NCBI GenBank assembly: GCA_900318255.1
Contig: ONJX01000008.1
Location: 1 to 64,000 of the forward strand
DNA length: 64,000 nt
Source: an uncultured Prevotellaceae bacterium
GTDB lineage: Bacteria; Bacteroidota; Bacteroidia; Bacteroidales; Muribaculaceae
Direction of reading: 5' to 3'
Shown: one piece after another, positions 1-64,000 of the stretch
Numbering within the stretch: position 1 is the first letter of the stretch
Layout: each line of letters opens with the position of its first letter
Notes under the pieces: model-generated
Database searches by the model: none
What the model saw: only the letters and a program-made list of their open reading frames with translations
Told to the model about the DNA's origin: nothing
Translations under genes and position numbers: made by a program

Positions 1-210
1 TGTGCCGACAATCTCCAGTGTCTTGTCATGCACACCCACCACAAGAAAACCACCCTCCATGTTGGCGATAGCCGACACGTAGGAAATCACATCATCCTTT
101 TCGTCCCCACAGAACGAGTTCTTCAAATTCTTAAATTCCTTCCATTCACACCGAGCATTCTCTTGTGGGTACTCGCGGAGCAGATATTGTTGTAATTCGA
201 GTTCGGTCAT
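1..210 (-). CDS. AlbA_2 (Schlafen-type) putative ATP/nucleic-acid-binding protein, N-terminal part only
   Basis: Seventy residues are visible; the gene runs off the left edge. The run from residue 22 (EWKEFKNLKNSF), then DDVISYVSAIANMEGGFLVVGV, matches the start of the AlbA_2/Schlafen domain: an acidic-Lys strand, a helix, and a Gly-Gly turn before a hydrophobic strand. Family members usually continue for 350-550 residues with an HTH and ATPase-like C-terminal part, which cannot be checked here. The start ATG is at 208-210. It begins three bases after the stop of the caspase-like gene, so the two are surely co-transcribed. AlbA_2 proteins are often found with defence genes or as regulators; the exact role is unknown. 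Confidence 0.75.
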   Translation of the reverse strand, partial: MTELELQQYLLREYPQENARCEWKEFKNLKNSFCGDEKDDVISYVSAIANMEGGFLVVGVHDKTLEIVGT

Positions 211-213
211 ATA

Positions 214-993
214 TCAATAAAGGTCTTTGAAATTATAGTAGTTGTAGAACCTGTTATGCAAATTCTCTAGTAACTGTTGAATGTAATAAGCCATTATTGA
301 CTTCGTTGAATCAGTAATGGGGATGTTTAATTGTTTTAACTGATTATCCACCAGACTAGAAATATTTCTATTGGGATTGAATGTTTCATCAAAAACGCTT
401 TCAGCGGATAACGCTTGAAAAGGAGAATACCCATTATCATCCTTCACTTCATTTTGCAAAGCAGTGAGGGCCTGTGAAATATCTAGTAAATTGAAGTATT
501 TATCGTAAAAGGCAAGAAAGCCTCTACATATTTCGTCAGAAGTAACCTTTCTCGTTGTACAGATAAACGCTCTGTATGGAGCACGTTTTTCAGGATTTAT
601 CGCGGAAATCATGGCAATACTCATACACATTGCCATCACCACAAATAATAAATGGCCTGTTTTAATATTGAGAGGTCTAATAATGTTGTAGAAATCCTTC
701 CACTTAAGAATTTCTCCATTATTGAAACCGATACCTTCGTCACAGCCGTGGGTCTCGAGTTGTAGGGTAAGAATAGTCCCCTCCGACAATGACTTTTCAA
801 TGTCCTGTACTGCCAAATGGAAATCATCTGAGGAATTGACATCATAAAAGGAAGAGAATGATTCTCGTTTATGATATTCTTTATATTGGAGAACATCATG
901 ATACAGAATCTCTCCTGTTTTGACATCGTTGGGGTTAAGTGACTGCACCACGATAATACCCCATCGTTTAATCTTCGTATTAGGTTTATTCAT
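214..993 (-). CDS. Caspase/CHAT-like protein, possible cysteine protease
   Basis: 259 residues, no signal peptide or membrane segment. I do not recognise a named family, but the layout looks like the caspase/CHAT fold: an early hydrophobic strand (WGIIVVQSL), a strand ending in ETHG at about residue 81-84 followed by acidic-Gly residues and GIGF, then a hydrophobic strand with a Cys (LLFVVMAMCMS, about residue 115-125), and later APYRAFI. His-Gly followed 40 residues later by Cys is the spacing expected of a His/Cys dyad. The gene lies 54 bp after the leucine-rich-repeat gene and 3 bp before the AlbA_2 gene, in one leftward unit. Protease activity is inferred; an inactive homologue is possible. 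Confidence 0.55.
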   Translation of the reverse strand: MNKPNTKIKRWGIIVVQSLNPNDVKTGEILYHDVLQYKEYHKRESFSSFYDVNSSDDFHLAVQDIEKSLSEGTILTLQLETHGCDEGIGFNNGEILKWKDFYNIIRPLNIKTGHLLFVVMAMCMSIAMISAINPEKRAPYRAFICTTRKVTSDEICRGFLAFYDKYFNLLDISQALTALQNEVKDDNGYSPFQALSAESVFDETFNPNRNISSLVDNQLKQLNIPITDSTKSIMAYYIQQLLENLHNRFYNYYNFKDLY

Positions 994-1047
994 TACTGAA
1001 TGTTTTTTAAAAGGATTGATGACAAGTAAACTTAATTTTTTATCAAT

Positions 1048-3945
1048 TCATTCCCTCCTGATTATTTTGCAGCTCTCCATAAATGCTCCTTCTGCAATAA
1101 TGGTTTGCTTTGGAACAACAACTGTTTTAAAACCACATAGTGTAAAAGCACCTTCTTCGATCTTTTCCAAAGAATCAGGCAAATAGATGTCTGTTAATTG
1201 CTTGCACCAAGAAAATGCATCTTTCTTTATTATTTTTACACCTTCTGGAATATGTATGTGATTAAGTTTCTCACAATCTTTAAATGTTTTCTCTTCTATC
1301 GTTTGTAAAGACGATGAAAGCTTGACATATTCTAGATTCTTACTATAGTCAAATGCAGATTCACCCAATTTTATGACAGAGTCAGGCATCTCAATTCTTT
1401 TTACATATGACCATGCAAAAGCCGACTTTCCTATTTCAACAATAATGTCGTTTAGTATTATTTGGCTTATGATTGTATGCTCAAAAGCTGATTCTCCAAT
1501 ATAGATCACATGAGGGGGTAGTTTGACAGGACCACCCGAAGAAATTTCGTAGAAAGAAAATCTTCCAATTTCTTTAACAGTGGAAGGGAAGGTCATCGGC
1601 TTCTTGTCAACAATTCTATTTATGTCTTTAATAACCGATATTATCCTTGTTTTGGCTTTATCGTATAAAATGCCATCTTCTACACAGAATCTAGAAGAAT
1701 TGCAAGAAAGATTGACATCGCAAGAAACAAAAGGATTTCCTGTAATTTTAATAACCGATGCAGGTATAGAAAATTTTCCAAGATCAGTTTGCCAGAATAT
1801 GAAATTGCCAATGATTCTAACCGTATTTGGTAATATGATTTGCTTGTCTTTGGAACCATTTGAGAATGAATTGTCACAAAGAATCTCTACTCCTGACTTT
1901 ATAGTATATTGTTCAAGATTATCCTCAAATGAAAGAAACTTTTTCCCATCTTTAGAATAAGAAGCTTCACCTCTATCCCATTCATCATGTTCTTCATTTT
2001 CAGCTTCGCCCCAATCAATAACTTTTTCGTCCCAATCTTCTTGAGTTATAACACTTAGACCATAGTCTTTCTTAAGATTCTCAATGTATTTTAAATCTTC
2101 TTTAGGAGGGGCTAAAAAGTTATTCTTTTCAGAAGCATTAGCAATTGATTTCTTTTTGTCTTCGAGAACAAATATATTATGAAGTATTTCTTCCTCACTT
2201 ATGCTCGTATCTTCTAATTCGATTATAAGATCTGATAGTTGTTTTGACAATTTACTCTGATAATATTTTAGTTGTCCTGCCGGGACAAAAATCGCCTTCA
2301 AATTTTCACATCGGACGATGGCTGTAGGTTCAATAACACTTGTTTTGCCTTCAAAGATAATAGCGGTCAGATTCTTGCATGCAGAAATGGCATTTTCTGC
2401 TAATGCTACAATAGAATTTGGCAGTTTAATCAGTTCTACTTCATTATGGCCGCTTATAGCACCGCGACCAATAATTCTAACTCCATTCGGAATAATCTTT
2501 GTTTTCTTCTCTAAGTCTATATTTGCTACATATAATGTCTTGTCAACAGAAAGAAGTTCACCATCTGTTATTTTGAAATATGGTGTGTCGCAACTAACTT
2601 TATTATAATAGCCAAATGGAGCCCCAAAAGGATTGCCCGTAATATATTTTACAGATGATGGAATTGTCATATTATGTGGACTAAGGAACATAAATGCATT
2701 GTTACCGATAGCATACACAGAATTAGGAATACTTATTGTATGTTCGAATCTGTTATTATAGTCATCATAAGCATTGTCACATATAATATGTGTCCCAGGT
2801 CTCGGATTTATGTCAATTTTCTCATCCTTTCCACCTGCACCATTCCATGTTGACAGAAGTTTCTTTCCATCTGCACTATACATCTTTCTTGCAGCTAAGT
2901 CACGCATGACATCATTCGTTTCTGGTTTTTCTGTCAGAGCAAAAGTGGATCGATAATTTTTATATTCTGAAACATAATCTTTTTGGGGGGAAGTCGAATT
3001 TGACTCCAATTGGGATAAAATCTCCTCTGTCGTCTTTTTCTTCGGTGACCAAACAGGACGTATTGCCATTCCATGCCATCTCTGACCATTTTCTTTCGCT
3101 GACTTATTATCCTTGTTAAAAAAAAGATATTTTGCTTCATTGCGGTCGGAACTGGCAATTCCTGTCCAATAGAAACCAGCCTCGATTGATTTCTGTTCAT
3201 CTACAACATTCTCACCTGTTACAGGCAAGAAGATAAAATTACCATTATGTCCTTTTACCTTATATCCATTAATTCCTTCAATGACAGTCCATTCCCATTC
3301 GCATTTTTCTAAAAGCTCTTTTATTTCGTGCATTTGTGGCATTCGCCAATATTCTCCCCAAAGAAATGTAGCGGCATCAAAGTTTTTAATTGCGCATATT
3401 GACAGTTCATCATTCCCAAGAATTTTATTCAAATCCCAGGACCACTTTTCGTTCAGGAAACAATCCGCATATCGAAAAAGTGTTCTTTGGTATTTATCAC
3501 CCCATGCAAACTTTCCGCCCTTATCTCCAATAGTCTTTGCAAACAGATTTGTATCTGCCCACATAACAGAAAGACCAAGATCAACTTTATTCTTTTGCCT
3601 ACTCTTCTCGTCATCAAGGACGGCTTGTTTCTTATCTTGAATAGCCTTTTCTTTGACTCTTATCTCTTCTTTTTCCTTTGCGGCAATCTTTCGTTTATAT
3701 TCTGGATTCGCCTCAGGATTGAACCAGTAATATATCTTTGCACCAATGCCTAAAACAAACAATATAATAAATGCTAATATGATTAAACCAACAAATAATA
3801 ATATGCCATTTAGTGCTCTATCAGCACCTCCTGCAACAGCGTCATCATCGTAATAATCATATTGAGTTTGACTAAATAGAAGAACCTGATGTAATAATGC
3901 TATTATAATAGTGCAAAAACGTTTGATAAAAGTCATGGTTTTCAT
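1048..3945 (-). CDS. Membrane-anchored FISUMP-domain and BspA-type leucine-rich-repeat protein
   Basis: 965 residues. Order of parts: N-terminal signal-like segment (1-26), an acidic stretch, a strong membrane segment (about 47-72), a Lys/Glu-rich likely coiled coil (about 80-118), then a FISUMP-like domain (about 120-305) with the family phrases VDLGLSVMWAD, GEYWRMP and GFYWTG. Two blocks of LRR_5/BspA repeats follow (about 350-590 and 650-965), each with the pattern of a Pro-Ser strand, AIG or IGE, Asn or Ser-Ala-Phe. Such repeats usually bind proteins outside the cytoplasm. Its ATG lies inside the stop of the upstream putAbiC-like gene (ATGA overlap), so the two are translationally coupled. 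No enzyme motif is seen; a sensing or scaffold role is an inference. Confidence 0.75.
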   Translation of the reverse strand: MKTMTFIKRFCTIIIALLHQVLLFSQTQYDYYDDDAVAGGADRALNGILLFVGLIILAFIILFVLGIGAKIYYWFNPEANPEYKRKIAAKEKEEIRVKEKAIQDKKQAVLDDEKSRQKNKVDLGLSVMWADTNLFAKTIGDKGGKFAWGDKYQRTLFRYADCFLNEKWSWDLNKILGNDELSICAIKNFDAATFLWGEYWRMPQMHEIKELLEKCEWEWTVIEGINGYKVKGHNGNFIFLPVTGENVVDEQKSIEAGFYWTGIASSDRNEAKYLFFNKDNKSAKENGQRWHGMAIRPVWSPKKKTTEEILSQLESNSTSPQKDYVSEYKNYRSTFALTEKPETNDVMRDLAARKMYSADGKKLLSTWNGAGGKDEKIDINPRPGTHIICDNAYDDYNNRFEHTISIPNSVYAIGNNAFMFLSPHNMTIPSSVKYITGNPFGAPFGYYNKVSCDTPYFKITDGELLSVDKTLYVANIDLEKKTKIIPNGVRIIGRGAISGHNEVELIKLPNSIVALAENAISACKNLTAIIFEGKTSVIEPTAIVRCENLKAIFVPAGQLKYYQSKLSKQLSDLIIELEDTSISEEEILHNIFVLEDKKKSIANASEKNNFLAPPKEDLKYIENLKKDYGLSVITQEDWDEKVIDWGEAENEEHDEWDRGEASYSKDGKKFLSFEDNLEQYTIKSGVEILCDNSFSNGSKDKQIILPNTVRIIGNFIFWQTDLGKFSIPASVIKITGNPFVSCDVNLSCNSSRFCVEDGILYDKAKTRIISVIKDINRIVDKKPMTFPSTVKEIGRFSFYEISSGGPVKLPPHVIYIGESAFEHTIISQIILNDIIVEIGKSAFAWSYVKRIEMPDSVIKLGESAFDYSKNLEYVKLSSSLQTIEEKTFKDCEKLNHIHIPEGVKIIKKDAFSWCKQLTDIYLPDSLEKIEEGAFTLCGFKTVVVPKQTIIAEGAFMESCKIIRRE

Positions 3946-4733
3946 TCTTTATTCTCCTTTCTGTTTAATCTTGAATAAGTTTCCGAAAAAAGTTCATGTG
4001 GATAGTCATCCAAAATAATATCTTCAACATTAACATCCTGTACGGGGCTATCGGGTGGACATTTTGTAGTACAAACATAGCTGATAATGTCCTCTAAAAA
4101 ACTATAATCGTTATCATTGAGTAAAAAAATGCCATAGTAATAAAAATCATTCAAGTCTCTGCTCTTATTTTGAATCATCCAAAAGAATAGGATAATTCTT
4201 ATTGATTCAGGAATAATGCATGACAATTCTGTTAGCCTTAGTTGTTTGTTTGCTTTTGACAAAGACTTATCATGAATGATGAAATTGATACTTAGATGCG
4301 TGTATTGTATAAGATATTTTAGGCTATTAAGTTCTTCTGCAATAGTCGAATAATAATATATACAGACTTTTACGATTCTATCATATTGGTAATCACTTAA
4401 ACTAGAAAAAGGTTCCTTAAAATGGTCACATATTTTTGAATAAATAGAATCGAGTTGTGTTCGTTTATCTTCAGATAATGAACGTATTGTATTAATCATT
4501 ATAGCAATATGCTGCTCTGTCCTAACTATCTCATTTGTATTTCTTTGCTCACGATACGTCACAAAAATGAAAGCAATAGATAGTATGCTCACACAGATGG
4601 CAGCATAATTTCCAAACGCTCCCCAGTCTGAAGATTCTTTTGAAACATCTGCTCCCCAAAAACTTGCAAAATAGAAAAGTAAAAGAATAATTACTATCCC
4701 AACGGCTGTAAATATAATTTTCCTATCAGACAT
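3942..4733 (-). CDS. putAbiC-like membrane protein
   Basis: 263 residues from the ATG at 4731-4733; a TTG seven codons upstream is less likely. Two N-terminal membrane segments (about 6-24 and 42-60) are separated by the short loop SKESSDWGAFGNYAA. This is the topology and wording of the putative phage abortive infection (putAbiC) family, where a WGxFGD/N turn separates two helices. A cytoplasmic helical part follows, with many aromatic residues. It is the first gene of the leftward unit and overlaps the LRR gene by four bases. Family membership rests on topology and the short motif only, so the anti-phage role is an inference. Confidence 0.55.
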   Translation of the reverse strand: MSDRKIIFTAVGIVIILLLFYFASFWGADVSKESSDWGAFGNYAAICVSILSIAFIFVTYREQRNTNEIVRTEQHIAIMINTIRSLSEDKRTQLDSIYSKICDHFKEPFSSLSDYQYDRIVKVCIYYYSTIAEELNSLKYLIQYTHLSINFIIHDKSLSKANKQLRLTELSCIIPESIRIILFFWMIQNKSRDLNDFYYYGIFLLNDNDYSFLEDIISYVCTTKCPPDSPVQDVNVEDIILDDYPHELFSETYSRLNRKENKE

Positions 4734-5106
4734 ATTGTTACTTACTTTGTACAAAATACTGTTGTTAAACTCTCAGACAATTTCAGCCTTAACACCTCGT
4801 TATTGTAGAACTCAAACTGAAACTAAACTCACCCTCTGGTTCATAAACTTTCAGTTCTTGCAATTGAAATGAAGGGCAGAATCCGCATCAGCACCTTTTT
4901 ACCGTTTTTTATCGATGGATTCTCTTTGCTTCATATTGTCATATAAATCAGCGTGGGCTTTCCTTGTTTGAGATTGTCATATTTTGGACACAAAATTACA
5001 AATATAATTTGAATTAACATCAATAAATGGCAAAAACAGCGATTTTTAACAGAAATGTTATCGGAATCGCTTAAAACCAGCCTCGGTTTTCAGAAATCGC
5101 CACTAA
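4734..5106. promoter_or_regulatory. Gene-free stretch upstream of the putAbiC-like operon, with two -7-like boxes
   Basis: No convincing gene is seen here. Two leftward matches to the Bacteroidetes -7 box lie side by side: TAATTTTG (4991-4998) and TATATTTG (4999-5006). If either is used, the operon has a leader of about 250 nt. The 10-mer ATTGTCATAT occurs twice (4935-4944 and 4973-4982), 38 bases apart, and could be a regulator site. Confidence 0.35.
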
Positions 5107-5412
5107 ATGCAAGCGCCTACACCTGAATTTATAGATGTAAGCGCTCCGTTATTTGCAGATGTGGTGTTACGTTGGCGGCAATACGTCAAAGACCATATCC
5201 TTTCCTCTTTGTTGGTTATGAATCTCAATGTTGCTGATATGCCTGTGGGGTATTACAACATCTATGCACGCAACGCATCTATCGCCAAACCTTCGAGCGA
5301 GATGCTCTATCTCAACGATACCAGCGCCATTGTGAATGGTGACCAGAATGGTGACAACCAAATCACCGGTAGCGATGTGACAGCAGTATAAAATATTATA
5401 CTTGGGATTTAA
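5107..5412 (+). pseudogene. Remnant of a secreted protein with a C-terminal dockerin-like calcium repeat
   Basis: A 94-codon frame ends in GDQNGDNQITGSDVTAV, the first calcium-binding repeat of a type I dockerin as found at the C-terminus of many Bacteroidales secreted proteins. The frame stops at 5389-5391 (TAA), where a Tyr codon (TAC or TAT) is expected. Beyond it the same frame reads NIILGI and stops at 5410-5412, which is the normal continuation of the repeat. There is no signal peptide or catalytic domain upstream. I read it as the decayed 3' end of a larger gene, with a nonsense change in the repeat. Confidence 0.55.
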
Positions 5413-5441
5413 CCCAAATCGGTCATTAGGGCGTAAAAGCT

Positions 5442-5490
5442 AATGCGCCACTTTCGAGCTTGAAAGTGGCGCATTGTGTTTATTTTAGCG
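5442..5490. terminator. Strong hairpin terminator, convergent genes
   Basis: A perfect 14-bp stem (5442-5455 with 5462-5475; arm AATGCGCCACTTTC) closes a 6-nt loop and is followed rightward by a T-rich run. It sits between the dockerin remnant and the 3' end of the leftward nfn operon, so it probably serves both. Confidence 0.75.
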
Positions 5491-5495
5491 ATTGT

Positions 5496-6953
5496 TTACT
5501 CGCCCAGGAGTTGACGGGCCATGTTTTGGGCGGCGCGGCGGCCGTCGCCCATGGCAAGGATTACTGTGGCACCGCCACGCACGATGTCGCCACCGGCGTA
5601 GAGGTCGCCGATGTTGCTCTGCATGGTCTCCTCGTTAACAACGATGGTGTTGCGGCGGCTCACGTCAAGACCCTCGATGGAGCGTGGCACGAGCTGGTTG
5701 GGCGATACACCTACAGCCACGATAACGATATCGACAGGGATCTCCTCGATGGCTCCCTCCACGGGAACTGGCTTGCGGCGTCCGCTGGCGTCGGGCTCAC
5801 CAAGTTCCATGCGCTGCACGCGCATAGCCTTAACGTGACCCTTCTCGTCGCCAATGTACTCGATGGGGTTGTGCAGAGTCATGAACTCCACGCCCTCTTC
5901 CTTGGCATGGCCCACCTCCTCACGGCGGGCAGGCATCTCCTCCTCGCTGCGGCGATAAACCAAAATCACGCGCTTGGCACCCATGCGCAGTGCAGTGCGG
6001 GTAGAGTCCATAGCAGTGTTACCACCACCTATCACAGCGATAGTCTCGCCATGCATCACGGGGGTGTCGCCACCACGGCCGGCACTCATCAGGTTGATGC
6101 GAGTGAGGTACTCGTTGCTCGACATAACGCCAATCAGGTTCTCGCCCGGAATGTCCATAAAGCGAGGGAAACCAGCGCCTGAGCCCACGAACACGCCCTT
6201 GAAGCCTTGCTCGTGCAGGTCGTCGTAGGTAATGGTCTTGCCCACAAGCACGTCTTTCTCAAACTTCACACCCATTTTGCGCAAGCCCTCGATTTCGTAA
6301 TCGACGATGCTGTTGGGCAAGCGGAACTCGGGGATGCCATACTTGAGCACGCCACCAATCTCGTGCAGTGCCTCAAACACTGTTACATCAAAGCCCTGCT
6401 TAGCCATGTCGCCGGCAAACGACAGTCCCGAAGGACCACTACCGATCACGGCAACTTTGATGCCGTTAGCCTCCTTCATGGGGGGCACTTCTTGCTCGGT
6501 ATTGTTGCGCTGCCAGTCGGCGGCAAAGCGCTCCAGGTAACCGATGGCCACGGCGGGCTGGTTCATCTTCAGGCGGATGCACTTGCTCTCACACTGCTTC
6601 TCCTGCGGGCACACACGGCCACACACTGCTGGCAGCGAGCTGGTCTCCTTGAGAGTAGCGGCAGCCTGAGCAAACTCGCCACGCTCTATGTTCTTAATGA
6701 ACTTGGGAATATTGATGCCCACTGGGCAACCAGTAACGCACTGTGGATTAGGGCAGTCGAGGCAGCGGGTGGCCTCGAGCACTGCTTGCTCGGCGTTGAT
6801 GCCTTGGTTAACCTCCTCGTTGCAAGTGATGCGGTAGGCAGGATCGAGTTGAGGCATCTCCACGCGGGCTATATTGTTTCTCTCTTTTGCGGTCTTCGAC
6901 TTGCGCAGTTCTTCGCGCCAAGCCTCGTTGCGAGATTCGTTATAGTTTTCCAT
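5496..6953 (-). CDS. nfnB: NADPH-binding large subunit of NfnAB-type transhydrogenase (glutamate synthase small-subunit family)
   Basis: 485 residues, the usual length of the GltD/NfnB family. N-terminal Cys clusters CLDCPNPQCVTGCPVG (about 65-80) and CGRVCPQEKQCESKC (about 110-125) bind [4Fe-4S] centres. A first nucleotide fold has GSGPSGLSF (about 172) and a second has GGGNTAMDSTR (about 312). With the small subunit it is expected to couple NADH plus reduced ferredoxin to NADP+ reduction in the cytoplasm. The small-subunit gene lies directly upstream on the same strand, which favours NfnB over a true glutamate synthase subunit; the large GltB partner is absent. Often annotated gltA in Bacteroides. 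Confidence 0.85.
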   Translation of the reverse strand: MENYNESRNEAWREELRKSKTAKERNNIARVEMPQLDPAYRITCNEEVNQGINAEQAVLEATRCLDCPNPQCVTGCPVGINIPKFIKNIERGEFAQAAATLKETSSLPAVCGRVCPQEKQCESKCIRLKMNQPAVAIGYLERFAADWQRNNTEQEVPPMKEANGIKVAVIGSGPSGLSFAGDMAKQGFDVTVFEALHEIGGVLKYGIPEFRLPNSIVDYEIEGLRKMGVKFEKDVLVGKTITYDDLHEQGFKGVFVGSGAGFPRFMDIPGENLIGVMSSNEYLTRINLMSAGRGGDTPVMHGETIAVIGGGNTAMDSTRTALRMGAKRVILVYRRSEEEMPARREEVGHAKEEGVEFMTLHNPIEYIGDEKGHVKAMRVQRMELGEPDASGRRKPVPVEGAIEEIPVDIVIVAVGVSPNQLVPRSIEGLDVSRRNTIVVNEETMQSNIGDLYAGGDIVRGGATVILAMGDGRRAAQNMARQLLGE

Positions 6954-6957
6954 TTGT

Positions 6958-7022
6958 TTTGTTTTTTCTTGTTTTCTTGTCCTCTTGTTTTCTTGTCTTC
7001 TTGTCCTCTTGTGTTCTTGTCT
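6958..7022. repeat. Short imperfect tandem repeat between nfnA and nfnB
   Basis: On the coding (minus) strand the gap between the two nfn genes is made of nine or so copies of a 7-8-base unit close to ACAAGAGG or ACAAGAAA. It lies just before the nfnB start, where the leader is A-rich and free of pairing. It may tune translation; copy-number slippage is possible. Confidence 0.6.
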
Positions 7023-7031
7023 CCTTGAAAA

Positions 7032-7808
7032 TCACATTTTCAAGCGCATTAACAACTCGTCGAAGTCAATCTCATGAGCGTCGAACTCGGGACCCTCAAC
7101 ACACACGAAGCGTGTCTTGCCACCCACACTCACACGGCAGGCGCCGCACATGCCAGTGCCGTCAACCATGATAGCGTTGAGCGAAGCCTCGGTGGGCACC
7201 TCATATTTCTTGGTCAAGAGCGACACAAACTTCATCATGATAGCGGGACCTATGGTCACCACCTTATCGACCTTCTCGCGCTTGATAACCTCTTCAACGC
7301 CAGCGGTGACAAGACCCTTGGTGCCGTAGCTGCCATCGTCGGTCATAATAATCACATCATCGCTCGAAGCACGAACCTCATCTTCAAGGATAATCAAGTC
7401 CTTAGTGCGACCGGCAAGCACGCTAACCACGCGGTTGCCAGCAGCTTTCATCGCCTTGATGATGGGCAGTAACGGAGCCACGCCCACGCCGCCACCGCAG
7501 CACAGCACGGTGCCGTAGTTCTCGATGCGAGTAGCTTGGCCCAGAGGTCCCACCACGTCGGTCAGGCAGTCACCTGGCTCAAGAGCACAAATCTTGCGGG
7601 TGGAGTCGCCCACGGCTTGGATAACCAATGTGATAGTCCCAGCTGCGGGATCACTGTCGGCGATAGTCAATGGAATTCTCTCTCCCTTCTCACCGCAGCG
7701 CACAATCACAAAGTGACCGGCACGGCGAGCTTTTGCAATAAGGGGAGCTTCAACAACGAGCTTTGTAACATTCTCGCTGAAACGCTCTTTACTTACAATC
7801 TTGTTCAT
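7032..7808 (-). CDS. nfnA: FAD/NAD-binding small subunit of NfnAB-type transhydrogenase
   Basis: 258 residues, typical for the sulfide/dihydroorotate dehydrogenase-like FAD/NAD-binding family (NfnA/PyrK/SudB). An N-terminal ferredoxin-reductase-type barrel binds FAD. CCGGGVGVAPLLP (about 104-116) is the NAD-binding glycine loop. The C-terminal MCGACRVSVGGKTRFVCVEG (about 223-242) carries the Cys ligands of a [2Fe-2S] cluster. It is the first gene of the nfnAB pair and follows a clear TACCTTTG -7 box. PyrK is the main alternative, but the adjacent NfnB homologue rather than pyrD argues for the transhydrogenase. Confidence 0.85.
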   Translation of the reverse strand: MNKIVSKERFSENVTKLVVEAPLIAKARRAGHFVIVRCGEKGERIPLTIADSDPAAGTITLVIQAVGDSTRKICALEPGDCLTDVVGPLGQATRIENYGTVLCCGGGVGVAPLLPIIKAMKAAGNRVVSVLAGRTKDLIILEDEVRASSDDVIIMTDDGSYGTKGLVTAGVEEVIKREKVDKVVTIGPAIMMKFVSLLTKKYEVPTEASLNAIMVDGTGMCGACRVSVGGKTRFVCVEGPEFDAHEIDFDELLMRLKM

Positions 7809-7855
7809 TGTCCGGAATTTATAGTTAATGTGAATTAGTTTTTTAATTGAACGTG

Positions 7856-7863
7856 CAAAGGTA
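7856..7863 (-). promoter_or_regulatory. -7 box of the nfnAB promoter
   Basis: TACCTTTG on the minus strand, an exact match to the Bacteroidetes -7 consensus TAnnTTTG. It lies about 48 bases before the nfnA start. No clear -33 element was identified. Confidence 0.6.
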
Positions 7864-7968
7864 AGCAGATTTTCTGAAATAGCACCCTAATAATTAATAA
7901 AGTTTTCAACTTCTTGCTTTTTGCTCACTTGATTAAGCGTGCCACAATTTCATGTTATTTCAGCAAAA

Positions 7969-9492
7969 TCACCGGCTCGCACCCATCTGTTTTAGATAAT
8001 CGTCAAGCGGTGACATACCCATTTCCTTACGCCACTGGTCAACCTTATCGGGGTTTAGAAGCCTATACAGCTTGCCGTCAACAATTTGCGACCCATAGCG
8101 CTGTGGACGGCCCTCATGCATGGCGATGCGGTCATCCATCATTGCCACCTGCTCTAGTGAAATGTCACCATTGTGGGCAGCCTGCTCAAAGAGGTTGAAG
8201 TATTTCTTTTGCAACTCAACAGGCGCATGCTGAATCACAAGCCAGAACACGGCACAAGCATTTCCCACCTTGTCACTACCCACAAAACCATGCTTGTCGA
8301 GAATGTTGCAGATTGCCACCTGATTAATGCTATCAACAATTTGCATCTCACGGGTGAGCGAATCGATGCGTGCTTGGTCGCGAACTGGTGCTCGATAGGC
8401 CTCAAGGAACTCATAACGTATTTCCTGGTCGCGACCACCTATCTCTTGCAAGAGAGCACGGAGTGGCTTATCGAAATGCGCCTCAATGCGGTCGCGGCGA
8501 GCCATGATGGTGTCGCAGTAGGCGTGCCAGCGCTTGTCGGTGTGCAAGCTGGCAAGGTCGCGGTCGGCAGCAGGGTCATCAACATACCAATTAGGGTCAT
8601 GGCTCAAGCGAGCATTTAATCGAGCAAATGCTGAGTTATGGTCACCAGCAAGAGCCGCCGCACAAGCCGCATTATACAGGTGTGAGCCAGCAATTTCTTC
8701 TCCAGTACAAAACGCCATTGCAAACTGCTTGGAGGCGCCAGCATAGTCTCCAGCCATAAAGCATGAGTCGGCAGCGTGGATATAGTCGCTATAGGTAAGG
8801 CGATTAACCTGCGATTGGTGGGCGGCTTGAGTAATGTCGAGCAAGAACCTCATGTGCTCACCCACTGGCTGAATGTTGCGCGGTGCTGTGACATCATAGT
8901 GGAAAGTGTTAGAAAATGGCAATTTCTTGTTGTCTCCTTGAATTATATACATTATTCCTAAAGGTGTTCCATTTTTCACTATGCGGTCAACGACCAAGAT
9001 GCGATGATGCTTATTGTCAGTGATAACGTTACGCCATATTTCATCTTCAGGCTGCTTAGCATCTCTTCGTGGTTGAGCCTCAACCACCAGCTCGCTGCCA
9101 TCGGCCTGTCGCACAAAATCAGGCATCCACTTGGTGCTGACAACTGGCACAAACACCACATATTGATCAGCAAGAACAAGTTCCAATGAATCAACCTTTA
9201 ACGGAAGTTTATGGATTGCTGATGCAATATATTTCTTGCAATTAGAGTCATAGGCTTGAAATTGAGTATCATTGACGATAAAGTTCAAGGCATACTCTCC
9301 ATTACTCAAGTTCGTCATCGGAAAAGGATTTGTGCCACCAAAGTTTATTGTCATTCCACGACGCACACTGCTAACCACATTGCCATCAAGCGACCACTGC
9401 GATGATGACGCAAATGGTGGAACTGTACCGCTTGAGCATCCAGCTAGAGCAAGCGCAGCAACTGCGCAAATAATTAAATATTTAATTCTCAT
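7969..9492 (-). CDS. Lipoprotein with TPR-like middle region, function unknown
   Basis: 507 residues. The N-terminus is a lipoprotein signal peptide with lipobox LALAGC (Cys at about 19), so the mature protein is membrane-attached outside the cytoplasm. Residues about 20-215 look like a beta-rich domain. Residues about 225-320 hold helical repeats with TPR-like wording (YSDYIHAADSCFMAGDYAG, then LYNAACAAALAGD). The rest is helical and polar, with a C-terminal GSQIVDGKLYRLLNPDKVD. I do not recognise a family. It is a single gene between the nfn operon and the (p)ppGpp synthetase, 97 bp downstream of the latter. Confidence 0.6.
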   Translation of the reverse strand: MRIKYLIICAVAALALAGCSSGTVPPFASSSQWSLDGNVVSSVRRGMTINFGGTNPFPMTNLSNGEYALNFIVNDTQFQAYDSNCKKYIASAIHKLPLKVDSLELVLADQYVVFVPVVSTKWMPDFVRQADGSELVVEAQPRRDAKQPEDEIWRNVITDNKHHRILVVDRIVKNGTPLGIMYIIQGDNKKLPFSNTFHYDVTAPRNIQPVGEHMRFLLDITQAAHQSQVNRLTYSDYIHAADSCFMAGDYAGASKQFAMAFCTGEEIAGSHLYNAACAAALAGDHNSAFARLNARLSHDPNWYVDDPAADRDLASLHTDKRWHAYCDTIMARRDRIEAHFDKPLRALLQEIGGRDQEIRYEFLEAYRAPVRDQARIDSLTREMQIVDSINQVAICNILDKHGFVGSDKVGNACAVFWLVIQHAPVELQKKYFNLFEQAAHNGDISLEQVAMMDDRIAMHEGRPQRYGSQIVDGKLYRLLNPDKVDQWRKEMGMSPLDDYLKQMGASR

Positions 9493-9589
9493 CTAAATAA
9501 TTCCTGTTTTTATTTTGATTTACATCCTATCACTTCTATCATATTTACGACTAACCCCACATTCTCATCCTCAGAAACATCAAGCCCAA

Positions 9590-11809
9590 TTAATGACTGG
9601 TGCGTTGAACATCTTTCACGCCCTTAAGATTCTTGATTTTCTTAATAAGCAAGTCAAGGTTATCGATGCTGTTGATACCAATGACCAGATATCCCTCAAA
9701 GACGGAGCCATTGCTGTTGATCGACACATTGCGCAGCATGGTGTCGCCCTCTTTGTTGATGAGGGAGCTAATGTTAGAGACAATGCCAATGTCGTCATTA
9801 CCCACCACCTTGAGAGTGACGGCAAACTGCTTGCCCATCTTGCCGCTCCATTGCGAGCGAATGATGCGATAGGGGTACTTGGCGAGCAGGTGCTTGACGT
9901 TGCCGCAGTCGCGCCGGTGTACCTTGATGGCGCCGTCGCTGGCTATGAAGCCCACGATGGGGTCGCCATAGATGGGGTTGCAGCATCGCGAGAGCTTGTA
10001 ATTGATGCCTTTCACATTGTTGCCCACCACCAGAATGTCGTCGCCACCACGGTCGTCATCTTCGATCTTGCTTTGAAGCACAAAATTCTCGGCTGCCTCA
10101 TGTGGCTTGGCTGCCTCCTGCTGCTTGGCCTTAAAGTCGAGCACTTCCTCAACAAGTGTTGCAATATCTATTTTCTCGTCATTAATGTCGGCAAAGAAGT
10201 CGGTGGCGAGCTTATACCCTTTCTTGCTGATAAACCGGTTCAACATGGCCTCTTCTATCTCAATCTTGCGGTTCTTGAAGCGACGCTGCAAGAGTTCGCG
10301 ACCCATGTCGGCCTTCTTTGACTTCGCCTCGTTCAGTGCCAGTCTTATCTTATTGCGGGCCTTGCTCGTGACCACAAAGTTGAGCCAATCCACGCGCGGC
10401 ACTTGCGACGAAGAGGTGATAATTTCCACTGTGTCGCCGCTGTGCAGCTTGTAGTTGATTTTCTGGTTCTTACCATCCACCTTGGCGCCGGTGCATTGGC
10501 TCCCCACTCGCGAGTGGATGCTAAAAGCGAAGTCGAGCACTGTGGCGCCCTTGGGCAACTGAAACACATCGCCACGAGAGGTGAAGACAAACACCTCGTC
10601 GTCATAGAGGTTGGCATGCATGTCGCGAATGAGGTCCATGCGGTTCTTGCTGCCCTCCTCAAGCACCTCACGCACGTTCTGCATCCAGCGGTCTATGCCG
10701 CCACCGTCGGCCTTCACACCTTTATAGCGCCAGTGAGCGGCAAGACCCATCTCGGCCACCTCGTCCATGCGCTCAGAGCGTATCTGCACCTCCACCCACT
10801 TGTCGTCCTTGCCCTTAAAGGTGCCGTGTAGCGACTCGTAGCCATTGCTCTTGGGCATCGTGAGCCAGTCGCGCAGTCGGGTGGGGTTAGCCTGGTAGAT
10901 GTCGCCAATGAGAGAATAGGTGTACCAGCAGTCGCGTTTCTCATATTCTCGCGGCGTGTCGATGATGATGCGAATGGCAAAGAGGTCATACATGTCGTTC
11001 ATGTCAACCTTCTTGGTGCGCATCTTGTTCCAGATGGAGTTGATCGACTTGGTGCGACCCTTCACATGGCACTTGATGTGCTCACGCTGGAGCGCTTTTT
11101 TGATGGGTGCCGTGAACTCCTCTATATACTTCTCGCGCTCCTTCTTGGTCTCGTTGAGGCGCTTGGCAATCTTGTTATACACATCGCGTTGCAGATATTT
11201 GAGCGACAGGTCCTCGAGCTCGGTCTTGAGTTGGTATAGTCCCAGCTTGTGAGCCAGGGGCGCATAGAGGTAGCGCGACTCTAGCGAGATGTCGCGCACA
11301 AATTTCTCGTCATCATGGTTGTTGATGTAGTTCATCAGTCCCCTGCGGTCAACAATCATGATCATCACCACCCTGATGTCTTGGGCTAGTGTCACAAGCA
11401 GCTTGCGGAAATTATCGTCCTCTACTGCCGACTGCTTTTTATATATGCGTGAAATTTTAATTAGACCATGCACCAGTTTTGCCACATCATTGCCAAACAT
11501 TTCGGCAATCTCCTGCTCACCCACATAGTCCAAGCGACACAGATGATAGACCAGAATTGCTATCGTCATGTTGCGGTCGGGGGCGATGTGGTCATGAAGC
11601 AGCTCGGCAGTGCGCAGGGTCCTGATCACCGGGTTGATGCCATGCTTGTCGCGGCGATACACACCAGCCCTCACGCCACTAGCAATCACCTCCTGCAAAT
11701 AGCGCACATCGTCAATGCTCACCACGTCACGCAAGTTGACCCACAACTTGCGCAGCGATTGAAACAACATAGCACGCTCGTGAGCATTAAAAAAGGCAGT
11801 TTCAGTCAT
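9590..11809 (-). CDS. relA: RelA/SpoT-family (p)ppGpp synthetase with a degenerate hydrolase domain
   Basis: 739 residues from the ATG at 11807-11809; an upstream in-frame TTG is less likely. Order: pseudo-hydrolase domain (about 20-190), synthetase domain (about 235-350) with GRTKSINSIWNKM, DLFAIRIIID, PKSNGYESLH and EVQIRSERMDEVAEMG, TGS domain (about 390-455), helical region, then an ACT domain (about 665-739). In the hydrolase domain the catalytic His-Asp pair, expected in LLHD, is replaced by Tyr-His (LVYHLCRLD). It should therefore make but not degrade (p)ppGpp, like RelA. It acts in the cytoplasm on the ribosome in amino-acid starvation. Divergent from the DUF4301 gene. Confidence 0.88.
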   Translation of the reverse strand: MTETAFFNAHERAMLFQSLRKLWVNLRDVVSIDDVRYLQEVIASGVRAGVYRRDKHGINPVIRTLRTAELLHDHIAPDRNMTIAILVYHLCRLDYVGEQEIAEMFGNDVAKLVHGLIKISRIYKKQSAVEDDNFRKLLVTLAQDIRVVMIMIVDRRGLMNYINNHDDEKFVRDISLESRYLYAPLAHKLGLYQLKTELEDLSLKYLQRDVYNKIAKRLNETKKEREKYIEEFTAPIKKALQREHIKCHVKGRTKSINSIWNKMRTKKVDMNDMYDLFAIRIIIDTPREYEKRDCWYTYSLIGDIYQANPTRLRDWLTMPKSNGYESLHGTFKGKDDKWVEVQIRSERMDEVAEMGLAAHWRYKGVKADGGGIDRWMQNVREVLEEGSKNRMDLIRDMHANLYDDEVFVFTSRGDVFQLPKGATVLDFAFSIHSRVGSQCTGAKVDGKNQKINYKLHSGDTVEIITSSSQVPRVDWLNFVVTSKARNKIRLALNEAKSKKADMGRELLQRRFKNRKIEIEEAMLNRFISKKGYKLATDFFADINDEKIDIATLVEEVLDFKAKQQEAAKPHEAAENFVLQSKIEDDDRGGDDILVVGNNVKGINYKLSRCCNPIYGDPIVGFIASDGAIKVHRRDCGNVKHLLAKYPYRIIRSQWSGKMGKQFAVTLKVVGNDDIGIVSNISSLINKEGDTMLRNVSINSNGSVFEGYLVIGINSIDNLDLLIKKIKNLKGVKDVQRTSH

Positions 11810-11838
11810 TTTTTCTTCTTTTAAGAGCAAAAATCATT

Positions 11839-11866
11839 CAAAATTAATTTTTTCTTCGTAACTTTA
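11839..11866. promoter_or_regulatory. Divergent -7 boxes for the relA-like gene and the DUF4301 gene
   Basis: TAATTTTG on the minus strand (11839-11846) points to the relA-like gene. TAACTTTA on the plus strand (11859-11866), one base off TAnnTTTG, points to the DUF4301 gene about 50 bases on. The region is very A/T-rich. Confidence 0.5.
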
Positions 11867-11915
11867 CAAATTAATTAAACATTATTAGCAAAAATCATAA
11901 ACAACAATATCTACT

Positions 11916-13436
11916 ATGCTTAACGAAAATGACCTCCAACTAATTGAAAACAAAGGCATAACAGCCTCACAGATTGACGAGCAGATCAATCGGTTTGAAA
12001 AGGGCTTCCCACACTTGCGCATCCACTCGGTGGCAACAGTGGGCAACGGCATAATGCGTCTTGGTGAAAAAGACATCAACCACTACATCAAGCTCTGGCG
12101 CCAAGCACAGCAACATGGCACCACCATCGAGAAGTTTGTGCCGGCATCGGGGGCTGCCAGCCGCATGTTCAAGAACATATTTGCGTTCACCACTTCGGGA
12201 AAGACGACCCCTGAGACCGATTTCGAGAAGCAATACTTCGACAACATCAACCACTTCGCCTTCTATCCTGAGCTCAACCGAGCATGCGACAAGCTTTACA
12301 AAGCTACCATTCCACAGCTCATACAAGACGGGAAATATGTGGAGATTGCCAAGACCATGCTCGAGAGCAACGGACTCAACTATGGCTCGCTGCCTAAGGC
12401 GCTGCTGCTCTTCCACCGCACTGCTGGCGGAGGCATGCACACCTCGCTCGAGGAGCACCTTGAAGAGGGCGCACAATATGCCGTGGGCGGCAAGCGTGAG
12501 GTGAACATCCACTTCACCGTATCACCCGAGCACCGCAAGGATTTTGACAAAATACTAAAAGCCAAGCTGCCGGCAATGGAGATGGTGTGGGGCGTGAAAT
12601 ATAATGTCACAATGAGTGAGCAAAAACAATCGACCGACACCATCGCCGTGAACCTCGACAACACGCCCTATCGCGACAACGAGGGCAACCTTTTCTTCCG
12701 CCCAGCAGGACATGGCGCACTCATCGAGAACCTCAACGAGCGCGATGCCCACGTGGTGTTCATCAAGAACATCGACAATGTGGTGCCGCTACGCCTGCGC
12801 AACGCCACGGTGCGCTACAAGAAGGCCATTGGCGGCTACCTCATTGATGTGCAACGCGCTATCACAAGGCATCTGGCCACGCTCGACAAGGGCGCCAGCG
12901 CCAGCGAACTCAAGGGCATACTCAAGTTTGTGGAGAACCGCCTGTGTACACGCAACGACGCTACCGCAAGCATGGACGACAAGCAGCTTGCTGAATATCT
13001 GCGCAACAAGCTCAACCGCCCCATTCGTGTGTGTGGCATGGTGCTCAACGAGGGCGAACCAGGCGGAGGCCCATATCTTGCCTACAACAGCGATGGCAGC
13101 TACTCGCCACAAATCCTTGAAGCAGCACAAATCGACGAGAACGACCCTGCTGCCGTCGAGTTGATGAAAAGCGGCACGCACTTCAACCCCGTTGACCTGG
13201 TGTGCTACCTCAGGGACTACAAGGGCAACAAGTTCGACCTCAAGCAGTTTGTGGATAAGGAGACAGGGCTCATTTCAATGAAATCAACTGGCGGTGTAGA
13301 TATAAAAGCACTGGAACTGCCTGGCCTGTGGAACGGTTCAATGAGCGATTGGAACACAGTGTTCATCGAGGTTCCCATCGACACTTTCAATCCCGTCAAA
13401 ACCGTCAACGACCTGCTGCGACCACAGCACCAATAA
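11916..13436 (+). CDS. DUF4301 family protein
   Basis: 506 residues, close to the usual length of this Bacteroidetes family of unknown function. The N-terminus (LNENDLQLIENKGIT, then QIDEQINRFEKGFPHL) and the central ASGAASRMFKNI, KALLLFH and HYTVSPEH-like HFTVSPEH segments are the parts I associate with it. The ASGAASRM turn resembles a nucleotide-sugar-binding loop, so a nucleotidyltransferase-like fold is possible but unproven. There is no signal peptide or membrane segment. It stands alone, reading away from the relA-like gene. Confidence 0.75.
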   Translation: MLNENDLQLIENKGITASQIDEQINRFEKGFPHLRIHSVATVGNGIMRLGEKDINHYIKLWRQAQQHGTTIEKFVPASGAASRMFKNIFAFTTSGKTTPETDFEKQYFDNINHFAFYPELNRACDKLYKATIPQLIQDGKYVEIAKTMLESNGLNYGSLPKALLLFHRTAGGGMHTSLEEHLEEGAQYAVGGKREVNIHFTVSPEHRKDFDKILKAKLPAMEMVWGVKYNVTMSEQKQSTDTIAVNLDNTPYRDNEGNLFFRPAGHGALIENLNERDAHVVFIKNIDNVVPLRLRNATVRYKKAIGGYLIDVQRAITRHLATLDKGASASELKGILKFVENRLCTRNDATASMDDKQLAEYLRNKLNRPIRVCGMVLNEGEPGGGPYLAYNSDGSYSPQILEAAQIDENDPAAVELMKSGTHFNPVDLVCYLRDYKGNKFDLKQFVDKETGLISMKSTGGVDIKALELPGLWNGSMSDWNTVFIEVPIDTFNPVKTVNDLLRPQHQ

Positions 13437-13513
13437 AAAAACATTGAGAATTAAACCTTTATACTATTTCTCTATCTAAAATAATAATTCATCACTAATT
13501 ATTTTTACAACAC

Positions 13514-13924
13514 ATGAAAAAAGCATTATTAATTCTTGTGGCAATATTCACAGTGTGGACCGTTGCCGACGCGCAAAACGCTAAGAAAGTTAAAGAGATT
13601 GGCCAAAATGAGTTCATCGCCTTGTTCGACATGAGCACTGGCATGGTTAAGCACCCTGCTGTGATCGACTTCAACGCCACATGGTGTGGTCCATGCCGCC
13701 AGCTGGCACCCATCCTTGAAGAGCTCGCCACTGAATATGAAGGACGTGTCAATTTCTACAGCATCGACGTGGACAAGAACAAAGAGCTAGCCAAAGCTCT
13801 CGAAATCCAAAGCATCCCCTACGTCTTGTTCTTTGCACCAGGCAGCGAAGACCCCGAGGAAATGGTGGGTCTTTCCTCAAAAGAAGAGGTCAAGGCCTAT
13901 ATCGAGAAAATCCTAAAAAAGTAA
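13514..13924 (+). CDS. Exported thioredoxin-family protein
   Basis: 136 residues: a signal peptide (about 1-20, ending in VADA), then a thioredoxin fold with the redox motif WCGPC at residues 57-61, a cis-Pro region (IQSIPYVLFF, about 97-106) and a C-terminal helix. It should work as a disulfide reductase or oxidase in the periplasm. It lies 12 bases before a second small exported protein gene, with which it is probably co-transcribed. The family is certain; the substrate is not. Confidence 0.9.
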   Translation: MKKALLILVAIFTVWTVADAQNAKKVKEIGQNEFIALFDMSTGMVKHPAVIDFNATWCGPCRQLAPILEELATEYEGRVNFYSIDVDKNKELAKALEIQSIPYVLFFAPGSEDPEEMVGLSSKEEVKAYIEKILKK

Positions 13925-13936
13925 ATAAGCACCATT

Positions 13937-14461
13937 ATGAAACGATTGATTTTTGGAGTGATTTTAGCAACTCTGCTAATGGCCATCCCTGGCAACATCG
14001 ATGCCAAGAAAAAAGCTACTCGCAAGAAGGCTAAAACCGAGAGCACAACAGGCCTCTCAGCTGTTGAGCGCAGAGTGCTCGGCAAGCATTTGCTCACCTT
14101 GCAATGGATCTCATGGGAAAGCTATGGCTCGGTCACCATCAAGAAAGAGGCCGACGGCACTCTCTCCTGCCGCGGCGAGCAACTGGCACGCAAGTGCCCT
14201 AAAGGCACCGAGCAGGGCAACATCGACAATGACGACTATGTGAAGCTCGATGGCACCATCGAGATTGTTGACAAGGACCACCTCATCTTCAATGGTGAAA
14301 TTCGCACCAAGGTCTATCACATCAACAATGGCCAAGAAGTGCTAAGGCAAGGTACTTTCAACTTTGTCACTAAAGAAAACCGTCACTACTGGCGAATGCA
14401 AGAACAGCTTAATCCGGCCGACGAGTGTACCGACTACATCGACATCTACTACAGTAAGTAG
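13937..14461 (+). CDS. Small exported protein, function unknown
   Basis: 174 residues with a signal peptide (about 1-23) and a Lys-rich segment just after it. The mature part is beta-rich, with HLLTLQWISWESYGSVTI (about 54-71), DYVKLDGTIEIVD (about 100-112) and a C-terminal YWRMQEQLNP then DYIDIYYSK. This is a conserved-looking single domain that I cannot name. It probably shares a transcript with the thioredoxin 12 bases upstream and may be its client. A terminator follows. Confidence 0.65.
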   Translation: MKRLIFGVILATLLMAIPGNIDAKKKATRKKAKTESTTGLSAVERRVLGKHLLTLQWISWESYGSVTIKKEADGTLSCRGEQLARKCPKGTEQGNIDNDDYVKLDGTIEIVDKDHLIFNGEIRTKVYHINNGQEVLRQGTFNFVTKENRHYWRMQEQLNPADECTDYIDIYYSK

Positions 14462-14483
14462 AGAACACTCACAGCAGCAAAAC

Positions 14484-14523
14484 AAGAGGACAGTCACCAC
14501 CATGGCTTGTCCTCTTTTCTTTT
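14484..14523 (+). terminator. Intrinsic terminator of the thioredoxin unit
   Basis: Stem AAGAGGACA (14484-14492) pairs with the complement ending about 14516, closing a loop of about 15 nt, and is followed by a T-rich run. Confidence 0.65.
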
Positions 14524-14532
14524 TGCCAAGCA

Positions 14533-14596
14533 TCAATTGCTAATTGTGCATTACGCATTGTGCATTACGCATTGTGAATTGTGCATTGTGCATTAA
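14533..14596. repeat. Repeated near-palindromic ATTGTGCATTA words at the rarA 3' end
   Basis: Five or so copies of a 10-14-base word close to ATTGTGCATTACGC stand in tandem between the terminator and the rarA stop codon. The complement (TAATGCACAAT) also follows stop codons in the prophage at 45943, 46629, 52294 and 59183. Confidence 0.6.
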
Positions 14597-15871
14597 TCAC
14601 CCCCCCCAGCGGCGGTCTTGCCGTTCCTTGAGTTTCGCCTCGGCAGGAGTGTGGGGCTGTGGATGCCAGAAGTGGGTGCCCCTCAGCTCTTGAGGGAGAT
14701 AGTCCTGCTTCACAAAATGCCCTGAAAAGTCGTGGGCATATTTGTAATCGGCGCCATAACCCAGCTCCTTCATCAGCTTGGTGGTGGCATTGCGCAAATG
14801 CAGCGGCACGGGCAGGTTGCCAGTTTGGTCAACACGGGCAAGTGCCTCATCGATAGCAAGGTAAGCACTATTACTCTTCTCGCTGGTGGCAAGGTAGATG
14901 GCACACTCACTCAGCGGGATGCGCCCTTCGGGCCACCCTATCTTGTTAATCACATCGAAGGTGGCATTGGCAAGCAGCAGGGCATTGGGGTTGGCAAGGC
15001 CTATATCCTCGGCGGCACTGATGCACAGGCGGCGAGCAATGAACTTGGGGTCCTCGCCACCAGCAATGAGGCGCGCTAGCCAATAGACAGCCGCATCGGG
15101 GTCGCTACCACGTATCGACTTGATGAATGCCGAGATGATGTCGTAGTGCATCTCGCCGTTTTTGTCAAAGGCGAGAGGGTTCTGCTGCAAGCGGTCGGTG
15201 ACAATCTTGTCGTTAATGACAAACGCCTCGTGCGCATCGAGCGACTGGTAAATCAAGTCCAGGATGTTGAGCAACTTGCGGGCGTCGCCACCGCTGTAGC
15301 GAAGCAGAGCCTCGGTCTCCTCTACCCTCACCTCACGGTCGTGAAAGATGCGGTCGGTCTTGATGGCACGGTCAAGCAGCTCAAGCAGGTCGTCACGACC
15401 CAGCGGCTCCAGCACATAGACCTGAGCACGAGAAAGCAACGGACGTATCACCTCAAACGACGGGTTCTCGGTAGTAGCGCCAATGAGCGTGACAGTGCCC
15501 TTCTCCACGGCACCAAGAAGCGAGTCCTGCTGCGACTTGTTGAAACGGTGTATCTCGTCGATGAAAAGCACTGGGCGCCCCTGGGTGAAGATGCTGCCAG
15601 CATCGGCACGGCAACGGTCGAGCACCTCGCGCACCTCCTTCACGCCGCTGGTCACCGCACTGAGGGTGTAGAACGGCACCTTAGTCTGCTCTGCAATGAT
15701 GCGCGCCAGTGTGGTCTTACCCACACCTGGCGGTCCCCACAAGATAAACGACGAGATATTTCCACTCTCTATCATGCGACGTATCACGGCACCCTCGCCC
15801 ACGAGGTGCTTCTGCCCTATGTAGTCGTCGAGCGATTTGGGCCTCATGCGCTCGGCCAGCGGTTCATACAT
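14597..15871 (-). CDS. rarA: Replication-associated recombination protein A (MgsA/RarA AAA+ ATPase)
   Basis: 424 residues, the normal length. Walker A GPPGVGKT (about 46-53), Walker B LFIDEIHRFN (about 101-110), sensor 1 GATTENPS (about 131-138), then the helical lid and the C-terminal tetramerisation domain with GGEDPKFIARRL and SAEDIGLANP. RarA is a clamp-loader-related ATPase that acts at stalled forks in the cytoplasm. The 3' end reads through a run of eight G on the coding strand (TGG GGG GGG TGA), so the last residues are slippage-prone. It is a single leftward gene with a TATTTTTG -7 box upstream. Confidence 0.93.
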   Translation of the reverse strand: MYEPLAERMRPKSLDDYIGQKHLVGEGAVIRRMIESGNISSFILWGPPGVGKTTLARIIAEQTKVPFYTLSAVTSGVKEVREVLDRCRADAGSIFTQGRPVLFIDEIHRFNKSQQDSLLGAVEKGTVTLIGATTENPSFEVIRPLLSRAQVYVLEPLGRDDLLELLDRAIKTDRIFHDREVRVEETEALLRYSGGDARKLLNILDLIYQSLDAHEAFVINDKIVTDRLQQNPLAFDKNGEMHYDIISAFIKSIRGSDPDAAVYWLARLIAGGEDPKFIARRLCISAAEDIGLANPNALLLANATFDVINKIGWPEGRIPLSECAIYLATSEKSNSAYLAIDEALARVDQTGNLPVPLHLRNATTKLMKELGYGADYKYAHDFSGHFVKQDYLPQELRGTHFWHPQPHTPAEAKLKERQDRRWGG

Positions 15872-15894
15872 TTCTTAATCTTTTTATTATTCCA

Positions 15895-15902
15895 CAAAAA
15901 TA
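15895..15902 (-). promoter_or_regulatory. -7 box of rarA
   Basis: TATTTTTG on the minus strand, an exact TAnnTTTG match about 24 bases before the rarA start. Confidence 0.5.
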
Positions 15903-15974
15903 CAAAAAAAACCTCATTTCACAAAATATTCACCACATAAAAATAACAACAGCAACTCGCCAAGCACCGCTCAT

Positions 15975-16227
15975 GAGCACCACATGAGCACCACGTGAGC
16001 ACCACGTGAGCACAATCGGTCACCAGGTCGTCAAGCACCACCCATGAGCACAATCGGTCACCAGGTCGCCAAGCACCACGTGAGCACAATCGGTCACCAG
16101 GTCGCCAAGCACCGCATGAGCACAATCAGTTGCCAGGTCGCCAAGCACCACCCATGAGCACAATCGGTCACCAGGTCGTCAAGCACCGCGTGAGCACAAT
16201 CGGTCGTCAGGTCGCCAAGCACCGCTT
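15975..16227. repeat. Nested tandem repeat block: three 11-bp units then six 36-38-bp units
   Basis: Three 11-bp units (GAGCACCACAT or GAGCACCACGT) at 15975-16007 are followed by six contiguous units of 36-38 bp at 16008, 16046, 16082, 16118, 16156 and 16192, each starting GAGCACAATC. Units differ by a few bases and by a 2-bp insertion (ACCCAT versus ACGT). There is no spacer, so this is not a CRISPR array. It fills most of the gap between rarA and nhaC and holds no plausible gene. Confidence 0.85.
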
Positions 16228-16233
16228 GGCGAC
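16211..16233. other. Perfect palindrome at the end of the tandem block
   Basis: GTCGCCAAG and CTTGGCGAC form a 9-bp perfect stem around a 5-nt loop. It overlaps the last tandem unit and lies about 30 bases before the nhaC -7 box; it could be a terminator remnant or an operator. Confidence 0.5.
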
Positions 16234-16261
16234 AACTATTGCGCATTAAAAGTTTTTTTAC

Positions 16262-16269
16262 TAACTTTG
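16262..16269 (+). promoter_or_regulatory. -7 box of nhaC
   Basis: TAACTTTG, an exact TAnnTTTG match 26 bases before the nhaC ATG, with a T-rich tract where the -33 element is expected. Confidence 0.6.
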
Positions 16270-16295
16270 CATTTTAACACTAAAAAGTCACGCAC

Positions 16296-17783
16296 ATGAC
16301 AACTCGCACCACCCCACATCCTCTCATCGCCTCAATACCAATCGTCGTATTAATTGGTCTTCTTATTATCGCCATCACACTCTTCGGCTCCGACTCCCTC
16401 AGTGGCGGCAGCCAGGTAGCACTAATCATGGCCATGGCGGTGTGCGTATTGATTTCAACAGTCTTCTACCATGTGCCCTGGACCGACTTTGAGCAGCAGA
16501 TTTCCAAGACCATGGGCGGCATCTTCATCACGCTGCTCATACTGCTGTCGGTGGGAATGCTCGCCGGCTCGTGGATGATAAGTGGCGTGGTGCCCACATT
16601 GATATATTATGGAGTGCAGCTGCTCTCGCCTCGCTTCTTCCTCGTCACCGCATGCATCATCTGCTCCATCGTCTCGCTCCTGTCGGGAAGCTCGTGGACC
16701 ACCATCGCCACCATTGGCGTGGCACTGCTAGGCATTGGCGACGCGCTGGGCGTGAGCCAGGCATGGACCGCAGGTGCCATCATCTCGGGAGCCTACTTCG
16801 GCGACAAGATGTCGCCATTGAGCGACACCACCATCCTCGCCTCGTCGAGCACCAGAGTAGATATCTTTGAGCACATACGCTACATGATGCACACCACAGT
16901 GCCAGCACTCATCATCTCGCTCATCATCTTCACCGTAGCGGGCCTGGGTCATGGCGATGGAGCCATCAACATCGAGAAATACACCACTGGCCTGGCCGCA
17001 TCGTTCAACATCTCGGCATGGACACTGCTAGTGCCGCTAATCACCGGCATTCTCATAGCGCGCAAAACGCCATCACTCATTGTGCTGTTCACTTCATCAA
17101 TCCTGGCAGGCATCATGGCGCTGATACTGCAACCACACATCCTCACACAGATTGCCTCCACCCCATCGCTCTCGCACGCGGCAGCACTCACCAAAGGGCT
17201 AGCCATCACCTACTTTGGTGCCACGGCCGTTGATACCGGCCTGCCAGCCCTCAACGACCTGGTCTCAACTGGTGGCATGGCAGGAATGTTAAACACCATC
17301 TGGCTCATCATCTGCGCCATGTGCTTTGGCGCTGCAATGGTCGCCAGCGGCATGATACACAGCATCACCCAGGTCATCATCCGCTGGGCAAAGTCTAGAA
17401 CAAGCCTCGTGTCATCGACAGTGGCCTCGGGACTCTTCCTCAACCTCACCACCGGCGACCAGTTCATCAGCATCGTGCTCACCGCCGACACCTTCAGCAA
17501 CGCCTACCGTCAAAAAGGCTTCGAGCAGCGACTCCTGAGCCGCACCACCGAGGACGCCGCCACCGTCACCTCGGTGCTGGTGCCGTGGAACACCTGCGGC
17601 ATGACACAAGCCACGGTGCTGGGAGTGCCCACACTCACCTACCTCCCCTACTGCTTCTTCAACATCCTGTGCCCCATCATGACAATAACAATCGCTGCAC
17701 TGGGGTGGAAAATCAAGCAGCTAAAGCCCACCACCCACGACGATAGCACAACCGTAGAACTGCCTAAAAAAAGCGCAGAATAA
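16296..17783 (+). CDS. nhaC: NhaC-family Na+/H+ antiporter
   Basis: 495 residues, very hydrophobic, with about 11-12 membrane segments. The motif AYFGDKMSPLSDTT (about 167-180) is the family signature and holds the conserved charged residues in the transport path. LLSGSSWTTIATIG (about 127-140) is the paired half-site. It exchanges Na+ for H+ (or a small organic anion in some members) at the inner membrane. It is a single gene between the tandem-repeat block and tRNA-Ser. The substrate is not certain from sequence. Confidence 0.88.
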   Translation: MTTRTTPHPLIASIPIVVLIGLLIIAITLFGSDSLSGGSQVALIMAMAVCVLISTVFYHVPWTDFEQQISKTMGGIFITLLILLSVGMLAGSWMISGVVPTLIYYGVQLLSPRFFLVTACIICSIVSLLSGSSWTTIATIGVALLGIGDALGVSQAWTAGAIISGAYFGDKMSPLSDTTILASSSTRVDIFEHIRYMMHTTVPALIISLIIFTVAGLGHGDGAINIEKYTTGLAASFNISAWTLLVPLITGILIARKTPSLIVLFTSSILAGIMALILQPHILTQIASTPSLSHAAALTKGLAITYFGATAVDTGLPALNDLVSTGGMAGMLNTIWLIICAMCFGAAMVASGMIHSITQVIIRWAKSRTSLVSSTVASGLFLNLTTGDQFISIVLTADTFSNAYRQKGFEQRLLSRTTEDAATVTSVLVPWNTCGMTQATVLGVPTLTYLPYCFFNILCPIMTITIAALGWKIKQLKPTTHDDSTTVELPKKSAE

Positions 17784-17837
17784 ACGCACCCTGCAAAAAA
17801 TAAATTAAAAAGTAACAACTATTCCAATAAAATTCAT

Positions 17838-17845
17838 TACCTTTG
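17838..17845 (+). promoter_or_regulatory. -7 box of tRNA-Ser
   Basis: TACCTTTG, an exact TAnnTTTG match 22 bases before the mature tRNA 5' end. Confidence 0.65.
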
Positions 17846-17867
17846 CACCGCATTCCGCAAAAACAAT

Positions 17868-17955
17868 GGAGTGATGCTCGAGTGGCTGAAGAGGCACGCC
17901 TGGAAAGCGTGTGTGCGTCAAAAGCGCACCGGGGGTTCGAATCCCCCTCACTCCG
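17868..17955 (+). tRNA. tRNA-Ser (anticodon GGA)
   Basis: An 88-nt cloverleaf with acceptor arms GGAGTGA and TCACTCC, a long variable arm as in class II tRNAs, T-loop GGTTCGAATCC and anticodon loop CTGGAAA giving GGA. No CCA is encoded. Its 3' end is the probable attachment site of the prophage, whose integrase starts about 140-160 bases downstream. Confidence 0.95.
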
Positions 17956-17998
17956 CTGGGAAGTCCTGTTGTTACTGGTGCTTTGGGTGATGATGGTG

Positions 17999-18037
17999 TA
18001 TGTGGCAACGTGTGGCAGGATGTTGCAATGAGTGGCA
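17999..18037. other. Candidate integrase arm-type sites, left of int
   Basis: A cluster of related words (TGTGGCAAC, TGTGGCAGG, TGTTGCAAT, AGTGGCATA) lies between the tRNA and int. The 11-mer GGATGTTGCAA (18018-18028) recurs exactly at 19786-19796, after int, next to another TGTGGCAA. Tyrosine integrases bind such short direct repeats beside the core site. Confidence 0.35.
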
Positions 18038-18111
18038 TAAAAACCGACAAAAAACCGCCTTTGACGGTTAAAAACCGACATGAGACCGACATGAGACCGA
18101 AGAGGGTACGA

Positions 18112-19317
18112 ATGAAAAACATCCATGTGACGCTTTATTATCGGAACCGTCCTAACAAGAAGAATGGGACAGCTCCGCTGTTGCTTGCTATCAATTATGC
18201 AGGCAGCAGCACTTATGTGCCAGTTGGCAATGTGCGTCTTCGTCCTGACCAGTGGGACCGTGTTCGCCGCAGGGTTGTGAACCATGCTCACGCGCAGACG
18301 ATCAACAGCAGTGCTCAGTCTATGCTTGGTAGGGCTGAGGATGCTGTGCTTGAGCTGATGCGTGATGGTGGCGTGCGTGGCTGGAAGCTGACTGAGGTGC
18401 GTGACGCTATTGTGTCGTTTCTGTATCCTGTGGAGAAGCGTGACAATGGTGTGGTGGCTGTGATGGAGGAGTTCATGGGTACGAAGGATAAGCCTAACAC
18501 TGCCGACAAGTACCAGCAGACGATAACGCACATTGAGCGCTGGCTTGGCTCGGGCGCCAGGAGGGTGGAGTTTGCCGACGTGACCGCGGAGTGGCTTGAG
18601 GAGTTTGACCGCTGGCTGTCGAAGAAGGGGTTGTCGGTGAACAGCCGTTCGATCCACATGCGCAATATAAGGGCAGTGTTTAATTGGGCTGTGTCGAAAG
18701 ATCTCACTGATGCAAGGTACCCTTTCAAGAGTTTCAAGATTAAGAGCCAGGCGACGGAGCCGATGGCGCTGACGCTGGAGCAGATGAGGATGCTGTGGGG
18801 TTATGAGCCGCCGCTGAAGGCTCAACGCTACTGGCTTGACGTGTGGAAGCTGATGTTTTGCTTGATTGGTATTAACATGGCTGACTTGTGGAGGCTGGAG
18901 AGTGTTGTGCAGGGGCGTGTGAGCTATGAGCGGGCGAAGACTGGCAGGTTATACTCGATTAAGGTGGAGACTGAGGCGCAGGCTCTGATAGAGGCTCACA
19001 AGGGCCGCAAGGTGCTGGTTGACCTGAGCGAGCGTTACAAGAGCGCTCATCGTGCGACGGCATCGCTCAACAAGATGATGAAGGCCATTGCTAAAGACCT
19101 GGGGCTGCCGCCCATCACGGGTTACACTGCGCGCTACACCTGGGCGACGCTTGCTGCGAGCATTGATGTGCCGATTGAGGTGATAAGTCAAGCTCTCGGT
19201 CACTCGTATGGCCTTGCGGTGACGCTGGGGTATATCATGCCTGACCGTCGCAAGATGGATGAGGCTAACCGCAGGGTGCTGGACTTGCTGACAGGCGGCG
19301 AAGCCACCGCACAGTGA
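18112..19317 (+). CDS. int: Tyrosine integrase of the prophage
   Basis: 401 residues from the ATG at 18112; in-frame starts at 18091 and 18028 are possible, and I prefer 18112 because the first beta strand (KNIHVTLYYR) of the arm-binding domain starts there. Order: arm-binding beta domain (about 1-60), SAM-like core-binding helices (about 120-220), catalytic domain (about 235-390). Catalytic parts seen: Lys in YERAKTG, Arg in YTARYTW, His in LGHSYG and the nucleophile Tyr in TLGYI. The usual first Arg position reads GINMADL, as in many Bacteroidales integrases. It should insert the phage at tRNA-Ser. A terminator follows. Confidence 0.9.
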   Translation: MKNIHVTLYYRNRPNKKNGTAPLLLAINYAGSSTYVPVGNVRLRPDQWDRVRRRVVNHAHAQTINSSAQSMLGRAEDAVLELMRDGGVRGWKLTEVRDAIVSFLYPVEKRDNGVVAVMEEFMGTKDKPNTADKYQQTITHIERWLGSGARRVEFADVTAEWLEEFDRWLSKKGLSVNSRSIHMRNIRAVFNWAVSKDLTDARYPFKSFKIKSQATEPMALTLEQMRMLWGYEPPLKAQRYWLDVWKLMFCLIGINMADLWRLESVVQGRVSYERAKTGRLYSIKVETEAQALIEAHKGRKVLVDLSERYKSAHRATASLNKMMKAIAKDLGLPPITGYTARYTWATLAASIDVPIEVISQALGHSYGLAVTLGYIMPDRRKMDEANRRVLDLLTGGEATAQ

Positions 19318-19335
19318 ACCTTACGAGCTAACTTT

Positions 19336-19359
19336 ACGAGCCGATGGCTCGCACTACAA
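19336..19359. repeat. REP-like hairpin repeat, copy 1
   Basis: GAGCC-GAT-GGCTC (5-bp stem, 3-nt loop) followed by GCACTACAA. It belongs to a dispersed family in this prophage whose members share the stem plan and a GCRATACAA-like tail. Confidence 0.6.
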
Positions 19360-19407
19360 AACACGACAGACTTTTCTCTCGCGCGCACGACCCAGGAAAG
19401 TTATATA

Positions 19408-19435
19408 AGCCTCGCCTTGCGGCGGGGCTTTTTTT
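19408..19435 (+). terminator. Terminator of int
   Basis: AGCCTCGCC (19408-19416) pairs with GGCGGGGCT (19421-19429, one G-T pair) around a 4-nt loop, followed by seven T. Confidence 0.85.
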
Positions 19436-19439
19436 CTTT

Positions 19440-19638
19440 CAAAAAAAAATTTTTTAATTTATTAAATCGCGCGCGTGAGCGCGTAAGTAGGGGGAAACTT
19501 TTTTCTTTTTATTTATTTTTCTTTTTTGTAAGGGGGGGTGTGGGGGGGAACTTTTTTCTTTTTTTTCTTTTTCTTTTTTTTCTCGGAGGTCAATGTGTAG
19601 GAAATCGCTATTTTGCTACATTTATTATATATAATGTG
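19440..19638. other. Low-complexity, gene-free stretch after int
   Basis: Long runs of T, A and G, including two runs of seven G at 19533-19552, an alternating CGCGCGCG patch and TATATATA. Open frames here encode only Phe and Gly runs and are not credible genes. No promoter of the phage class was found. Confidence 0.5.
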
Positions 19639-19701
19639 GAAGAAATGGCTATTTCTTCGGAAGAAATGCGGATAACTTCGGAAGAAATGTGTATAACTTC
19701 G
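19639..19701. repeat. Three tandem 21-bp units with internal dyad symmetry
   Basis: Units start at 19639, 19660 and 19681, each GAAGAAAT, four variable bases, then ATwwCTTCG. In unit 1 the arms GAAGAAAT and ATTTCTTC form a perfect 8-bp inverted repeat around GGCT; units 2 and 3 keep only part of the symmetry. Arrays of spaced palindromes are typical of protein-binding sites. The same bases also read as a seven-residue peptide repeat, so a coding relic is the alternative. Confidence 0.6.
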
Positions 19702-19784
19702 GAGTAAATAAAAGTTAAAAAACAGGTCTAAAAAGGTTATGATTAGAGAGATAGCAGGAAAATAGCAGAAAAAAACAAAAATGA

Positions 19785-19807
19785 GGGATGTTGCAAGATG
19801 TGGCAAG
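19785..19807. other. Candidate integrase arm-type sites, right of int
   Basis: GGATGTTGCAA (19786-19796) repeats the 11-mer at 18018-18028, followed at once by ATGTGGCAAG, which matches the TGTGGCAAC word near the tRNA. Confidence 0.3.
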
Positions 19808-19832
19808 TGGTATCTAAAATAGATTTTTTTAC

Positions 19833-19852
19833 AAGCCGACGGCTTGCAATAC
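19833..19852. repeat. REP-like hairpin repeat, copy 2
   Basis: AAGCC-GAC-GGCTT followed by GCAATAC, on the same plan as the other copies. Confidence 0.6.
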
Positions 19853-19871
19853 TTGACATGACATGGGGGTG

Positions 19872-20153
19872 TTACTCGTTGGCCTTGGCGAGGCGGATGA
19901 GTGTGTCCTCGATGGTGATTTTTGTGCCGGCGTTGATGTCGGCTTGTACTGCCTGCATCTTTGGCATGAAGAAAGGAAGTATTTTGGCAACAATTTCGAG
20001 ACGGTCTTTTGGGTCGAGCATTGAGTAGAAGTCCTTTTTAAATTCTCCGCTGTCGTAGTATTCGGAGACGAATGCAGCGAGCACAGCTTTCATGTCGCCC
20101 GACACTTTGTTGGGCGTTCCTTTTTTGCGGCCTCCTGTTTTTCGTCCCTGCAT
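19872..20153 (-). CDS. Small basic DNA-binding-like phage protein
   Basis: 93 residues from the ATG at 20151-20153; the open frame extends upstream but a clear promoter lies there. The basic N-terminus GRKTGGRKKGTPNKV is a hook found in many phage packaging or DNA-binding proteins. The rest is helical with KDRLEIVAKILPFFMPKMQ. The only gene of a short leftward transcript, it faces the internal-virion operon across a divergent promoter pair of the phage class. A small terminase subunit is one possibility; a regulator is another. No firm family. Confidence 0.6.
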   Translation of the reverse strand: MQGRKTGGRKKGTPNKVSGDMKAVLAAFVSEYYDSGEFKKDFYSMLDPKDRLEIVAKILPFFMPKMQAVQADINAGTKITIEDTLIRLAKANE

Positions 20154-20164
20154 TATTGTGTGTG

Positions 20165-20207
20165 TTAAGAAATAAAATAGTGATGCAAAGATAGTGATGT
20201 AGATTTG
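20165..20207 (+). promoter_or_regulatory. Phage-class promoter for the internal-virion operon
   Basis: TTAAGAAATAAAA (20165-20177), exactly 22 bases, then TAGATTTG (20200-20207). The first gene starts 33 bases on. Four other sites have the same layout. Confidence 0.75.
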
Positions 20208-20228
20208 TGGCATAATTTTAAAACTTAA
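20186..20228 (-). promoter_or_regulatory. Phage-class promoter for the small basic protein
   Basis: On the minus strand TTAAGTTTTAAAA (20216-20228; 10 of 13 matches), exactly 22 bases, then TATCTTTG (20186-20193). It interleaves with the rightward promoter, so the two must compete. Confidence 0.7.
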
Positions 20229-20240
20229 CACACATAGACT

Positions 20241-20777
20241 ATGTTAGGATTAGGAAGCTTGATAGGAGGCGCGATGAAGATTGGCGGCTCGATATTTGGT
20301 GGCTACAAGGCGAGCCAGGCGATGAAGCAGGTGAAGAAGAACCTGGAGCAGCAGCAGCGAGAGAATCAGGACTGGTACGACAGGCGTTATAACGAGGATG
20401 CGACGCAGCGTGCCGATGCTCAACGGATGCTGGCGATGACCAACGACTTGATAAAGCAGCGCAACCGCGCCGCTGCAGGTACCCAGGCTGTGATGGGCGG
20501 CACCGAGGAGGGCGTGGCAGCTACCAAGGCAGCTAACGCCAGTGCCCTTGCCGACACGGCAGCACAGATTGCTGTGGCTGGTGCCAACCGCAAGGACAAC
20601 ATCGAGCAGCAGTACATCACCCGCAAGGGGGCAATTAATGACAAACTCAACAACCTGCAGCAGCAGAAGGCTAACAATATCACGCAGGCTGTGGGTGGTG
20701 TGAGCTCGGCTGCTGCCGATATAGCTGGTGGTGCGCTTGATGATATAATCGTTTTTGGGAAGAAAAAAGATAATTAA
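20241..20777 (+). CDS. Internal virion protein-like, amphipathic N-terminus
   Basis: 178 residues. The Gly-rich hydrophobic N-terminus (LGLGSLIGGAMKIGGSIFGG, 2-21) is followed by long Gln/Asn/Ala-rich helices. This plan resembles the small ejected membrane-active proteins of T7-like and P22-like phages (gp14, gp7), which is inference from composition. It is the first gene of the operon that ends in the giant polyvalent protein, 33 bases after a phage-class promoter. No catalytic motif. Confidence 0.6.
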   Translation: MLGLGSLIGGAMKIGGSIFGGYKASQAMKQVKKNLEQQQRENQDWYDRRYNEDATQRADAQRMLAMTNDLIKQRNRAAAGTQAVMGGTEEGVAATKAANASALADTAAQIAVAGANRKDNIEQQYITRKGAINDKLNNLQQQKANNITQAVGGVSSAAADIAGGALDDIIVFGKKKDN

Positions 20778-20782
20778 CACTC

Positions 20783-20804
20783 AAGGCGGTGCCTTGCGAT
20801 ACAA
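20783..20804. repeat. REP-like hairpin repeat, copy 3
   Basis: AAGGC-GGT-GCCTT followed by GCGATACAA, lying between the stop of one gene and the ATG of the next. Confidence 0.65.
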
Positions 20805-20818
20805 CACAACGACCGACT

Positions 20819-21874
20819 ATGGCAAACGACAATAAGAACAAGAGGCCGCTGGTGACGCTTGATGCGGCTAACCCTGCTCCCGATAGCGTGGTCGAGACAG
20901 AGCAGATAGTAGCTGGCTGGGCAGGCAGCCAGGGCTCACGAGGTGGCGAGCAGCAGTTGCAGGACAGCACCCCGACCATTAACGAACACCAGTTGCGAAA
21001 CGTGCAGAATGCTCCCAGTGGGGTGAGTGCTAAAGACATCAACAAGGCTCCTGGCAGTGGCGAGGTGAAGTTGCCTGCCAGTGCGACGAAATATGGAGTG
21101 CTGCGTGGTGCTCCATCGAGTGTTGTGTTACAGCACATGATTGACGCAATACCTGTTGAGACTGAGGAAGAACGCAAGAGGCGTGAGAGAGCCGAGAAGC
21201 GTAATGCGCTGTTTGCGGCAATAGGCGATGGTGTGAGCGCGTTGAGCAACCTCTACTTTACAACTAAGGGCAGTCCCAGCGCCGACCAGAGCAAAAGCCT
21301 GAGTAAAGCAGAGAGCGAGCGCAAGGACAAGGCGAGGAAGGAGCGTGAGAGCAATATTGAGAAGCGGCTGCGGCTGTTGAAAGAGCAGCGTGCGGAGCTC
21401 AACAATATTGAGTCGCAGCGTTTGAAGGATCGCCAGCTTGAGATTATGGAGAAGTATAGAGAGGGGCTGGTCAAAGCTGCCAACAACAAAGTTGAGGAGC
21501 TTCGCCGCAAAAATACGGCCGAGGAAGTGCGCAACAAAGAAAAAGACCAGGCTGAGGCCAAGCTCAAGGAAGATCTTAACAAGAGTGCTGTGGACAGGAA
21601 TAAAGCGGCGGCAGAAAAATCCAGAAGCGACGCGAGAGTCAACCAGCAAAAGGGAAATGCTTATGTGCGTGATGCCAATGACCGAATGGCCAAGCGCGGT
21701 CGCAATCAGAGGCAATATAACCCTGCTAACGACCCTGGTATGGAAAAGGTGGTTGAGCGAGACAGAAAGACTGGCACGACGACCACTTATTACAGACCAA
21801 GGTCTAAGCCGAGCAAGCCAACGGGAAAAACTGGCAGTGGCAGTGCTAAGAGCAAGTTTTCGATACATAAATAA
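20819..21874 (+). CDS. Coiled-coil virion protein candidate
   Basis: 351 residues from the ATG at 20819; a GTG ten codons upstream lies inside a hairpin repeat and is unlikely. Residues about 1-110 are low-complexity and polar; about 120-270 are a long charged helical region (Glu/Arg/Lys, likely coiled coil); the C-terminus is basic (RSKPSKPTGKTG). No known domain. It sits between the internal-virion-like gene and the giant gene, with 25 bases to the latter, so it is probably a co-ejected or scaffold-like partner. Confidence 0.55.
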   Translation: MANDNKNKRPLVTLDAANPAPDSVVETEQIVAGWAGSQGSRGGEQQLQDSTPTINEHQLRNVQNAPSGVSAKDINKAPGSGEVKLPASATKYGVLRGAPSSVVLQHMIDAIPVETEEERKRRERAEKRNALFAAIGDGVSALSNLYFTTKGSPSADQSKSLSKAESERKDKARKERESNIEKRLRLLKEQRAELNNIESQRLKDRQLEIMEKYREGLVKAANNKVEELRRKNTAEEVRNKEKDQAEAKLKEDLNKSAVDRNKAAAEKSRSDARVNQQKGNAYVRDANDRMAKRGRNQRQYNPANDPGMEKVVERDRKTGTTTTYYRPRSKPSKPTGKTGSGSAKSKFSIHK

Positions 21875-21899
21875 CTAAAGACAAAAGACTTAAACAGAT

Positions 21900-24800
21900 A
21901 TGCCAATCAACAGCAAGATTAAGAGCTTGTATGATGCCTTGAAGGCTGATGGTGCCGACGTGGGCAGTGAGCAGGAGTTTAGCGACTGGTTTCAGGCTCC
22001 AGGCGAGCAGGGTTACAATAACCGCAAGTATGTGTATGACACGTTTAAGGCTGATGGTGCCGACGTGGGCAAGAACTATGAGGAGTTTGAGAGCTGGCTT
22101 GGGTTGCACGCTGTGCAGCCTCAGGTGACACAGGCAGGCAATAGGGAAACTCTGGCGAGCGACATGGTTGCAGCCACTAAGGATGCCACGGCGATTGCGA
22201 GTGGTGCTCCTCACGTGCAGGTGCCCGAGTATGGGAATGCCGCCAGTGGCAATATGCTCGGTGATTATGTGGGCAATGGTGGTTTGCAGGGTGGCACCAT
22301 CGGTGCGCTGCAAGGTGTCGGGCAGCAGGATGGCGGTGGCAACGCGAGCCAGTTGGAAGTGACGAATACCGCACCTGAACCCGAGCCAGTGATAGAGCCA
22401 CAGCAGCCGACTGATGTCAAGCAAAAATTCCGCCCTGCTGAACTGACAGAGAAAGAGGCAGGTGACGACCTCGCCTTTATGCGTGAGGTGAATAGAAGCC
22501 AAGGCGACATTCCAGAGGGTGCTCCACAAGTCCAAAACAACGATGGTTACAGAATGCCCAATATTGATAAAGCCTGGAAAGCTGGCTACTCACAAAGTTG
22601 GGGCAAGATAAATGGGCTGTTTGACGGCTTGAACTATGAGAAGAAAGATGTGACCGCTGATTTGGATAATGCTGTTAACTCTCGTTATGACGGCATGAGC
22701 GACCAAGCGATAGAGTCGGAGCTTCAAAAGCTGAGCAAAGAGTATAAGGCTGGCGAGTGGGAAGGCGATGAAGATGTTCTTCGTGCTCACATACGCAGGC
22801 TTCAGATGAACCTTATAGCCCATGAGTATAACTACAAGAACTTCGAAGACATGTCTTCTCACCGTGGCGAGGCAGAGTATGAGATGTACAAATATCATCC
22901 TGCCTTTGACCAAGAGTGGCTTGCGACCTATAAAGGCGGTCCAGGCGAGAACCCGCTGGTCAACATGGGCAAAGAGATTGTCAAGAAGCAGCTGATTGAA
23001 GACACGATGAATGGCGTGAACCGTCCCGAAGGTTACTACCAGACGTTGCCTTTCCAGGATGAGAAATTCTCGAAACGCTATGCTTCGTGGGCTTTGAAGC
23101 GTGCTAAAGTTCTCGGTGGGATGAGTTTTGCTGACGTTTTCAATAACGGAATAAAGAGTTGGGAGGCATATATCGGTGCTGGTCTTTTGGAGAGTGGTGC
23201 CGCAGAAGCTATGGCACAAGGCGCGGGTTATGGCGACGTGGGCATTGCCGGCGGCAAGTACAACGCCGACTATGATGCTGCCGCCGCCACCGCATGGGGC
23301 ATGGCCGAAGACGAATACCGTCGCTTGTCGGGAGCTCATAGCGACGAGATATGGGGCGGCTATGCCTCTATGGGCGGCGGCCGTGAGGCTCGCATGGTGG
23401 CCAGTGGCGAGTGGGCTGTCAGCAATATGGCTGACCGTTTATCCAGTCACGACCTCGACAAGATGATAGACAACGCTTGGAAAGCCCTCGGCGAGAGCAA
23501 GCAGAAGCAGATTATACTTGCTGCCGCGCAGAACTTGAAGCAGCAATATCCTGGCATGTCACCCGCAGAGATAGTCAAGACAGCTCAGGTGATGGCTGGT
23601 CAACAGACAATCCAGCGCGTTCTTGACTATGCCAAGAAGCAGCATGCCCCCAAGAACGTGCTTGACTACTTCGTCCGCAAGGTGATAGAGCAGAACAGCA
23701 TCTTCAAGATACAGGAAGCGATGGCTCGCAGCCGTGCCGGCACCACTGGTGACTGGCAGGCTCGTGACATGGCGATGCAGGAATATGGCAAGAACCACAG
23801 GATTGCTGGAGTTGCCGGCACTGTGGTTGGCATGGGGTTAGACCCCGTCACCTATATATCGGCAGGCGTCGGTAAGGGAGCAGCGACGGGCACAGTGAAA
23901 CTGATTGAGAAACTAGGCGGTGCTACTGGCCGCAAGTGGTTAACCACCACAGCAGGAAAAGTTGTGGTGGGTGCTGCTGGCGGTGCTGCCAACCTTGGCA
24001 CCTTTGAGGGCTTGAATGAGACTCTCAACCAGCTTCGCTGGGGCGGCACGCCAGCCGTGGATCTCAAGACAGGCCTTATCAAAGCCACTGGTTACGACGC
24101 AGGAGAAATAGGCAAGGCAATTTTCCATGGCTCCACCATGGGTGCTGGCACCGGCATTGTCGCTCCATTGGTAGGTAATGTGTGGAGTCCGTTGATGGAC
24201 GCCACCAGCAGCACGGCTGGCAAGATGGCGGTGAAGATCGGTGAGCTCTTCACAGGCACCATTGCCGAGGGCACCATTTTCAGCATCCCCGATATCTATA
24301 ATGCATATACTGAAAGCGAGAACATAATCAAGTCCTTCAGCGACAAGAAGAGCCCCAACTATATTGGTGACGAGCAAGAGCGCGCAAAAGCCATTGCCAA
24401 AGTGCGTGAGAGCCGTAACGAGACCATGCTTGACGCATGGAGTGAGAGCGTAGCCACCATGGCAGGCTTCAAGATGAAGCATGTGGGGCAGCGGCTTTAT
24501 GAGCTTTCCCAGTCGGGCAACGGCCGTGCAGGTTTTGAGACCCGGTTACGTTACATGCTTGACAGGAAGCCCGACCTTGCTCTCACCAAAGACGAGCAGG
24601 CCGAGCTTGAGCGCGGCGGCTATGCCGACCTGAAAGAGCTGGTAGATGAATATGTAGAGGCCGAGAAGAACAGGCGAGTGGGCAGCAAGCCCGTCGTCAC
24701 TGGCAAGCCACGTCCGCTTGAGCTCGGCACACGTGAGGAAGACATGCCCTACAACAGGTTTGTTGACCTGATGAACGACGGCAGCATCAGCGAGGCGGCC

Positions 24801-27800
24801 CGTGCGAAGATGTACTACTACATCACTGGCCATGCCCTGCCGATGTCAACCGTGATGTATGGCCAGCTTACTGAGAACAAAGACAGCGATGGCAATGTCA
24901 AGAGCTATACCGTGCGCTCGATAGGCGCAAACGGCGTTGTCACGAGCAGGGAGTTCACCAGTAGTAAGCGTGCCGAGAACGAGCTGCAGAAGGTCAACCG
25001 CCAGGCAGAGCTTAACACTGTTGATGTTGGCGAGCGGTATAATGAGGAGGTAGCGGATAAAAAGCGTTTTGACGCTGCTTGTAGAGTCTTTGCCGCGGAG
25101 AATAATCTTCCTGTTAGTGTTGTATATGAGAGGCTAAGTGAAGGGCCGAGGGAAAGGGGCTCTTATTACGAGCAAATTGCCAAGATCTACAAAGACATGG
25201 GCGATGCTTACAGCACAAAGCAGGTGCGTGCAGAAGTAGAGAAACGATATAATGTTGACATACAAAAGATAATAAAGAAAGAGCCCAATCGCCGCAGTGA
25301 TGTAGAGCAGATGGCCCTTGATGAGTATGTGCGCAGGCTGTTCCCTGAGAAAGAAGCCACAGAGGGAGATGCAGAAGATGTCAGTTCGGGGGATGCTACC
25401 AGTGACACCGACGGCGGCGATGCCGCTGGTGGTGTTGGGAGTATCACCGACGAAAGTGACGCTGTAATTGTTGAGACCTTGAGTCGCACTGGAGAAGATG
25501 GGATGATACATCCTGCGGTGTTGAAAGGTGAGGACGAGGCTGGTGTTGATATTGTGAGTGGCAATGTTGTGACTCTGGCAGATGGCACTATAGATGTTGC
25601 TGGTAGTGATCCCGACATTGTGGTTGTGGATGCCAATGGTGAGCGGCAGATGGTGAGCATCAACGACATTGCCAGTGTGGGCGAGGTTGTTGACCCTAAT
25701 GCCGTTGTTGATGCGGCGATGCAGGCGCAGCAGGGCATGGCACAAGAAGATGCAAAAGGCGATGTGAGCGCCACTGGTGTGGCGCAATACGAGACAGCCC
25801 CTACGAAAGACGGCATGGCAGAAGTTTCTCCCTCCTCACTTGAAGTGGGTGGCCGTTATGATGTTACTGACGAGCAGGGTGTGGGGCATCAGGTAGAGGT
25901 GCTTCATGACTATGGCAACGGCACGCTTGAGGTGCGAGTCGATGGTGCCGAGGAGCCGCAGCCGATGGTGAAGGCGCAGCTTGAGGCGATGCTTGGGATT
26001 GATGCCGCGCAGGCGCCACAACCTGGAGAGCCACCAGTGGCCGACACACCGCCTGGTGATGACATGGATGCTGGCAGTGAGCGATATTCATTTGATCCTA
26101 ACGCTGATGTGGTGGCGATGGGTGAGGCTGGCTTTAGCGAGCGTGACATTGCCGTCACTGTTGACTACCTCAACGGCAAGCTTAACGAGCGTGAATACCT
26201 TGAGGCCCTGGGCGTGTTGCCAAGTACCCTTGAAAGAATGGGCGACAATGCTATTGAGCGCTGGGCGAACAGTACAGCAGAGGGCGCCAGTGAGTTTATC
26301 ACTGATGAGGCAGTGGAGAGTGGAGATGTAAGAGTGGAGAGTGACGAGGACGAGCAATCGAGCGGTCGAGCAGACGAAGTTGATGTACTCCCCCCGACCC
26401 CTTCTAATGTAGAGGTGGAGCCTGAGGAAGATATTGAGGCGATGCCGATGCTTGATGATGGCAACCCCGACTATAGTCAGGTGGACGCGAGCCGTGCCCA
26501 TGACTATCTGTACAGTGATGAGAGCGGTCTTGACAAGAGTGAGGCCGACGAATATGTGCAGGCTCAGATTGATGCTGCCGAGAAAGCGTTGTCGAAGATT
26601 GACAAGAGACCCTTAAAGATGGGCACCGACCTTGCCAAGTACCGTGCCGAGAAGCAGCGCAGGCAAGAGCAGCTCGACGCTGCCAAAGCTAATGTTGACT
26701 ACTGGGAGAAGGTGAAGGCTGTTGAGCAGGCGAGAGAGGCGCAGGCTGCTGCCGAGCGCAAGGCTAAAGATGCCGAGGTGATAGCACAAGCTCAAGCCGA
26801 GGAACAGGCTCGCCAGGCGGCAGAACTTGCCAAACAGCAGGAGCAGGCCGAGCGTGGCGCTGGTGCTGTGCATGCTGCCATTGCCGAGAAGTGGAACAAT
26901 GCCCCGAAGATTGAGGGCTATAAAGACGAGGTTGTTCTTGCCAACGGCGAGAGGGTGCCAGGCACATATTATCTCGTTGAGAGTGGCGCAGTGACACCGA
27001 GCCACAATGCCAGCCGAGAATTTGAGAAATATGAGGGCTTCCCTGTTGACGAGAACGGTAACACAATCAACGACCGTGACTATGAGCGTGACAAAGACGC
27101 ACAGAATATCACTCGCAGTATTGCCGACAAATATGACAGCCGAGCCTTGCAGACTCCAGTGATCGTGAGCAAAGACGGTGTGGTGCTTAGTGGCAACGGC
27201 CGCACTATGGCTGGCGAGCTTGCAGCAAGCAACAACACTGATGGTGCCTACATTGAGCACTTGAAGAACTATGGTCGCAAGTATGGGTTTAGCCCCGAGC
27301 AGGTGGAGGGCATGCAGCATCCGAGAGCAGTCTTTGTTCCAGATGCCGCTATGCCATACACTACTGACACCTTTGCGAAGTTCAACGCCCAGGAGATGAA
27401 AGGCCAGAGCAAGACAGAGCAAGCCGTGAAGCTTGGCAAGGTCGTTGACGATGCGACTTTCAACCAGGTGGTTCGTGCCATCAACGAGCATGAGACACTG
27501 GGCGACTTCTATGGTGACACCAAAGCAGCGACAGAAGCTATCAACGCCTTGCGCAGAGCCGGGGCGATTAATGACATGCAGTACGCCGAGATGTTTGACG
27601 GTGATGCGGTGAGCGACCGAGGCAGGCAGATTATTGAGAACATGCTCATCGGCAAAGCCTTTGAGGGGAACCCCGACGTTATAAGAATGCTTACCGAATA
27701 CAAGGGCTTCCGTCAAAGTGTAGTCACTGCCTTGAACGAGATAAGCACGAATAAGGCACTTGGTAAAGACTACTCACTGGAGAAAGAGCTTGCCCAAGCT

Positions 27801-30800
27801 GTTGACCTGGCATACAAGGCACGCAAGGCAGGATATAAAGAGAATGAGCCAGTAAGCCCATACGCTACCCAGCTCAACCTGTTCCCCTTTGAGGATGGCG
27901 AGACAGTAGCCGACTACAATAACGCTGCTGTGCTGCTGCTTGCTGACATGCTTAATGATAAACGCCCAACCCTATTGAAGAAGAAGCTTCAAGACTACAA
28001 CCAGCAGAGTGCTGAGAGCGCAGCAGGTCAGATGGACATTTTCGCTGGTGGTGTTAAGGAGAAGAAAGAAATAATCAAGACCGTATTAAATACTTTACAC
28101 AATGGAGAAACAGAAGAAACTTCGAGACCTGAGCAACGTGGCTCCGTCGCAGATGAGCGAGGAGGAGAAGCGAGCCTACAGGAAGATGGTGCTGCTGGCC
28201 AGCCCGAGCAAGGAGAATCCAACATTCAGGGGTTAGAGAGCTACAGTGAAGATGAGCTTCGTGTCATCGTTGAGGAGCATGTGCGGAGTGCCATTGCTGA
28301 CGCTGACATGGATGCTGAGATTACTGGCATACGCTTTATTGGTTCGCGCACCACTGGCACAGCCCGTGCGGACAGCGACCTTGACGTGCTTGTGGAATAC
28401 CAGGGCACTGCTCGTGAGGACTCCCTGTTTAATGTGCTCAATGACGAGGACAATCGCCTTGTGATTGATGGCATCACTGTTGACATCAATCCCATCACTC
28501 CAGGCAAGAGCGGCACCATCGAGGAGTTCATGAAGCGCAATGCGGGTTATAAGAAAGAGACTACAGTGCAGGAACAAATTGCGCTTGCCGAGCAGCAGAC
28601 TGAGACCTCGCCGAGTGAAGCGCAGAAAGAGGCTGGCAACTATAAGAAAGGCCATGTGAAGATTGACGGCTTTGACATCAGCATTGAGCAGCCTAAAGGC
28701 AGTGTGCGCAGTGGTGTGGACGCCAGTGGCAAGTCGTGGCGCCAGAAGATGAACAACACCTACGGTTACATTCGTGGCACGGAGGGTGTGGATGGCGATC
28801 ACATCGACGTGTTCCTGAGTGACGACCCATCGCAGGGTGATGTGTTTGTCGTTGACCAGGTGAACAATGACGGCAGCTTTGACGAGCACAAGGTGATGTA
28901 TGGCTTCAACAGCGAGGAGGATGCCCGCCAGGCTTACTTGTCGAACTACGAAGACGGTTGGCAGGGGCTTGGTGCCATTACCGCTGTGAGCAAGGACGAG
29001 TTCAAGAAGTGGATTGGCAGCAGTCACCGCAAGACCAAGCCCTTTGCCGAGTATAAGAATGTGAAGGTAGAGGGAGCACAGGCTGGCACAATGCGCCAGC
29101 CCACGGGACAAAAGGTTGAGGGCGCCACCCACCCTGTTTCGGCTGCTAAGTCCTCGCAAAAGAGTGAGGTGGCAGAGGCACCAAAGGAGCGCATAGATGA
29201 TGTTGGCGAGAAGATTGAGGGTGCGAAGAAAGACCTTGCTCAGAAAATGGGTGAGCGTATAAACCTTGATGCTGACACATTCCCCAAGATGTTCCCTAAG
29301 TACGACTTAAAACAGCTCATCAGTCAGGGTCTAGACCCGAGCCTTGCTGTTATGACAAAGATGTTACGACAGATGGCACAAGCTGACTATAAGCACTACA
29401 GCAAGAAGCGCATGTATGGCAAGAATTATGCTTTGAGAGCAGCACGTTTCTATGCCGCCTATGCGAAGCAGGTGCTTGAAGCAGGTGACAGTAATGTGGA
29501 TTTCAAGAGTGAAGGCTTGGGTTTCACTGACTATGGGAAACAGTTTGTAGAGTTGAACAAGCGCCTTTTTGAGGAGTTGCACAAGAAATTGGGGGATGAC
29601 ATTTTTGACCTCGACTTGACAGGGGTGAAGATGCAGCCTATTTCTCAGAAAGAAGGCACCACATGGTATCGCAGGAACCAAGAGACAGGCGAGTCGGAAC
29701 CTTACAACCCAGCTTATGCTTTCATTGGTCCACGAGGACAGAGTTACTACGAGGCCAACGAACTTGACAAAGCCTTACAAGAAGGAGTTGAACAGGTAAG
29801 CAAATCTGTTGACTACCAAAAGACCCATCCTTATAAGCTTGGTCACTATTACAAACCAGGCGTAAAGAACAGCGATTATGTAGGTGTGAAGCTTGGTGGC
29901 AAGGTGGTGCCATTGACCGAGCCAATGACCAGTTCGGAGGTTCGCAAGTACATGTCGGAGCACAATGCAGAACTTCAAGCAAAGGCAGCTCAACTTGACG
30001 AGCAGCGCAAGCTTGACAAGAAGAAAGGAGGCACAGGCGAAGGGAGATGGAAACCAGAGCTCACCCTTGGCGGTGGCCGTCCTCGCGTGGGTGCAGATCG
30101 TCGAGGAGGCATAGACATAGAGGCAGAGGAATTCATGAAATCATTCGGCTTCCGTGGAGTGCAGTTCGGCAACTATGTAACCCAGCGAGAGCGTCAGCGT
30201 TTCCTCAACGAGGTTTATGACGCATTGATGGACATGGCAGAGTTGCTTGGCATCTCACCACGTGCTTTAGCCATTGACGGTCGTTTAGGTTTGGCTATCG
30301 GTGCTCGTGGAGGAGGCAAGGCAAATGCCCATTATGAGCCAAAAGAGAATGTGATAAACCTTACCAAGAGTAAAGGTGCAGGTTCTTTGGCCCATGAGTG
30401 GTTCCATGCATTGGATTACTACTTTAACAAAAGCAGCAATAGACCGACATCAGCGACAGCCAACAAGAGCGCAGAGCAGTTCCCTGCCTCGACTCGCGAT
30501 GAGATGCGCAAGGCATTCCTTGACTTAATGCGTGCCATTAAGAACAGCGACTACTACAATCGTTCAGTCGCATTAGAGCAAAAGCTCCACCCTCAACAGC
30601 TTGGAGAAGGTTATTATGACAAACCCACTGAGTTAGGGGCCAGAGCATTTCAGGACTATGTAGTGCGAAAGCTGACAGATCAAGGAAAGATTAATGATTT
30701 CCTGTCTTCGTTCACATCGGAGAAAGATTGGAATGGAGAGCCAGAAAACTATCCCTATCCAGTTGGTGCCGAAGCTGAGAAGATAGATGAGAAATTTGAC

Positions 30801-33800
30801 GCTTTGTTTGATGCCATGCAAGAGCGTACAGACGAAGAAGGCAACACCATCCTCTATCATCTTGGTAAATACAATGATGTGTTAACTGACACGGAGGTAG
30901 CTTTGCGCGACGGTTTGGTGGAAGTGTTGCGTGGTGCTGGCATTGAGGTGGTGACTGATGAGGCTGAGGGCCAGCGAGTGCTTGATGCGGCGAATCGTGC
31001 TGCTGATGTTCTTGATGAGATGAAAAAAAGAAATCAGCAACAAGAAACCGCTCTACCGGAGGATGAATCCTCTTTCAAAGGAACTTCCATTTCTTCTGCT
31101 GACGGTGCAAAGATAATAAAAAATCTTGAAAGTGGCAAAAAAGCATCGAACCAAATTCCGCAGAGGCCTAACGGCGACACGCCCGAAAGCGCACGGTCCA
31201 ATGATTCAGATGCTAATTTACCTGCAAAGTTACAAAAAGTTGCTGATAATGCAAATGTTGAAGAAGAAAAATCGTCGGAGGCATTGTTTGAGGCAACCAA
31301 GGAGAAGTTTGGTACAACGAATGATCTACGTGAGGCGGGTTATATCTTGCCTGACGGCACTATGCTTGACTTTAGCGGCAGGTACATGATGGACGATGGG
31401 ATGGACACCTCACATCTGAGCGGTCGTCGAGCTGTAGATCACAGGGCAATCCATGAGGTGGGCTATGACAAAGACGAGAATGAGACTGGCTTCGAGACTG
31501 ATATGTCGGACTTCATAAGCCGTGGTGCTATCCGTATTGACGCAAATGCTGGAACGATAAACATCTCAAAGGCGCCTACCGCAAAACAGGCTCGCATGTT
31601 GCGGATGCTGATTATGCTAAACGACGGCGACGTGTCGGTGGATTTTGGTGATGGTTATGACTCTGAGCATTATGTTGAATATGAGGGCGCACGTGCAACT
31701 CGTGTCCTTGGAGATATAGACAGATACTTCAACGAGGGCATCAAGCCCCAAGGCAACATCAGTTTTTTCCGCACGGAGAGTGGTGAGGTGTATGGCTTTG
31801 TGAGGAACGGCAAGATTTACATTGACCCACGTGTGGCGAGTGCCGAGACACCAGTTCATGAGTATAGTCACCTGTGGGCTGACGCTTTGAAGCGTGCGAA
31901 CCCCGAAGCGTGGGAGCGGCTGAAAGAGACGATGCTCGGGGAGAAGGACGTGCTGGAGCATGTGAAGCGTCTCTATCCCGAGCTTGAGGGTGACGAGCTG
32001 CTGGCCGAGGTGTTCAGCCACTACAGCGGCAAGCGTGGTGCTGAGCGGTTGCGTGCCGAAATGGAGCGTGAGATGAAAAATGCCGAAGACGTGTTTGCCA
32101 AAGCGAGAGTAGCAAGAGTCTTTGACATCATTAGGCGTGCTCTGTCTCGCTTCTGGGAAATGGCAAGGGATTTGTTTGCTGGCAAGAACTCGATGCTCAA
32201 TGGCATGAGAGCCGAGGACTTTGCCGACATGGCGATGAATGACATGCTTCGTGGCTTTGACCCACGGGGAGAGGAGAAAGAGATAGCCTTAAACGAGACC
32301 CACTACCACAAAGTTACTGACAAAGCCGAGCTTGAGCGATTAAACAATGAGCCAACTGTAGTTAGGTATCGTGCCATGCAAATGATAGACGGCAAGCTTT
32401 ATCCTCCAATGTCGGCAGAAGTGAAAGGTGAACTCCGTGAGCCGACAGAGATAGGAGTTTGGGAGCGTTCGGATGAGCGTCCTGATCTTGTTGACAAGAA
32501 CGGCAAATTCAAGTTGCAGAAAGGCAAGCGCTTCAAAGAGAACAAAGAAGGCCAGGGAGACACCCCTGCGGCTTATAATCCATATTTCCATACCTCGACA
32601 AGCATGATGAACGACCAGTTCACAGCTGCATACGTTCGTCCAGAGCTTGTTGTTGTCAAGGTTGAGATACCCGAGAGTGAGCTCAGCAGTGGTTACAAGG
32701 CAGAGAAAGCCAAGTATGCCGTGGGTAACATTCCGTGGCACAGCGGTCCCGTGAATAGTGCTTTGCCTAAAGAACGGCAGCGCACAGTTACCTTGTCGAG
32801 ATATTGCAAAGTGACAGGGGTTGTGCCCGATGCGGAAGTAGCCGATGCCATCGCCAGGCAGCTTGACGGTCTTGATGTGGCAGTGCCTTACAATGTGGTC
32901 ACTCCGAATGTGAGGGCCGAGCTGGAAGCTCGAGGCGTTAAGATTAGTGCAACTCCATCGGGCAGTGTAACGAGAGACATTAATGGTGAGCTTATCAACC
33001 GTGGCGAGACGGCGGTTGCAAATGAGGGTGCGGTTTTGTACGAGCCAACGGCTCGCAATACTGGACGTGACATCGCACTTGATGACCGAGTGTCGCAGCG
33101 TGAATATTTGCTGAGTGATAATTATGTCGCAAGATTGACAGGGAATGAGTTTGCCAAGAGCGACACGCCGTTGACTGAAAGGGTTGCTCAATTCTATACA
33201 GAGAAATATGGCGGCAAGGTTGAGCGTGAGGGCTTTGGTATGGTACATTTGGATAAACGCGGAGTGAAAGATAGTTTATCCCATGGCTTAGGCAGGAATA
33301 AAGCAGCAGCCTTTGTTGCTGTACCATCAATAATAAAAGATGGCGCATTAATAGACCATAAAGAGAACTTCAAGGGCAGGAACCAAGACAGTTATACGCT
33401 TGCTGCACCAGTAGAAATCGGTGATAAGGGTTATGTTGGGGTTGTTATTGTTACTCGTGGAAAGGGTACAGACCGCAACAAGTTCTATTTGCATGAGGTA
33501 ATCTTACAAAAAAATCTCCTTAGCGAGGAGTTCAAGACCGGAATGGTTACCGGCTCCAAGCAAGGAGAAAATCTCCATGAAGAGAGCATCAAGACCGACA
33601 CTAAAGCGGACTCTCATCAAGGAGACGTTGCAAAGATACTAAAAGAAATTGTAACCGCCAAAGAGAGCGGTGAAAAAGTTGCTAATGAGCGTGGCAGCAG
33701 TTACCGCAATGGTAATGGCGACGTGATTAAGTTTGAGAGCCATGCGGAGCAGTTGAACCTTTTTGGAACGCCGCAGAGCGGCGCACTACGCCAACACGAC

Positions 33801-36800
33801 ATAAGCGGCAAACCCACCGCGCGTAACGAGCGTGTGAAGCGTGCCTCGGAGATGAGCGATGCGGAATTGCTTAGTGAGATGGGACGTGACATTGCCGAGC
33901 TTGAGAAGGCTGGTCGTGCCGATTGGGGCGTTCAGACCTTGTATAGCGAGGAATATGACCGCAGGCATGTCAAAGAATACAACGAGGAGTGCGACCGCGT
34001 GCGCACCATGCTTGACGAGAACAATGTAGGTATAGAAGAAGCCGAGCAGATGTTGCTCGACACCATCTTTACCTGGCGTGAGGGCTTTGCTACTGCCGAC
34101 CGAAGCAGGCTGCTGGCACAGTTTGACACATTGAACGACTACTATGCAGAGAAGGAGGACGAGCGAGACAACGCAGATCTTTATAAAGAGGAACGAGGTG
34201 AGGGAACTGAACGAGCTGACGCTCGCACTACGGAGACACCACCGACGCAGAAAGAAGTTGCATTACCAACGCAACAGACTGAACCTTCCAAACCGACCAA
34301 GACTGGTTTTGACCCGAGTGCTATCAAGCTTAGGAAGCTCAAGGGCGGCGAGACGTGCCATGTGGAGCGCAGGTACCAGGAGAGTGGCAGCTTTGACTTC
34401 ACTGGCAGTGAGAAGGTGGAGAGCGATGCCGACCTGGCGTATATCTTCAGGAACTTGGAGAACAGTGCTATTGAGAACACTTTCCTTGTGCTGATAAAGA
34501 ATGGCAAGGCGACGATATTGCATGTGGGTATGGGAGGTTATGCTTTCTCTGCTGGCCATCTTGGTGCTGGTGTGCTTGCCGCGAGCCGGCTTAAGCCCGA
34601 CAGCGTTATCTTCGTCCACAACCACCCCAGCGGCACATTGCAGCCCAGCCAGCAAGACATAGCGATGCAGGAGAAGGTGAAGAAGATGTTTGGTGCCGAC
34701 AAGGTGCGCGAGGCTATCATCATCGACATCACCAGCGGCAAGTATAGCGTCTTTGACAGTGACGGATGGGGAGCTAAAGAGAAGCAGCGCCCCACCAGTG
34801 CAGAGAACGAGGTGCCATATAAGACCTATAGCTTCAGCCAGCAGGTGTTTGCTGAGGGCTTTGTGCCTGGCTCCACATTCCAAATCACCGACTCGGACAA
34901 AGCTGCCGAGTTTATCTCGGGTCATCGCCTGGGCGAGCGTGACAAGTTGAGCTTGATAGTGCTCAACAGGCAAAAACGCGTGACGGGCAACATCTTCCTG
35001 CCATGGACAACTCTTGACGACATTGACATCAACAAGGCCGCAGGCGTCATTGCCAAGTTCATCCACCAGATGGGCGGTGAGAGCGGCATCCTCTATGGCA
35101 GCGGCACGATAAGCCGTGGCACCCTTTCTCCGTTGGCGCGAGCCATAAGCAACTATGAGGTACACCTTGACGACTTCATCAGTGTGGAGGGCAAGAGCGC
35201 CTATCAATATGGTGCTATGGAGCCAGAGGTTGAATACGAGGCGATGCCTCGCAATACAGAACAACAGCCTACTGAGGTTGCTGAGGACGGCGTGGGTTAT
35301 GGTGAGGCTGATGATAGTGGTATCAGTGACGAGGAGCTTGCAGGATATGACGCAGGGCGTTACAGTTTTGCCGAGGCTGCAACTGCCGCAATGATGCGTT
35401 TGTCTCAAGACCACATCGAGAATGTGGATTTTAAAAGCAAAGCCATTAGATTATTCAGTGACAATCTCAATGACTTGCGTAAGATAATGTCTAAGCAGCG
35501 CACCTATGACAGGCGCACAGTGGACAGTCTTGTTCGCTTGACGCGGTCGATTATGGCTACTGGCTTCTTTAAGGACATGAGCGCATACGAAGTCAAGAGG
35601 TTGCTTGCTGCCATCAAGAAGGGCGTGGGGGCAGAGGACTTGACACCTATTGCCAACAACGTCGTTGACATGCTTGTGCAACACCAGTTGCGAGAGAGCA
35701 AGAATATGCTCCACAAACTGATGCAGGTAAGAGGCAGGAAAGTTGACGCACGAGGTGTGGAAGTCCAGGCAGGACTTGACATCGACGGCCAGCGCATGAT
35801 GAGTGCGTTGAAAGACGGCATGAGTCTTGGCGAGAACGGACTACTTACACGTATCAACGACTGCGAGAACCGACTCGGCAGCGAGGATGAGGTAATCAGG
35901 AAGAATGCCATGAGCGAGTATCAGGGCTTGATGCTTGCGAAGGAATACCACGACAACATCTTGAGTGGCGAGGAAGAAGAAATCGTGCTACGCAACGAGA
36001 AACGCCAAGAGCAGGAGAAGATTTACGACTTCCGTCGTGAGCCAGTTCTTGACGATGACGGCAACGCCATTATAAACCAAGACGGCAGTGTGCGCACCGT
36101 AGAGCGCAAGACCTTAAAGCCACAGTTCAAGAATAATGTCACCGACGAAAACAAGCAGCTAAGGCGCAACACCGAAGCTGCCATCGAGCGCATTGAGCAG
36201 TCGATAAGAGAGAGCCGCATGGAGCGAGTGACCTCATACATTGACTTTATGAGCGATGTGGCAGGAGATGTGCGTGCGAGCCGAGAGCGTGCCGCCGAAT
36301 GGCGTGATGAGCAACAGCAGCGTGTAGATGAGATACACCACAACGCCAACAGCGACCTTGAAGGCGTGCCAGTACAGAGCCAAGTCAAGCTTCCCGAAGG
36401 AGGACTACTTGCCTTCAACAGCAATAACGATATTGTGCGGTTGCTGTTCCAGCCCTTGGCGACCTTTGAGAAGATGTTGCGTTTCTTTGGTAGAAAAGCC
36501 CACAATGGTGAGGGTTATCTGTTTAACCGCTTCATGCGAGGCTGGGTAGATTGCAGCGACAAAGAGTGGCGCAGCAAGCGTGCCGCCCATGAGGAACTTG
36601 ACGCAAAGGTTAATGAGCTGCTTGGCAAGAAAGCCAAACGTTGGAGCGACCTCTATAAGGTAGAGCGCAACAAGAAGCACCCAGGCATACCAGTAGAATA
36701 TTGGGACAATGGCGAGCGAGTACAAGAAACCATGTCACAGGGCGAGGCGTTGAGCCTTGTTGTGTGGAGCAAGCAGAAAGACGCTGAGGCTGGCTTGCGC

Positions 36801-39203
36801 CGAATGGGCATCAGCGAGGAAGACATTGAGACCATCAAGAGCCATCTCGATCCAAAATTCTTGCAGCTTGCCGACTGGGTTGTTGAGGAGTTCCTGCCCA
36901 AACGTAGGACTTATTACAACGAGGTGCATGAGCGGATGTTTGGTGCTCCAATGGCCGCTATTGAGCATTATTTCCCCATTGTGCGCAACAGCCGTGACGT
37001 GGAGAAGCCCAGCGACATTACCGAGCGAGACCTTGGCGAGACAAAGCCCAGCACCATAACCGGCAACATCATCAAGCGCCAGCGCACCGCCGCCGCCCTT
37101 GACGTGCATACCGACTTCTTTGACCATCTGCTCAAGCACCTCGACGACATGGAGAACTGGGCAGCGTGGGCAGAGTTCAACCGAGACATCAACACGTTGC
37201 GCAACTATAAACGCTTCAAGAACCGAGTCCTCAACATGCACAGTGTGGAGTATGGCTCAGGCAAAGATTTATGGAAAGCCTTTGACGACGCGTGCGCCAT
37301 TGCCGCTGGAGTGTATCACCCCAGCACCAAGCGCGGCAGCGGTGACAACCTTGCCGTCAATGTTGCCAAGGGCGTGACAGGAGCTAAGATTGCATTCAGG
37401 TTCTACACAGCCGCCAAGCAGCTGTTGTCGCTACCCGCATTTTGGAATGGCGATGCAAGCCTGCTTGAGCTTGCCAAATGGGAAAACCCAGTAGGAGCCA
37501 TCATCGCCTGGAACTGGGCGATGAAGAACCTGCCAGGCTTCTCAAAGAGGTGGCAGAGCAGGCAAGTTGGTGACGTGAGGTTGATGGACACCGACAGCGA
37601 CTATGCGTTTTGGCGCAACAACATGGTTAGAGCATTAAGCCGAGGTGGCATGTGGGCCAATGCCCTCGTTGATGGTATGACCGTTGCCATGGGAGCCCGG
37701 GCAGTGTATGAGACCCGCAAGAAACGCTACCTGCGCAACGGCTACAGCGAGGAGCAAGCCGAGAAGCGTGCCATGCAAGATGCCGCTATCAACTACAACA
37801 GCAGCCAGCAGAGTAGCGAGAACGCCTTCTTGAGCAGTCTGCAGCTCGACCGCACCTGGTGGAGCACCCTAATGACCGTGTTCCGCAGTGCGTCGATGGG
37901 CTATCAGCGACGCTTGACCACTGGTTTGCGTAACCTCAAGAACCGCATGAAGAAAGGCTACAAAGCCGAGAGCATCGAGTTCATGAAGAAGCAGATGGTG
38001 CGTGACGGCATCGACGAGGCTACCGCCGAGAAAGCCGCACGTCGCATGTATCGCTGGGGCGGCATCAGGAGCATGGCCGATGTTTTTGTCTTTGGTTTAG
38101 TCTTGCCATTCTTCTGGAACCTCGGCCCCTATGCACTATACCTACTGATGGGCGACGATGACGACGAGAAGAAAGACATGCTCAAAGATGCAGCTGTTCA
38201 CAGTTTGTTTGGCCCCGTAGAGGGCTTGACAGGCGGCCAGGCTATGAGTGAGATTGGCAATACTTGGGCAGGATATCTTATGAGTGACAATGACAAGAGC
38301 CTCCTCAACGCTTTGCGCTATCACGACTACCTATCGATGCCATTAGGCAGTGACCTGCAACAGATATTCAACGAAGCTGGCAATGACTCAATGGCAGCGT
38401 GGACAGACGCATTTAACTTGCTTGTTCAGGCAGGAATTGGAGTCAACCCCGAGACCTTCACCGATGCTTGGGTTGCCATTGCCGACGCTTGCGACGGCGA
38501 CCCACAGACCACCAAGGAGTTTGCGTTGTGCTTCATGCGAGTTATGCAGGTACCCCAGACGCAGGTTGACAAGTTGTTTATCGACGAGCTTGGCATGACC
38601 GCCAGGGATGCCCAGAAGCTCAACGCAATGGAGATGGCCGACCGCTATGCAAGGTATAAGAAGTTCAGAAATGCTCCCCTGCTGAATTGGGCATACAGCC
38701 CCGACGAGTCGCAGAAGGTTGCAGAGAAATACCGCAAGCGTTTCCTTGACAACATGCAAGAGCGCATGGAGAGGCTGGACGATGAGCAGCTTGGTTGGAA
38801 CTTTGAGAACCCCAACGACAGCGAGCGCAGGAAAGCCGTAGGCAAAGTTTATGCCAAAGGCAAGGGTGTGCAGGACAGTGCCGGCAAGAAACCAGCGAGC
38901 AACTGGAAGCCTGAGACCCGACGTTCACAGTTGAAGTACCAACGACTGCGTGACTATAACGACCTTGCGGAAGACGTGCTGCTTGATGTGGCCATCGACC
39001 AAGCCAAGAACCGAGGCGACGGCGAGACGGAGAAAGCGTTGCGAGACGCGAAGAAAGAGCTCACCGAGATTAAGCGTGGCAAGCACACCAAGACTATTGA
39101 CATCAACGGACTTGGTGACGGCAGTGCTGATGACGACAAGGCGATTATGGAAGAGCTGCGTGCACGTCGCAAGGAGATATTGCGGGAGCATGGGGTAATT
39201 TAA
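21900..39203 (+). CDS. Giant polyvalent virion protein (5,767 residues)
   Basis: One unbroken frame. Parts in order: two copies of an N-terminal repeat (YDALKADGADVGS and YDTFKADGADVGK, 1-68); hydrophobic Gly/Ala stretches (about 630-830); acidic linkers; a DdrB-type ParB-like domain (about 1650-2060) with SGNGRTMAG near 1764; a nucleotidyltransferase (about 2110-2220) with GSRTTGTARADSDLDVLVEY at 2148; a polyvalent-type inorganic pyrophosphatase (about 2245-2390); LPD1 (about 2745-2850) with HEWFH at 2832; a second zinc-protease-like HEYSH at 3320; an unnamed domain (about 3490-3700); an LPD3-like domain (about 3785-3870); a RadC/JAB-like domain with HNHPSGTLQPSQQD at 4240; then a long helical LPD38-like tail with a hydrophobic segment near 5390. 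Such proteins are thought to enter the host with the DNA and disarm defences. Confidence 0.85.
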   Translation: MPINSKIKSLYDALKADGADVGSEQEFSDWFQAPGEQGYNNRKYVYDTFKADGADVGKNYEEFESWLGLHAVQPQVTQAGNRETLASDMVAATKDATAIASGAPHVQVPEYGNAASGNMLGDYVGNGGLQGGTIGALQGVGQQDGGGNASQLEVTNTAPEPEPVIEPQQPTDVKQKFRPAELTEKEAGDDLAFMREVNRSQGDIPEGAPQVQNNDGYRMPNIDKAWKAGYSQSWGKINGLFDGLNYEKKDVTADLDNAVNSRYDGMSDQAIESELQKLSKEYKAGEWEGDEDVLRAHIRRLQMNLIAHEYNYKNFEDMSSHRGEAEYEMYKYHPAFDQEWLATYKGGPGENPLVNMGKEIVKKQLIEDTMNGVNRPEGYYQTLPFQDEKFSKRYASWALKRAKVLGGMSFADVFNNGIKSWEAYIGAGLLESGAAEAMAQGAGYGDVGIAGGKYNADYDAAAATAWGMAEDEYRRLSGAHSDEIWGGYASMGGGREARMVASGEWAVSNMADRLSSHDLDKMIDNAWKALGESKQKQIILAAAQNLKQQYPGMSPAEIVKTAQVMAGQQTIQRVLDYAKKQHAPKNVLDYFVRKVIEQNSIFKIQEAMARSRAGTTGDWQARDMAMQEYGKNHRIAGVAGTVVGMGLDPVTYISAGVGKGAATGTVKLIEKLGGATGRKWLTTTAGKVVVGAAGGAANLGTFEGLNETLNQLRWGGTPAVDLKTGLIKATGYDAGEIGKAIFHGSTMGAGTGIVAPLVGNVWSPLMDATSSTAGKMAVKIGELFTGTIAEGTIFSIPDIYNAYTESENIIKSFSDKKSPNYIGDEQERAKAIAKVRESRNETMLDAWSESVATMAGFKMKHVGQRLYELSQSGNGRAGFETRLRYMLDRKPDLALTKDEQAELERGGYADLKELVDEYVEAEKNRRVGSKPVVTGKPRPLELGTREEDMPYNRFVDLMNDGSISEAARAKMYYYITGHALPMSTVMYGQLTENKDSDGNVKSYTVRSIGANGVVTSREFTSSKRAENELQKVNRQAELNTVDVGERYNEEVADKKRFDAACRVFAAENNLPVSVVYERLSEGPRERGSYYEQIAKIYKDMGDAYSTKQVRAEVEKRYNVDIQKIIKKEPNRRSDVEQMALDEYVRRLFPEKEATEGDAEDVSSGDATSDTDGGDAAGGVGSITDESDAVIVETLSRTGEDGMIHPAVLKGEDEAGVDIVSGNVVTLADGTIDVAGSDPDIVVVDANGERQMVSINDIASVGEVVDPNAVVDAAMQAQQGMAQEDAKGDVSATGVAQYETAPTKDGMAEVSPSSLEVGGRYDVTDEQGVGHQVEVLHDYGNGTLEVRVDGAEEPQPMVKAQLEAMLGIDAAQAPQPGEPPVADTPPGDDMDAGSERYSFDPNADVVAMGEAGFSERDIAVTVDYLNGKLNEREYLEALGVLPSTLERMGDNAIERWANSTAEGASEFITDEAVESGDVRVESDEDEQSSGRADEVDVLPPTPSNVEVEPEEDIEAMPMLDDGNPDYSQVDASRAHDYLYSDESGLDKSEADEYVQAQIDAAEKALSKIDKRPLKMGTDLAKYRAEKQRRQEQLDAAKANVDYWEKVKAVEQAREAQAAAERKAKDAEVIAQAQAEEQARQAAELAKQQEQAERGAGAVHAAIAEKWNNAPKIEGYKDEVVLANGERVPGTYYLVESGAVTPSHNASREFEKYEGFPVDENGNTINDRDYERDKDAQNITRSIADKYDSRALQTPVIVSKDGVVLSGNGRTMAGELAASNNTDGAYIEHLKNYGRKYGFSPEQVEGMQHPRAVFVPDAAMPYTTDTFAKFNAQEMKGQSKTEQAVKLGKVVDDATFNQVVRAINEHETLGDFYGDTKAATEAINALRRAGAINDMQYAEMFDGDAVSDRGRQIIENMLIGKAFEGNPDVIRMLTEYKGFRQSVVTALNEISTNKALGKDYSLEKELAQAVDLAYKARKAGYKENEPVSPYATQLNLFPFEDGETVADYNNAAVLLLADMLNDKRPTLLKKKLQDYNQQSAESAAGQMDIFAGGVKEKKEIIKTVLNTLHNGETEETSRPEQRGSVADERGGEASLQEDGAAGQPEQGESNIQGLESYSEDELRVIVEEHVRSAIADADMDAEITGIRFIGSRTTGTARADSDLDVLVEYQGTAREDSLFNVLNDEDNRLVIDGITVDINPITPGKSGTIEEFMKRNAGYKKETTVQEQIALAEQQTETSPSEAQKEAGNYKKGHVKIDGFDISIEQPKGSVRSGVDASGKSWRQKMNNTYGYIRGTEGVDGDHIDVFLSDDPSQGDVFVVDQVNNDGSFDEHKVMYGFNSEEDARQAYLSNYEDGWQGLGAITAVSKDEFKKWIGSSHRKTKPFAEYKNVKVEGAQAGTMRQPTGQKVEGATHPVSAAKSSQKSEVAEAPKERIDDVGEKIEGAKKDLAQKMGERINLDADTFPKMFPKYDLKQLISQGLDPSLAVMTKMLRQMAQADYKHYSKKRMYGKNYALRAARFYAAYAKQVLEAGDSNVDFKSEGLGFTDYGKQFVELNKRLFEELHKKLGDDIFDLDLTGVKMQPISQKEGTTWYRRNQETGESEPYNPAYAFIGPRGQSYYEANELDKALQEGVEQVSKSVDYQKTHPYKLGHYYKPGVKNSDYVGVKLGGKVVPLTEPMTSSEVRKYMSEHNAELQAKAAQLDEQRKLDKKKGGTGEGRWKPELTLGGGRPRVGADRRGGIDIEAEEFMKSFGFRGVQFGNYVTQRERQRFLNEVYDALMDMAELLGISPRALAIDGRLGLAIGARGGGKANAHYEPKENVINLTKSKGAGSLAHEWFHALDYYFNKSSNRPTSATANKSAEQFPASTRDEMRKAFLDLMRAIKNSDYYNRSVALEQKLHPQQLGEGYYDKPTELGARAFQDYVVRKLTDQGKINDFLSSFTSEKDWNGEPENYPYPVGAEAEKIDEKFDALFDAMQERTDEEGNTILYHLGKYNDVLTDTEVALRDGLVEVLRGAGIEVVTDEAEGQRVLDAANRAADVLDEMKKRNQQQETALPEDESSFKGTSISSADGAKIIKNLESGKKASNQIPQRPNGDTPESARSNDSDANLPAKLQKVADNANVEEEKSSEALFEATKEKFGTTNDLREAGYILPDGTMLDFSGRYMMDDGMDTSHLSGRRAVDHRAIHEVGYDKDENETGFETDMSDFISRGAIRIDANAGTINISKAPTAKQARMLRMLIMLNDGDVSVDFGDGYDSEHYVEYEGARATRVLGDIDRYFNEGIKPQGNISFFRTESGEVYGFVRNGKIYIDPRVASAETPVHEYSHLWADALKRANPEAWERLKETMLGEKDVLEHVKRLYPELEGDELLAEVFSHYSGKRGAERLRAEMEREMKNAEDVFAKARVARVFDIIRRALSRFWEMARDLFAGKNSMLNGMRAEDFADMAMNDMLRGFDPRGEEKEIALNETHYHKVTDKAELERLNNEPTVVRYRAMQMIDGKLYPPMSAEVKGELREPTEIGVWERSDERPDLVDKNGKFKLQKGKRFKENKEGQGDTPAAYNPYFHTSTSMMNDQFTAAYVRPELVVVKVEIPESELSSGYKAEKAKYAVGNIPWHSGPVNSALPKERQRTVTLSRYCKVTGVVPDAEVADAIARQLDGLDVAVPYNVVTPNVRAELEARGVKISATPSGSVTRDINGELINRGETAVANEGAVLYEPTARNTGRDIALDDRVSQREYLLSDNYVARLTGNEFAKSDTPLTERVAQFYTEKYGGKVEREGFGMVHLDKRGVKDSLSHGLGRNKAAAFVAVPSIIKDGALIDHKENFKGRNQDSYTLAAPVEIGDKGYVGVVIVTRGKGTDRNKFYLHEVILQKNLLSEEFKTGMVTGSKQGENLHEESIKTDTKADSHQGDVAKILKEIVTAKESGEKVANERGSSYRNGNGDVIKFESHAEQLNLFGTPQSGALRQHDISGKPTARNERVKRASEMSDAELLSEMGRDIAELEKAGRADWGVQTLYSEEYDRRHVKEYNEECDRVRTMLDENNVGIEEAEQMLLDTIFTWREGFATADRSRLLAQFDTLNDYYAEKEDERDNADLYKEERGEGTERADARTTETPPTQKEVALPTQQTEPSKPTKTGFDPSAIKLRKLKGGETCHVERRYQESGSFDFTGSEKVESDADLAYIFRNLENSAIENTFLVLIKNGKATILHVGMGGYAFSAGHLGAGVLAASRLKPDSVIFVHNHPSGTLQPSQQDIAMQEKVKKMFGADKVREAIIIDITSGKYSVFDSDGWGAKEKQRPTSAENEVPYKTYSFSQQVFAEGFVPGSTFQITDSDKAAEFISGHRLGERDKLSLIVLNRQKRVTGNIFLPWTTLDDIDINKAAGVIAKFIHQMGGESGILYGSGTISRGTLSPLARAISNYEVHLDDFISVEGKSAYQYGAMEPEVEYEAMPRNTEQQPTEVAEDGVGYGEADDSGISDEELAGYDAGRYSFAEAATAAMMRLSQDHIENVDFKSKAIRLFSDNLNDLRKIMSKQRTYDRRTVDSLVRLTRSIMATGFFKDMSAYEVKRLLAAIKKGVGAEDLTPIANNVVDMLVQHQLRESKNMLHKLMQVRGRKVDARGVEVQAGLDIDGQRMMSALKDGMSLGENGLLTRINDCENRLGSEDEVIRKNAMSEYQGLMLAKEYHDNILSGEEEEIVLRNEKRQEQEKIYDFRREPVLDDDGNAIINQDGSVRTVERKTLKPQFKNNVTDENKQLRRNTEAAIERIEQSIRESRMERVTSYIDFMSDVAGDVRASRERAAEWRDEQQQRVDEIHHNANSDLEGVPVQSQVKLPEGGLLAFNSNNDIVRLLFQPLATFEKMLRFFGRKAHNGEGYLFNRFMRGWVDCSDKEWRSKRAAHEELDAKVNELLGKKAKRWSDLYKVERNKKHPGIPVEYWDNGERVQETMSQGEALSLVVWSKQKDAEAGLRRMGISEEDIETIKSHLDPKFLQLADWVVEEFLPKRRTYYNEVHERMFGAPMAAIEHYFPIVRNSRDVEKPSDITERDLGETKPSTITGNIIKRQRTAAALDVHTDFFDHLLKHLDDMENWAAWAEFNRDINTLRNYKRFKNRVLNMHSVEYGSGKDLWKAFDDACAIAAGVYHPSTKRGSGDNLAVNVAKGVTGAKIAFRFYTAAKQLLSLPAFWNGDASLLELAKWENPVGAIIAWNWAMKNLPGFSKRWQSRQVGDVRLMDTDSDYAFWRNNMVRALSRGGMWANALVDGMTVAMGARAVYETRKKRYLRNGYSEEQAEKRAMQDAAINYNSSQQSSENAFLSSLQLDRTWWSTLMTVFRSASMGYQRRLTTGLRNLKNRMKKGYKAESIEFMKKQMVRDGIDEATAEKAARRMYRWGGIRSMADVFVFGLVLPFFWNLGPYALYLLMGDDDDEKKDMLKDAAVHSLFGPVEGLTGGQAMSEIGNTWAGYLMSDNDKSLLNALRYHDYLSMPLGSDLQQIFNEAGNDSMAAWTDAFNLLVQAGIGVNPETFTDAWVAIADACDGDPQTTKEFALCFMRVMQVPQTQVDKLFIDELGMTARDAQKLNAMEMADRYARYKKFRNAPLLNWAYSPDESQKVAEKYRKRFLDNMQERMERLDDEQLGWNFENPNDSERRKAVGKVYAKGKGVQDSAGKKPASNWKPETRRSQLKYQRLRDYNDLAEDVLLDVAIDQAKNRGDGETEKALRDAKKELTEIKRGKHTKTIDINGLGDGSADDDKAIMEELRARRKEILREHGVI

Positions 39204-39219
39204 GGCATAATTCATAATT

Positions 39220-39252
39220 AAGGGAGCTTGTGGGCTCCCTTAGTTGTTTTTT
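39220..39252 (+). terminator. Terminator after the giant gene
   Basis: AAGGGAGC (39220-39227) pairs with GCTCCCTT (39234-39241) around a 6-nt loop, then a T-rich run. It lies between convergent operons. Confidence 0.8.
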
Positions 39253-39263
39253 GCGAACAGCGA

Positions 39264-39605
39264 TTACTCGAGTGGTCGAGTGGTCGATGTTTTCTTTTTC
39301 TTGCGGTACCAGTCGAGGTATTGCTTGCGCTTGATAGCGATGACTAGTGGCGGCAGCTCTCCTGTGCCGTTGCGATAGGGCGTGCAATAGAAGCACTCAT
39401 TGAGCATATCTTTCACTGTCGCCTTGCTGCTGATGTACTGCTTGCGCTTGAAGATGCGGAAGTTCTTGCGGTCCATGATTATCAACTTGCCCTCGGCAGA
39501 AGGCATTACATAGTAGCGGCCACCGTCGCTGTTGTGAGCTCGGTCGGCTTTGCGGATTGCCTCACGGTAGATGAGGGCGCATTTGATTTTTTGGAAGATG
39601 TTCAT
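39264..39605 (-). CDS. Small basic phage protein, function unknown
   Basis: 113 residues, rich in Arg and Lys, no membrane segment. It holds DGGRYYVMPSAEGKLIIMDR (about 27-46) and KRKQYI (twice-occurring basic KRKQY word). I associate this layout with small Bacteroidales phage proteins but know no function. It is the last gene of the leftward packaging operon, 65 bases after the large terminase, with a REP-like hairpin in the gap. Confidence 0.6.
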   Translation of the reverse strand: MNIFQKIKCALIYREAIRKADRAHNSDGGRYYVMPSAEGKLIIMDRKNFRIFKRKQYISSKATVKDMLNECFYCTPYRNGTGELPPLVIAIKRKQYLDWYRKKKKTSTTRPLE

Positions 39606-39623
39606 AGTTTTTCTTTTTCTCGC

Positions 39624-39640
39624 TAGGCGGTGCCTTGCGA
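39624..39640. repeat. REP-like hairpin repeat, degenerate copy
   Basis: AGGC-GGT-GCCT followed by TGCGACC, between the terminase and the small basic protein gene; stem of four pairs. Confidence 0.45.
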
Positions 39641-39670
39641 CCTTTAAACTGATTTCACTTTTATATATTA

Positions 39671-41743
39671 TTATATAGAGGCTTCGGAGACGGCCTGGCG
39701 TTTTCGGACGTAGAGTTGGTCACGTCGCACGATGCGTGGGACGTCCATTTCGTGAAGACTGATGTGCATACCTATAGCACGAGTCATGAGGCGGTCGTCG
39801 TGATATCCTTCGGGTGCTTCGTATCGTCCTTCTATCTCAATGTAGGTGGCATATTCATCGAGGCATCCCTCGTCACGCTCGGTGTAGAGACGGTCACGCA
39901 GAATAGTTTTCATATTGTAGATGATAGTCTTCTTTGTCGATACGTTGGTGTGGAAGCCATATTTGAGAGGCTTCTTCTGCTTTATGTCCTCAGCACTTTG
40001 TTTGCGAGCATAGAGATTGTCGTACACGTCACGGATGAGAGTAAGGATATATTCAGCTTCACCCTTTGTGTTGTTAGTTTCAAGCGTGTTGCTCTCGATA
40101 ACCAGGAGAGCGTCGTTGTAATACTTCGCTATCTGTGCCGACTTCCAGGCAAGCACGTCCATGTCGATATGTCCTCGCCATTGCGCCACGACAGTAGGCC
40201 CCTCGCCCTCCATCATCCACAGACGGTCGAAGACAGTTATCACCGACCAGTCGGCTTTAGCTGACATACCCTTACAGACATCGACGACGACAAGGTAACG
40301 TTCGGTTACTATCTCGTCCTCGTCGGGTTCCACGTCCTCCCACATGAACAGGCGACCAGTTTTCTCACGTTTGAAGCGCAAGTTTTCGAGAGCGTCGGGA
40401 CCGCTATTGTCCTTGCCGTAGATTTCGCCCACCCATTTCGGTGTGCGGCATGCACTACGGAACTGTTCAATATCCTCGTCGGGGAATACCCTTGCACCTG
40501 AGAAAGTGAACGCCTCGATGTCGTTAGAAGGGAACTCCGACGCCATATCTCCGTGGTCGGTGTATTTGGAGCGTTCGGCGATATACCAGTGAATAGCTTC
40601 AAGAGTAGCCCCCATCATCCATAGACGGTAGAGGTACTGCCCACTTTCCTGACGGTCGGACGCTGCATATTCGTTGTCCCTATTCTCATAGAGCCACTTC
40701 GCAAAACGCTCACGCTCGGCATCGCTTTCAAATTTCAGCGAATAGATGTCAATCTCATACCATGCGACAAAGAGAGCTTCGAACTGTGACTTGCCTTCCT
40801 TAGCCGCAAGGTATTCGGAGTGGAACAGGTTGCCAGTGCCGTTGGCTGTTGACTCATAGACCACGAGTGTGTAAGGTTCATATACCATACCCGAGAGTGC
40901 CGAGCGCACGATTTGTGCTGGAGTCATTTTCTCGGTAGTCTTCCACAGCCCCACCTCTGTAAGATGCACGCAGTTGTAGTCACCACCACGAGCCGAGTTG
41001 GGTTTCTCGGCTGTGCCGATTTTTATCTTGCACTTGCGTTGTGGAATGCGCTGTATGTTTCCAGTCTTGCCGACCCCGACCAGCTTAGGCTCATCTTCCT
41101 TGTAGGGTTCTCCAAGTTGGTAAAGGAGACGGACAGGATATTTCTCTATCATTTGGTCAAACATGTCCTTAACCTCGGTAGAAGCATCCTTGACGTGTCC
41201 GACGATAAGCGAATTGAGACCTACCTTGTGAACCAGTTGTAGCCATGCGATATAGAGCTGTGTCGCCGTTGAGCCTCCCCACTGACGAGCTTTGAGCAGC
41301 ACCAGTCGAATAGGCTTATTGGCAAGTCTCATATTCTCCAGTCGAGAAATGAGACGGCGTTGTGGACGGTTGAGGCGAAAAAGTATATCTTCGCCACCAC
41401 CTTTAGGTTTTATATAGACATAGGAAGCAGCCCAGAACGGAAAGTCGTGCTCGTTGCGCAGACGGACAAACTGCTCGATTACTTTGAGACGGTCTTCATC
41501 GTCATAGTCGCCAGCGATGTCGTAAAGGAATTTCTCAATGGAGCCAGCTTTTTTTAGTTGCTTGACGAGAGGCACCTTGCGCATCGAGACAGGCAGATGT
41601 TGCACCTTGATGGGGAAGTCCTTGAGCTCAAAGACAAACCTCTCCCCTACCGAGTTCTCACCAGTGATTGGGTTGAACTTGGCGGCGATGGCAGCCAGGC
41701 GCGCCGAGTTTTCGTTTAATATTTTAGTTACTGCAGAGGTCAT
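39671..41743 (-). CDS. terL: Terminase large subunit
   Basis: 690 residues. ATPase part: VLLKARQWGGST (about 145-156) is the Walker A-like loop, and the hydrophobic strand with acidic end CVHLTEVGLW (about 260-269) is the Walker B. Nuclease part: YLVVVDVCKGMSAKADWSVI (about 480-499) and LVIESNTLET (about 553-562) hold the acidic RNase H-fold residues, with a late Asp near DDRLMTR (about 650). It packages DNA into the head through the portal. Its ATG overlaps the stop of the rhomboid gene (ATGA). Confidence 0.92.
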   Translation of the reverse strand: MTSAVTKILNENSARLAAIAAKFNPITGENSVGERFVFELKDFPIKVQHLPVSMRKVPLVKQLKKAGSIEKFLYDIAGDYDDEDRLKVIEQFVRLRNEHDFPFWAASYVYIKPKGGGEDILFRLNRPQRRLISRLENMRLANKPIRLVLLKARQWGGSTATQLYIAWLQLVHKVGLNSLIVGHVKDASTEVKDMFDQMIEKYPVRLLYQLGEPYKEDEPKLVGVGKTGNIQRIPQRKCKIKIGTAEKPNSARGGDYNCVHLTEVGLWKTTEKMTPAQIVRSALSGMVYEPYTLVVYESTANGTGNLFHSEYLAAKEGKSQFEALFVAWYEIDIYSLKFESDAERERFAKWLYENRDNEYAASDRQESGQYLYRLWMMGATLEAIHWYIAERSKYTDHGDMASEFPSNDIEAFTFSGARVFPDEDIEQFRSACRTPKWVGEIYGKDNSGPDALENLRFKREKTGRLFMWEDVEPDEDEIVTERYLVVVDVCKGMSAKADWSVITVFDRLWMMEGEGPTVVAQWRGHIDMDVLAWKSAQIAKYYNDALLVIESNTLETNNTKGEAEYILTLIRDVYDNLYARKQSAEDIKQKKPLKYGFHTNVSTKKTIIYNMKTILRDRLYTERDEGCLDEYATYIEIEGRYEAPEGYHDDRLMTRAIGMHISLHEMDVPRIVRRDQLYVRKRQAVSEASI

Positions 41744-42279
41744 GTATGAGCCTTTCTCGCCAAGCGATGCTTGCCGACCTTTTTACCAATTAAAACGGCA
41801 ATTGCTATGGCAATGCCGAGGGTGAAGCAATAGAGGTGGACGGCTGCTGCCATGGCTGGGATGAGGAAGCCGATTGCTACCATGGCAATTATCCAGGTGA
41901 GGTAATAGCGCTTTCTTGCCACCTTGTGGAAGGCGATGCCCATGAGGGCGAAGCAGACACCTGAGAAGCCGATGGCTTTAAGTGTTAAGTCATAAGTGTT
42001 AAGTGTTAAGCACCATGAGGGTACTGTGGAGGCTATGAGGAATGCCAGTAGCAGTTCCCAGTCCTTGATGTCGTAGTAGAAAGCGAGTGCTAGCAGGCAC
42101 CACACGTTGCAGAGCGCGTGGAAGAAATTGGCATGGAAGAAGTGGTAGCACAGGTGTCCTGTGATGCCACAACCAGGCTGCAGCACACATTGTTGTGGTG
42201 CGTTGAAGAACGCCAATATCAATAGTGCAAGACTCAGAAGCAGTGTCGCAGTCTTCGTTTGGTTCGTTGAAAGTACCAT
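41740..42279 (-). CDS. Rhomboid-family intramembrane serine protease
   Basis: 179 residues, six likely membrane segments. The three rhomboid marks are all present: His/Asn in FFHALCNVWCLL (about 52-63), the catalytic Ser in IGFSGVCFALMG (GFSG, about 103-106), and the catalytic His in AVHLYCF (about 145-151). It should cleave single-pass membrane proteins in the inner membrane. It lies in the packaging operon, overlapping the gene before it by 46 bases and the large terminase after it by four, so it is a phage gene and not a passenger. Its substrate is unknown; a host membrane protein or a phage membrane protein are both possible. Confidence 0.8.
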   Translation of the reverse strand: MVLSTNQTKTATLLLSLALLILAFFNAPQQCVLQPGCGITGHLCYHFFHANFFHALCNVWCLLALAFYYDIKDWELLLAFLIASTVPSWCLTLNTYDLTLKAIGFSGVCFALMGIAFHKVARKRYYLTWIIAMVAIGFLIPAMAAAVHLYCFTLGIAIAIAVLIGKKVGKHRLARKAHT

Positions 42280-42671
42280 TCTTTGCGAATATTACATATT
42301 ATTGTCTTTGCGGAGCCAGGGGTGATGTAGAACTTGGGGGCTGGCTGCTCGACCACCTGTGCCACCAGTCGATAAATAGGCATCTCGGGGTTTTTCTCAT
42401 GCAGGCACATCACCCGACGATATATCTCGTTATACATCTCACGCCTGGGCTTGCGCATATTAGTGAGTTTGTCGCCCTTCATCATGGAGTGAATGACGAT
42501 GATCGCCCTTTCCTCTGATACCCAGAATCGACACGTGGGCATATCAACGACCATCTTATATATTTCGGGCATAGAGACAAAAGCTGCTTGCTTGATTAGT
42601 TCATGGTAAGCCCTCATCAAGTCATCATTTCGCTGTTGCTTAAATTCAAAGTGACTGCCGTGCGGTTTCAT
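42234..42671 (-). CDS. Small terminase subunit candidate
   Basis: 145 residues, basic, helical. Notable phrases: CRFWVSEERAIIVIHSMMKG (about 47-66), REMYNEIYRRV (about 76-86) and the C-terminal FYITPGSAKTIIC then RKRWY-like RKEWYFQRTKRRLRHCF. The first gene of the leftward packaging operon, with the large terminase two genes on. Position and a possible helix-turn-helix fit a small terminase, but no motif proves it. Confidence 0.55.
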   Translation of the reverse strand: MKPHGSHFEFKQQRNDDLMRAYHELIKQAAFVSMPEIYKMVVDMPTCRFWVSEERAIIVIHSMMKGDKLTNMRKPRREMYNEIYRRVMCLHEKNPEMPIYRLVAQVVEQPAPKFYITPGSAKTIICNIRKEWYFQRTKRRLRHCF

Positions 42672-42696
42672 GCGAGTTATGAGTAGAGTCCCTATA

Positions 42697-42704
42697 CAAA
42701 ATTA
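42697..42704 (-). promoter_or_regulatory. -7 box of the packaging operon
   Basis: TAATTTTG on the minus strand, 25 bases before the first start codon. It lacks the 13-base phage box; TTGAC lies upstream instead. Confidence 0.45.
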
Positions 42705-42715
42705 ACGAATATGCG

Positions 42716-42758
42716 TCAAGAAATAAAGATGTGGTGGTGGTTGTGGTGGGTAAATTTG
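42716..42758 (+). promoter_or_regulatory. Phage-class promoter for the capsid operon
   Basis: TCAAGAAATAAAG (42716-42728; 11 of 13 matches), exactly 22 bases, then TAAATTTG (42751-42758). The scaffold gene starts 32 bases on. Confidence 0.7.
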
Positions 42759-42790
42759 CGAATGAAAAATATCATTCAAAGACAAGAATT

Positions 42791-43537
42791 ATGGCAAAAG
42801 CAGATAATCAAGCAGTTAAGAGCAAGCGCGACAGTTTCTCGGAGCGACTGAAATCGAAATATCCCGACAGGGAATTTGCCGACGACGAGGCGTTATTTGG
42901 TCAGATTTCCGACGATTACGACGATTACGACAGTCAGCTGAGCGGCTACCAGGAGCGTGAGCAGAAGATTGCCGACATGTTCACCAGCGACCCTCGCTCG
43001 GCTCACTTTGTCACCACCTGGCGTGACGGTGGCGACCCTGTAGTGGAGTTTGTGCGCCGCTTCGGCAGTGACATCAAAGACCGTCTTGACGACCCCGAGT
43101 GGCAAGAAAAGCTTGCCGCCGCCAACAAAGACTTTGTGGAGCGTGTCGCCAAAGAGAAAGAGCTCGAGGAGATGTACGAGCAGAACATCGCCGAGACCAA
43201 GAACGTGATGGCGCAGTTCCAGCAGGACAACGGCCTTGACGACAGTCAGCTCGACGAGGTTATGGACTTCTTGAACAAGGTATATACCGACGCTGTTGTG
43301 GGCAAGTATGACCGTGCGAGCATGGAGATGGCGTTGAATGCCATTAACCATGACACGGACGTAGAAGATGCACTTGCTGAGGGCGAGGTTGCAGGCAAGA
43401 ACGCCAAGATTGACGAGAAGCTTCGCAGTCGCCAGAAAGGTGACGGCGTGAGCGCACTGAACGGTAAGAACATGCCAGCAGGCCAGCAGCGGAAACGTCC
43501 GATGAACATTTTCGATTATGCGGATGCAGCGAAGTAA
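42791..43537 (+). CDS. Capsid scaffolding-like protein
   Basis: 248 residues from the ATG at 42791. Very acidic and helical, with Asp-rich patches (ISDDYDDYDSQ, about 36-46), a central charged helix (VAKEKELEEMYEQNIAET, about 119-136) and a short basic C-terminus (QQRKRPMNIFDYADAAK). This composition and its place directly before the capsid gene are typical of scaffolding proteins. Its end overlaps a small frame that shares a motif with the capsid N-terminus. Confidence 0.65.
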   Translation: MAKADNQAVKSKRDSFSERLKSKYPDREFADDEALFGQISDDYDDYDSQLSGYQEREQKIADMFTSDPRSAHFVTTWRDGGDPVVEFVRRFGSDIKDRLDDPEWQEKLAAANKDFVERVAKEKELEEMYEQNIAETKNVMAQFQQDNGLDDSQLDEVMDFLNKVYTDAVVGKYDRASMEMALNAINHDTDVEDALAEGEVAGKNAKIDEKLRSRQKGDGVSALNGKNMPAGQQRKRPMNIFDYADAAK

Positions 43538-43700
43538 AGGTATAAGCGTAGAGTTTTCGACTCCCAAAACAGTTGAGCCATCAAAAGGCACGGCAGGGTT
43601 GAAGACTCGTTTAGGCGGGATCTGCACAACGGTCAGCATTCTCAAGGAGGCGGGCAAGGCCACAGGCAACGCAGGCCTCGTCAAGAAACACATAGGTTAA
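43518..43700 (+). CDS. Small protein sharing the capsid N-terminal motif
   Basis: 60 residues, overlapping the scaffold gene by 20 bases in another frame. AGLKTRLGGICTTVS (about 26-40) matches AGLETHVGGAPTTVS near the capsid N-terminus in 10 of 15 positions, preceded in both by V, charged residue, P. That similarity makes it likely to be a real gene. It may be a minor head protein or a peptide that competes for the same binding surface. No family known. Confidence 0.5.
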   Translation: MRMQRSKGISVEFSTPKTVEPSKGTAGLKTRLGGICTTVSILKEAGKATGNAGLVKKHIG

Positions 43701-43743
43701 ACTAGAAACTAGAAAATAAATAATAACTTTTAAAGAAGAAAAA

Positions 43744-45375
43744 ATGGCTGAACAAGTAACACTAACCCAGACTCAACAATCTGGAAGCGCAAGCACTCCG
43801 ACCGATGTTAAGCCCACGATGGGTGTCGGTTCCGCTGGTCTCGAGACCCACGTTGGCGGTGCACCAACCACCGTTTCAGGCGTTCAGAATGCCAGTGGCG
43901 GTATGGGCGAATTAGTATTGCCCGAAGTTGACAAACGAATTTTCATGTTTGAGCGTGACCAGAACGCATTGATGCAGTTGATGCTGATGGCCAAGCGAGT
44001 TAACGTTAAGTCGATGGAAGTAAAGCACTATGCCATCGACCAGGGCACACCCATTGTAACTGTCGCATCAATTAGCGGCAACGTTATCACCCTCGTCAAT
44101 GCCGACAAGGGCAAGGTTCGTGCCTACGACACCCTTATGGTTAAGGGCGTGAAAGGCTACAACTTTGTTACAGGCACTGGCAACGTGCTTAGCCGCCGTC
44201 CCCTTCAGCTCTTTGTCAAGAGCGTGAACAGCGACGACACTATCACTTGTGTTGCTCTCAACGGCGTGAAGCAAGCTGCCACCGACCAGTATGGCAACAT
44301 TCCAACAAGCACCAGTCCTGTTAGCTCCAACACTAACGTGATTGTTGCAGGCACCAAGCTAGTTCGCATGGCTAATGCTCTTTATGAAACCCAGAAATGG
44401 GTTGACCCCAACACCATCATTCCAGTACCCGACGAGCTGTACTTACAGAAGCGTGGCATGACCAGCATCGTATCGAAGTACCTTGCTGACCAGGTAATGG
44501 AGATTCCTTACGACGAGGCAGTAAAGGCCGAGGCACAGCTGCGTGAGTTCAAGGCAGCAGGCAACCGCACTCTGCTTATTTCTCAGCAGAACAAGATGAT
44601 GGTACGCTCCAGCATGGGCGACGACCAGTGGTGCTATACCACCAATGGCGTTCGTTGGCAGGTTAAGCGTGAGGTCAAGCACACTGGCGCATGGACTTAT
44701 GAGGACGTAATTGCCCTTATCAAGACCTACTACAACGGAGCCGACAAGCCCAAGAGCGGCATTTGGTTGGTAGGCGACAACCTTGCATTGTCACTCCAGC
44801 TTATTGACTGGAGCCAGCACCCCGAGGTCAAGATGGAGCCTTACACCAACGAAACTCTTGGTTGGAAGGTTACCCGCCTGACCAGCATCTTCGGAGAGTT
44901 GCAGATTAAGCTCGAGGAGACTCTGAACGACTGCGGCTACCACAACAGTGGTATCATCATTGGCGAGGACCGTCTCGTACACTATGTGCGTCGTGGCGAG
45001 TCGAGCTACACTGAGGACGTAGAGGGCGAGGAAGCTACTCGCAACGGTGTACTCGTGAGCGACGCTCTTGGCTTGAAAGGTAACTGCCACATTTGGGTCG
45101 ACGGCGACGACGATGACGACGACACCGCACCTGGCGCAGACGTATTCCGTCTGTGGAGCAGCTCCACCGCACCTACTAGTGCCGACCTTGAAGACGGCAT
45201 CATCTACGTCTTTGCCAACGCAATGACATTGACAGTCACTCACACTTCAGGTGGTAGCACAGTCACTGACCAGACCGTTACCGTCGAGGCTGGCGAGGCA
45301 TACAAGTACTCGGCAAGTGCCAACAGCAACGCTGGCGGCTGGATTAAGTTCTACGGACCAATTTCGGCTGAGTAA
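43744..45375 (+). CDS. Major capsid protein with a C-terminal added domain
   Basis: 543 residues. Order: a low-complexity N-terminus with AGLETHVGGAPTTVS (about 30-44), a capsid-like body (about 55-455), an acidic linker GDDDDDD (about 455-463), and a C-terminal beta-rich domain of about 80 residues with Thr-rich repeats (TLTVTHTSGGSTVTDQTVTV). The place after the scaffold, the size and a strong terminator at the end fit the major capsid protein. The extra C-terminal domain would decorate the outer shell. HK97 fold is presumed, not shown. Confidence 0.75.
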   Translation: MAEQVTLTQTQQSGSASTPTDVKPTMGVGSAGLETHVGGAPTTVSGVQNASGGMGELVLPEVDKRIFMFERDQNALMQLMLMAKRVNVKSMEVKHYAIDQGTPIVTVASISGNVITLVNADKGKVRAYDTLMVKGVKGYNFVTGTGNVLSRRPLQLFVKSVNSDDTITCVALNGVKQAATDQYGNIPTSTSPVSSNTNVIVAGTKLVRMANALYETQKWVDPNTIIPVPDELYLQKRGMTSIVSKYLADQVMEIPYDEAVKAEAQLREFKAAGNRTLLISQQNKMMVRSSMGDDQWCYTTNGVRWQVKREVKHTGAWTYEDVIALIKTYYNGADKPKSGIWLVGDNLALSLQLIDWSQHPEVKMEPYTNETLGWKVTRLTSIFGELQIKLEETLNDCGYHNSGIIIGEDRLVHYVRRGESSYTEDVEGEEATRNGVLVSDALGLKGNCHIWVDGDDDDDDTAPGADVFRLWSSSTAPTSADLEDGIIYVFANAMTLTVTHTSGGSTVTDQTVTVEAGEAYKYSASANSNAGGWIKFYGPISAE

Positions 45376-45398
45376 TCCCATTAAATCACCAAAACCGC

Positions 45399-45440
45399 AA
45401 GGACGGACGCAACATAATGCCGTCCGTCCTTGTTTCGTTT
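45399..45440 (+). terminator. Terminator after the capsid gene
   Basis: Perfect 11-bp stem AAGGACGGACG (45399-45409) with its complement (45421-45431), 11-nt loop, then GTTTCGTTT. Leaky termination here would give more capsid than downstream protein. Confidence 0.8.
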
Positions 45441-45455
45441 AAAAGAATACAGACT

Positions 45456-45944
45456 ATGAAAGTAAAAACATACGGAATCCATGGCCTATCGGAATGGCAT
45501 GGTAAAGTTAAAGCAGGAAGCATAGCGATAAATGTCTCGTTCACTGGTGGCACAGCGTCGCCTAGTGGTGCGCAACCAGCCTACTTCATGACAAAAGACC
45601 CCATCACTCAGTTTGTCATTGAAAACTCTAAGGAGTTCAAGCAGGGTTTCATCATCCTGGTAATGCAGCAAGAAGCTCCAGGCGACCACCCACGCATGGC
45701 AGTACCAAAAACGAAGGATGCACCGCAGCCGACTGGTGATGAGGAGACAGAGGCTAGTGAGGACGAGGTAGTAGTAACTGAGGCTTCTGAGGGCACTAAT
45801 ATCCAAAAGATAGTAGTTCCAAGTCTGGAGGATGCAAAGACTTATCTTGTAGAGAACTTTGGCATTAGTCGCACCAAGCTTCGCAGTCGTAAGCAGATTG
45901 AGGATGCGGCAGCTGCCAATGGAGTAAACTTCGTTTTCTCCTAA
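45456..45944 (+). CDS. Head-associated protein candidate
   Basis: 162 residues from the ATG at 45456. An N-terminal beta-rich part (about 1-75) is joined by an acidic linker (about 88-110) to a C-terminal helical part with LVENFGISRTKLRSRKQIED (about 131-150). The C-terminal FGI then Leu-Arg wording is like a short SAP or HeH helix-extended DNA-binding motif. It lies between the capsid and adaptor genes. No named family. Confidence 0.5.
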   Translation: MKVKTYGIHGLSEWHGKVKAGSIAINVSFTGGTASPSGAQPAYFMTKDPITQFVIENSKEFKQGFIILVMQQEAPGDHPRMAVPKTKDAPQPTGDEETEASEDEVVVTEASEGTNIQKIVVPSLEDAKTYLVENFGISRTKLRSRKQIEDAAAANGVNFVFS

Positions 45945-45961
45945 TGCACAATGCATAATAA
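45943..45961. repeat. TAATGCACAATGCATAAT repeat
   Basis: Lies on the stop codon of the gene before it; the same word follows other stops in this window, including on the chromosome at 14533-14596 (complement). Confidence 0.5.
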
Positions 45962-45969
45962 AAAAAGAC

Positions 45970-46635
45970 ATGGAATACAATGTGAGTGACATAGTGAGGG
46001 AGGCTAAGGTTGCGCTTGACGAGAATGTGGACAGCACACCCCTTAGTGGGCTTGGCGACATCGACACCTTGACGATGGTGGAGATTGTCGAGAGCAAGGT
46101 GGTGGCCGCTGCCAGGATCATCGAGACCAACGCACCTGCCCATCTGCTTGACTCGGGGCGTGCCTTCGGTGAGAGCATAGGCTGGGACGGTCAGCCCGGT
46201 TATGGTGCAGGATATATTCATCTGCCTGATGACTTTATGCGCCTGGTGTGCTTCCAGATGAGCGACTGGGACTATGCCGTGACGGTTGCCCTTGCCGAGG
46301 ACAGTCCGCTGTACCAGATGCAGCGCAGCCGCTTTGCCGGTGTGCGTGGCAACCCACAGAAGCCAGTGGTGGCGATCACGTCGCAGCCCATTGGGCTTGT
46401 GTTGGAGTTCTTTTCTTGTTATAGTGGCGAGAATGCCTTTATCAAAAAGGCTCGTTATATTCCTATTCCCAGGATCAAGAACGGCAAGATTGACTTGTGC
46501 GAGAAGCTGAAGCCAGCGGTAGTGTATTACACCGCCTACCTCAGTGCCTTGAGCCTGGGCGAGGGTGACGCAGCTGCTGCACTGCTCAGCACGGCGAGGG
46601 AACTGGCTGAGATTGCGGAGCAATCTCATGCATAA
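45970..46635 (+). CDS. Head-tail adaptor candidate
   Basis: 221 residues. N-terminal helices, then GAGYIHLPDDFMRLVCFQMSDW (shown here in part: YIHLPDDFMRLVCF, about 78-91), a mid beta section and a C-terminal helical part (KPAVVYYTAYLSALSL). A 'Leu-Pro-Asp-Asp-Phe-Met-Arg-Leu' strand is what I expect of adaptor proteins that sit under podovirus portals. It lies directly before the tail spike. The role is an inference from place and wording. Confidence 0.5.
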   Translation: MEYNVSDIVREAKVALDENVDSTPLSGLGDIDTLTMVEIVESKVVAAARIIETNAPAHLLDSGRAFGESIGWDGQPGYGAGYIHLPDDFMRLVCFQMSDWDYAVTVALAEDSPLYQMQRSRFAGVRGNPQKPVVAITSQPIGLVLEFFSCYSGENAFIKKARYIPIPRIKNGKIDLCEKLKPAVVYYTAYLSALSLGEGDAAAALLSTARELAEIAEQSHA

Positions 46636-46684
46636 TGCACAATGCATAATTGGGCTAACGCCTACTTTTCAATGCATAATAAAT
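46629..46684. repeat. Double copy of the CAATGCATAAT repeat around a small hairpin
   Basis: Two CAATGCATAAT copies flank GGGCTAACGCC (stem GGC/GCC) and CTACTTTT, filling the gap before the spike gene. Confidence 0.5.
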
Positions 46685-46693
46685 TAAATATTT

Positions 46694-49600
46694 ATGGCGA
46701 GTTATATAGATTTAAATGATTTGGGCAGTTTTGCCAATATTAATGCGCTGTGGGCGGCTTATCCCGAGGGTGGCCAGGAAGGCGACTACTGCACCATTGA
46801 CGGAGTTAAATACCGCTGGGACAAGTACGACCGCATGTGGGTTGCAGATCCTAACTTCGGACCTACTCCTGCACGGAAGGTAGAAACCTTCTATGGTGAC
46901 GTGAACATGCAGAACAACCTGACGGTGGCTGGTACCATCAGGGCTAAGGGTGTGAAGCAGCCCTGCGTGGGCTTGCATCCTACCGTTTCGGCACTTGAGG
47001 CTGCCTACCCTGACCCTGAGGTTGGCATGTGGGCAGTTGTCGGCGACACTATGCCAGGTCCCATCTACCGTTGCTCGACAGCAGGTGTATGGACTGCCAC
47101 TGGCGAGACAGGAGGAGTAGATGATATCGACCTGACCGACTATGCCCATGTGGCAGATGTCCCTGAGATTGCCGACAACCTCAAAACAGAAGACCCGCAG
47201 CAGGTGCTCAGTGCGAGGCAGGGATATGAGTTGGGCAACGATGTGGCCCCCATGAAGACGACTGACAGCTACACATCGTCAGACCTGCTGGACGGATATT
47301 GGAATATTGGGGTGGCTGTCAGTCAAGGCATCGCCGTAAGCACGACACGCCAAGCCAATCCTTCCCCCACTGCATCACCGTATCATCTATATAAGAGCCT
47401 GTGCATTCCTGTCAAGAGAGGAGACGTGGTAGCTGTGAACACAAATGGGCTATATTCGGCAAGGCCGTGGGCGGTGACGGATACCGACAGATTTATTCTT
47501 TCGACAACAGATGAGACGTATGGCGGCGTAACATCAGCGACACTCACCATTGAAGAAGACGGGTTTGTCTATGTCAACTGCGTTGCTGACGACGAAACGG
47601 TGACTACAAACAACATCAACGGGCTGGCTTCATTCAGTGTGACCAAGACTACCAACTACGCTGGCAATGTCAAGAAGGTCCCCAAGCTCGCAAGTCAGGC
47701 ACAGTCGCAGTACGGCGTGAAAGAGTATGATGCTGACTGCCTTAACCTCGACTATGCGTGGGCTAACGCTTTGTCGGTAGAGACTGTTGACATATACAAA
47801 GTGTACAATTCCTATCATGGGTGTCTTTTCTTCCCTGTTTACTGCGGCGACACGGTAGAGATAAATACAAAAGCCTACACAGCAGGCACTACGTCACAAG
47901 CGGGAGGCATCACGAATGGCGTGACATGGTGTGTGACGGACACCGCAAGGAATATAGTTTCTGCCGCAGAAGCTACAGACGATGCCGTAGAAGTGACATT
48001 GCACATAGAGCAGGATGGCTTTGTGTTCATCAACTGTGCCAATGACTATGAGGGCGAGAACGAGGAGAAGTTGTTTGCCGTGACGCACACCTACAACAAG
48101 GTGCGCAAGGAGACCGAACTCAGCGCCGAGCTTGACAAGCGCATAAACAATCCCACGGAAAACACGATGATTTTGTATTATGGCCACAGCGGGCGTGTGC
48201 GTTGGCGCCCCTCGGAATTGGAACATGTGCTTATACATACGCATACCACTGGAGAGAAGAAAGGTGTTACTGAATGGTTCTTTAACTCGCTGCTATATGT
48301 CGAGTTTGCGACAGGTTGGGGGAACGACGCCCGATCTTTCGGTTGGGGCCTTACGGCTGACAACTCCCGCCCAGCGACAAAGGCTGACTTTGAATGGCTG
48401 ATTGACAGGTACTTCTCGGAGGACCTTGTAGGCGGCGAGCATGAAGGCTTGAGAGCTTTAGAGGAGAAGATAGGGGACTTGAAAAAGACAATGGGTGTCC
48501 CTCCGAGACGCCACAAGGTAATCCTCACAATACCTATCCCGTATTATTATGTACACGGGAGCGACGACACAAGCTCAAACAACCATTGGGGCAAGTTGTA
48601 CAAGACCGACATACCGAGCTACAACGATGGTTGGGAAGAGGGCGACCCGTGGGCAGACATCTTCGGAGAATACGACACCTTGCTGTTTGACGTGGAATCA
48701 GAAGCCAAGGATGGTGAGTGTGCCGAGATGACGCTAAACACGTTGAAAGTCGACGGCGAGGTAATCAACAACCGCCCAATCATCATGAAATGGTTCATAG
48801 ATTGCGTCATTGAAAGATTCAATGCCAAGGACTACCAGAACATAGAACTTGCTGGGCTGTATTGGGTGGCCGAGTCTTTGACATATCCCCAGTATGTTAT
48901 CCAACCAAGCGGACAAGACCCCATCATAGGTGATATAAGTGAATACATTCGAGGCAAGGGGTTCAAGCTGTATTGGGTTCCTTTTAGGGACGCAAATGGG
49001 AGGTTTTCTCGGGCAGGCATAGACGAGACTTTTCTGCAAACTGCTTATGAATTTGACAAGGGCCTTTCGTTGACAAAAGAGGTGATGAGAAACGCCTACA
49101 AAGAAGCTGTGATGCATGGCATGGGCGTGGAGATCGAACTTGATGACACCATATTCTCAACATTAGGCGACCCCAGCGCAATCAACAACGCCAAGATGAC
49201 ACGCCTTGAGGAGTTGATGGAGGTGTGCGAGGAAGAGATGTTCTTCAACCGGGTTGACATTGCTTACTATTTCTCAGGCAAGATGCAGATATGGATGTCA
49301 CAATCGCCTGTAGAGCGAGTACGCAAGTTTATGGACAGGCTCTGTACATTAATAAACAACGTGGAGTCTTCGGCGACATCGCTTTCTCCTGCAATTGCAA
49401 CGAAGCAGGACACGCTGATTAGCGGCGCGAATATCAAGACCATCAATAATCAAAGCCTGTTAGGTAGTGGTAATATCACGATTCAAGGCGGTGGCGGTGG
49501 CAGTCAAATTCAGAGTGATTGGTCGCAGAGTGACAGTACACAAGTTGACTACATCAAGAACAAGCCGACTATACCTGCGGCTCAAGTGCAGAGCAACTGG

Positions 49601-50065
49601 AATGAGAGCAACACAAGTTCTAAGGCTTATATTCAGAACAAGCCTACGATACCCACTGTGCCGACCAACGTGAGTGCATTCACCAACGATGCGGGGTACT
49701 TGACGCAACACCAAAGCATAAAGACTGTAAATAATACCTCATTGGTTGGTAGTGGCAATATGAACCTTGCAAAGCCAGTCGGAGTGATTGCTGTAGCAGG
49801 CGCTACACCTACCCAGACGTTGAGTCCTAACACGTTCTACAAGTTCACTGGAGCGATCACAAGCCTAACCCTTACACTTGGTAGCGAGGTTAGCGGAATA
49901 ATGAATATCTACGCCTTCCGCTTCACGGCAGGTGTTGACAATCCGACCATCACACTCCCTCAAGGTGTGGTGATTAATCAGGACTTGAGCCTCAAGACTG
50001 GTGATGTGTGTGAGTTCAGTATTCAAGACAATTTAGCTTTGTTCTCCGTTTGGGGGGCAAGTTAA
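46694..50065 (+). CDS. Tail spike/fibre with DUF4855 domain
   Basis: 1,123 residues. N-terminal particle-binding-like part (about 1-150) with two GxYC-type strands; a middle beta section with two similar halves (about 180-300 and 340-460, each with TLTIEEDGFVYVNC or TLHIEQDGFVFINC); then a DUF4855 domain (about 490-880) opening with MILYYGHSGRVRW and with WFFNSLLYVEF, an acidic IELAGLYWVAES strand and KGFKLYWVPF, which look like a glycosidase barrel; then fibre repeats (IKTINNQSLLGSGNI, SDWSQSDSTQVDYIKNKPT) and a beta C-terminus. It should bind and perhaps cut surface glycans of the host. It ends in a six-G run one base out of frame with the next gene. Confidence 0.78.
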   Translation: MASYIDLNDLGSFANINALWAAYPEGGQEGDYCTIDGVKYRWDKYDRMWVADPNFGPTPARKVETFYGDVNMQNNLTVAGTIRAKGVKQPCVGLHPTVSALEAAYPDPEVGMWAVVGDTMPGPIYRCSTAGVWTATGETGGVDDIDLTDYAHVADVPEIADNLKTEDPQQVLSARQGYELGNDVAPMKTTDSYTSSDLLDGYWNIGVAVSQGIAVSTTRQANPSPTASPYHLYKSLCIPVKRGDVVAVNTNGLYSARPWAVTDTDRFILSTTDETYGGVTSATLTIEEDGFVYVNCVADDETVTTNNINGLASFSVTKTTNYAGNVKKVPKLASQAQSQYGVKEYDADCLNLDYAWANALSVETVDIYKVYNSYHGCLFFPVYCGDTVEINTKAYTAGTTSQAGGITNGVTWCVTDTARNIVSAAEATDDAVEVTLHIEQDGFVFINCANDYEGENEEKLFAVTHTYNKVRKETELSAELDKRINNPTENTMILYYGHSGRVRWRPSELEHVLIHTHTTGEKKGVTEWFFNSLLYVEFATGWGNDARSFGWGLTADNSRPATKADFEWLIDRYFSEDLVGGEHEGLRALEEKIGDLKKTMGVPPRRHKVILTIPIPYYYVHGSDDTSSNNHWGKLYKTDIPSYNDGWEEGDPWADIFGEYDTLLFDVESEAKDGECAEMTLNTLKVDGEVINNRPIIMKWFIDCVIERFNAKDYQNIELAGLYWVAESLTYPQYVIQPSGQDPIIGDISEYIRGKGFKLYWVPFRDANGRFSRAGIDETFLQTAYEFDKGLSLTKEVMRNAYKEAVMHGMGVEIELDDTIFSTLGDPSAINNAKMTRLEELMEVCEEEMFFNRVDIAYYFSGKMQIWMSQSPVERVRKFMDRLCTLINNVESSATSLSPAIATKQDTLISGANIKTINNQSLLGSGNITIQGGGGGSQIQSDWSQSDSTQVDYIKNKPTIPAAQVQSNWNESNTSSKAYIQNKPTIPTVPTNVSAFTNDAGYLTQHQSIKTVNNTSLVGSGNMNLAKPVGVIAVAGATPTQTLSPNTFYKFTGAITSLTLTLGSEVSGIMNIYAFRFTAGVDNPTITLPQGVVINQDLSLKTGDVCEFSIQDNLALFSVWGAS
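50052..50057 (+). other. Six-G tract at the spike stop junction
   Basis: The spike frame reads TGG GGG GCA AGT TAA. One added G changes this to TGG GGG GGC AAG TTA and continues, without a stop, into the next gene's frame, which begins at 50080. A read-through product of about 1,260 residues would result. Confidence 0.55.
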
Positions 50066-50079
50066 GAAAGGAGAGCCGA

Positions 50080-50481
50080 ATGAGTTTAGAGCTAAGACGA
50101 AGAGAGATGATGCAGGCAAGCGAAGATTACCTCAAGGGGTGGACAAAAGGTTATAGGATTGCCAACAATGGCACTCTTACGCCTTATGCTACATTCATAG
50201 CGTCTCCGCATATACCCATCCCTGCTGGCACTGAACGAATTGAAGTTTACCAACCGACAGAGTATAATAAGCCGAAGAATGTCCTTTGTCTTTTTTATGC
50301 AGATGGCACATTTCAAGATTTCTATTTCAACTACGGGCCAAACTGGAGAGTTAGGCAAACAACCCTCCCAAGCGGAGTTACAGAGATTAATGTGTCATTT
50401 CTCATAGCCGATGTAGATAACTGTTACATCAAGAACGTATATACGGGCGAATATATATGGAAAGGCAAGAATGTTGAATAA
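50080..50481 (+). CDS. Tail accessory protein, paralogue A
   Basis: 133 residues. N-terminal MSLELRRREMM, then a single beta-rich domain ending DVDNCYIKNVYTGEYIWKGK. The neighbour at 50563 has the same plan and the same end (IDNCYIKDL, LWKGKNV). Both look like exchangeable surface domains of a fibre tip, carbohydrate-binding in style. The start ATG follows the spike stop by 14 bases. The out-of-frame G tract upstream would fuse it to the spike if slipped by one base. Confidence 0.6.
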   Translation: MSLELRRREMMQASEDYLKGWTKGYRIANNGTLTPYATFIASPHIPIPAGTERIEVYQPTEYNKPKNVLCLFYADGTFQDFYFNYGPNWRVRQTTLPSGVTEINVSFLIADVDNCYIKNVYTGEYIWKGKNVE

Positions 50482-50497
50482 TTTAAAACTTGATAAT

Positions 50498-50566
50498 ATG
50501 TCTAACGAATTGAACACTAACGCATTAGGGGGGGTATCAGCCTCCTCGAAAGGAGAAGGGCGATGA
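50498..50566 (+). CDS. Short frame with a seven-G tract that opens into paralogue B when G is added
   Basis: ATG at 50498 begins MSNELNTNALGG, reaches seven G (50528-50534) and stops at 50564-50566. With eight G the same ATG would read NALGGGISLLERRRAMMGD and on through paralogue B. SLLERRRAMM matches the paralogue A start (SLELRRREMM), which shows the slipped frame is the ancestral one. As written, the stop TGA overlaps the ATG at 50563, so coupled reinitiation is the alternative. Confidence 0.55.
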   Translation: MSNELNTNALGGVSASSKGEGR

Positions 50567-50931
50567 TGGGGGATGTCAAGGAGACCGATTTGACTGGCTG
50601 GACTTTGGGGAAAGGCTTAACCACTGCGAATTATTACACAACAGACGAGCTGCTTTGCGTGTCACCATACTACGATGTGGCAGGTGGCGAGGAAATAGAG
50701 GTGGTGGTCTTCAACACTTACGATAATGACCATCAATGTAAGTTCATTGGTTTAAACAGCAATAATGGTAGAAACGTAAGCAGAACGATTTCCACTAAAC
50801 CAGTGATAATAGCATTGGGAAGTGATACAGTCAGATTTCGTGCTGTATGTATGCTTGCCTACATTGACAACTGCTACATAAAGGATTTAACTAACAACGT
50901 CTTTCTTTGGAAAGGGAAAAACGTAAAATAA
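50563..50931 (+). CDS. Tail accessory protein, paralogue B
   Basis: 122 residues as read from the ATG at 50563; the full form would start at 50498 (see the short frame upstream). A beta-rich single domain with IEVVVFNTYDN and the shared end YIDNCYIKDLTNNVFLWKGK. Homology to paralogue A is clear from N- and C-terminal motifs. It lies before a fibre-assembly-like gene. Receptor binding is an inference. Confidence 0.6.
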   Translation: MMGDVKETDLTGWTLGKGLTTANYYTTDELLCVSPYYDVAGGEEIEVVVFNTYDNDHQCKFIGLNSNNGRNVSRTISTKPVIIALGSDTVRFRAVCMLAYIDNCYIKDLTNNVFLWKGKNVK

Positions 50932-50940
50932 ACATAAACT

Positions 50941-51252
50941 ATGTTCACAAACGGAGAGAAAACAATAACTGGCAAGCGCATCACGGTTAACGGATGCGTT
51001 GTGCTGAACCCAAGCGAGGAACTGCTTGAGGAGCAAGGATGGCACAAGGTAGTGCCAAGCGAGCCGACACAAGCGCAGCTCAACGAGCAGCGCATCTGGG
51101 AGCTGAAAGACCAGCTCGCACAAGGTGACTATAAGATTATCAAGTGCACAGAGGCGCAGCTCATGGGCGAGCCGCTGCCTTATGACATCACCGCACTGGT
51201 GGCGGAGCGAAACGCCATGAGAGCCGAGATTAACGAGCTGGAGGCGCAGTAA
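50941..51252 (+). CDS. Tail-fibre assembly-like protein
   Basis: 103 residues. An N-terminal beta part (KTITGKRITVNGCVVLNPSE) is followed by a helical part with QLAQGDYKIIKCTEAQLMGE and LPYDITALVAERNAMRAEIN. This wording is typical of small proteins encoded just after tail fibres in Bacteroidales phages, likely chaperones or short base proteins. It closes the spike locus. No catalytic motif. Confidence 0.55.
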   Translation: MFTNGEKTITGKRITVNGCVVLNPSEELLEEQGWHKVVPSEPTQAQLNEQRIWELKDQLAQGDYKIIKCTEAQLMGEPLPYDITALVAERNAMRAEINELEAQ

Positions 51253-51279
51253 AAAAAGAGGCGACCTCTGTCGCCTCTT
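51251..51279 (-). terminator. Leftward terminator of the candidate RNA
   Basis: Perfect 10-bp stem AAGAGGCGAC (51256-51265) with its complement (51270-51279), 4-nt loop. On the minus strand the stem is followed by a run of seven U. No U-run follows on the plus strand. Confidence 0.75.
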
Positions 51280-51428
51280 CCCACAATGGGGAGTTAAAAA
51301 ATCGTCCCCTGCACATTCAAATCTATCTACCACAACAGACATGACTACCCAGCCCACTGGAGCGCAGGGGACGTAAGTCCTCGGCTTAGCGGACTGGGTT
51401 CATTGTTTAATAACGCGTATCTGTTGTG
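51253..51428 (-). ncRNA. Candidate structured RNA of about 175 nt
   Basis: A leftward -7 box (51434-51441) and a leftward terminator (51251-51279) bound a gene-free stretch with strong pairing. A 12-bp perfect stem joins 51328-51339 (TACCACAACAGA) and 51420-51431. Inside it, ACCCAG (51347-51352) pairs with CTGGGT (51394-51399), extended by ATGA/TCAT, and GGAC/GTCC (51369-51372/51377-51380) closes a 4-nt loop. GCAGGGGACG (51364-51373), inside the long stem, is also the perfect complement of CGTCCCCTGC (51303-51312) outside it, which would form a pseudoknot or a switch. No RNA family is recognised. Function unknown. Confidence 0.5.
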
Positions 51429-51433
51429 GTATG

Positions 51434-51441
51434 CAAAGGTA
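51434..51441 (-). promoter_or_regulatory. -7 box of the candidate RNA
   Basis: TACCTTTG on the minus strand. Start of transcription would fall at about 51427-51428, at the outer end of the long stem. It lacks the 13-base phage box. Confidence 0.5.
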
Positions 51442-51454
51442 ATAAAATAATATT

Positions 51455-51688
51455 ATGCTTGCAATAGATTTGGTGAGATTTTGCGCTGAAATGCTGAAAC
51501 GTCTTTCAGATTGTGACATTTTGCTTGACGATTACAAACGAGTGGAGATGTGCGATGAATACTGCAAACTAATAGATGAAGGCCATAAAAAGGAATATGC
51601 CATTGCAATAGTCACGGAGAAATACGGAGTGAGTGAAAGCACTGTACGCAGGGCAGTTAAGCGGCTGTGCCGACCTGTCACGACGTGA
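51455..51688 (+). CDS. Small helix-turn-helix protein
   Basis: 77 residues. The C-terminal half, EYAIAIVTEKYGVSESTVRR (about 50-69), is a clear helix-turn-helix of the homeodomain-like or sigma-70 region 4 type. The N-terminal half is helical. It lies just after the candidate RNA and before a separate promoter for the next gene block, so it may regulate late genes. Confidence 0.6.
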   Translation: MLAIDLVRFCAEMLKRLSDCDILLDDYKRVEMCDEYCKLIDEGHKKEYAIAIVTEKYGVSESTVRRAVKRLCRPVTT

Positions 51689-51710
51689 AAGATTAATGAG
51701 CCTGGAAAAG

Positions 51711-51741
51711 TTGCAAAGCCATTTTGATGTGACTAACTTTG
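51711..51741 (+). promoter_or_regulatory. Host-type promoter for the small-protein block
   Basis: TTG (51711-51713) and TAACTTTG (51734-51741), 20 bases apart, the standard Bacteroidetes layout. The next gene starts 68 bases on. Confidence 0.55.
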
Positions 51742-51809
51742 TAACACCTTAAATTGCGCAACTACAAGGTATAATTCAATCTTTTATTAATCTTAAATCT
51801 ACTATCACA

Positions 51810-52295
51810 ATGGACAATGACATGATGATGAGGGGACTTTCACCCTACGAGACTTTCATGATTAGCGAGAAGCAGGGCCGCCGCACCAACGGTGTGGGCA
51901 TCACTGGACTTGTGCTTGGCAGTGTGGGTGCTGCCGCCGCTATCGGAGCGTGGATTTTCGCACCTATCTATGCCAACAGCCGTGCTAAGGCAGCCCAGGA
52001 CATCGCTGCCGCACAGAACGCTGGCACCGCCAACCTGCTCAACAACGTGGCAAGCCTTCTCGCCGCAGAGCGTCAGGAGCGTGTGGCTGGTGATCTTAAC
52101 ATCACCACCACCATCAACGACAGCGTGAGCGGCTCACAACAAGGCTCTATCAACGCACAGATTGAGAACAGCGCAATGGCACAGGCAACTACCCAGCTGC
52201 TTACCCAATCGCTGCTCGGCAACCTGAGCGAGAACGCACAGAAGGTACAGATTTATTCTGCTCCACAACCATGCGGCTGCCCCTGCGGTTCTTAA
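51810..52295 (+). CDS. Membrane-anchored virion or tail protein candidate
   Basis: 161 residues. A Gly/Ala-rich membrane segment (ITGLVLGSVGAAAAIGAWIF, about 30-49) is followed by an Ala/Gln/Asn-rich helical part and a Cys-rich end (QPCGCPCGS). First gene of a block of six small genes that end at 53949. No known family. The block's many Cys and membrane segments suggest envelope-facing parts. Confidence 0.5.
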   Translation: MDNDMMMRGLSPYETFMISEKQGRRTNGVGITGLVLGSVGAAAAIGAWIFAPIYANSRAKAAQDIAAAQNAGTANLLNNVASLLAAERQERVAGDLNITTTINDSVSGSQQGSINAQIENSAMAQATTQLLTQSLLGNLSENAQKVQIYSAPQPCGCPCGS

Positions 52296-52355
52296 TAATG
52301 CACAATTATTGTGGCGTTAACAACCCCACATACTGAACATTAATTACACTTGCAC

Positions 52356-52712
52356 ATGTTTTTCCAGAACCGAAAGAGAGAGCAACAGATTGCGATGCTA
52401 CAAAGAATATCACCGATAAGTAAGGCGAGCCTTAAACGGCAGTGCCTGTTGATTGCCGAGGGCGACCTGAAGAAAGCCAAAGAGTATTATGACTTTTGGG
52501 TTGACGGCATGGGTGAAGACCTACCGACCTTTGACCCGAAGCAGCCGAGCTGGGTAGACAGCTTTGGCACAAGAGTGAACAGCGTGCTTGACTGGGCACA
52601 GGAGCACAAAGACGTGCTTAGCCAGGGTGTGGATTTGATTAGTAACCTTATTGGGCGACGTGGCCCTGCCATAGCAGAAGCAGCGCAGTCGCTTGAAGAA
52701 ATCAACGAGTGA
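52356..52712 (+). CDS. Small helical phage protein, function unknown
   Basis: 118 residues from the ATG at 52356; a TTG two codons upstream is less likely. A basic N-terminus (MFFQNRKREQQIAMLQRI), a helical middle with KKAKEYYDFWVDGM (about 41-54), and a C-terminus with VLSQGVDLISNLIG (about 87-100). Its stop overlaps the next start (TGATG). No motif seen. Confidence 0.55.
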   Translation: MFFQNRKREQQIAMLQRISPISKASLKRQCLLIAEGDLKKAKEYYDFWVDGMGEDLPTFDPKQPSWVDSFGTRVNSVLDWAQEHKDVLSQGVDLISNLIGRRGPAIAEAAQSLEEINE

Positions 52713-52915
52713 TGAAAGGCTACGAAGTTAAGTTCAACATTTATGCCAACAGCCAGGAGGAAGCCGACATGGCGACACAGGCAATAAAGGCATTTATCAG
52801 CGAGCACGCCAAGCAAGGCCGTGCTGTGACAGCGACAAAAGTTGCCAATGCTATCGGCAACTGGAAAAACAATGTGCTTGTGCGCAACCGCATAATCAAC
52901 TACTTCAATGGCTGA
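52712..52915 (+). CDS. Small phage protein, function unknown
   Basis: 67 residues from the ATG at 52712, which overlaps the stop before it. VKFNIYANSQEEADMATQAI (about 6-25) is followed by HAKQGRAVTATKVANAIGNW. This looks like one compact alpha/beta domain that I associate with Bacteroidales prophages but cannot name. It overlaps the next gene by eight bases. Confidence 0.55.
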   Translation: MKGYEVKFNIYANSQEEADMATQAIKAFISEHAKQGRAVTATKVANAIGNWKNNVLVRNRIINYFNG

Positions 52916-53171
52916 ACAGATAACATGCAAAGGCGACTGCATAACGTGCAGTGCGGCACAGAGAATATACTGTGCAGCACAGCGCACCTTTGCAATCATG
53001 CAGAACCAACAGGCGATCCTCGAGCAGCTTGCACAGCTGCGTGAGGCCATCAGCCAGGCGAGAGCTGTCGCACCGATAGATGAGACAGGCACAGAGGACG
53101 ATGCCGGTGCAGACAATAGGGCATCGAAAAAAAGTCGAACATCTAAAAAAGTAAAAGAAAATGAGCTGTAA
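52908..53171 (+). CDS. Small Cys-rich phage protein
   Basis: 87 residues. The N-terminus ITCKGDCITCSAAQRIYCAA (5-24) has four Cys in 18 residues, a possible metal or disulfide site. A helix and a polar, basic tail (KKSRTSKKVKENEL) follow. It overlaps both neighbours, so the block is translated as a unit. No known function. Confidence 0.55.
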   Translation: MAEQITCKGDCITCSAAQRIYCAAQRTFAIMQNQQAILEQLAQLREAISQARAVAPIDETGTEDDAGADNRASKKSRTSKKVKENEL

Positions 53172-53613
53172 TAACAACAACGGATTGACGTATGTAAACA
53201 CATGCATCCCTGCGCCTGGTGCGACAGCCACCGACGCAACCTATGTACTTGATCTAACGCATAACCTGTGCGGCAACCGCAAGGTGTGCACCAATGCTGC
53301 ATATCCTATCACTGCCGACCTTAATTACCAGGTGCGTAGTGTGGAGCCAGTGGGCAACGACACCTACAACTGTGAGATACTTGTGTATGGAACATGTACC
53401 TACATGCCCCACAAGCAAGGCTGCAATCCCTGCTGCACCCCATGCCCCCAGACCGACAACATTTGGGCTGTGCTATCGGTGCCAGTGACAGCGGCCACTA
53501 CCCCTACCATCACGGCAGGCACGTGCTCATGCAGTCCAGCCAATGTGCGTGACTGCTGCAACGTGACCAACGCAGTAAGTATTACCACCAGCTTCAATGT
53601 GAGCCAGGCATGA
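53161..53613 (+). CDS. Cys-rich structural protein candidate
   Basis: 150 residues with about 15 Cys, including HKQGCNPCCTPCPQTDN (about 84-100) and CSCSPANVRDCC (about 122-133). The rest is Thr/Ala/Val-rich and beta-like. There is no signal peptide or membrane segment. The Cys pattern suggests metal binding or many disulfides in the particle. It overlaps the gene before by 11 bases and the gene after by four. Confidence 0.55.
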   Translation: MSCNNNNGLTYVNTCIPAPGATATDATYVLDLTHNLCGNRKVCTNAAYPITADLNYQVRSVEPVGNDTYNCEILVYGTCTYMPHKQGCNPCCTPCPQTDNIWAVLSVPVTAATTPTITAGTCSCSPANVRDCCNVTNAVSITTSFNVSQA

Positions 53614-53927
53614 TGACGGCGTTAATGCTCATGGTGATTGTGGTGCTCGTCAACCACATGGGATTGATTGAGGCTATTGAGAAGGTGACGCATTACAAGT
53701 TCAAGATATTGGCCTGTAGTAAATGTGGGACCTTTTGGTTGGCGTTGATCGCCCTGTTGGTTGAGGGCATGCCCATCATCGAGAGCGTGACGATGTCGAT
53801 AGTGGCTGCTTATGTTGCATTATGGTTAGAATTGTTTTTAGCGATAATGGCGAAGTGGTATGAGAACACCTACGATAAAATATCCGAGGCCGAAGCCGAG
53901 CAAGCCGAAGCCTCCAGTAGTAATTAA
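53610..53927 (+). CDS. Small membrane protein with a CxxC turn
   Basis: 105 residues. Three membrane segments (about 3-22, 42-56, 61-82) with CSKCGTFW (about 36-43) at the membrane edge, then an acidic tail. It may be an accessory lysis or superinfection-exclusion protein, but that is a guess from size and topology. A tiny Pro/Lys-rich frame overlaps its 3' end. Confidence 0.6.
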   Translation: MMTALMLMVIVVLVNHMGLIEAIEKVTHYKFKILACSKCGTFWLALIALLVEGMPIIESVTMSIVAAYVALWLELFLAIMAKWYENTYDKISEAEAEQAEASSSN

Positions 53928-53949
53928 GTGCCCCAAGTGTGGGCGATAA
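53860..53949 (+). CDS. Tiny Pro/Lys-rich protein with CPKC end, overlapping frame
   Basis: 29 residues in a frame shifted against the membrane protein before it. The start reads MRTPTIKYPRPKPSK and the end reads VVIKCPKCGR. A regular Pro-Lys pattern ending in a zinc-ribbon-like CPKCG is unlikely in random sequence. It would be too short for standard gene finders. Real translation is uncertain. Confidence 0.4.
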   Translation: MRTPTIKYPRPKPSKPKPPVVIKCPKCGR

Positions 53950-53961
53950 AAAGCATAGATT

Positions 53962-54450
53962 ATGATATACGATATTATTAAGCAATATGGTGAGGGTAAA
54001 GGTGAGAGCACTATGTGGCGCAGCGTGCGTGCCATTGACGATGAATTGAAAGACATGCTCACGCCAGAGGATTACTGCCACATGGAGCGAGTGGTTTATG
54101 CTTCTATTGCTGGTTCTCATTACAATGAGGAATTTGCCAAGCAAGACGTGAAGAAGATGTACTACAACCGCAACGGCATGAAGATGAGTGCCCCATACTG
54201 GAGTGACGAGCAAGTTGCCGAAGTCTATAACAAAGTGAAGGGGGAGATACCGAGTGCCTACAACATGTGGGACTGGTATGTTGCCCTGAACATGACAAAG
54301 GCTGACAACTGCGTGCTGTTCAGAAAGTGGTGGCAGGGAGCCAGCGACGAGGAAGTTGAGAAGCGCATCATCGAAGCTGCCGTGAACTATCTTAACGACA
54401 CCGACAACCCTTATGGGACTGAAAAGATATGGTGCTACCTGAACGGTTGA
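53962..54450 (+). CDS. Phage protein of unknown function (acidic, helical)
   Basis: 162 residues. Opens with YDIIKQYGEGKGESTMWRSV (2-21), then ERVVYASIAGSHYNEEFAKQ and MWDWYVALNMTKADN (about 117-131). The fixed Trp, Tyr and Asp pattern makes it a single conserved-looking domain that I link to Bacteroidales prophages, without function. It is the last gene before the lysis-cassette promoter, closed by a terminator. Confidence 0.6.
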   Translation: MIYDIIKQYGEGKGESTMWRSVRAIDDELKDMLTPEDYCHMERVVYASIAGSHYNEEFAKQDVKKMYYNRNGMKMSAPYWSDEQVAEVYNKVKGEIPSAYNMWDWYVALNMTKADNCVLFRKWWQGASDEEVEKRIIEAAVNYLNDTDNPYGTEKIWCYLNG

Positions 54451-54475
54451 CCATATATCTATTGCAAGTGTGATG

Positions 54476-54508
54476 AGGTGGCCGCCAGAGGGTGGCTGCC
54501 TTTTTTTT
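54476..54508 (+). terminator. Terminator before the lysis cassette
   Basis: AGGTGGCCGCC (54476-54486) pairs with GGTGGCTGCCT (54491-54501; three G-T pairs) around AGAG, followed by eight T. Confidence 0.8.
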
Positions 54509-54516
54509 GTGTTGTG

Positions 54517-54559
54517 TTAAGAAATAAAAAGGTGGTGCGGATTATGGGGATTAACTTTG
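54517..54559 (+). promoter_or_regulatory. Phage-class promoter for the lysis cassette
   Basis: TTAAGAAATAAAA (54517-54529), exactly 22 bases, then TAACTTTG (54552-54559). The holin-like gene starts 21 bases on. The 13-mer is identical to the one at 20165. Confidence 0.8.
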
Positions 54560-54580
54560 TGAGGATAAAAGTTTACACTC

Positions 54581-54898
54581 ATGGCGACAAAAACATTAGA
54601 TACAAACAAAGACGGCCACGTTGGCTGGAAAGAGTTGGACTTCCGCGACAAGGTGGCCTATACCATGGCGATAATACTAATCGCCAGTGGCATTGTGATG
54701 GCGTTCTTGTGCTTCTTCCTCACTGGTGACTACAACGTGACCGACGGCGTGCTGTTCTACTGTAGCGAGGTGTTCGTGACAGGCGGTGCGCTGCTTGGCA
54801 TAGCAACCTATGTGAAGGGGAAATTTGGCGAGATAAGTAGTTACATTCACAAGAGACTTGACAACGATGAAGATATTGAAGAAGGGCAGCAAGGGTGA
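54581..54898 (+). CDS. Holin-like protein with an EF-hand loop
   Basis: 105 residues. The N-terminus holds DTNKDGHVGWKE (7-18), a full EF-hand calcium loop (Asp-1, Asn-3, Asp-5, Gly-6, Val-8, Glu-12). Two membrane segments follow (about 28-48 and 58-78), then a charged tail. Place and topology, directly before an amidase, make it the probable holin. If the loop binds calcium, pore formation could respond to it. The gene overlaps the amidase by 32 bases. Confidence 0.6.
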   Translation: MATKTLDTNKDGHVGWKELDFRDKVAYTMAIILIASGIVMAFLCFFLTGDYNVTDGVLFYCSEVFVTGGALLGIATYVKGKFGEISSYIHKRLDNDEDIEEGQQG

Positions 54899-55673
54899 CG
54901 AGGTCAAGACCTTGCAGGGGCTTTTGGGAGTGACTGTTGATGGCGATTTCGGTCCCAAGACAGAGGCTGCCGTCAAAGAGTACCAGCGTACTCACAATCT
55001 CGTTGCTGACGGCATCGTGGGTGCTAAGACCTGGGCGGCGCTGGGCGTGACTGTTGCAAAACCTGCAACGGTCGTTGACCCCTCGGTCATCTATAAACCA
55101 TTGAAGAGCTGCATCTCCAAGTCCCCGAACCGCAGCATTAAGTATCTTGCCATCCACTATACGGCAGGAGCAAGTTCGGCACCAGGTAAGGCCAAAACGA
55201 TGGTGGATGGATGGGAGAGAGAGCGCAAAGGCAGTGCCGACTTCGGGGTTGATGACAGGGTTATGGTGCAGTTTAACCCTGACTTGCGCAACTACCACTG
55301 CTGGGCGGTGGGAGACGCCAAGAAGGCCGCTGGAGGCGGTGCGCAGCTTTTCGGCAAGGCAATAAACCGCAACACCGTGAGTATTGAGATGTGCTCCAAC
55401 CTCAAGAAAGGGTATGACCTCAATGCGGTTAACCACGATGGCTGGTACTTTACAGAGGCCACCCTGGACAACGCCGTGAAGCTCGCGAAGATATTGATGC
55501 GCAAGTTCAACATCCCCATTGAGCGTGTGGTGCGGCACTATGACATTTCGGGAAAGGTGTGTCCTGGTGTTGTGGGCTGGAACAACTATGTGCTTTTCGA
55601 CAAAAACGGCAAGCGCACTGGCGACAAGAACGACAGCAAGAAGTGGCTTGCTTTTAAAGAGAGGTTAAAATAA
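54867..55673 (+). CDS. Endolysin: N-acetylmuramoyl-L-alanine amidase with peptidoglycan-binding domain
   Basis: 268 residues from the ATG at 54867 (an upstream TTG is less likely). N-terminal PG_binding_1 domain (about 1-60; GSKGDEVKTLQGLLGV and DGDFGPKTEAAVKEYQ), then an Amidase_2 domain (about 85-240) with the zinc ligands in AIHYTAG (His) and VRHYDISGKVCPG (His and Cys). It cleaves the bond between muramic acid and the first peptide residue after the holin opens the membrane. No signal peptide is seen. Confidence 0.9.
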   Translation: MKILKKGSKGDEVKTLQGLLGVTVDGDFGPKTEAAVKEYQRTHNLVADGIVGAKTWAALGVTVAKPATVVDPSVIYKPLKSCISKSPNRSIKYLAIHYTAGASSAPGKAKTMVDGWERERKGSADFGVDDRVMVQFNPDLRNYHCWAVGDAKKAAGGGAQLFGKAINRNTVSIEMCSNLKKGYDLNAVNHDGWYFTEATLDNAVKLAKILMRKFNIPIERVVRHYDISGKVCPGVVGWNNYVLFDKNGKRTGDKNDSKKWLAFKERLK

Positions 55674-55676
55674 CAC

Positions 55677-55699
55677 AAGGCCGTGCCTTGCGATACAAA
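55677..55699. repeat. REP-like hairpin repeat, copy 4
   Basis: AAGGC-CGT-GCCTT followed by GCGATACAAA, between the amidase stop and the next start. Confidence 0.65.
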
Positions 55700-55704
55700 C
55701 TAAC

Positions 55705-56193
55705 ATGAGACGGAAACAAATAGAAAGCATAACAGCTGGATGCTTGCCGAAAGTGGCTGGTTTCCTGCTTGGGCTGCTTGCCTGCCTGGTCATTACCTTG
55801 TGCGGCTGCAAGACGCAGAAGGAGGTGCAGGTGGAGCGCGTGGAGGTTCCTGTGCCGATAGTGCAGGAGCACACGATAGAGAGCGTGAAGATAGACCATG
55901 TGCGTGACACCCTGGTGCAGCGCGACTCAATCTTTCACTATGTGAAAGGCGACACGGTGCTGATAGAGAAGTGGCACTGGCTGCAAGGCTCGACCAATGC
56001 GGTGAGAGTTGACACCCTCATCAAGTGGGACTCGATAGAGGTGCCTGTTGAGGTGGTGCGCGAGAAGACGAGGACGGTGACCAAGATTGAGGAAGTGGAG
56101 AAGCCGTTGAAGTGGTGGCAACAGGCCTTGATGTGGATGGGCTTCGGGCTGCTCGTGGTGATTGGGTGGAAGATAATTAAGACACATAAATAA
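55705..56193 (+). CDS. Candidate unimolecular spanin (lipoprotein with C-terminal membrane segment)
   Basis: 162 residues. The N-terminus is a lipoprotein signal with LCGC at the cleavage site (Cys about 35). A beta-rich middle of alternating Val/Thr/Glu follows (VERVEVPVP, HVRDTLVQRDSIF, IKWDSIEVPVEVV). The C-terminus has one membrane segment (WWQQALMWMGFGLLVVIGW, about 137-155). A lipid anchor at one end and a membrane segment at the other is the plan of u-spanins, which fuse outer and inner membranes in the last step of lysis. Its place right after the amidase supports this. No sequence similarity to a known spanin is claimed. Confidence 0.6.
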   Translation: MRRKQIESITAGCLPKVAGFLLGLLACLVITLCGCKTQKEVQVERVEVPVPIVQEHTIESVKIDHVRDTLVQRDSIFHYVKGDTVLIEKWHWLQGSTNAVRVDTLIKWDSIEVPVEVVREKTRTVTKIEEVEKPLKWWQQALMWMGFGLLVVIGWKIIKTHK

Positions 56194-56202
56194 CAAACAC
56201 AC

Positions 56203-56224
56203 GAGGCAGTGCCTCGCAATACAA
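56203..56224. repeat. REP-like hairpin repeat, copy 5
   Basis: GAGGC-AGT-GCCTC followed by GCAATACAAAA, between the spanin candidate and the next gene. Confidence 0.65.
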
Positions 56225-56236
56225 AATGACTGACAC

Positions 56237-56707
56237 ATGCAAGAGGTGACGTTGACGATAGAGAAAGACAAGGTGATGCACGAGGTTGCCAAGGCTACCA
56301 GCTACACCGGCGCCAAGATGATGGCTGATGACCCTGGAGCCTACGACCGCATCTTTGTGAGCGACGAGGAGCGCGAGATGCTTGAGCGCTACTGGGTGGA
56401 GGCCTGCAGCCTCGTCACCAGCACGCTGCGAGAGTGGGTGAAGGAAGTTGACCCCCAGCCCATTCATCATGGTGTGGACATCACCACCGACTATGAGGTG
56501 ACGCTGAGTGTGGCCGATGCCTGGCCCACCGCATTGCAGGACAGCGTGCAGTCGTCGCTGCTGAGTTTTGTTGTCGCCACCATATTGAGCAAGTGGTACC
56601 GCTTGACCAACAAGGGCGAGACCGAGGTCTATGCTACAGAGGCGGCAGCGCACCTGACCGACGTGGAACTGAAATTATTTCAACGCAAAAGACCAAGCAG
56701 GCCATGA
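56237..56707 (+). CDS. Connector-like protein 1
   Basis: 156 residues, helical then beta. EVTLTIEKDKVMHEVAKATS (3-22) is followed by SYTGAK and EEREMLERYWVEACSLVTST, then a strand pair (DYEVTLSVADAWP) and a last helix with LLSFVVATILSKWYRL. The next gene has a similar last part (LLVYYVLADWM), so the two may be diverged copies. Its stop overlaps the next start (ATGA). Placed directly before the portal; head-closure role inferred. Confidence 0.5.
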   Translation: MQEVTLTIEKDKVMHEVAKATSYTGAKMMADDPGAYDRIFVSDEEREMLERYWVEACSLVTSTLREWVKEVDPQPIHHGVDITTDYEVTLSVADAWPTALQDSVQSSLLSFVVATILSKWYRLTNKGETEVYATEAAAHLTDVELKLFQRKRPSRP

Positions 56708-57225
56708 TAAAGAAAAGGACAAAGACAGTGACGCTGACATTCCTTAGGGAGCAGCTGCTATATGACATAAAGAACCTTGCCTACGTTGAGGGCGATGTTC
56801 TCCCATATGATGCCCAGCACTCCAAGCACCAGGTGCAGGACATAGGCGAGGAGGGCAACGTGGACCGCGTGACCAGGATGCTCGACCTTGCGCTGGCACA
56901 TTGCGTGGAGGCGCTGTACCCATTCAGCAAGGTTGATGTGGAGAGCGGCGTTGTGCTTGACGACACGCTGACAGAGACCCCGACCTACACAGTGGAGCTG
57001 CTTGTGCCCGACGACTTCTCGGACACGACAGCCAAATATCTGGAGCAGTTGATCCACAACCTGCTTGTGTATTATGTCCTTGCCGACTGGATGAGCATAG
57101 CGAATGTGGCGAACCCCAAGAGCGCCGCCAACTGGGCCGCCAAGGCACAGGACTTGGAGGACGAGATAAAAAGCAAGCTCAATGCCAAGACAGGCAGGGT
57201 AAGGAAATTCCAGAGTCCTTTTTAA
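56704..57225 (+). CDS. Connector-like protein 2
   Basis: 173 residues from the ATG at 56704, inside the stop before it. TVTLTFLREQLLYDIKNLAY (7-26), then a helical part, a strand with TYTVELLVPDDFS (about 98-110) and a last helix (LIHNLLVYYVLADWMSIAN). It ends 11 bases before the portal gene. Shares its late plan with connector-like protein 1. A role at the portal ring is likely from place only. Confidence 0.5.
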   Translation: MIKKRTKTVTLTFLREQLLYDIKNLAYVEGDVLPYDAQHSKHQVQDIGEEGNVDRVTRMLDLALAHCVEALYPFSKVDVESGVVLDDTLTETPTYTVELLVPDDFSDTTAKYLEQLIHNLLVYYVLADWMSIANVANPKSAANWAAKAQDLEDEIKSKLNAKTGRVRKFQSPF

Positions 57226-57236
57226 AGATTTCAGAC

Positions 57237-59183
57237 ATGAGAACAGACAAAATATTCAGCAAACGCAGAGTCGTTAAAGAAGACCTCTTAGAGATGGATT
57301 CCGTGGCATGGAGCAAGAAGTTTGAAGGCCGCAGGGCTTTTGACGTGCTTCTTGAAGCGCAGCGTTGCTGGGATGCTATGGAGCCATTCAGGCGAGAGCG
57401 ACACCGCATGTGGGAATATGTCAAAGGCAACCAGTGGGGCGACTATGTCACCGTTGAGGGCCAGACTATAACCGAGGAGGCCTACATCAAGAAGCAGGGC
57501 AATGTTCCACTTAAGAATAACTTGATGCGTCGCCTGGTGCGCAACGTCACTGGAGTATATAGAGACCAGAACAAAGAACCTACCTGTGTAGCTCGTGACC
57601 GTGACGAGCAGGTGTTTGGCGAGACGTTCTCGACATTGTTACAATATAACGGCCAAGTCAACAACCTTAAAGAACTTCAGGCAAGAGGCTTTGAGGAATT
57701 TTTGGTTGGTGGTGGCATCGTCCATAGGAAGTGGGCAGGCTGGAATGGTGACGAGCCAAAATATGATTGTTGGACAGATGCCATTCAGCTCAACACATTC
57801 TTTATAGATAGCAACATGCGTGACATTCGTGGCTGGGACGTGTCGATGCTTGGAGAGGTTCATGACATAGACTTTGGCACTTTGTGTAACAAATATGCCC
57901 ATAGCCCAGAGGATTACCAAAGACTTCAAGAGATATATCACAATGCCCACAATCGAGGTTTCCTAAAGAACTATTGCGAGATATTTGGCCAGCATAAGCT
58001 AGAAAACTATGATTTTTTGTACACTACTGACCCTACTAGATGCCGTGTTATTGAGGTGTGGCGCAAAGAGAGCAAGCCCAGGTGGCTGTGCCATGACTTT
58101 AACAGTGGCGAGCTATTCAAGATAGAAATAGAGGACAAGGCCGAGCTTGTGGATGCCGTCAATGCTGAGCGCATAGCCCGAGGTGTGGCGGCAGGAATGA
58201 ACGAGGACGACATACCGTTGATAGAAGCCGAGTGGTTCATGGACTACTACTGGTATTATTACCACTTGACACCTTTTGGTGACATCTTAGAGGAGGGCGA
58301 GACGCCCTACAATCATAAGAGCCACCCCTATGTGTTCAAGTTCTATCCCTTTGTTGACGGCGAGATTTTTAGCTACGTCAAAGACTTCTTAGACCAGCAG
58401 CGTTACACTAACCGCTTAATCACGCTCTATGACTGGATCATGCGTGCGTCGAGCAAAGGCGTGCTCTTGGTACCAGAGGAAAGTATCGGTTCAATGGACA
58501 TCGAAGAGATTGCCGACGAATGGAGCAGGTTCAACGGTGTCATCGCCATCAAGACCAAGAACGGCGTGCCCATGCCACAGCAGATTGCCAACAACGCTGT
58601 GAACATCGGTATCAGCGAGCTGCTTAACATACAGCTCAAGTTCTTTGAGGACATCAGCGGTGTGCATGGAGCTCTGCAAGGCAAGGCGGCAGCCAGTGGT
58701 ACGAGTGGCACGTTGTACGCCCAACAGGCGCACAACGCCACAACATCATTGCTTGACCTATTGGAGAGCTACAGTACGTTTGTCGTTGATAGTGCATATA
58801 AAGACCTTAGTAACATACAGCAGTTCTATGATGAGAAAACCATCTACAACATTACAGGCAAGCATGGCTTGATTGGTTGGCGTGATGTGAAGTGTGACAT
58901 CGCTATTACCGAAAGCACTACGACACCAGCCTACAGGCAGTTTGCCAACGATTACTTGATGCAGTTCTGGGAAGCTGGCCAGATAAGCATGATACAGTTG
59001 TTGAGGCATGGCAGCTTCCCATTTGCCGACGCACTGTTGCAAGAGCTTGAGTCGCAGCAACAGCAGGTAAAGCAGGGCCAGGTGCCACAAGGTATATCGC
59101 CAGAGCTTGCTCAGCAAGTTCAGCAAAGCGCCAACCAGGAAGCTGTGAACCGAGGCTACCAGATGATTAGGGGGAATGGGTAA
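57237..59183 (+). CDS. P22-type portal protein
   Basis: 648 residues, the usual size of short-tail portals. N-terminal helices with ERHRMWEYVKGNQW (about 54-67) and NNLMRRLVRNVTGVYRDQNK (about 91-110); a body with GWDVSMLGEVHDID; a helical stem region with YTNRLITLYDWIMRASSKGV (about 391-410); and a Gln-rich C-terminus. Twelve copies would form the vertex ring that the terminase docks to. It stands at the end of the rightward late region, 16 kb from the large terminase, an unusual separation. A terminator follows. Confidence 0.85.
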   Translation: MRTDKIFSKRRVVKEDLLEMDSVAWSKKFEGRRAFDVLLEAQRCWDAMEPFRRERHRMWEYVKGNQWGDYVTVEGQTITEEAYIKKQGNVPLKNNLMRRLVRNVTGVYRDQNKEPTCVARDRDEQVFGETFSTLLQYNGQVNNLKELQARGFEEFLVGGGIVHRKWAGWNGDEPKYDCWTDAIQLNTFFIDSNMRDIRGWDVSMLGEVHDIDFGTLCNKYAHSPEDYQRLQEIYHNAHNRGFLKNYCEIFGQHKLENYDFLYTTDPTRCRVIEVWRKESKPRWLCHDFNSGELFKIEIEDKAELVDAVNAERIARGVAAGMNEDDIPLIEAEWFMDYYWYYYHLTPFGDILEEGETPYNHKSHPYVFKFYPFVDGEIFSYVKDFLDQQRYTNRLITLYDWIMRASSKGVLLVPEESIGSMDIEEIADEWSRFNGVIAIKTKNGVPMPQQIANNAVNIGISELLNIQLKFFEDISGVHGALQGKAAASGTSGTLYAQQAHNATTSLLDLLESYSTFVVDSAYKDLSNIQQFYDEKTIYNITGKHGLIGWRDVKCDIAITESTTTPAYRQFANDYLMQFWEAGQISMIQLLRHGSFPFADALLQELESQQQQVKQGQVPQGISPELAQQVQQSANQEAVNRGYQMIRGNG

Positions 59184-59263
59184 TGCACAATGATATAGCG
59201 CATGTGTTGCGCACTGATAATGTAGTATTTTCATAAGATAGAAATTGTGGTTAATTAAAAGTT

Positions 59264-59305
59264 GAGCCCGGCTGTCTTCACAGATAGCCGGGCTCTTGGT
59301 TTTAT
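59264..59305 (+). terminator. Terminator after the portal
   Basis: Perfect 10-bp stem GAGCCCGGCT (59264-59273) with its complement (59286-59295), inner CTGT/ACAG pairing, then TTGGTTTTAT. It separates convergent operons. Confidence 0.85.
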
Positions 59306-59337
59306 ATCAATTACAAAAGAGTATAATCTTTATTAAC

Positions 59338-59356
59338 GAGCCAGAGGCTCGCACTG
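59338..59356. repeat. REP-like hairpin repeat, copy 6
   Basis: GAGCC-AGA-GGCTC followed by GCACTG, next to the 3' end of the leftward operon. Confidence 0.55.
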
Positions 59357-59375
59357 CCTGACACGACAGGCGGTG

Positions 59376-62294
59376 TTATCTTGGGCGGTTGAGATAACGA
59401 GGGTTGTACTGGATGGTGCAGCCGTAGATGCTCTCGTCGGGACGGAAATCGACCAGCAGGACAATGCGGAAGAACTTGTAGGGCGTGCCCCGGAAGCCTC
59501 GCAGGTAGTGGTCGGTACTGCTGCTAATGAGGAACCAGTGGAACAAGTCGCGCGAGCCGTAGAGGATGGTGCGTATGGGCTTGACGGAGCGTGACGTGTC
59601 GAGGTGGTTGAAATAGCCTCGCTGAATCACTGTGTCCCACGTTTTGAGAATGTCGGGCTCCAGCTTGATGGGGCGGGTAATGATGATGCCCTTGACACCA
59701 GTGGTGACGTTTCCGTCCTTAGAGAGGTCGATGAGCATGCCATCATCGGTCACCGCCAGCGCCTCGGGATAGGAGTTGATGCCATAGTCGATGCTGGTGG
59801 GCATAGTGCTCCACTTGTGGTCCTTGAGCGAATAGACGTAGGCATAATCCTTGCTAGTGTTATAGACGATGATGCGCTGGTGGGTGTAGTCGTAGATCAT
59901 GCGGCAGCCATTGAGGAACTGCGAGAACGGCAGCAGCGCAGGCACCGACAGCTGCTCGGTGGTGAGCAGTTGCTGCAGCCCTGGCAAGTCGGAGAGCGAT
60001 GCTGGGGAGTCGCTGTTGATGTCGTCGCTGATGCACTGGCAAGTGGAGCCCGAGAGCAACATGATGCCTCGGTCGGAGGTAAAGAGCACCGCGTCGTCGA
60101 GCTGTGTGATGGAGTCGGGGTTGTTGCACACGTCGCGGGTGATGGGTTGTCGCGCTATGTAGCTGCCGGTGCTTGAGGTCTCGAGAGCCCACACCCCCTC
60201 GGTGGTGAAACAGTAGAGCGGGAACTGTCCGAACTGACCTTCGGAGAGCGGCTTGGCGGCAGTACAGATGCCAAGGATAGTTCCCGAGCCGACAGTGTTG
60301 ATGCCAGTGGGCTCAAAGACGAATGGGTTGTTCACGACAGAAGTGTATACCTTGTTTTCCTGCCTGAATGCCCCACCAGTCGGTGCTGGTGCAGTGCCGC
60401 TCATGGCAACGGGTGTTGCATCCTGCTTGGTTATATCGCCGAGCCAGTAGGCTCCGTTGAGCAGGTCGTGTGGAGTGAGCTTCAGCTCATAGGTCTGACC
60501 CATGGACTTGACGTAGGCAAACTTCGCATTAGCGTCAGGATAGAACAGCCAGTGCGGAAAATTGGGGTTGTTGGAGCCTTGCTCACTTTGCACCACAAGA
60601 GTCTGCATCTCGTTCTTGACAGAGACCGCCACCTGCCATGCGACACCACCAATGGCGCTTGCCTGGGCAAACTGGATTGACGGAGTGAGAGGGCTGTGCG
60701 GTGTGCGCTCCACGCCAGAATAGTTGACGCGGCCGTTGAATGTGTAGATCATCGATGCCTTGAGGTGGTCGTGGCTGTGGTAGTCGTCGGCCATAGTCTT
60801 GCGACCGAGCAAGCCGGCGAGCGTACCATCCTCCAAGTCGAGAAGAGCCTCATTACATGTGGCCAATTCGTCTAGAGAAAACTCCTTGATGATGTGGAAA
60901 TTGGCGGCACTGGTCAGACTCTTCTTAACGTCGGTGTCATTGCGCAAAGGTATTGTAGCAATGTAGTTAGGGTAGTTGTAGGATGTGTCGTAGCGATTGA
61001 AATAATCGCCGAAGTTGCCATTGCGTGTAGCAGAGTCAAAGCTCTGGAATATCTGCTTCAACGGCTTCACACCACCCCATGTCGGGGCAGTGACAGATTT
61101 GTCACCCAGCTTCATAACCTTGCTGACGGTGTAGTAAGGCTCCCAGTCGTTGGTGCCGTCCATGTTGGTCCATCCAAGTACCTCTCCCGCCTGGTCGTAG
61201 GTGTAGACCGGTGCCGACACACCGATGTCGACCGACAGTATGAGGTCTTTCCACTTGGAAAGATTGGGAGGAATATACGTTATGCTATAGACCAATTCAG
61301 AGAGGCAGCCATAGACGCGCCCGCGAATCTTGGTCTCGACGAAATTGTTATCATTATCATTAAGACACAATCCCCTATTGCCATCTAGGGCGAATATTGG
61401 TCCTCGGCTATTGGGAATCATCAGCACCGGGTAGGAGTGCATGATGTAAGACTCGTCGTAGAGGCGGTAACCGTAGCGCACGAAGAATGGCAACACGAAC
61501 TTGTTTTGATTTGTGCCTTTGTCGTTGACGAAGGAGTTGAGCCGCGCGAATACTGATTGCGAGAGCATAGACTTGAACGTCATGATGCTGCTCTTCTCAT
61601 CATCGGTGCCACCTTCCATTCCCTCGATGGAATAGGTAACATACTCTTGAGCGAACCTCTGCTGATATTGAGCCCCCTGAGCCATGACGGGTTTGGGCTT
61701 GGCCCATGCACTCGGTGTTGAGTCATCATTTCCCAAATGAGGCACAACAGGTTCCTTTAGGTTGCCGAACTCAATTGTTGTTCCACGGTAATCGGACTGG
61801 TTGGTGTCGGCAATATTTTTGGTGTCGGGCCACACGGCGAAGTCGGAGTGCAGACCGAAGGTAATGTTCAGCATGGGAGGTTTCTGCCCCAGTGCCTCAT
61901 AGCGTGGCTGTGTGCCTTCAGTCGTCCACAGGAAGTAGTTCAAGCCGTTGTCGTCATTAACGATGAGCGTGTTGCCAATGCTACCCACAGTGGGAGTGCC
62001 TGTGATGCTGCCCCCCACTATCTCGTGGCGTTGAGGATCAAGGACACCATCCTTCTCGCAGACCCAGTAGAGCTTGCCATCGTTAAGGATGATGTAGTGA
62101 GTGTGTCCCGGAATCTTGTGAATCCACAGGATGCTCTCGCCAGGGGCGAGGGTGAAAAGTTCTTCGGGTGGGAAGATGGGGTGCAGCGCGCCGTCCTCGG
62201 GGACGAGGTTGAAGGCGCCGGCGAGGTCGCCGTCGGGGCACTCGTAGTCGCTGGGAGTGGCTGTGTAGCCGTTGTATTTGATGTCCTTTATCAT
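59376..62294 (-). CDS. Tail nozzle/stabilisation-like protein (beta-propeller type)
   Basis: 972 residues, beta-rich throughout, no membrane segment. The C-terminal third has repeated blades: PLYCFTTEGVWALETSS (about 695-711), then ITQLDDAVLFTSDRGIMLLS (about 733-752), RMIYDYTHQRIIVYN and YVYSLKDHKWSTM (about 822-834). Such 'value, then plain-text check' strands are what I know from podovirus nozzle or packaged-DNA stabilisation proteins. It is the last gene of a leftward unit with two small genes ahead, overlapped at ATGA. Identity as nozzle or tail knob is an inference; a host-glycan-binding propeller is the alternative. Confidence 0.55.
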   Translation of the reverse strand: MIKDIKYNGYTATPSDYECPDGDLAGAFNLVPEDGALHPIFPPEELFTLAPGESILWIHKIPGHTHYIILNDGKLYWVCEKDGVLDPQRHEIVGGSITGTPTVGSIGNTLIVNDDNGLNYFLWTTEGTQPRYEALGQKPPMLNITFGLHSDFAVWPDTKNIADTNQSDYRGTTIEFGNLKEPVVPHLGNDDSTPSAWAKPKPVMAQGAQYQQRFAQEYVTYSIEGMEGGTDDEKSSIMTFKSMLSQSVFARLNSFVNDKGTNQNKFVLPFFVRYGYRLYDESYIMHSYPVLMIPNSRGPIFALDGNRGLCLNDNDNNFVETKIRGRVYGCLSELVYSITYIPPNLSKWKDLILSVDIGVSAPVYTYDQAGEVLGWTNMDGTNDWEPYYTVSKVMKLGDKSVTAPTWGGVKPLKQIFQSFDSATRNGNFGDYFNRYDTSYNYPNYIATIPLRNDTDVKKSLTSAANFHIIKEFSLDELATCNEALLDLEDGTLAGLLGRKTMADDYHSHDHLKASMIYTFNGRVNYSGVERTPHSPLTPSIQFAQASAIGGVAWQVAVSVKNEMQTLVVQSEQGSNNPNFPHWLFYPDANAKFAYVKSMGQTYELKLTPHDLLNGAYWLGDITKQDATPVAMSGTAPAPTGGAFRQENKVYTSVVNNPFVFEPTGINTVGSGTILGICTAAKPLSEGQFGQFPLYCFTTEGVWALETSSTGSYIARQPITRDVCNNPDSITQLDDAVLFTSDRGIMLLSGSTCQCISDDINSDSPASLSDLPGLQQLLTTEQLSVPALLPFSQFLNGCRMIYDYTHQRIIVYNTSKDYAYVYSLKDHKWSTMPTSIDYGINSYPEALAVTDDGMLIDLSKDGNVTTGVKGIIITRPIKLEPDILKTWDTVIQRGYFNHLDTSRSVKPIRTILYGSRDLFHWFLISSSTDHYLRGFRGTPYKFFRIVLLVDFRPDESIYGCTIQYNPRYLNRPR

Positions 62295-62668
62295 CTAGGT
62301 ATGTTGTGTTTAATTATTAGTGGCAGAGCCGTGCCGAGAGAGGGGTGGCTGATGGGCTCGCCGACAGGCAGACGAGCCTCCAGGTAGTTGCCGTTGACTT
62401 TGAGGACAGCCTGGCATAGCCGCTTGGAGTGTGCCCGCAGGTTGTTGCAGGTGCGGCCTTTATAGGTTGGCGCACATTGTGCTTCGTGGCGACCGACGGC
62501 GTTGCGGTGCTTGACGTAGAGGTAATACTCGCCTGTATCGCGTGCGATGTCGATAGTGTCGCCTGGCTGCAGTGCGAGTGCCTTGGCCACTCGGGCTGTG
62601 ATGTCGATGCGCCCGCTGCTGTGGAAGGTGATGTCGGGTCGTCGGGTGTTGTCCAGGATTGATGTCAT
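62291..62668 (-). CDS. Small phage protein, function unknown
   Basis: 125 residues. It opens with a short strand-rich part (ITFHSSGRIDITARVAKALA, then LQPGDTIDI) like an AbrB-type swapped hairpin, followed by YYLYVKHRNAVGRHEAQC and a basic helix (NLRAHSKRLCQ). It is linked at both ends by ATGA overlaps to the nozzle-like gene and the gene before, so it is likely part of the same assembly step. A DNA-binding role is possible from the hairpin. Confidence 0.55.
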   Translation of the reverse strand: MTSILDNTRRPDITFHSSGRIDITARVAKALALQPGDTIDIARDTGEYYLYVKHRNAVGRHEAQCAPTYKGRTCNNLRAHSKRLCQAVLKVNGNYLEARLPVGEPISHPSLGTALPLIIKHNIPR

Positions 62669-63069
62669 TGCGGTGGGCAGATTTGATAGTAGGTTATCTC
62701 ATGCAGCCGCCTGCACTTGACCGTGAGCTTGACCTTGGTCATGGGTCGCAGGTTGTAGTCGTAGAACATGCGGTTGACGGTGGGGTTAAGCATCTCGAAG
62801 CCGATGGTGCGGTGCTTGGTGTTGTACTGGATATCGGCTAGCTGCGTCTCTTGGTCGAACTCGGGGTTGAGGATGAAGCCGTAATGCCCCTGCTGGTGGT
62901 TGGCGAGTGGGACGTAGAAAGCGAACACCTTGGCCTGCTCGAGCGAGAGCCCTCCCATGTGGTGGAAGAGTGCTCGGGAGAAGGTGATAGAGTTGTCGGT
63001 GGCGTCGGCAATGACATACATGTGCCGCGCGCGGAACCAGTTGATTATTTTCTTGAGGATTTTTTTCAT
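62665..63069 (-). CDS. Small phage protein, function unknown
   Basis: 134 residues from the ATG at 63067-63069; the longer frame upstream runs across the promoter and is rejected. A basic N-terminus (KKILKKIINWFRARH), then NSITFSRALFHHMGG and GHYGFILNP in a mixed alpha/beta domain. First gene of the unit that ends in the nozzle-like protein. The promoter box ends only six bases before the ATG, so the message may have almost no leader. Confidence 0.5.
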   Translation of the reverse strand: MKKILKKIINWFRARHMYVIADATDNSITFSRALFHHMGGLSLEQAKVFAFYVPLANHQQGHYGFILNPEFDQETQLADIQYNTKHRTIGFEMLNPTVNRMFYDYNLRPMTKVKLTVKCRRLHEITYYQICPPQ

Positions 63070-63074
63070 AACTG

Positions 63075-63117
63075 CGAAGATAGTTATTAGATGGTGGGCT
63101 ATTGTTTTATTTCTTAA
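63075..63117 (-). promoter_or_regulatory. Phage-class promoter for the leftward late unit
   Basis: On the minus strand TTAAGAAATAAAA (63105-63117, identical to two others), exactly 22 bases, then TATCTTCG (63075-63082), one base off TAnnTTTG. Confidence 0.65.
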
Positions 63118-63126
63118 TTCTTGTAC

Positions 63127-63147
63127 GAGCCAACGGCTCGCAATACA
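63127..63147. repeat. REP-like hairpin repeat, copy 7
   Basis: GAGCC-AAC-GGCTC followed by GCAATACA, in the gap between two leftward genes. Confidence 0.65.
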
Positions 63148-63157
63148 TGACAACAGC

Positions 63158-63367
63158 CTAATAGCGCTTGTGCGAGCGGAATGAGACAGTTTCGACGAAC
63201 ATGAATGAGCGGTTAGCGTCGAGGGAGAGCTTATGCTTCATGGCTTCTTCCTTGGTGTGGAAGATGAAGCATGAGATCTCACAGCGGTTGGTGCCTCGTG
63301 TGTTGATGATGTTGGCGTAATATCGGTTGCCCAGGATGTGGGCGAGGATTTTGTTTAGTAGGTCCAT
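63158..63367 (-). CDS. Small phage protein, function unknown
   Basis: 69 residues with ILGNRYYANIINTRGTNRCE (about 11-30), CFIFHTKEEAMKHK and FMFVETVSFRSHKRY. A compact alpha/beta protein of a type I link to Bacteroidales prophages; no function known. It lies four bases after the radical SAM gene and is cut off from the next unit by a hairpin repeat and a promoter. Confidence 0.55.
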   Translation of the reverse strand: MDLLNKILAHILGNRYYANIINTRGTNRCEISCFIFHTKEEAMKHKLSLDANRSFMFVETVSFRSHKRY

Positions 63368-63370
63368 AGT

Positions 63371-64000
63371 TTATAGTTGTATAATGTTATTTGTGTTCCA
63401 CGATAATGAGATGTCACCATTCACAAGGCATTTGAAAGTGTTTATCTTGCGGTGTTTGATGTCATTTTCACACACTTGGTCGCTGACCTTGCTGCCAATG
63501 TTCCAATTCACTATGACAGGCACGGGAGTTGGCACAAGAAAATATTTCACAAAGCCGAGTGTGTTTTCGTTTACGAAGATAGCATGGTCTTCGGACTCAC
63601 GTCTTAAGTATTCAATGAATAAAGACTTATATTCATTATCCGACAAAATCATATCCTCAGTCTCAGGTGAGTTAATCTCGTTGACCGAGAAAGAGTCCTT
63701 TTTTATTAAATTAGAAACTCTAACCTCGTTACAATAATGTCCATTTGAAAGTTTCCTGATAAACTTATACAAGCTCCAAGGGTCGCTATTGTTACCACGC
63801 CACACATTAGTGTTCACTCTAACCTTACCAATGAAAGATACGTATATTGTATTAAGCATACTAAAAGGAATAAAATCCTCGTTATGGAAGCTTATATTCA
63901 ATCCATCAAGAAGAAAAGAGAGGTCTTTGATTAACGAGAAATTGTTGCACAATTCAATTCCATTGGTCGTTAAGAATAGCTTCTTGATGCCAGCTTCTTT
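63371..64000 (-). CDS. Radical SAM-like protein, C-terminal part (runs off the right edge)
   Basis: 209 residues are visible; the 5' part is outside. The visible start reads AGIKKLFLTTNGIELC, the second glycine-Asn strand of a radical SAM barrel, then LLDGLNISFHN (the next strand), KVRVNTNVWRGN (a later strand) and a late NTFKCLVNGDISLSWN, a typical C-terminal strand of MoaA-like enzymes. The CxxxCxxC cluster motif would lie upstream of the window. It is transcribed toward the phage late unit. The reaction is unknown; it may be a cargo gene of the prophage. Confidence 0.6.
   Translation of the reverse strand, partial: KEAGIKKLFLTTNGIELCNNFSLIKDLSFLLDGLNISFHNEDFIPFSMLNTIYVSFIGKVRVNTNVWRGNNSDPWSLYKFIRKLSNGHYCNEVRVSNLIKKDSFSVNEINSPETEDMILSDNEYKSLFIEYLRRESEDHAIFVNENTLGFVKYFLVPTPVPVIVNWNIGSKVSDQVCENDIKHRKINTFKCLVNGDISLSWNTNNIIQL

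What the first reader, a model, noticed from the sequence alone, without database searches (positions are those of the whole stretch)
51251..51441. Leftward structured RNA with promoter, terminator and possible pseudoknot
A 12-bp perfect stem, inner stems and a 10-base complement outside the long stem make two exclusive foldings possible. A -7 box lies just before the stem and a U-run terminator after it. It sits between the tail locus and an HTH gene. I recognise no family.
Basis: partly seen in the sequence, partly recalled or inferred. Interest (0 to 1): 0.75.

Follow-up and report, generated by a model that had tools for sequence, protein, structure and literature searches.

The report
New pseudoknotted RNA of Bacteroidales phages
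Many temperate viruses of gut Bacteroidales bacteria carry the same small, intricately folded non-coding RNA next to a small DNA-binding-protein gene; it matches no known RNA family, and its folding and conservation say it does something useful for the virus, but what it does is not yet known.

Summary
On the minus strand a near-consensus Bacteroidetes promoter (-7 box 51441-51434) is followed by a predicted ~136-nt RNA (about 51431-51296). It forms a long two-part hairpin (P1, P2) whose apical C-tract pairs with a G-rich strand lying just before a U-run, a pseudoknot. The same architecture, with almost entirely different sequence, lies divergent from a small HTH (Mor-like) gene in hankyphage p00, other Bacteroides phages, rumen viral contigs and prophages of many Bacteroidales genomes. 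I parsed 125 distinct RNAs, and 0 came from 5.5 Mb of shuffled DNA. Covariation is extensive: 26 of 31 pairs have compensatory changes, 97% of cells are paired, and 4 of 9 pseudoknot pairs change on both sides. G-U versus A-C wobbles (159 to 38) favour the minus strand. Rfam 15 has no match. About 10% of sampled genomes of the host family score for it. An ordinary terminator hairpin is nearly always missing, so the pseudoknot itself is probably the terminator stem. Function is inferred only: most likely a trans-acting, protein-binding regulatory RNA of the prophage, with cis effects on the divergent gene as main rival. Transcription has not been tested.

The parts
51434..51464 (-). promoter of the RNA: -33 TTG (51464-51462) and -7 box TACCTTTG (51441-51434); overlaps the first codons of the HTH gene
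   Evidence: sequence; -7 box invariant in 4 close relatives; TAnnTTTG-type box in all parsed members (partly by the search rule); TTG at this offset in 17 of 125
51296..51431 (-). the RNA, predicted +1 near 51431 and 3' end in the U-run, about 136 nt
   Evidence: family-wide architecture, 125 distinct members; 5' and 3' ends inferred, not measured
51418..51431 (-). P1 5' arm (first 12 bp perfect), begins at the predicted +1
   Evidence: all 12 counted P1 pairs have changes on both sides in relatives
51328..51341 (-). P1 3' arm
51388..51399 (-). P2 5' arm
   Evidence: all 10 counted P2 pairs have changes on both sides
51347..51358 (-). P2 3' arm
51369..51380 (-). apical P3 hairpin GGAC(51380-51377)/GUCC(51372-51369), alternative to the pseudoknot
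   Evidence: sequence; a GGG/CCC-like counterpart of at least 3 bp in about 98 of 125 members, sparse covariation
51364..51372 (-). pseudoknot 5' strand GUCCCCUGC in the apical loop
   Evidence: 9 pairs, 4 with compensatory change, 3 invariant; larger set
51304..51312 (-). pseudoknot 3' strand GCAGGGGAC, proposed terminator stem strand
   Evidence: followed by a U-run; no local hairpin ends here in 113 of 125 members
51296..51301 (-). U-run, proposed 3' end of the RNA
   Evidence: sequence; conserved in relatives
51251..51279 (-). separate hairpin terminator AGAGGCGAC..GUCGCCUCU-U7, probably shared with the convergent gene; not part of the conserved RNA
   Evidence: a second terminator within 90 nt in only 5 of 122 members
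51455..51688 (+). divergent partner gene, 77-aa HTH protein (phrog_17790, Mor-like)
   Evidence: phrog_17790 E 1.1e-14; Mor (PF08765) weakly in 17 of 22 homologues; confident model, pLDDT 94.9; HTH within 600 nt in 114 of 125 RNA loci
50941..51252 (+). convergent gene at the end of the tail-fibre block, 103 aa
   Evidence: phrog_17180, unknown function

Best explanation
This is a stand-alone structured non-coding RNA of temperate Bacteroidales phages, the window member of a family not catalogued in Rfam. Shown by comparison: a minus-strand RNA whose 5' end starts in P1; P1 and P2 stacked into a long hairpin with an A/U-rich joint; and an apical C-tract pairing with a G-rich strand directly before a U-run. 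Inferred: RNA polymerase starts from the host's housekeeping-type promoter, P1-P2 fold first, and the emerging G-rich strand pairs with the apical loop. This pseudoknot takes the place of the usual terminator hairpin, so the transcript is released at the U-run. Both ends of the product are then base-paired, which should make it resistant to exonucleases and long-lived. Most likely function (inferred): it acts in trans as a protein-binding regulatory RNA on something shared by Bacteroidales cells, because the apical GRGGGYAU strand, the pseudoknot and the AACAGG linker stay nearly constant while P2 is free to vary. It is expressed from the prophage. Because its promoter overlaps the start of the divergent HTH gene, with no room for another promoter between them, its transcription and that of the HTH gene should exclude each other, separating a lysogenic from a late state.
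For: Same architecture with unrelated sequence in loci fetched by protein, not by RNA: L002-L004, L007-L011, L015, hankyphage L019/L021, L031-L066. Covariation: 97.1% of cells paired against 63% shuffled and about 40% slid; 26 of 31 pairs and 307 cells with changes on both sides. Strand: G-U 159 vs A-C 38 in a symmetric test. Pseudoknot columns with G-C/U-A/A-U, C-G/U-A and G-C/A-U alternatives. Specificity: 0 hits in 5.47 Mb shuffled. Covariance model R1 finds the RNA in 31 of 297 genomes of the family; of the 20 loci inspected, 18 have the HTH gene, and in those that parse all 9 pseudoknot pairs can form. RNA kept without the HTH gene in 10 members, so its function is not tied to HTH. No ordinary terminator hairpin at the U-run in 113 of 125.
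Against: No transcript has been measured here or found in the papers read. The descriptor that gathered members required a U-run, and the counted alignment was trimmed to the stems, which favours the structure. The trans-acting role rests only on conservation of unpaired parts and on survival without HTH. The tight spacing to the divergent gene would equally suit a cis role. No target, ligand or binding protein is known.
Confidence: 0.6

Rival explanations
1. Cis-antisense regulator: transcripts entering the divergent gene from upstream must cross the RNA gene, so the RNA pairs with or blocks the leader of the HTH (or methyltransferase) mRNA and represses it by antisense pairing or polymerase collision.
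For: Predicted +1 lies a median 27 nt from the HTH start, range 25-58, in 114 members. In HTH-less members the divergent methyltransferase or thymidylate-synthase-like gene often starts 28-64 nt away.
Against: Antisense pairing needs neither a conserved apical loop nor a pseudoknot, and the loop that would start the pairing is locked in the pseudoknot. P2 sequence is free while its pairing is kept.
Confidence: 0.22
2. Condition-dependent terminator: apical P3 (GGAC/GUCC) and the pseudoknot compete for the same strand, so a ligand or protein that holds P3 lets polymerase read on into the convergent genes.
For: P3-like pairing in about 98 of 125 members, a few GGA/UCC and GGC/GCC variants; GGAC/GUCC in the window.
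Against: P3 is mostly 3 bp while the pseudoknot duplex has median -23 kcal/mol; 27 members lack P3; nothing useful lies in sense orientation downstream.
Confidence: 0.07
3. 6S-like decoy that binds RNA polymerase.
For: Long hairpin with an A/U-rich internal joint, stand-alone transcript, own promoter.
Against: No Rfam 6S or 6S-Flavo match even at E up to 10; the A-rich and U-rich sides can pair in several members (my reading); 6S RNAs are not known to need an apical-loop pseudoknot.
Confidence: 0.05
4. A DNA element (operator pair for the HTH protein or a recombination site), not an RNA.
For: Inverted repeats next to a DNA-binding protein gene.
Against: Wobble asymmetry G-U 159 vs A-C 38, the promoter, the U-run, and survival without HTH.
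Confidence: 0.02
5. RNA antitoxin of a type III or AbiF-like toxin-antitoxin pair.
For: Phage-borne structured RNA next to a small gene; a phage-encoded precedent exists in Clostridioides difficile (PMC12373285).
Against: No tandem repeats; the partner is an HTH protein, not a ToxN-like or HEPN RNase; it is divergent, not co-directional; no matching PADLOC family, only weak HTH-type hits.
Confidence: 0.01

Closest known systems
6S RNA and 6S-Flavo (RF01685)
   Same: stand-alone, hairpin-like, A/U-rich interior
   Different: no Rfam match; pseudoknot from the apical loop to the 3' end; phage-borne; beside an HTH gene
Type III toxin-antitoxin RNAs (ToxI) and the AbiF RNA RCd22
   Same: small, structured, protein-binding RNAs; ToxI is pseudoknotted and RCd22 is phage-borne (PMC12373285)
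   Different: no repeats, no toxin RNase neighbour, divergent arrangement
RT-3 RNA (RF03068) of Bacteroides phages
   Same: occurs in the same hankyphages, about 2 kb away
   Different: a different RNA on the other strand beside the reverse transcriptase; not present in the window
Phage c4 antisense RNA (RF01695) and other phage regulatory RNAs
   Same: small prophage RNA acting as regulator (from general knowledge)
   Different: no sequence or structure match in Rfam scans; different gene context
Bacteroides-2 candidate motif (Weinberg 2010, no Rfam entry in that table)
   Same: candidate non-coding RNA of Bacteroides
   Different: described as found in one sequenced organism (PMC2864571), whereas this one is in many; its sequence could not be compared

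Membership tests
New family proposed here (Bacteroidales phage pseudoknot RNA) | P1-P2 hairpin with compensatory changes | tested here: met
   all 22 counted P1 and P2 pairs have changes on both sides
New family proposed here (Bacteroidales phage pseudoknot RNA) | 9-bp pseudoknot between apical loop and the strand before the U-run | tested here: met
   97.8% of cells paired, 4 pairs compensatory; 125 members; 9 of 9 pairs in the parsed loci found by the model
New family proposed here (Bacteroidales phage pseudoknot RNA) | transcribed as a discrete RNA | not tested
   promoter and U-run only; RNA-seq reads of a hankyphage lysogen exist (E-MTAB-14274; PMC12135933)
6S / 6S-Flavo RNA | match to the Rfam covariance model | tested here: not met
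   no match up to E 10
Any of 4227 Rfam 15 families | score above the gathering threshold over the RNA | tested here: not met
   (only a tRNA in the window, and RT-3 elsewhere in relatives)
Type III toxin-antitoxin RNA | tandem repeats upstream of a co-directional toxin RNase gene | tested here: not met
   no repeat unit in the parsed members; neighbour is a divergent HTH gene
Mor/C activator family (for the HTH partner) | Pfam Mor match above the gathering score | tested here: inconclusive
   best E 0.00064, 17 of 22 homologues weakly matched, the window protein not among its listed matches; fold hits to Mor 1rr7 and Mu transposase subdomains weak

The most novel reading that the evidence does not exclude
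A new class of phage-encoded RNA in which a long-range pseudoknot, rather than a local hairpin, is the intrinsic terminator and the 3'-end lock, making an RNA with both ends buried that acts in trans on a host factor common to Bacteroidales and is paired with a Mor-like regulator to set the lysogenic or late state.
Probability: 0.35. Interest if true: 0.85.

Novelty: categorically new. Interest (0 to 1): 0.76.

Why it matters
Temperate phages are abundant in gut Bacteroidales, yet no stand-alone RNA of this kind is described for them in the papers I could search. This one scores in about a tenth of sampled genomes of the host family and is in hankyphage, for which inducible strains and RNA-seq reads already exist, so its role can be tested directly. 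If the pseudoknot really ends transcription, it widens what counts as an intrinsic terminator; terminator finders that look for local hairpins would miss it. The conserved loop would also point to an unknown RNA-binding partner in a phylum that lacks Hfq (general knowledge). 'Categorically new' is meant at the level of RNA family and 3'-end architecture; small prophage RNAs as such are known.

Tried and rejected
BLASTN of the region against phage records found nothing: relatives share structure, not sequence. MAFFT on whole RNAs misaligned P1 and P2; I parsed the stems in Python and aligned trimmed sequences; a second trimmed set aligned badly and was dropped. In A5 the window row is shifted by one column in P2, which slightly lowers its own P2 count. 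Model R1 leaves out the pseudoknot and misses the window copy in whole-genome searches (E 0.04). Phylum-wide search with R1 gave nothing, but with no positive control among those genomes. The idea that P1 sequence classes set phage immunity groups was dropped, because co-resident prophages can share a P1 class. P1 as HTH operator was dropped because the same P1 classes occur without HTH. Matching of the apical GAGG to the anti-Shine-Dalgarno was rejected because other members have AAGGC or AAGGG there. Rfam relaxed matches (STnc250, SraB, MIR6143) are below gathering scores and scattered. The L012 match of R1 (E 1.4) has no matching structure.

Full report
What is there. The minus strand from 51464 to 51296 reads as a compact transcription unit: a -33 TTG, a -7 box TACCTTTG of the Bacteroidetes type, then P1, P2, an apical loop, and after P1 a G-rich strand followed by six U. 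It folds far better than shuffled sequence (z -6.5) and lies between the tail-fibre block and a 77-aa HTH gene. No Rfam family matches.

Finding relatives. Sequence search of phage DNA gave nothing. Homologues of the HTH protein and of the next protein brought in viral contigs. Close relatives keep the RNA at 78-92% identity. More distant contigs have no nucleotide similarity, yet carry the same layout at the same place: promoter, P1, P2, C-tract loop, P2', P1', linker, G-tract, U-run. Homologues of the HTH gene in annotated phages include hankyphage p00 and BX-TP1, and the RNA is there too, without annotation. A scan from the hankyphage HTH protein gave 33 more contigs, all with the RNA.

Covariation. 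Thirty members gathered by protein homology were parsed and aligned by stems. Of the cells of 31 pairs, 97.1% are paired against 63% after shuffling and about 40% after sliding. Every P1 and P2 pair has changes on both sides, and four of nine pseudoknot pairs do. The alignment was trimmed to the stems and the stems were chosen for pairing, so the percentages lean towards the structure; the number of different pair types at each position is harder to get that way. With 125 distinct members the pseudoknot columns show G-C/U-A/A-U, C-G/U-A and G-C/A-U alternatives. A scoring that treats G-U and A-C alike finds 159 G-U and 38 A-C, so the minus strand is the functional one. The descriptor never fires in 5.47 Mb of shuffled sequence.

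Independent check. Covariance model R1, which does not model the pseudoknot pairing (though it learns the conserved C- and G-tracts), was run on genomes. In the host family 31 of 297 genomes scored, one with four copies as expected for a transposable phage. Of 20 loci inspected 18 have the HTH gene, and the parsed ones form all nine pseudoknot pairs, with new variants such as UCCCCAGC/GCUGGGGA. A DNA pattern in 84,980 GTDB species found 57 stretches, nearly all in records labelled Bacteroidales genera (one labelled Ruminococcus and one 'uncultured bacterium' were not followed up).

Context. The HTH gene is divergent in 114 of 125 members, its start a median 27 nt from the predicted +1. Ten members with enough flank lack it, and there the divergent gene is usually an adenine methyltransferase or a thymidylate-synthase-like gene. 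Conversely, three HTH homologues have no RNA and one keeps only the promoter and the first nucleotides. The convergent neighbour is a tail-fibre, DGR or lysis-type gene. The HTH protein is a confident five-helix model with weak Mor similarity. The window prophage has an integrase by tRNA-Ser at 17868 and a P22-like portal.

How it probably works. Ordinary terminator hairpins are absent at the U-run in 113 of 125 members, and a second terminator within 90 nt is present in only 5 of 122. The G-rich strand before the U-run pairs with the apical loop, so I infer that this pseudoknot is the terminator stem. P1 starts at the predicted +1, so both ends are paired and the RNA should be stable. P1 plus P2 is about 28 bp and the linker has a median of 12 nt, so the hairpin probably bends at the A/U-rich joint for the pseudoknot to form; this is a geometric inference. 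What stays nearly constant besides pairing is the apical GRGGGYAU strand and the AACAGG linker, which suggests a protein partner common to these hosts. This step is inference. The main rival is a cis effect on the divergent gene, and only genetics can separate the two.

Comparison with what is known. It is not a member of any Rfam 15 family at curated thresholds, nor a 6S RNA or a type III antitoxin by their defining features. A motif named Bacteroides-2 in a 2010 survey has no Rfam entry in that paper's table and could not be compared; it was reported from one sequenced organism. Literature searches for phage structured RNAs in Bacteroides returned nothing relevant; the library holds open-licence papers only. 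Hankyphage RNA-seq exists, but its paper does not mention this RNA in the passages searched.

Limits. No expression was measured, ends are predicted, member gathering used a descriptor with a U-run, and function is inferred. I rate the RNA itself and its pseudoknot at about 0.95, pseudoknot termination at about 0.65, and the trans-acting role at about 0.5.

Noticed in passing
L019 843-992, L021 337-486, L034 845-993, L037 819-966, L047 841-988, L059 815-962: Rfam RT-3 RNA lies just before the reverse transcriptase of the hankyphage diversity-generating retroelement.
   Followed up: no
window 17868-19317: tRNA-Ser directly beside a tyrosine integrase gene: probably the left end of the prophage.
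   Followed up: partly
window 21900-39203: A single 5767-codon open frame within the prophage.
   Followed up: no
window 50050-50481 and 50563-50931: Two neighbouring small proteins end alike (YIKNVYTGEYIWKGKNVE / YIKDLTNNVFLWKGKNVK), probably a duplicated tail-associated gene.
   Followed up: no
L006, L013, L014 just upstream of the homologue of window 51810-52295: The place of the HTH gene is taken by other small genes, at least some HTH-like, and the RNA is absent.
   Followed up: partly
L028 1735-1765: An HTH homologue whose divergent RNA is reduced to the promoter and about 8 nt, apparently a remnant.
   Followed up: partly
G906 (C1 1777930; C2 22089, 1064513, 1097173): Four copies of the RNA in one genome, three with identical score, consistent with a transposable phage present in several copies.
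   Followed up: no
window 41740-42279 (-): Rhomboid-like protein encoded against the late genes of the prophage.
   Followed up: no
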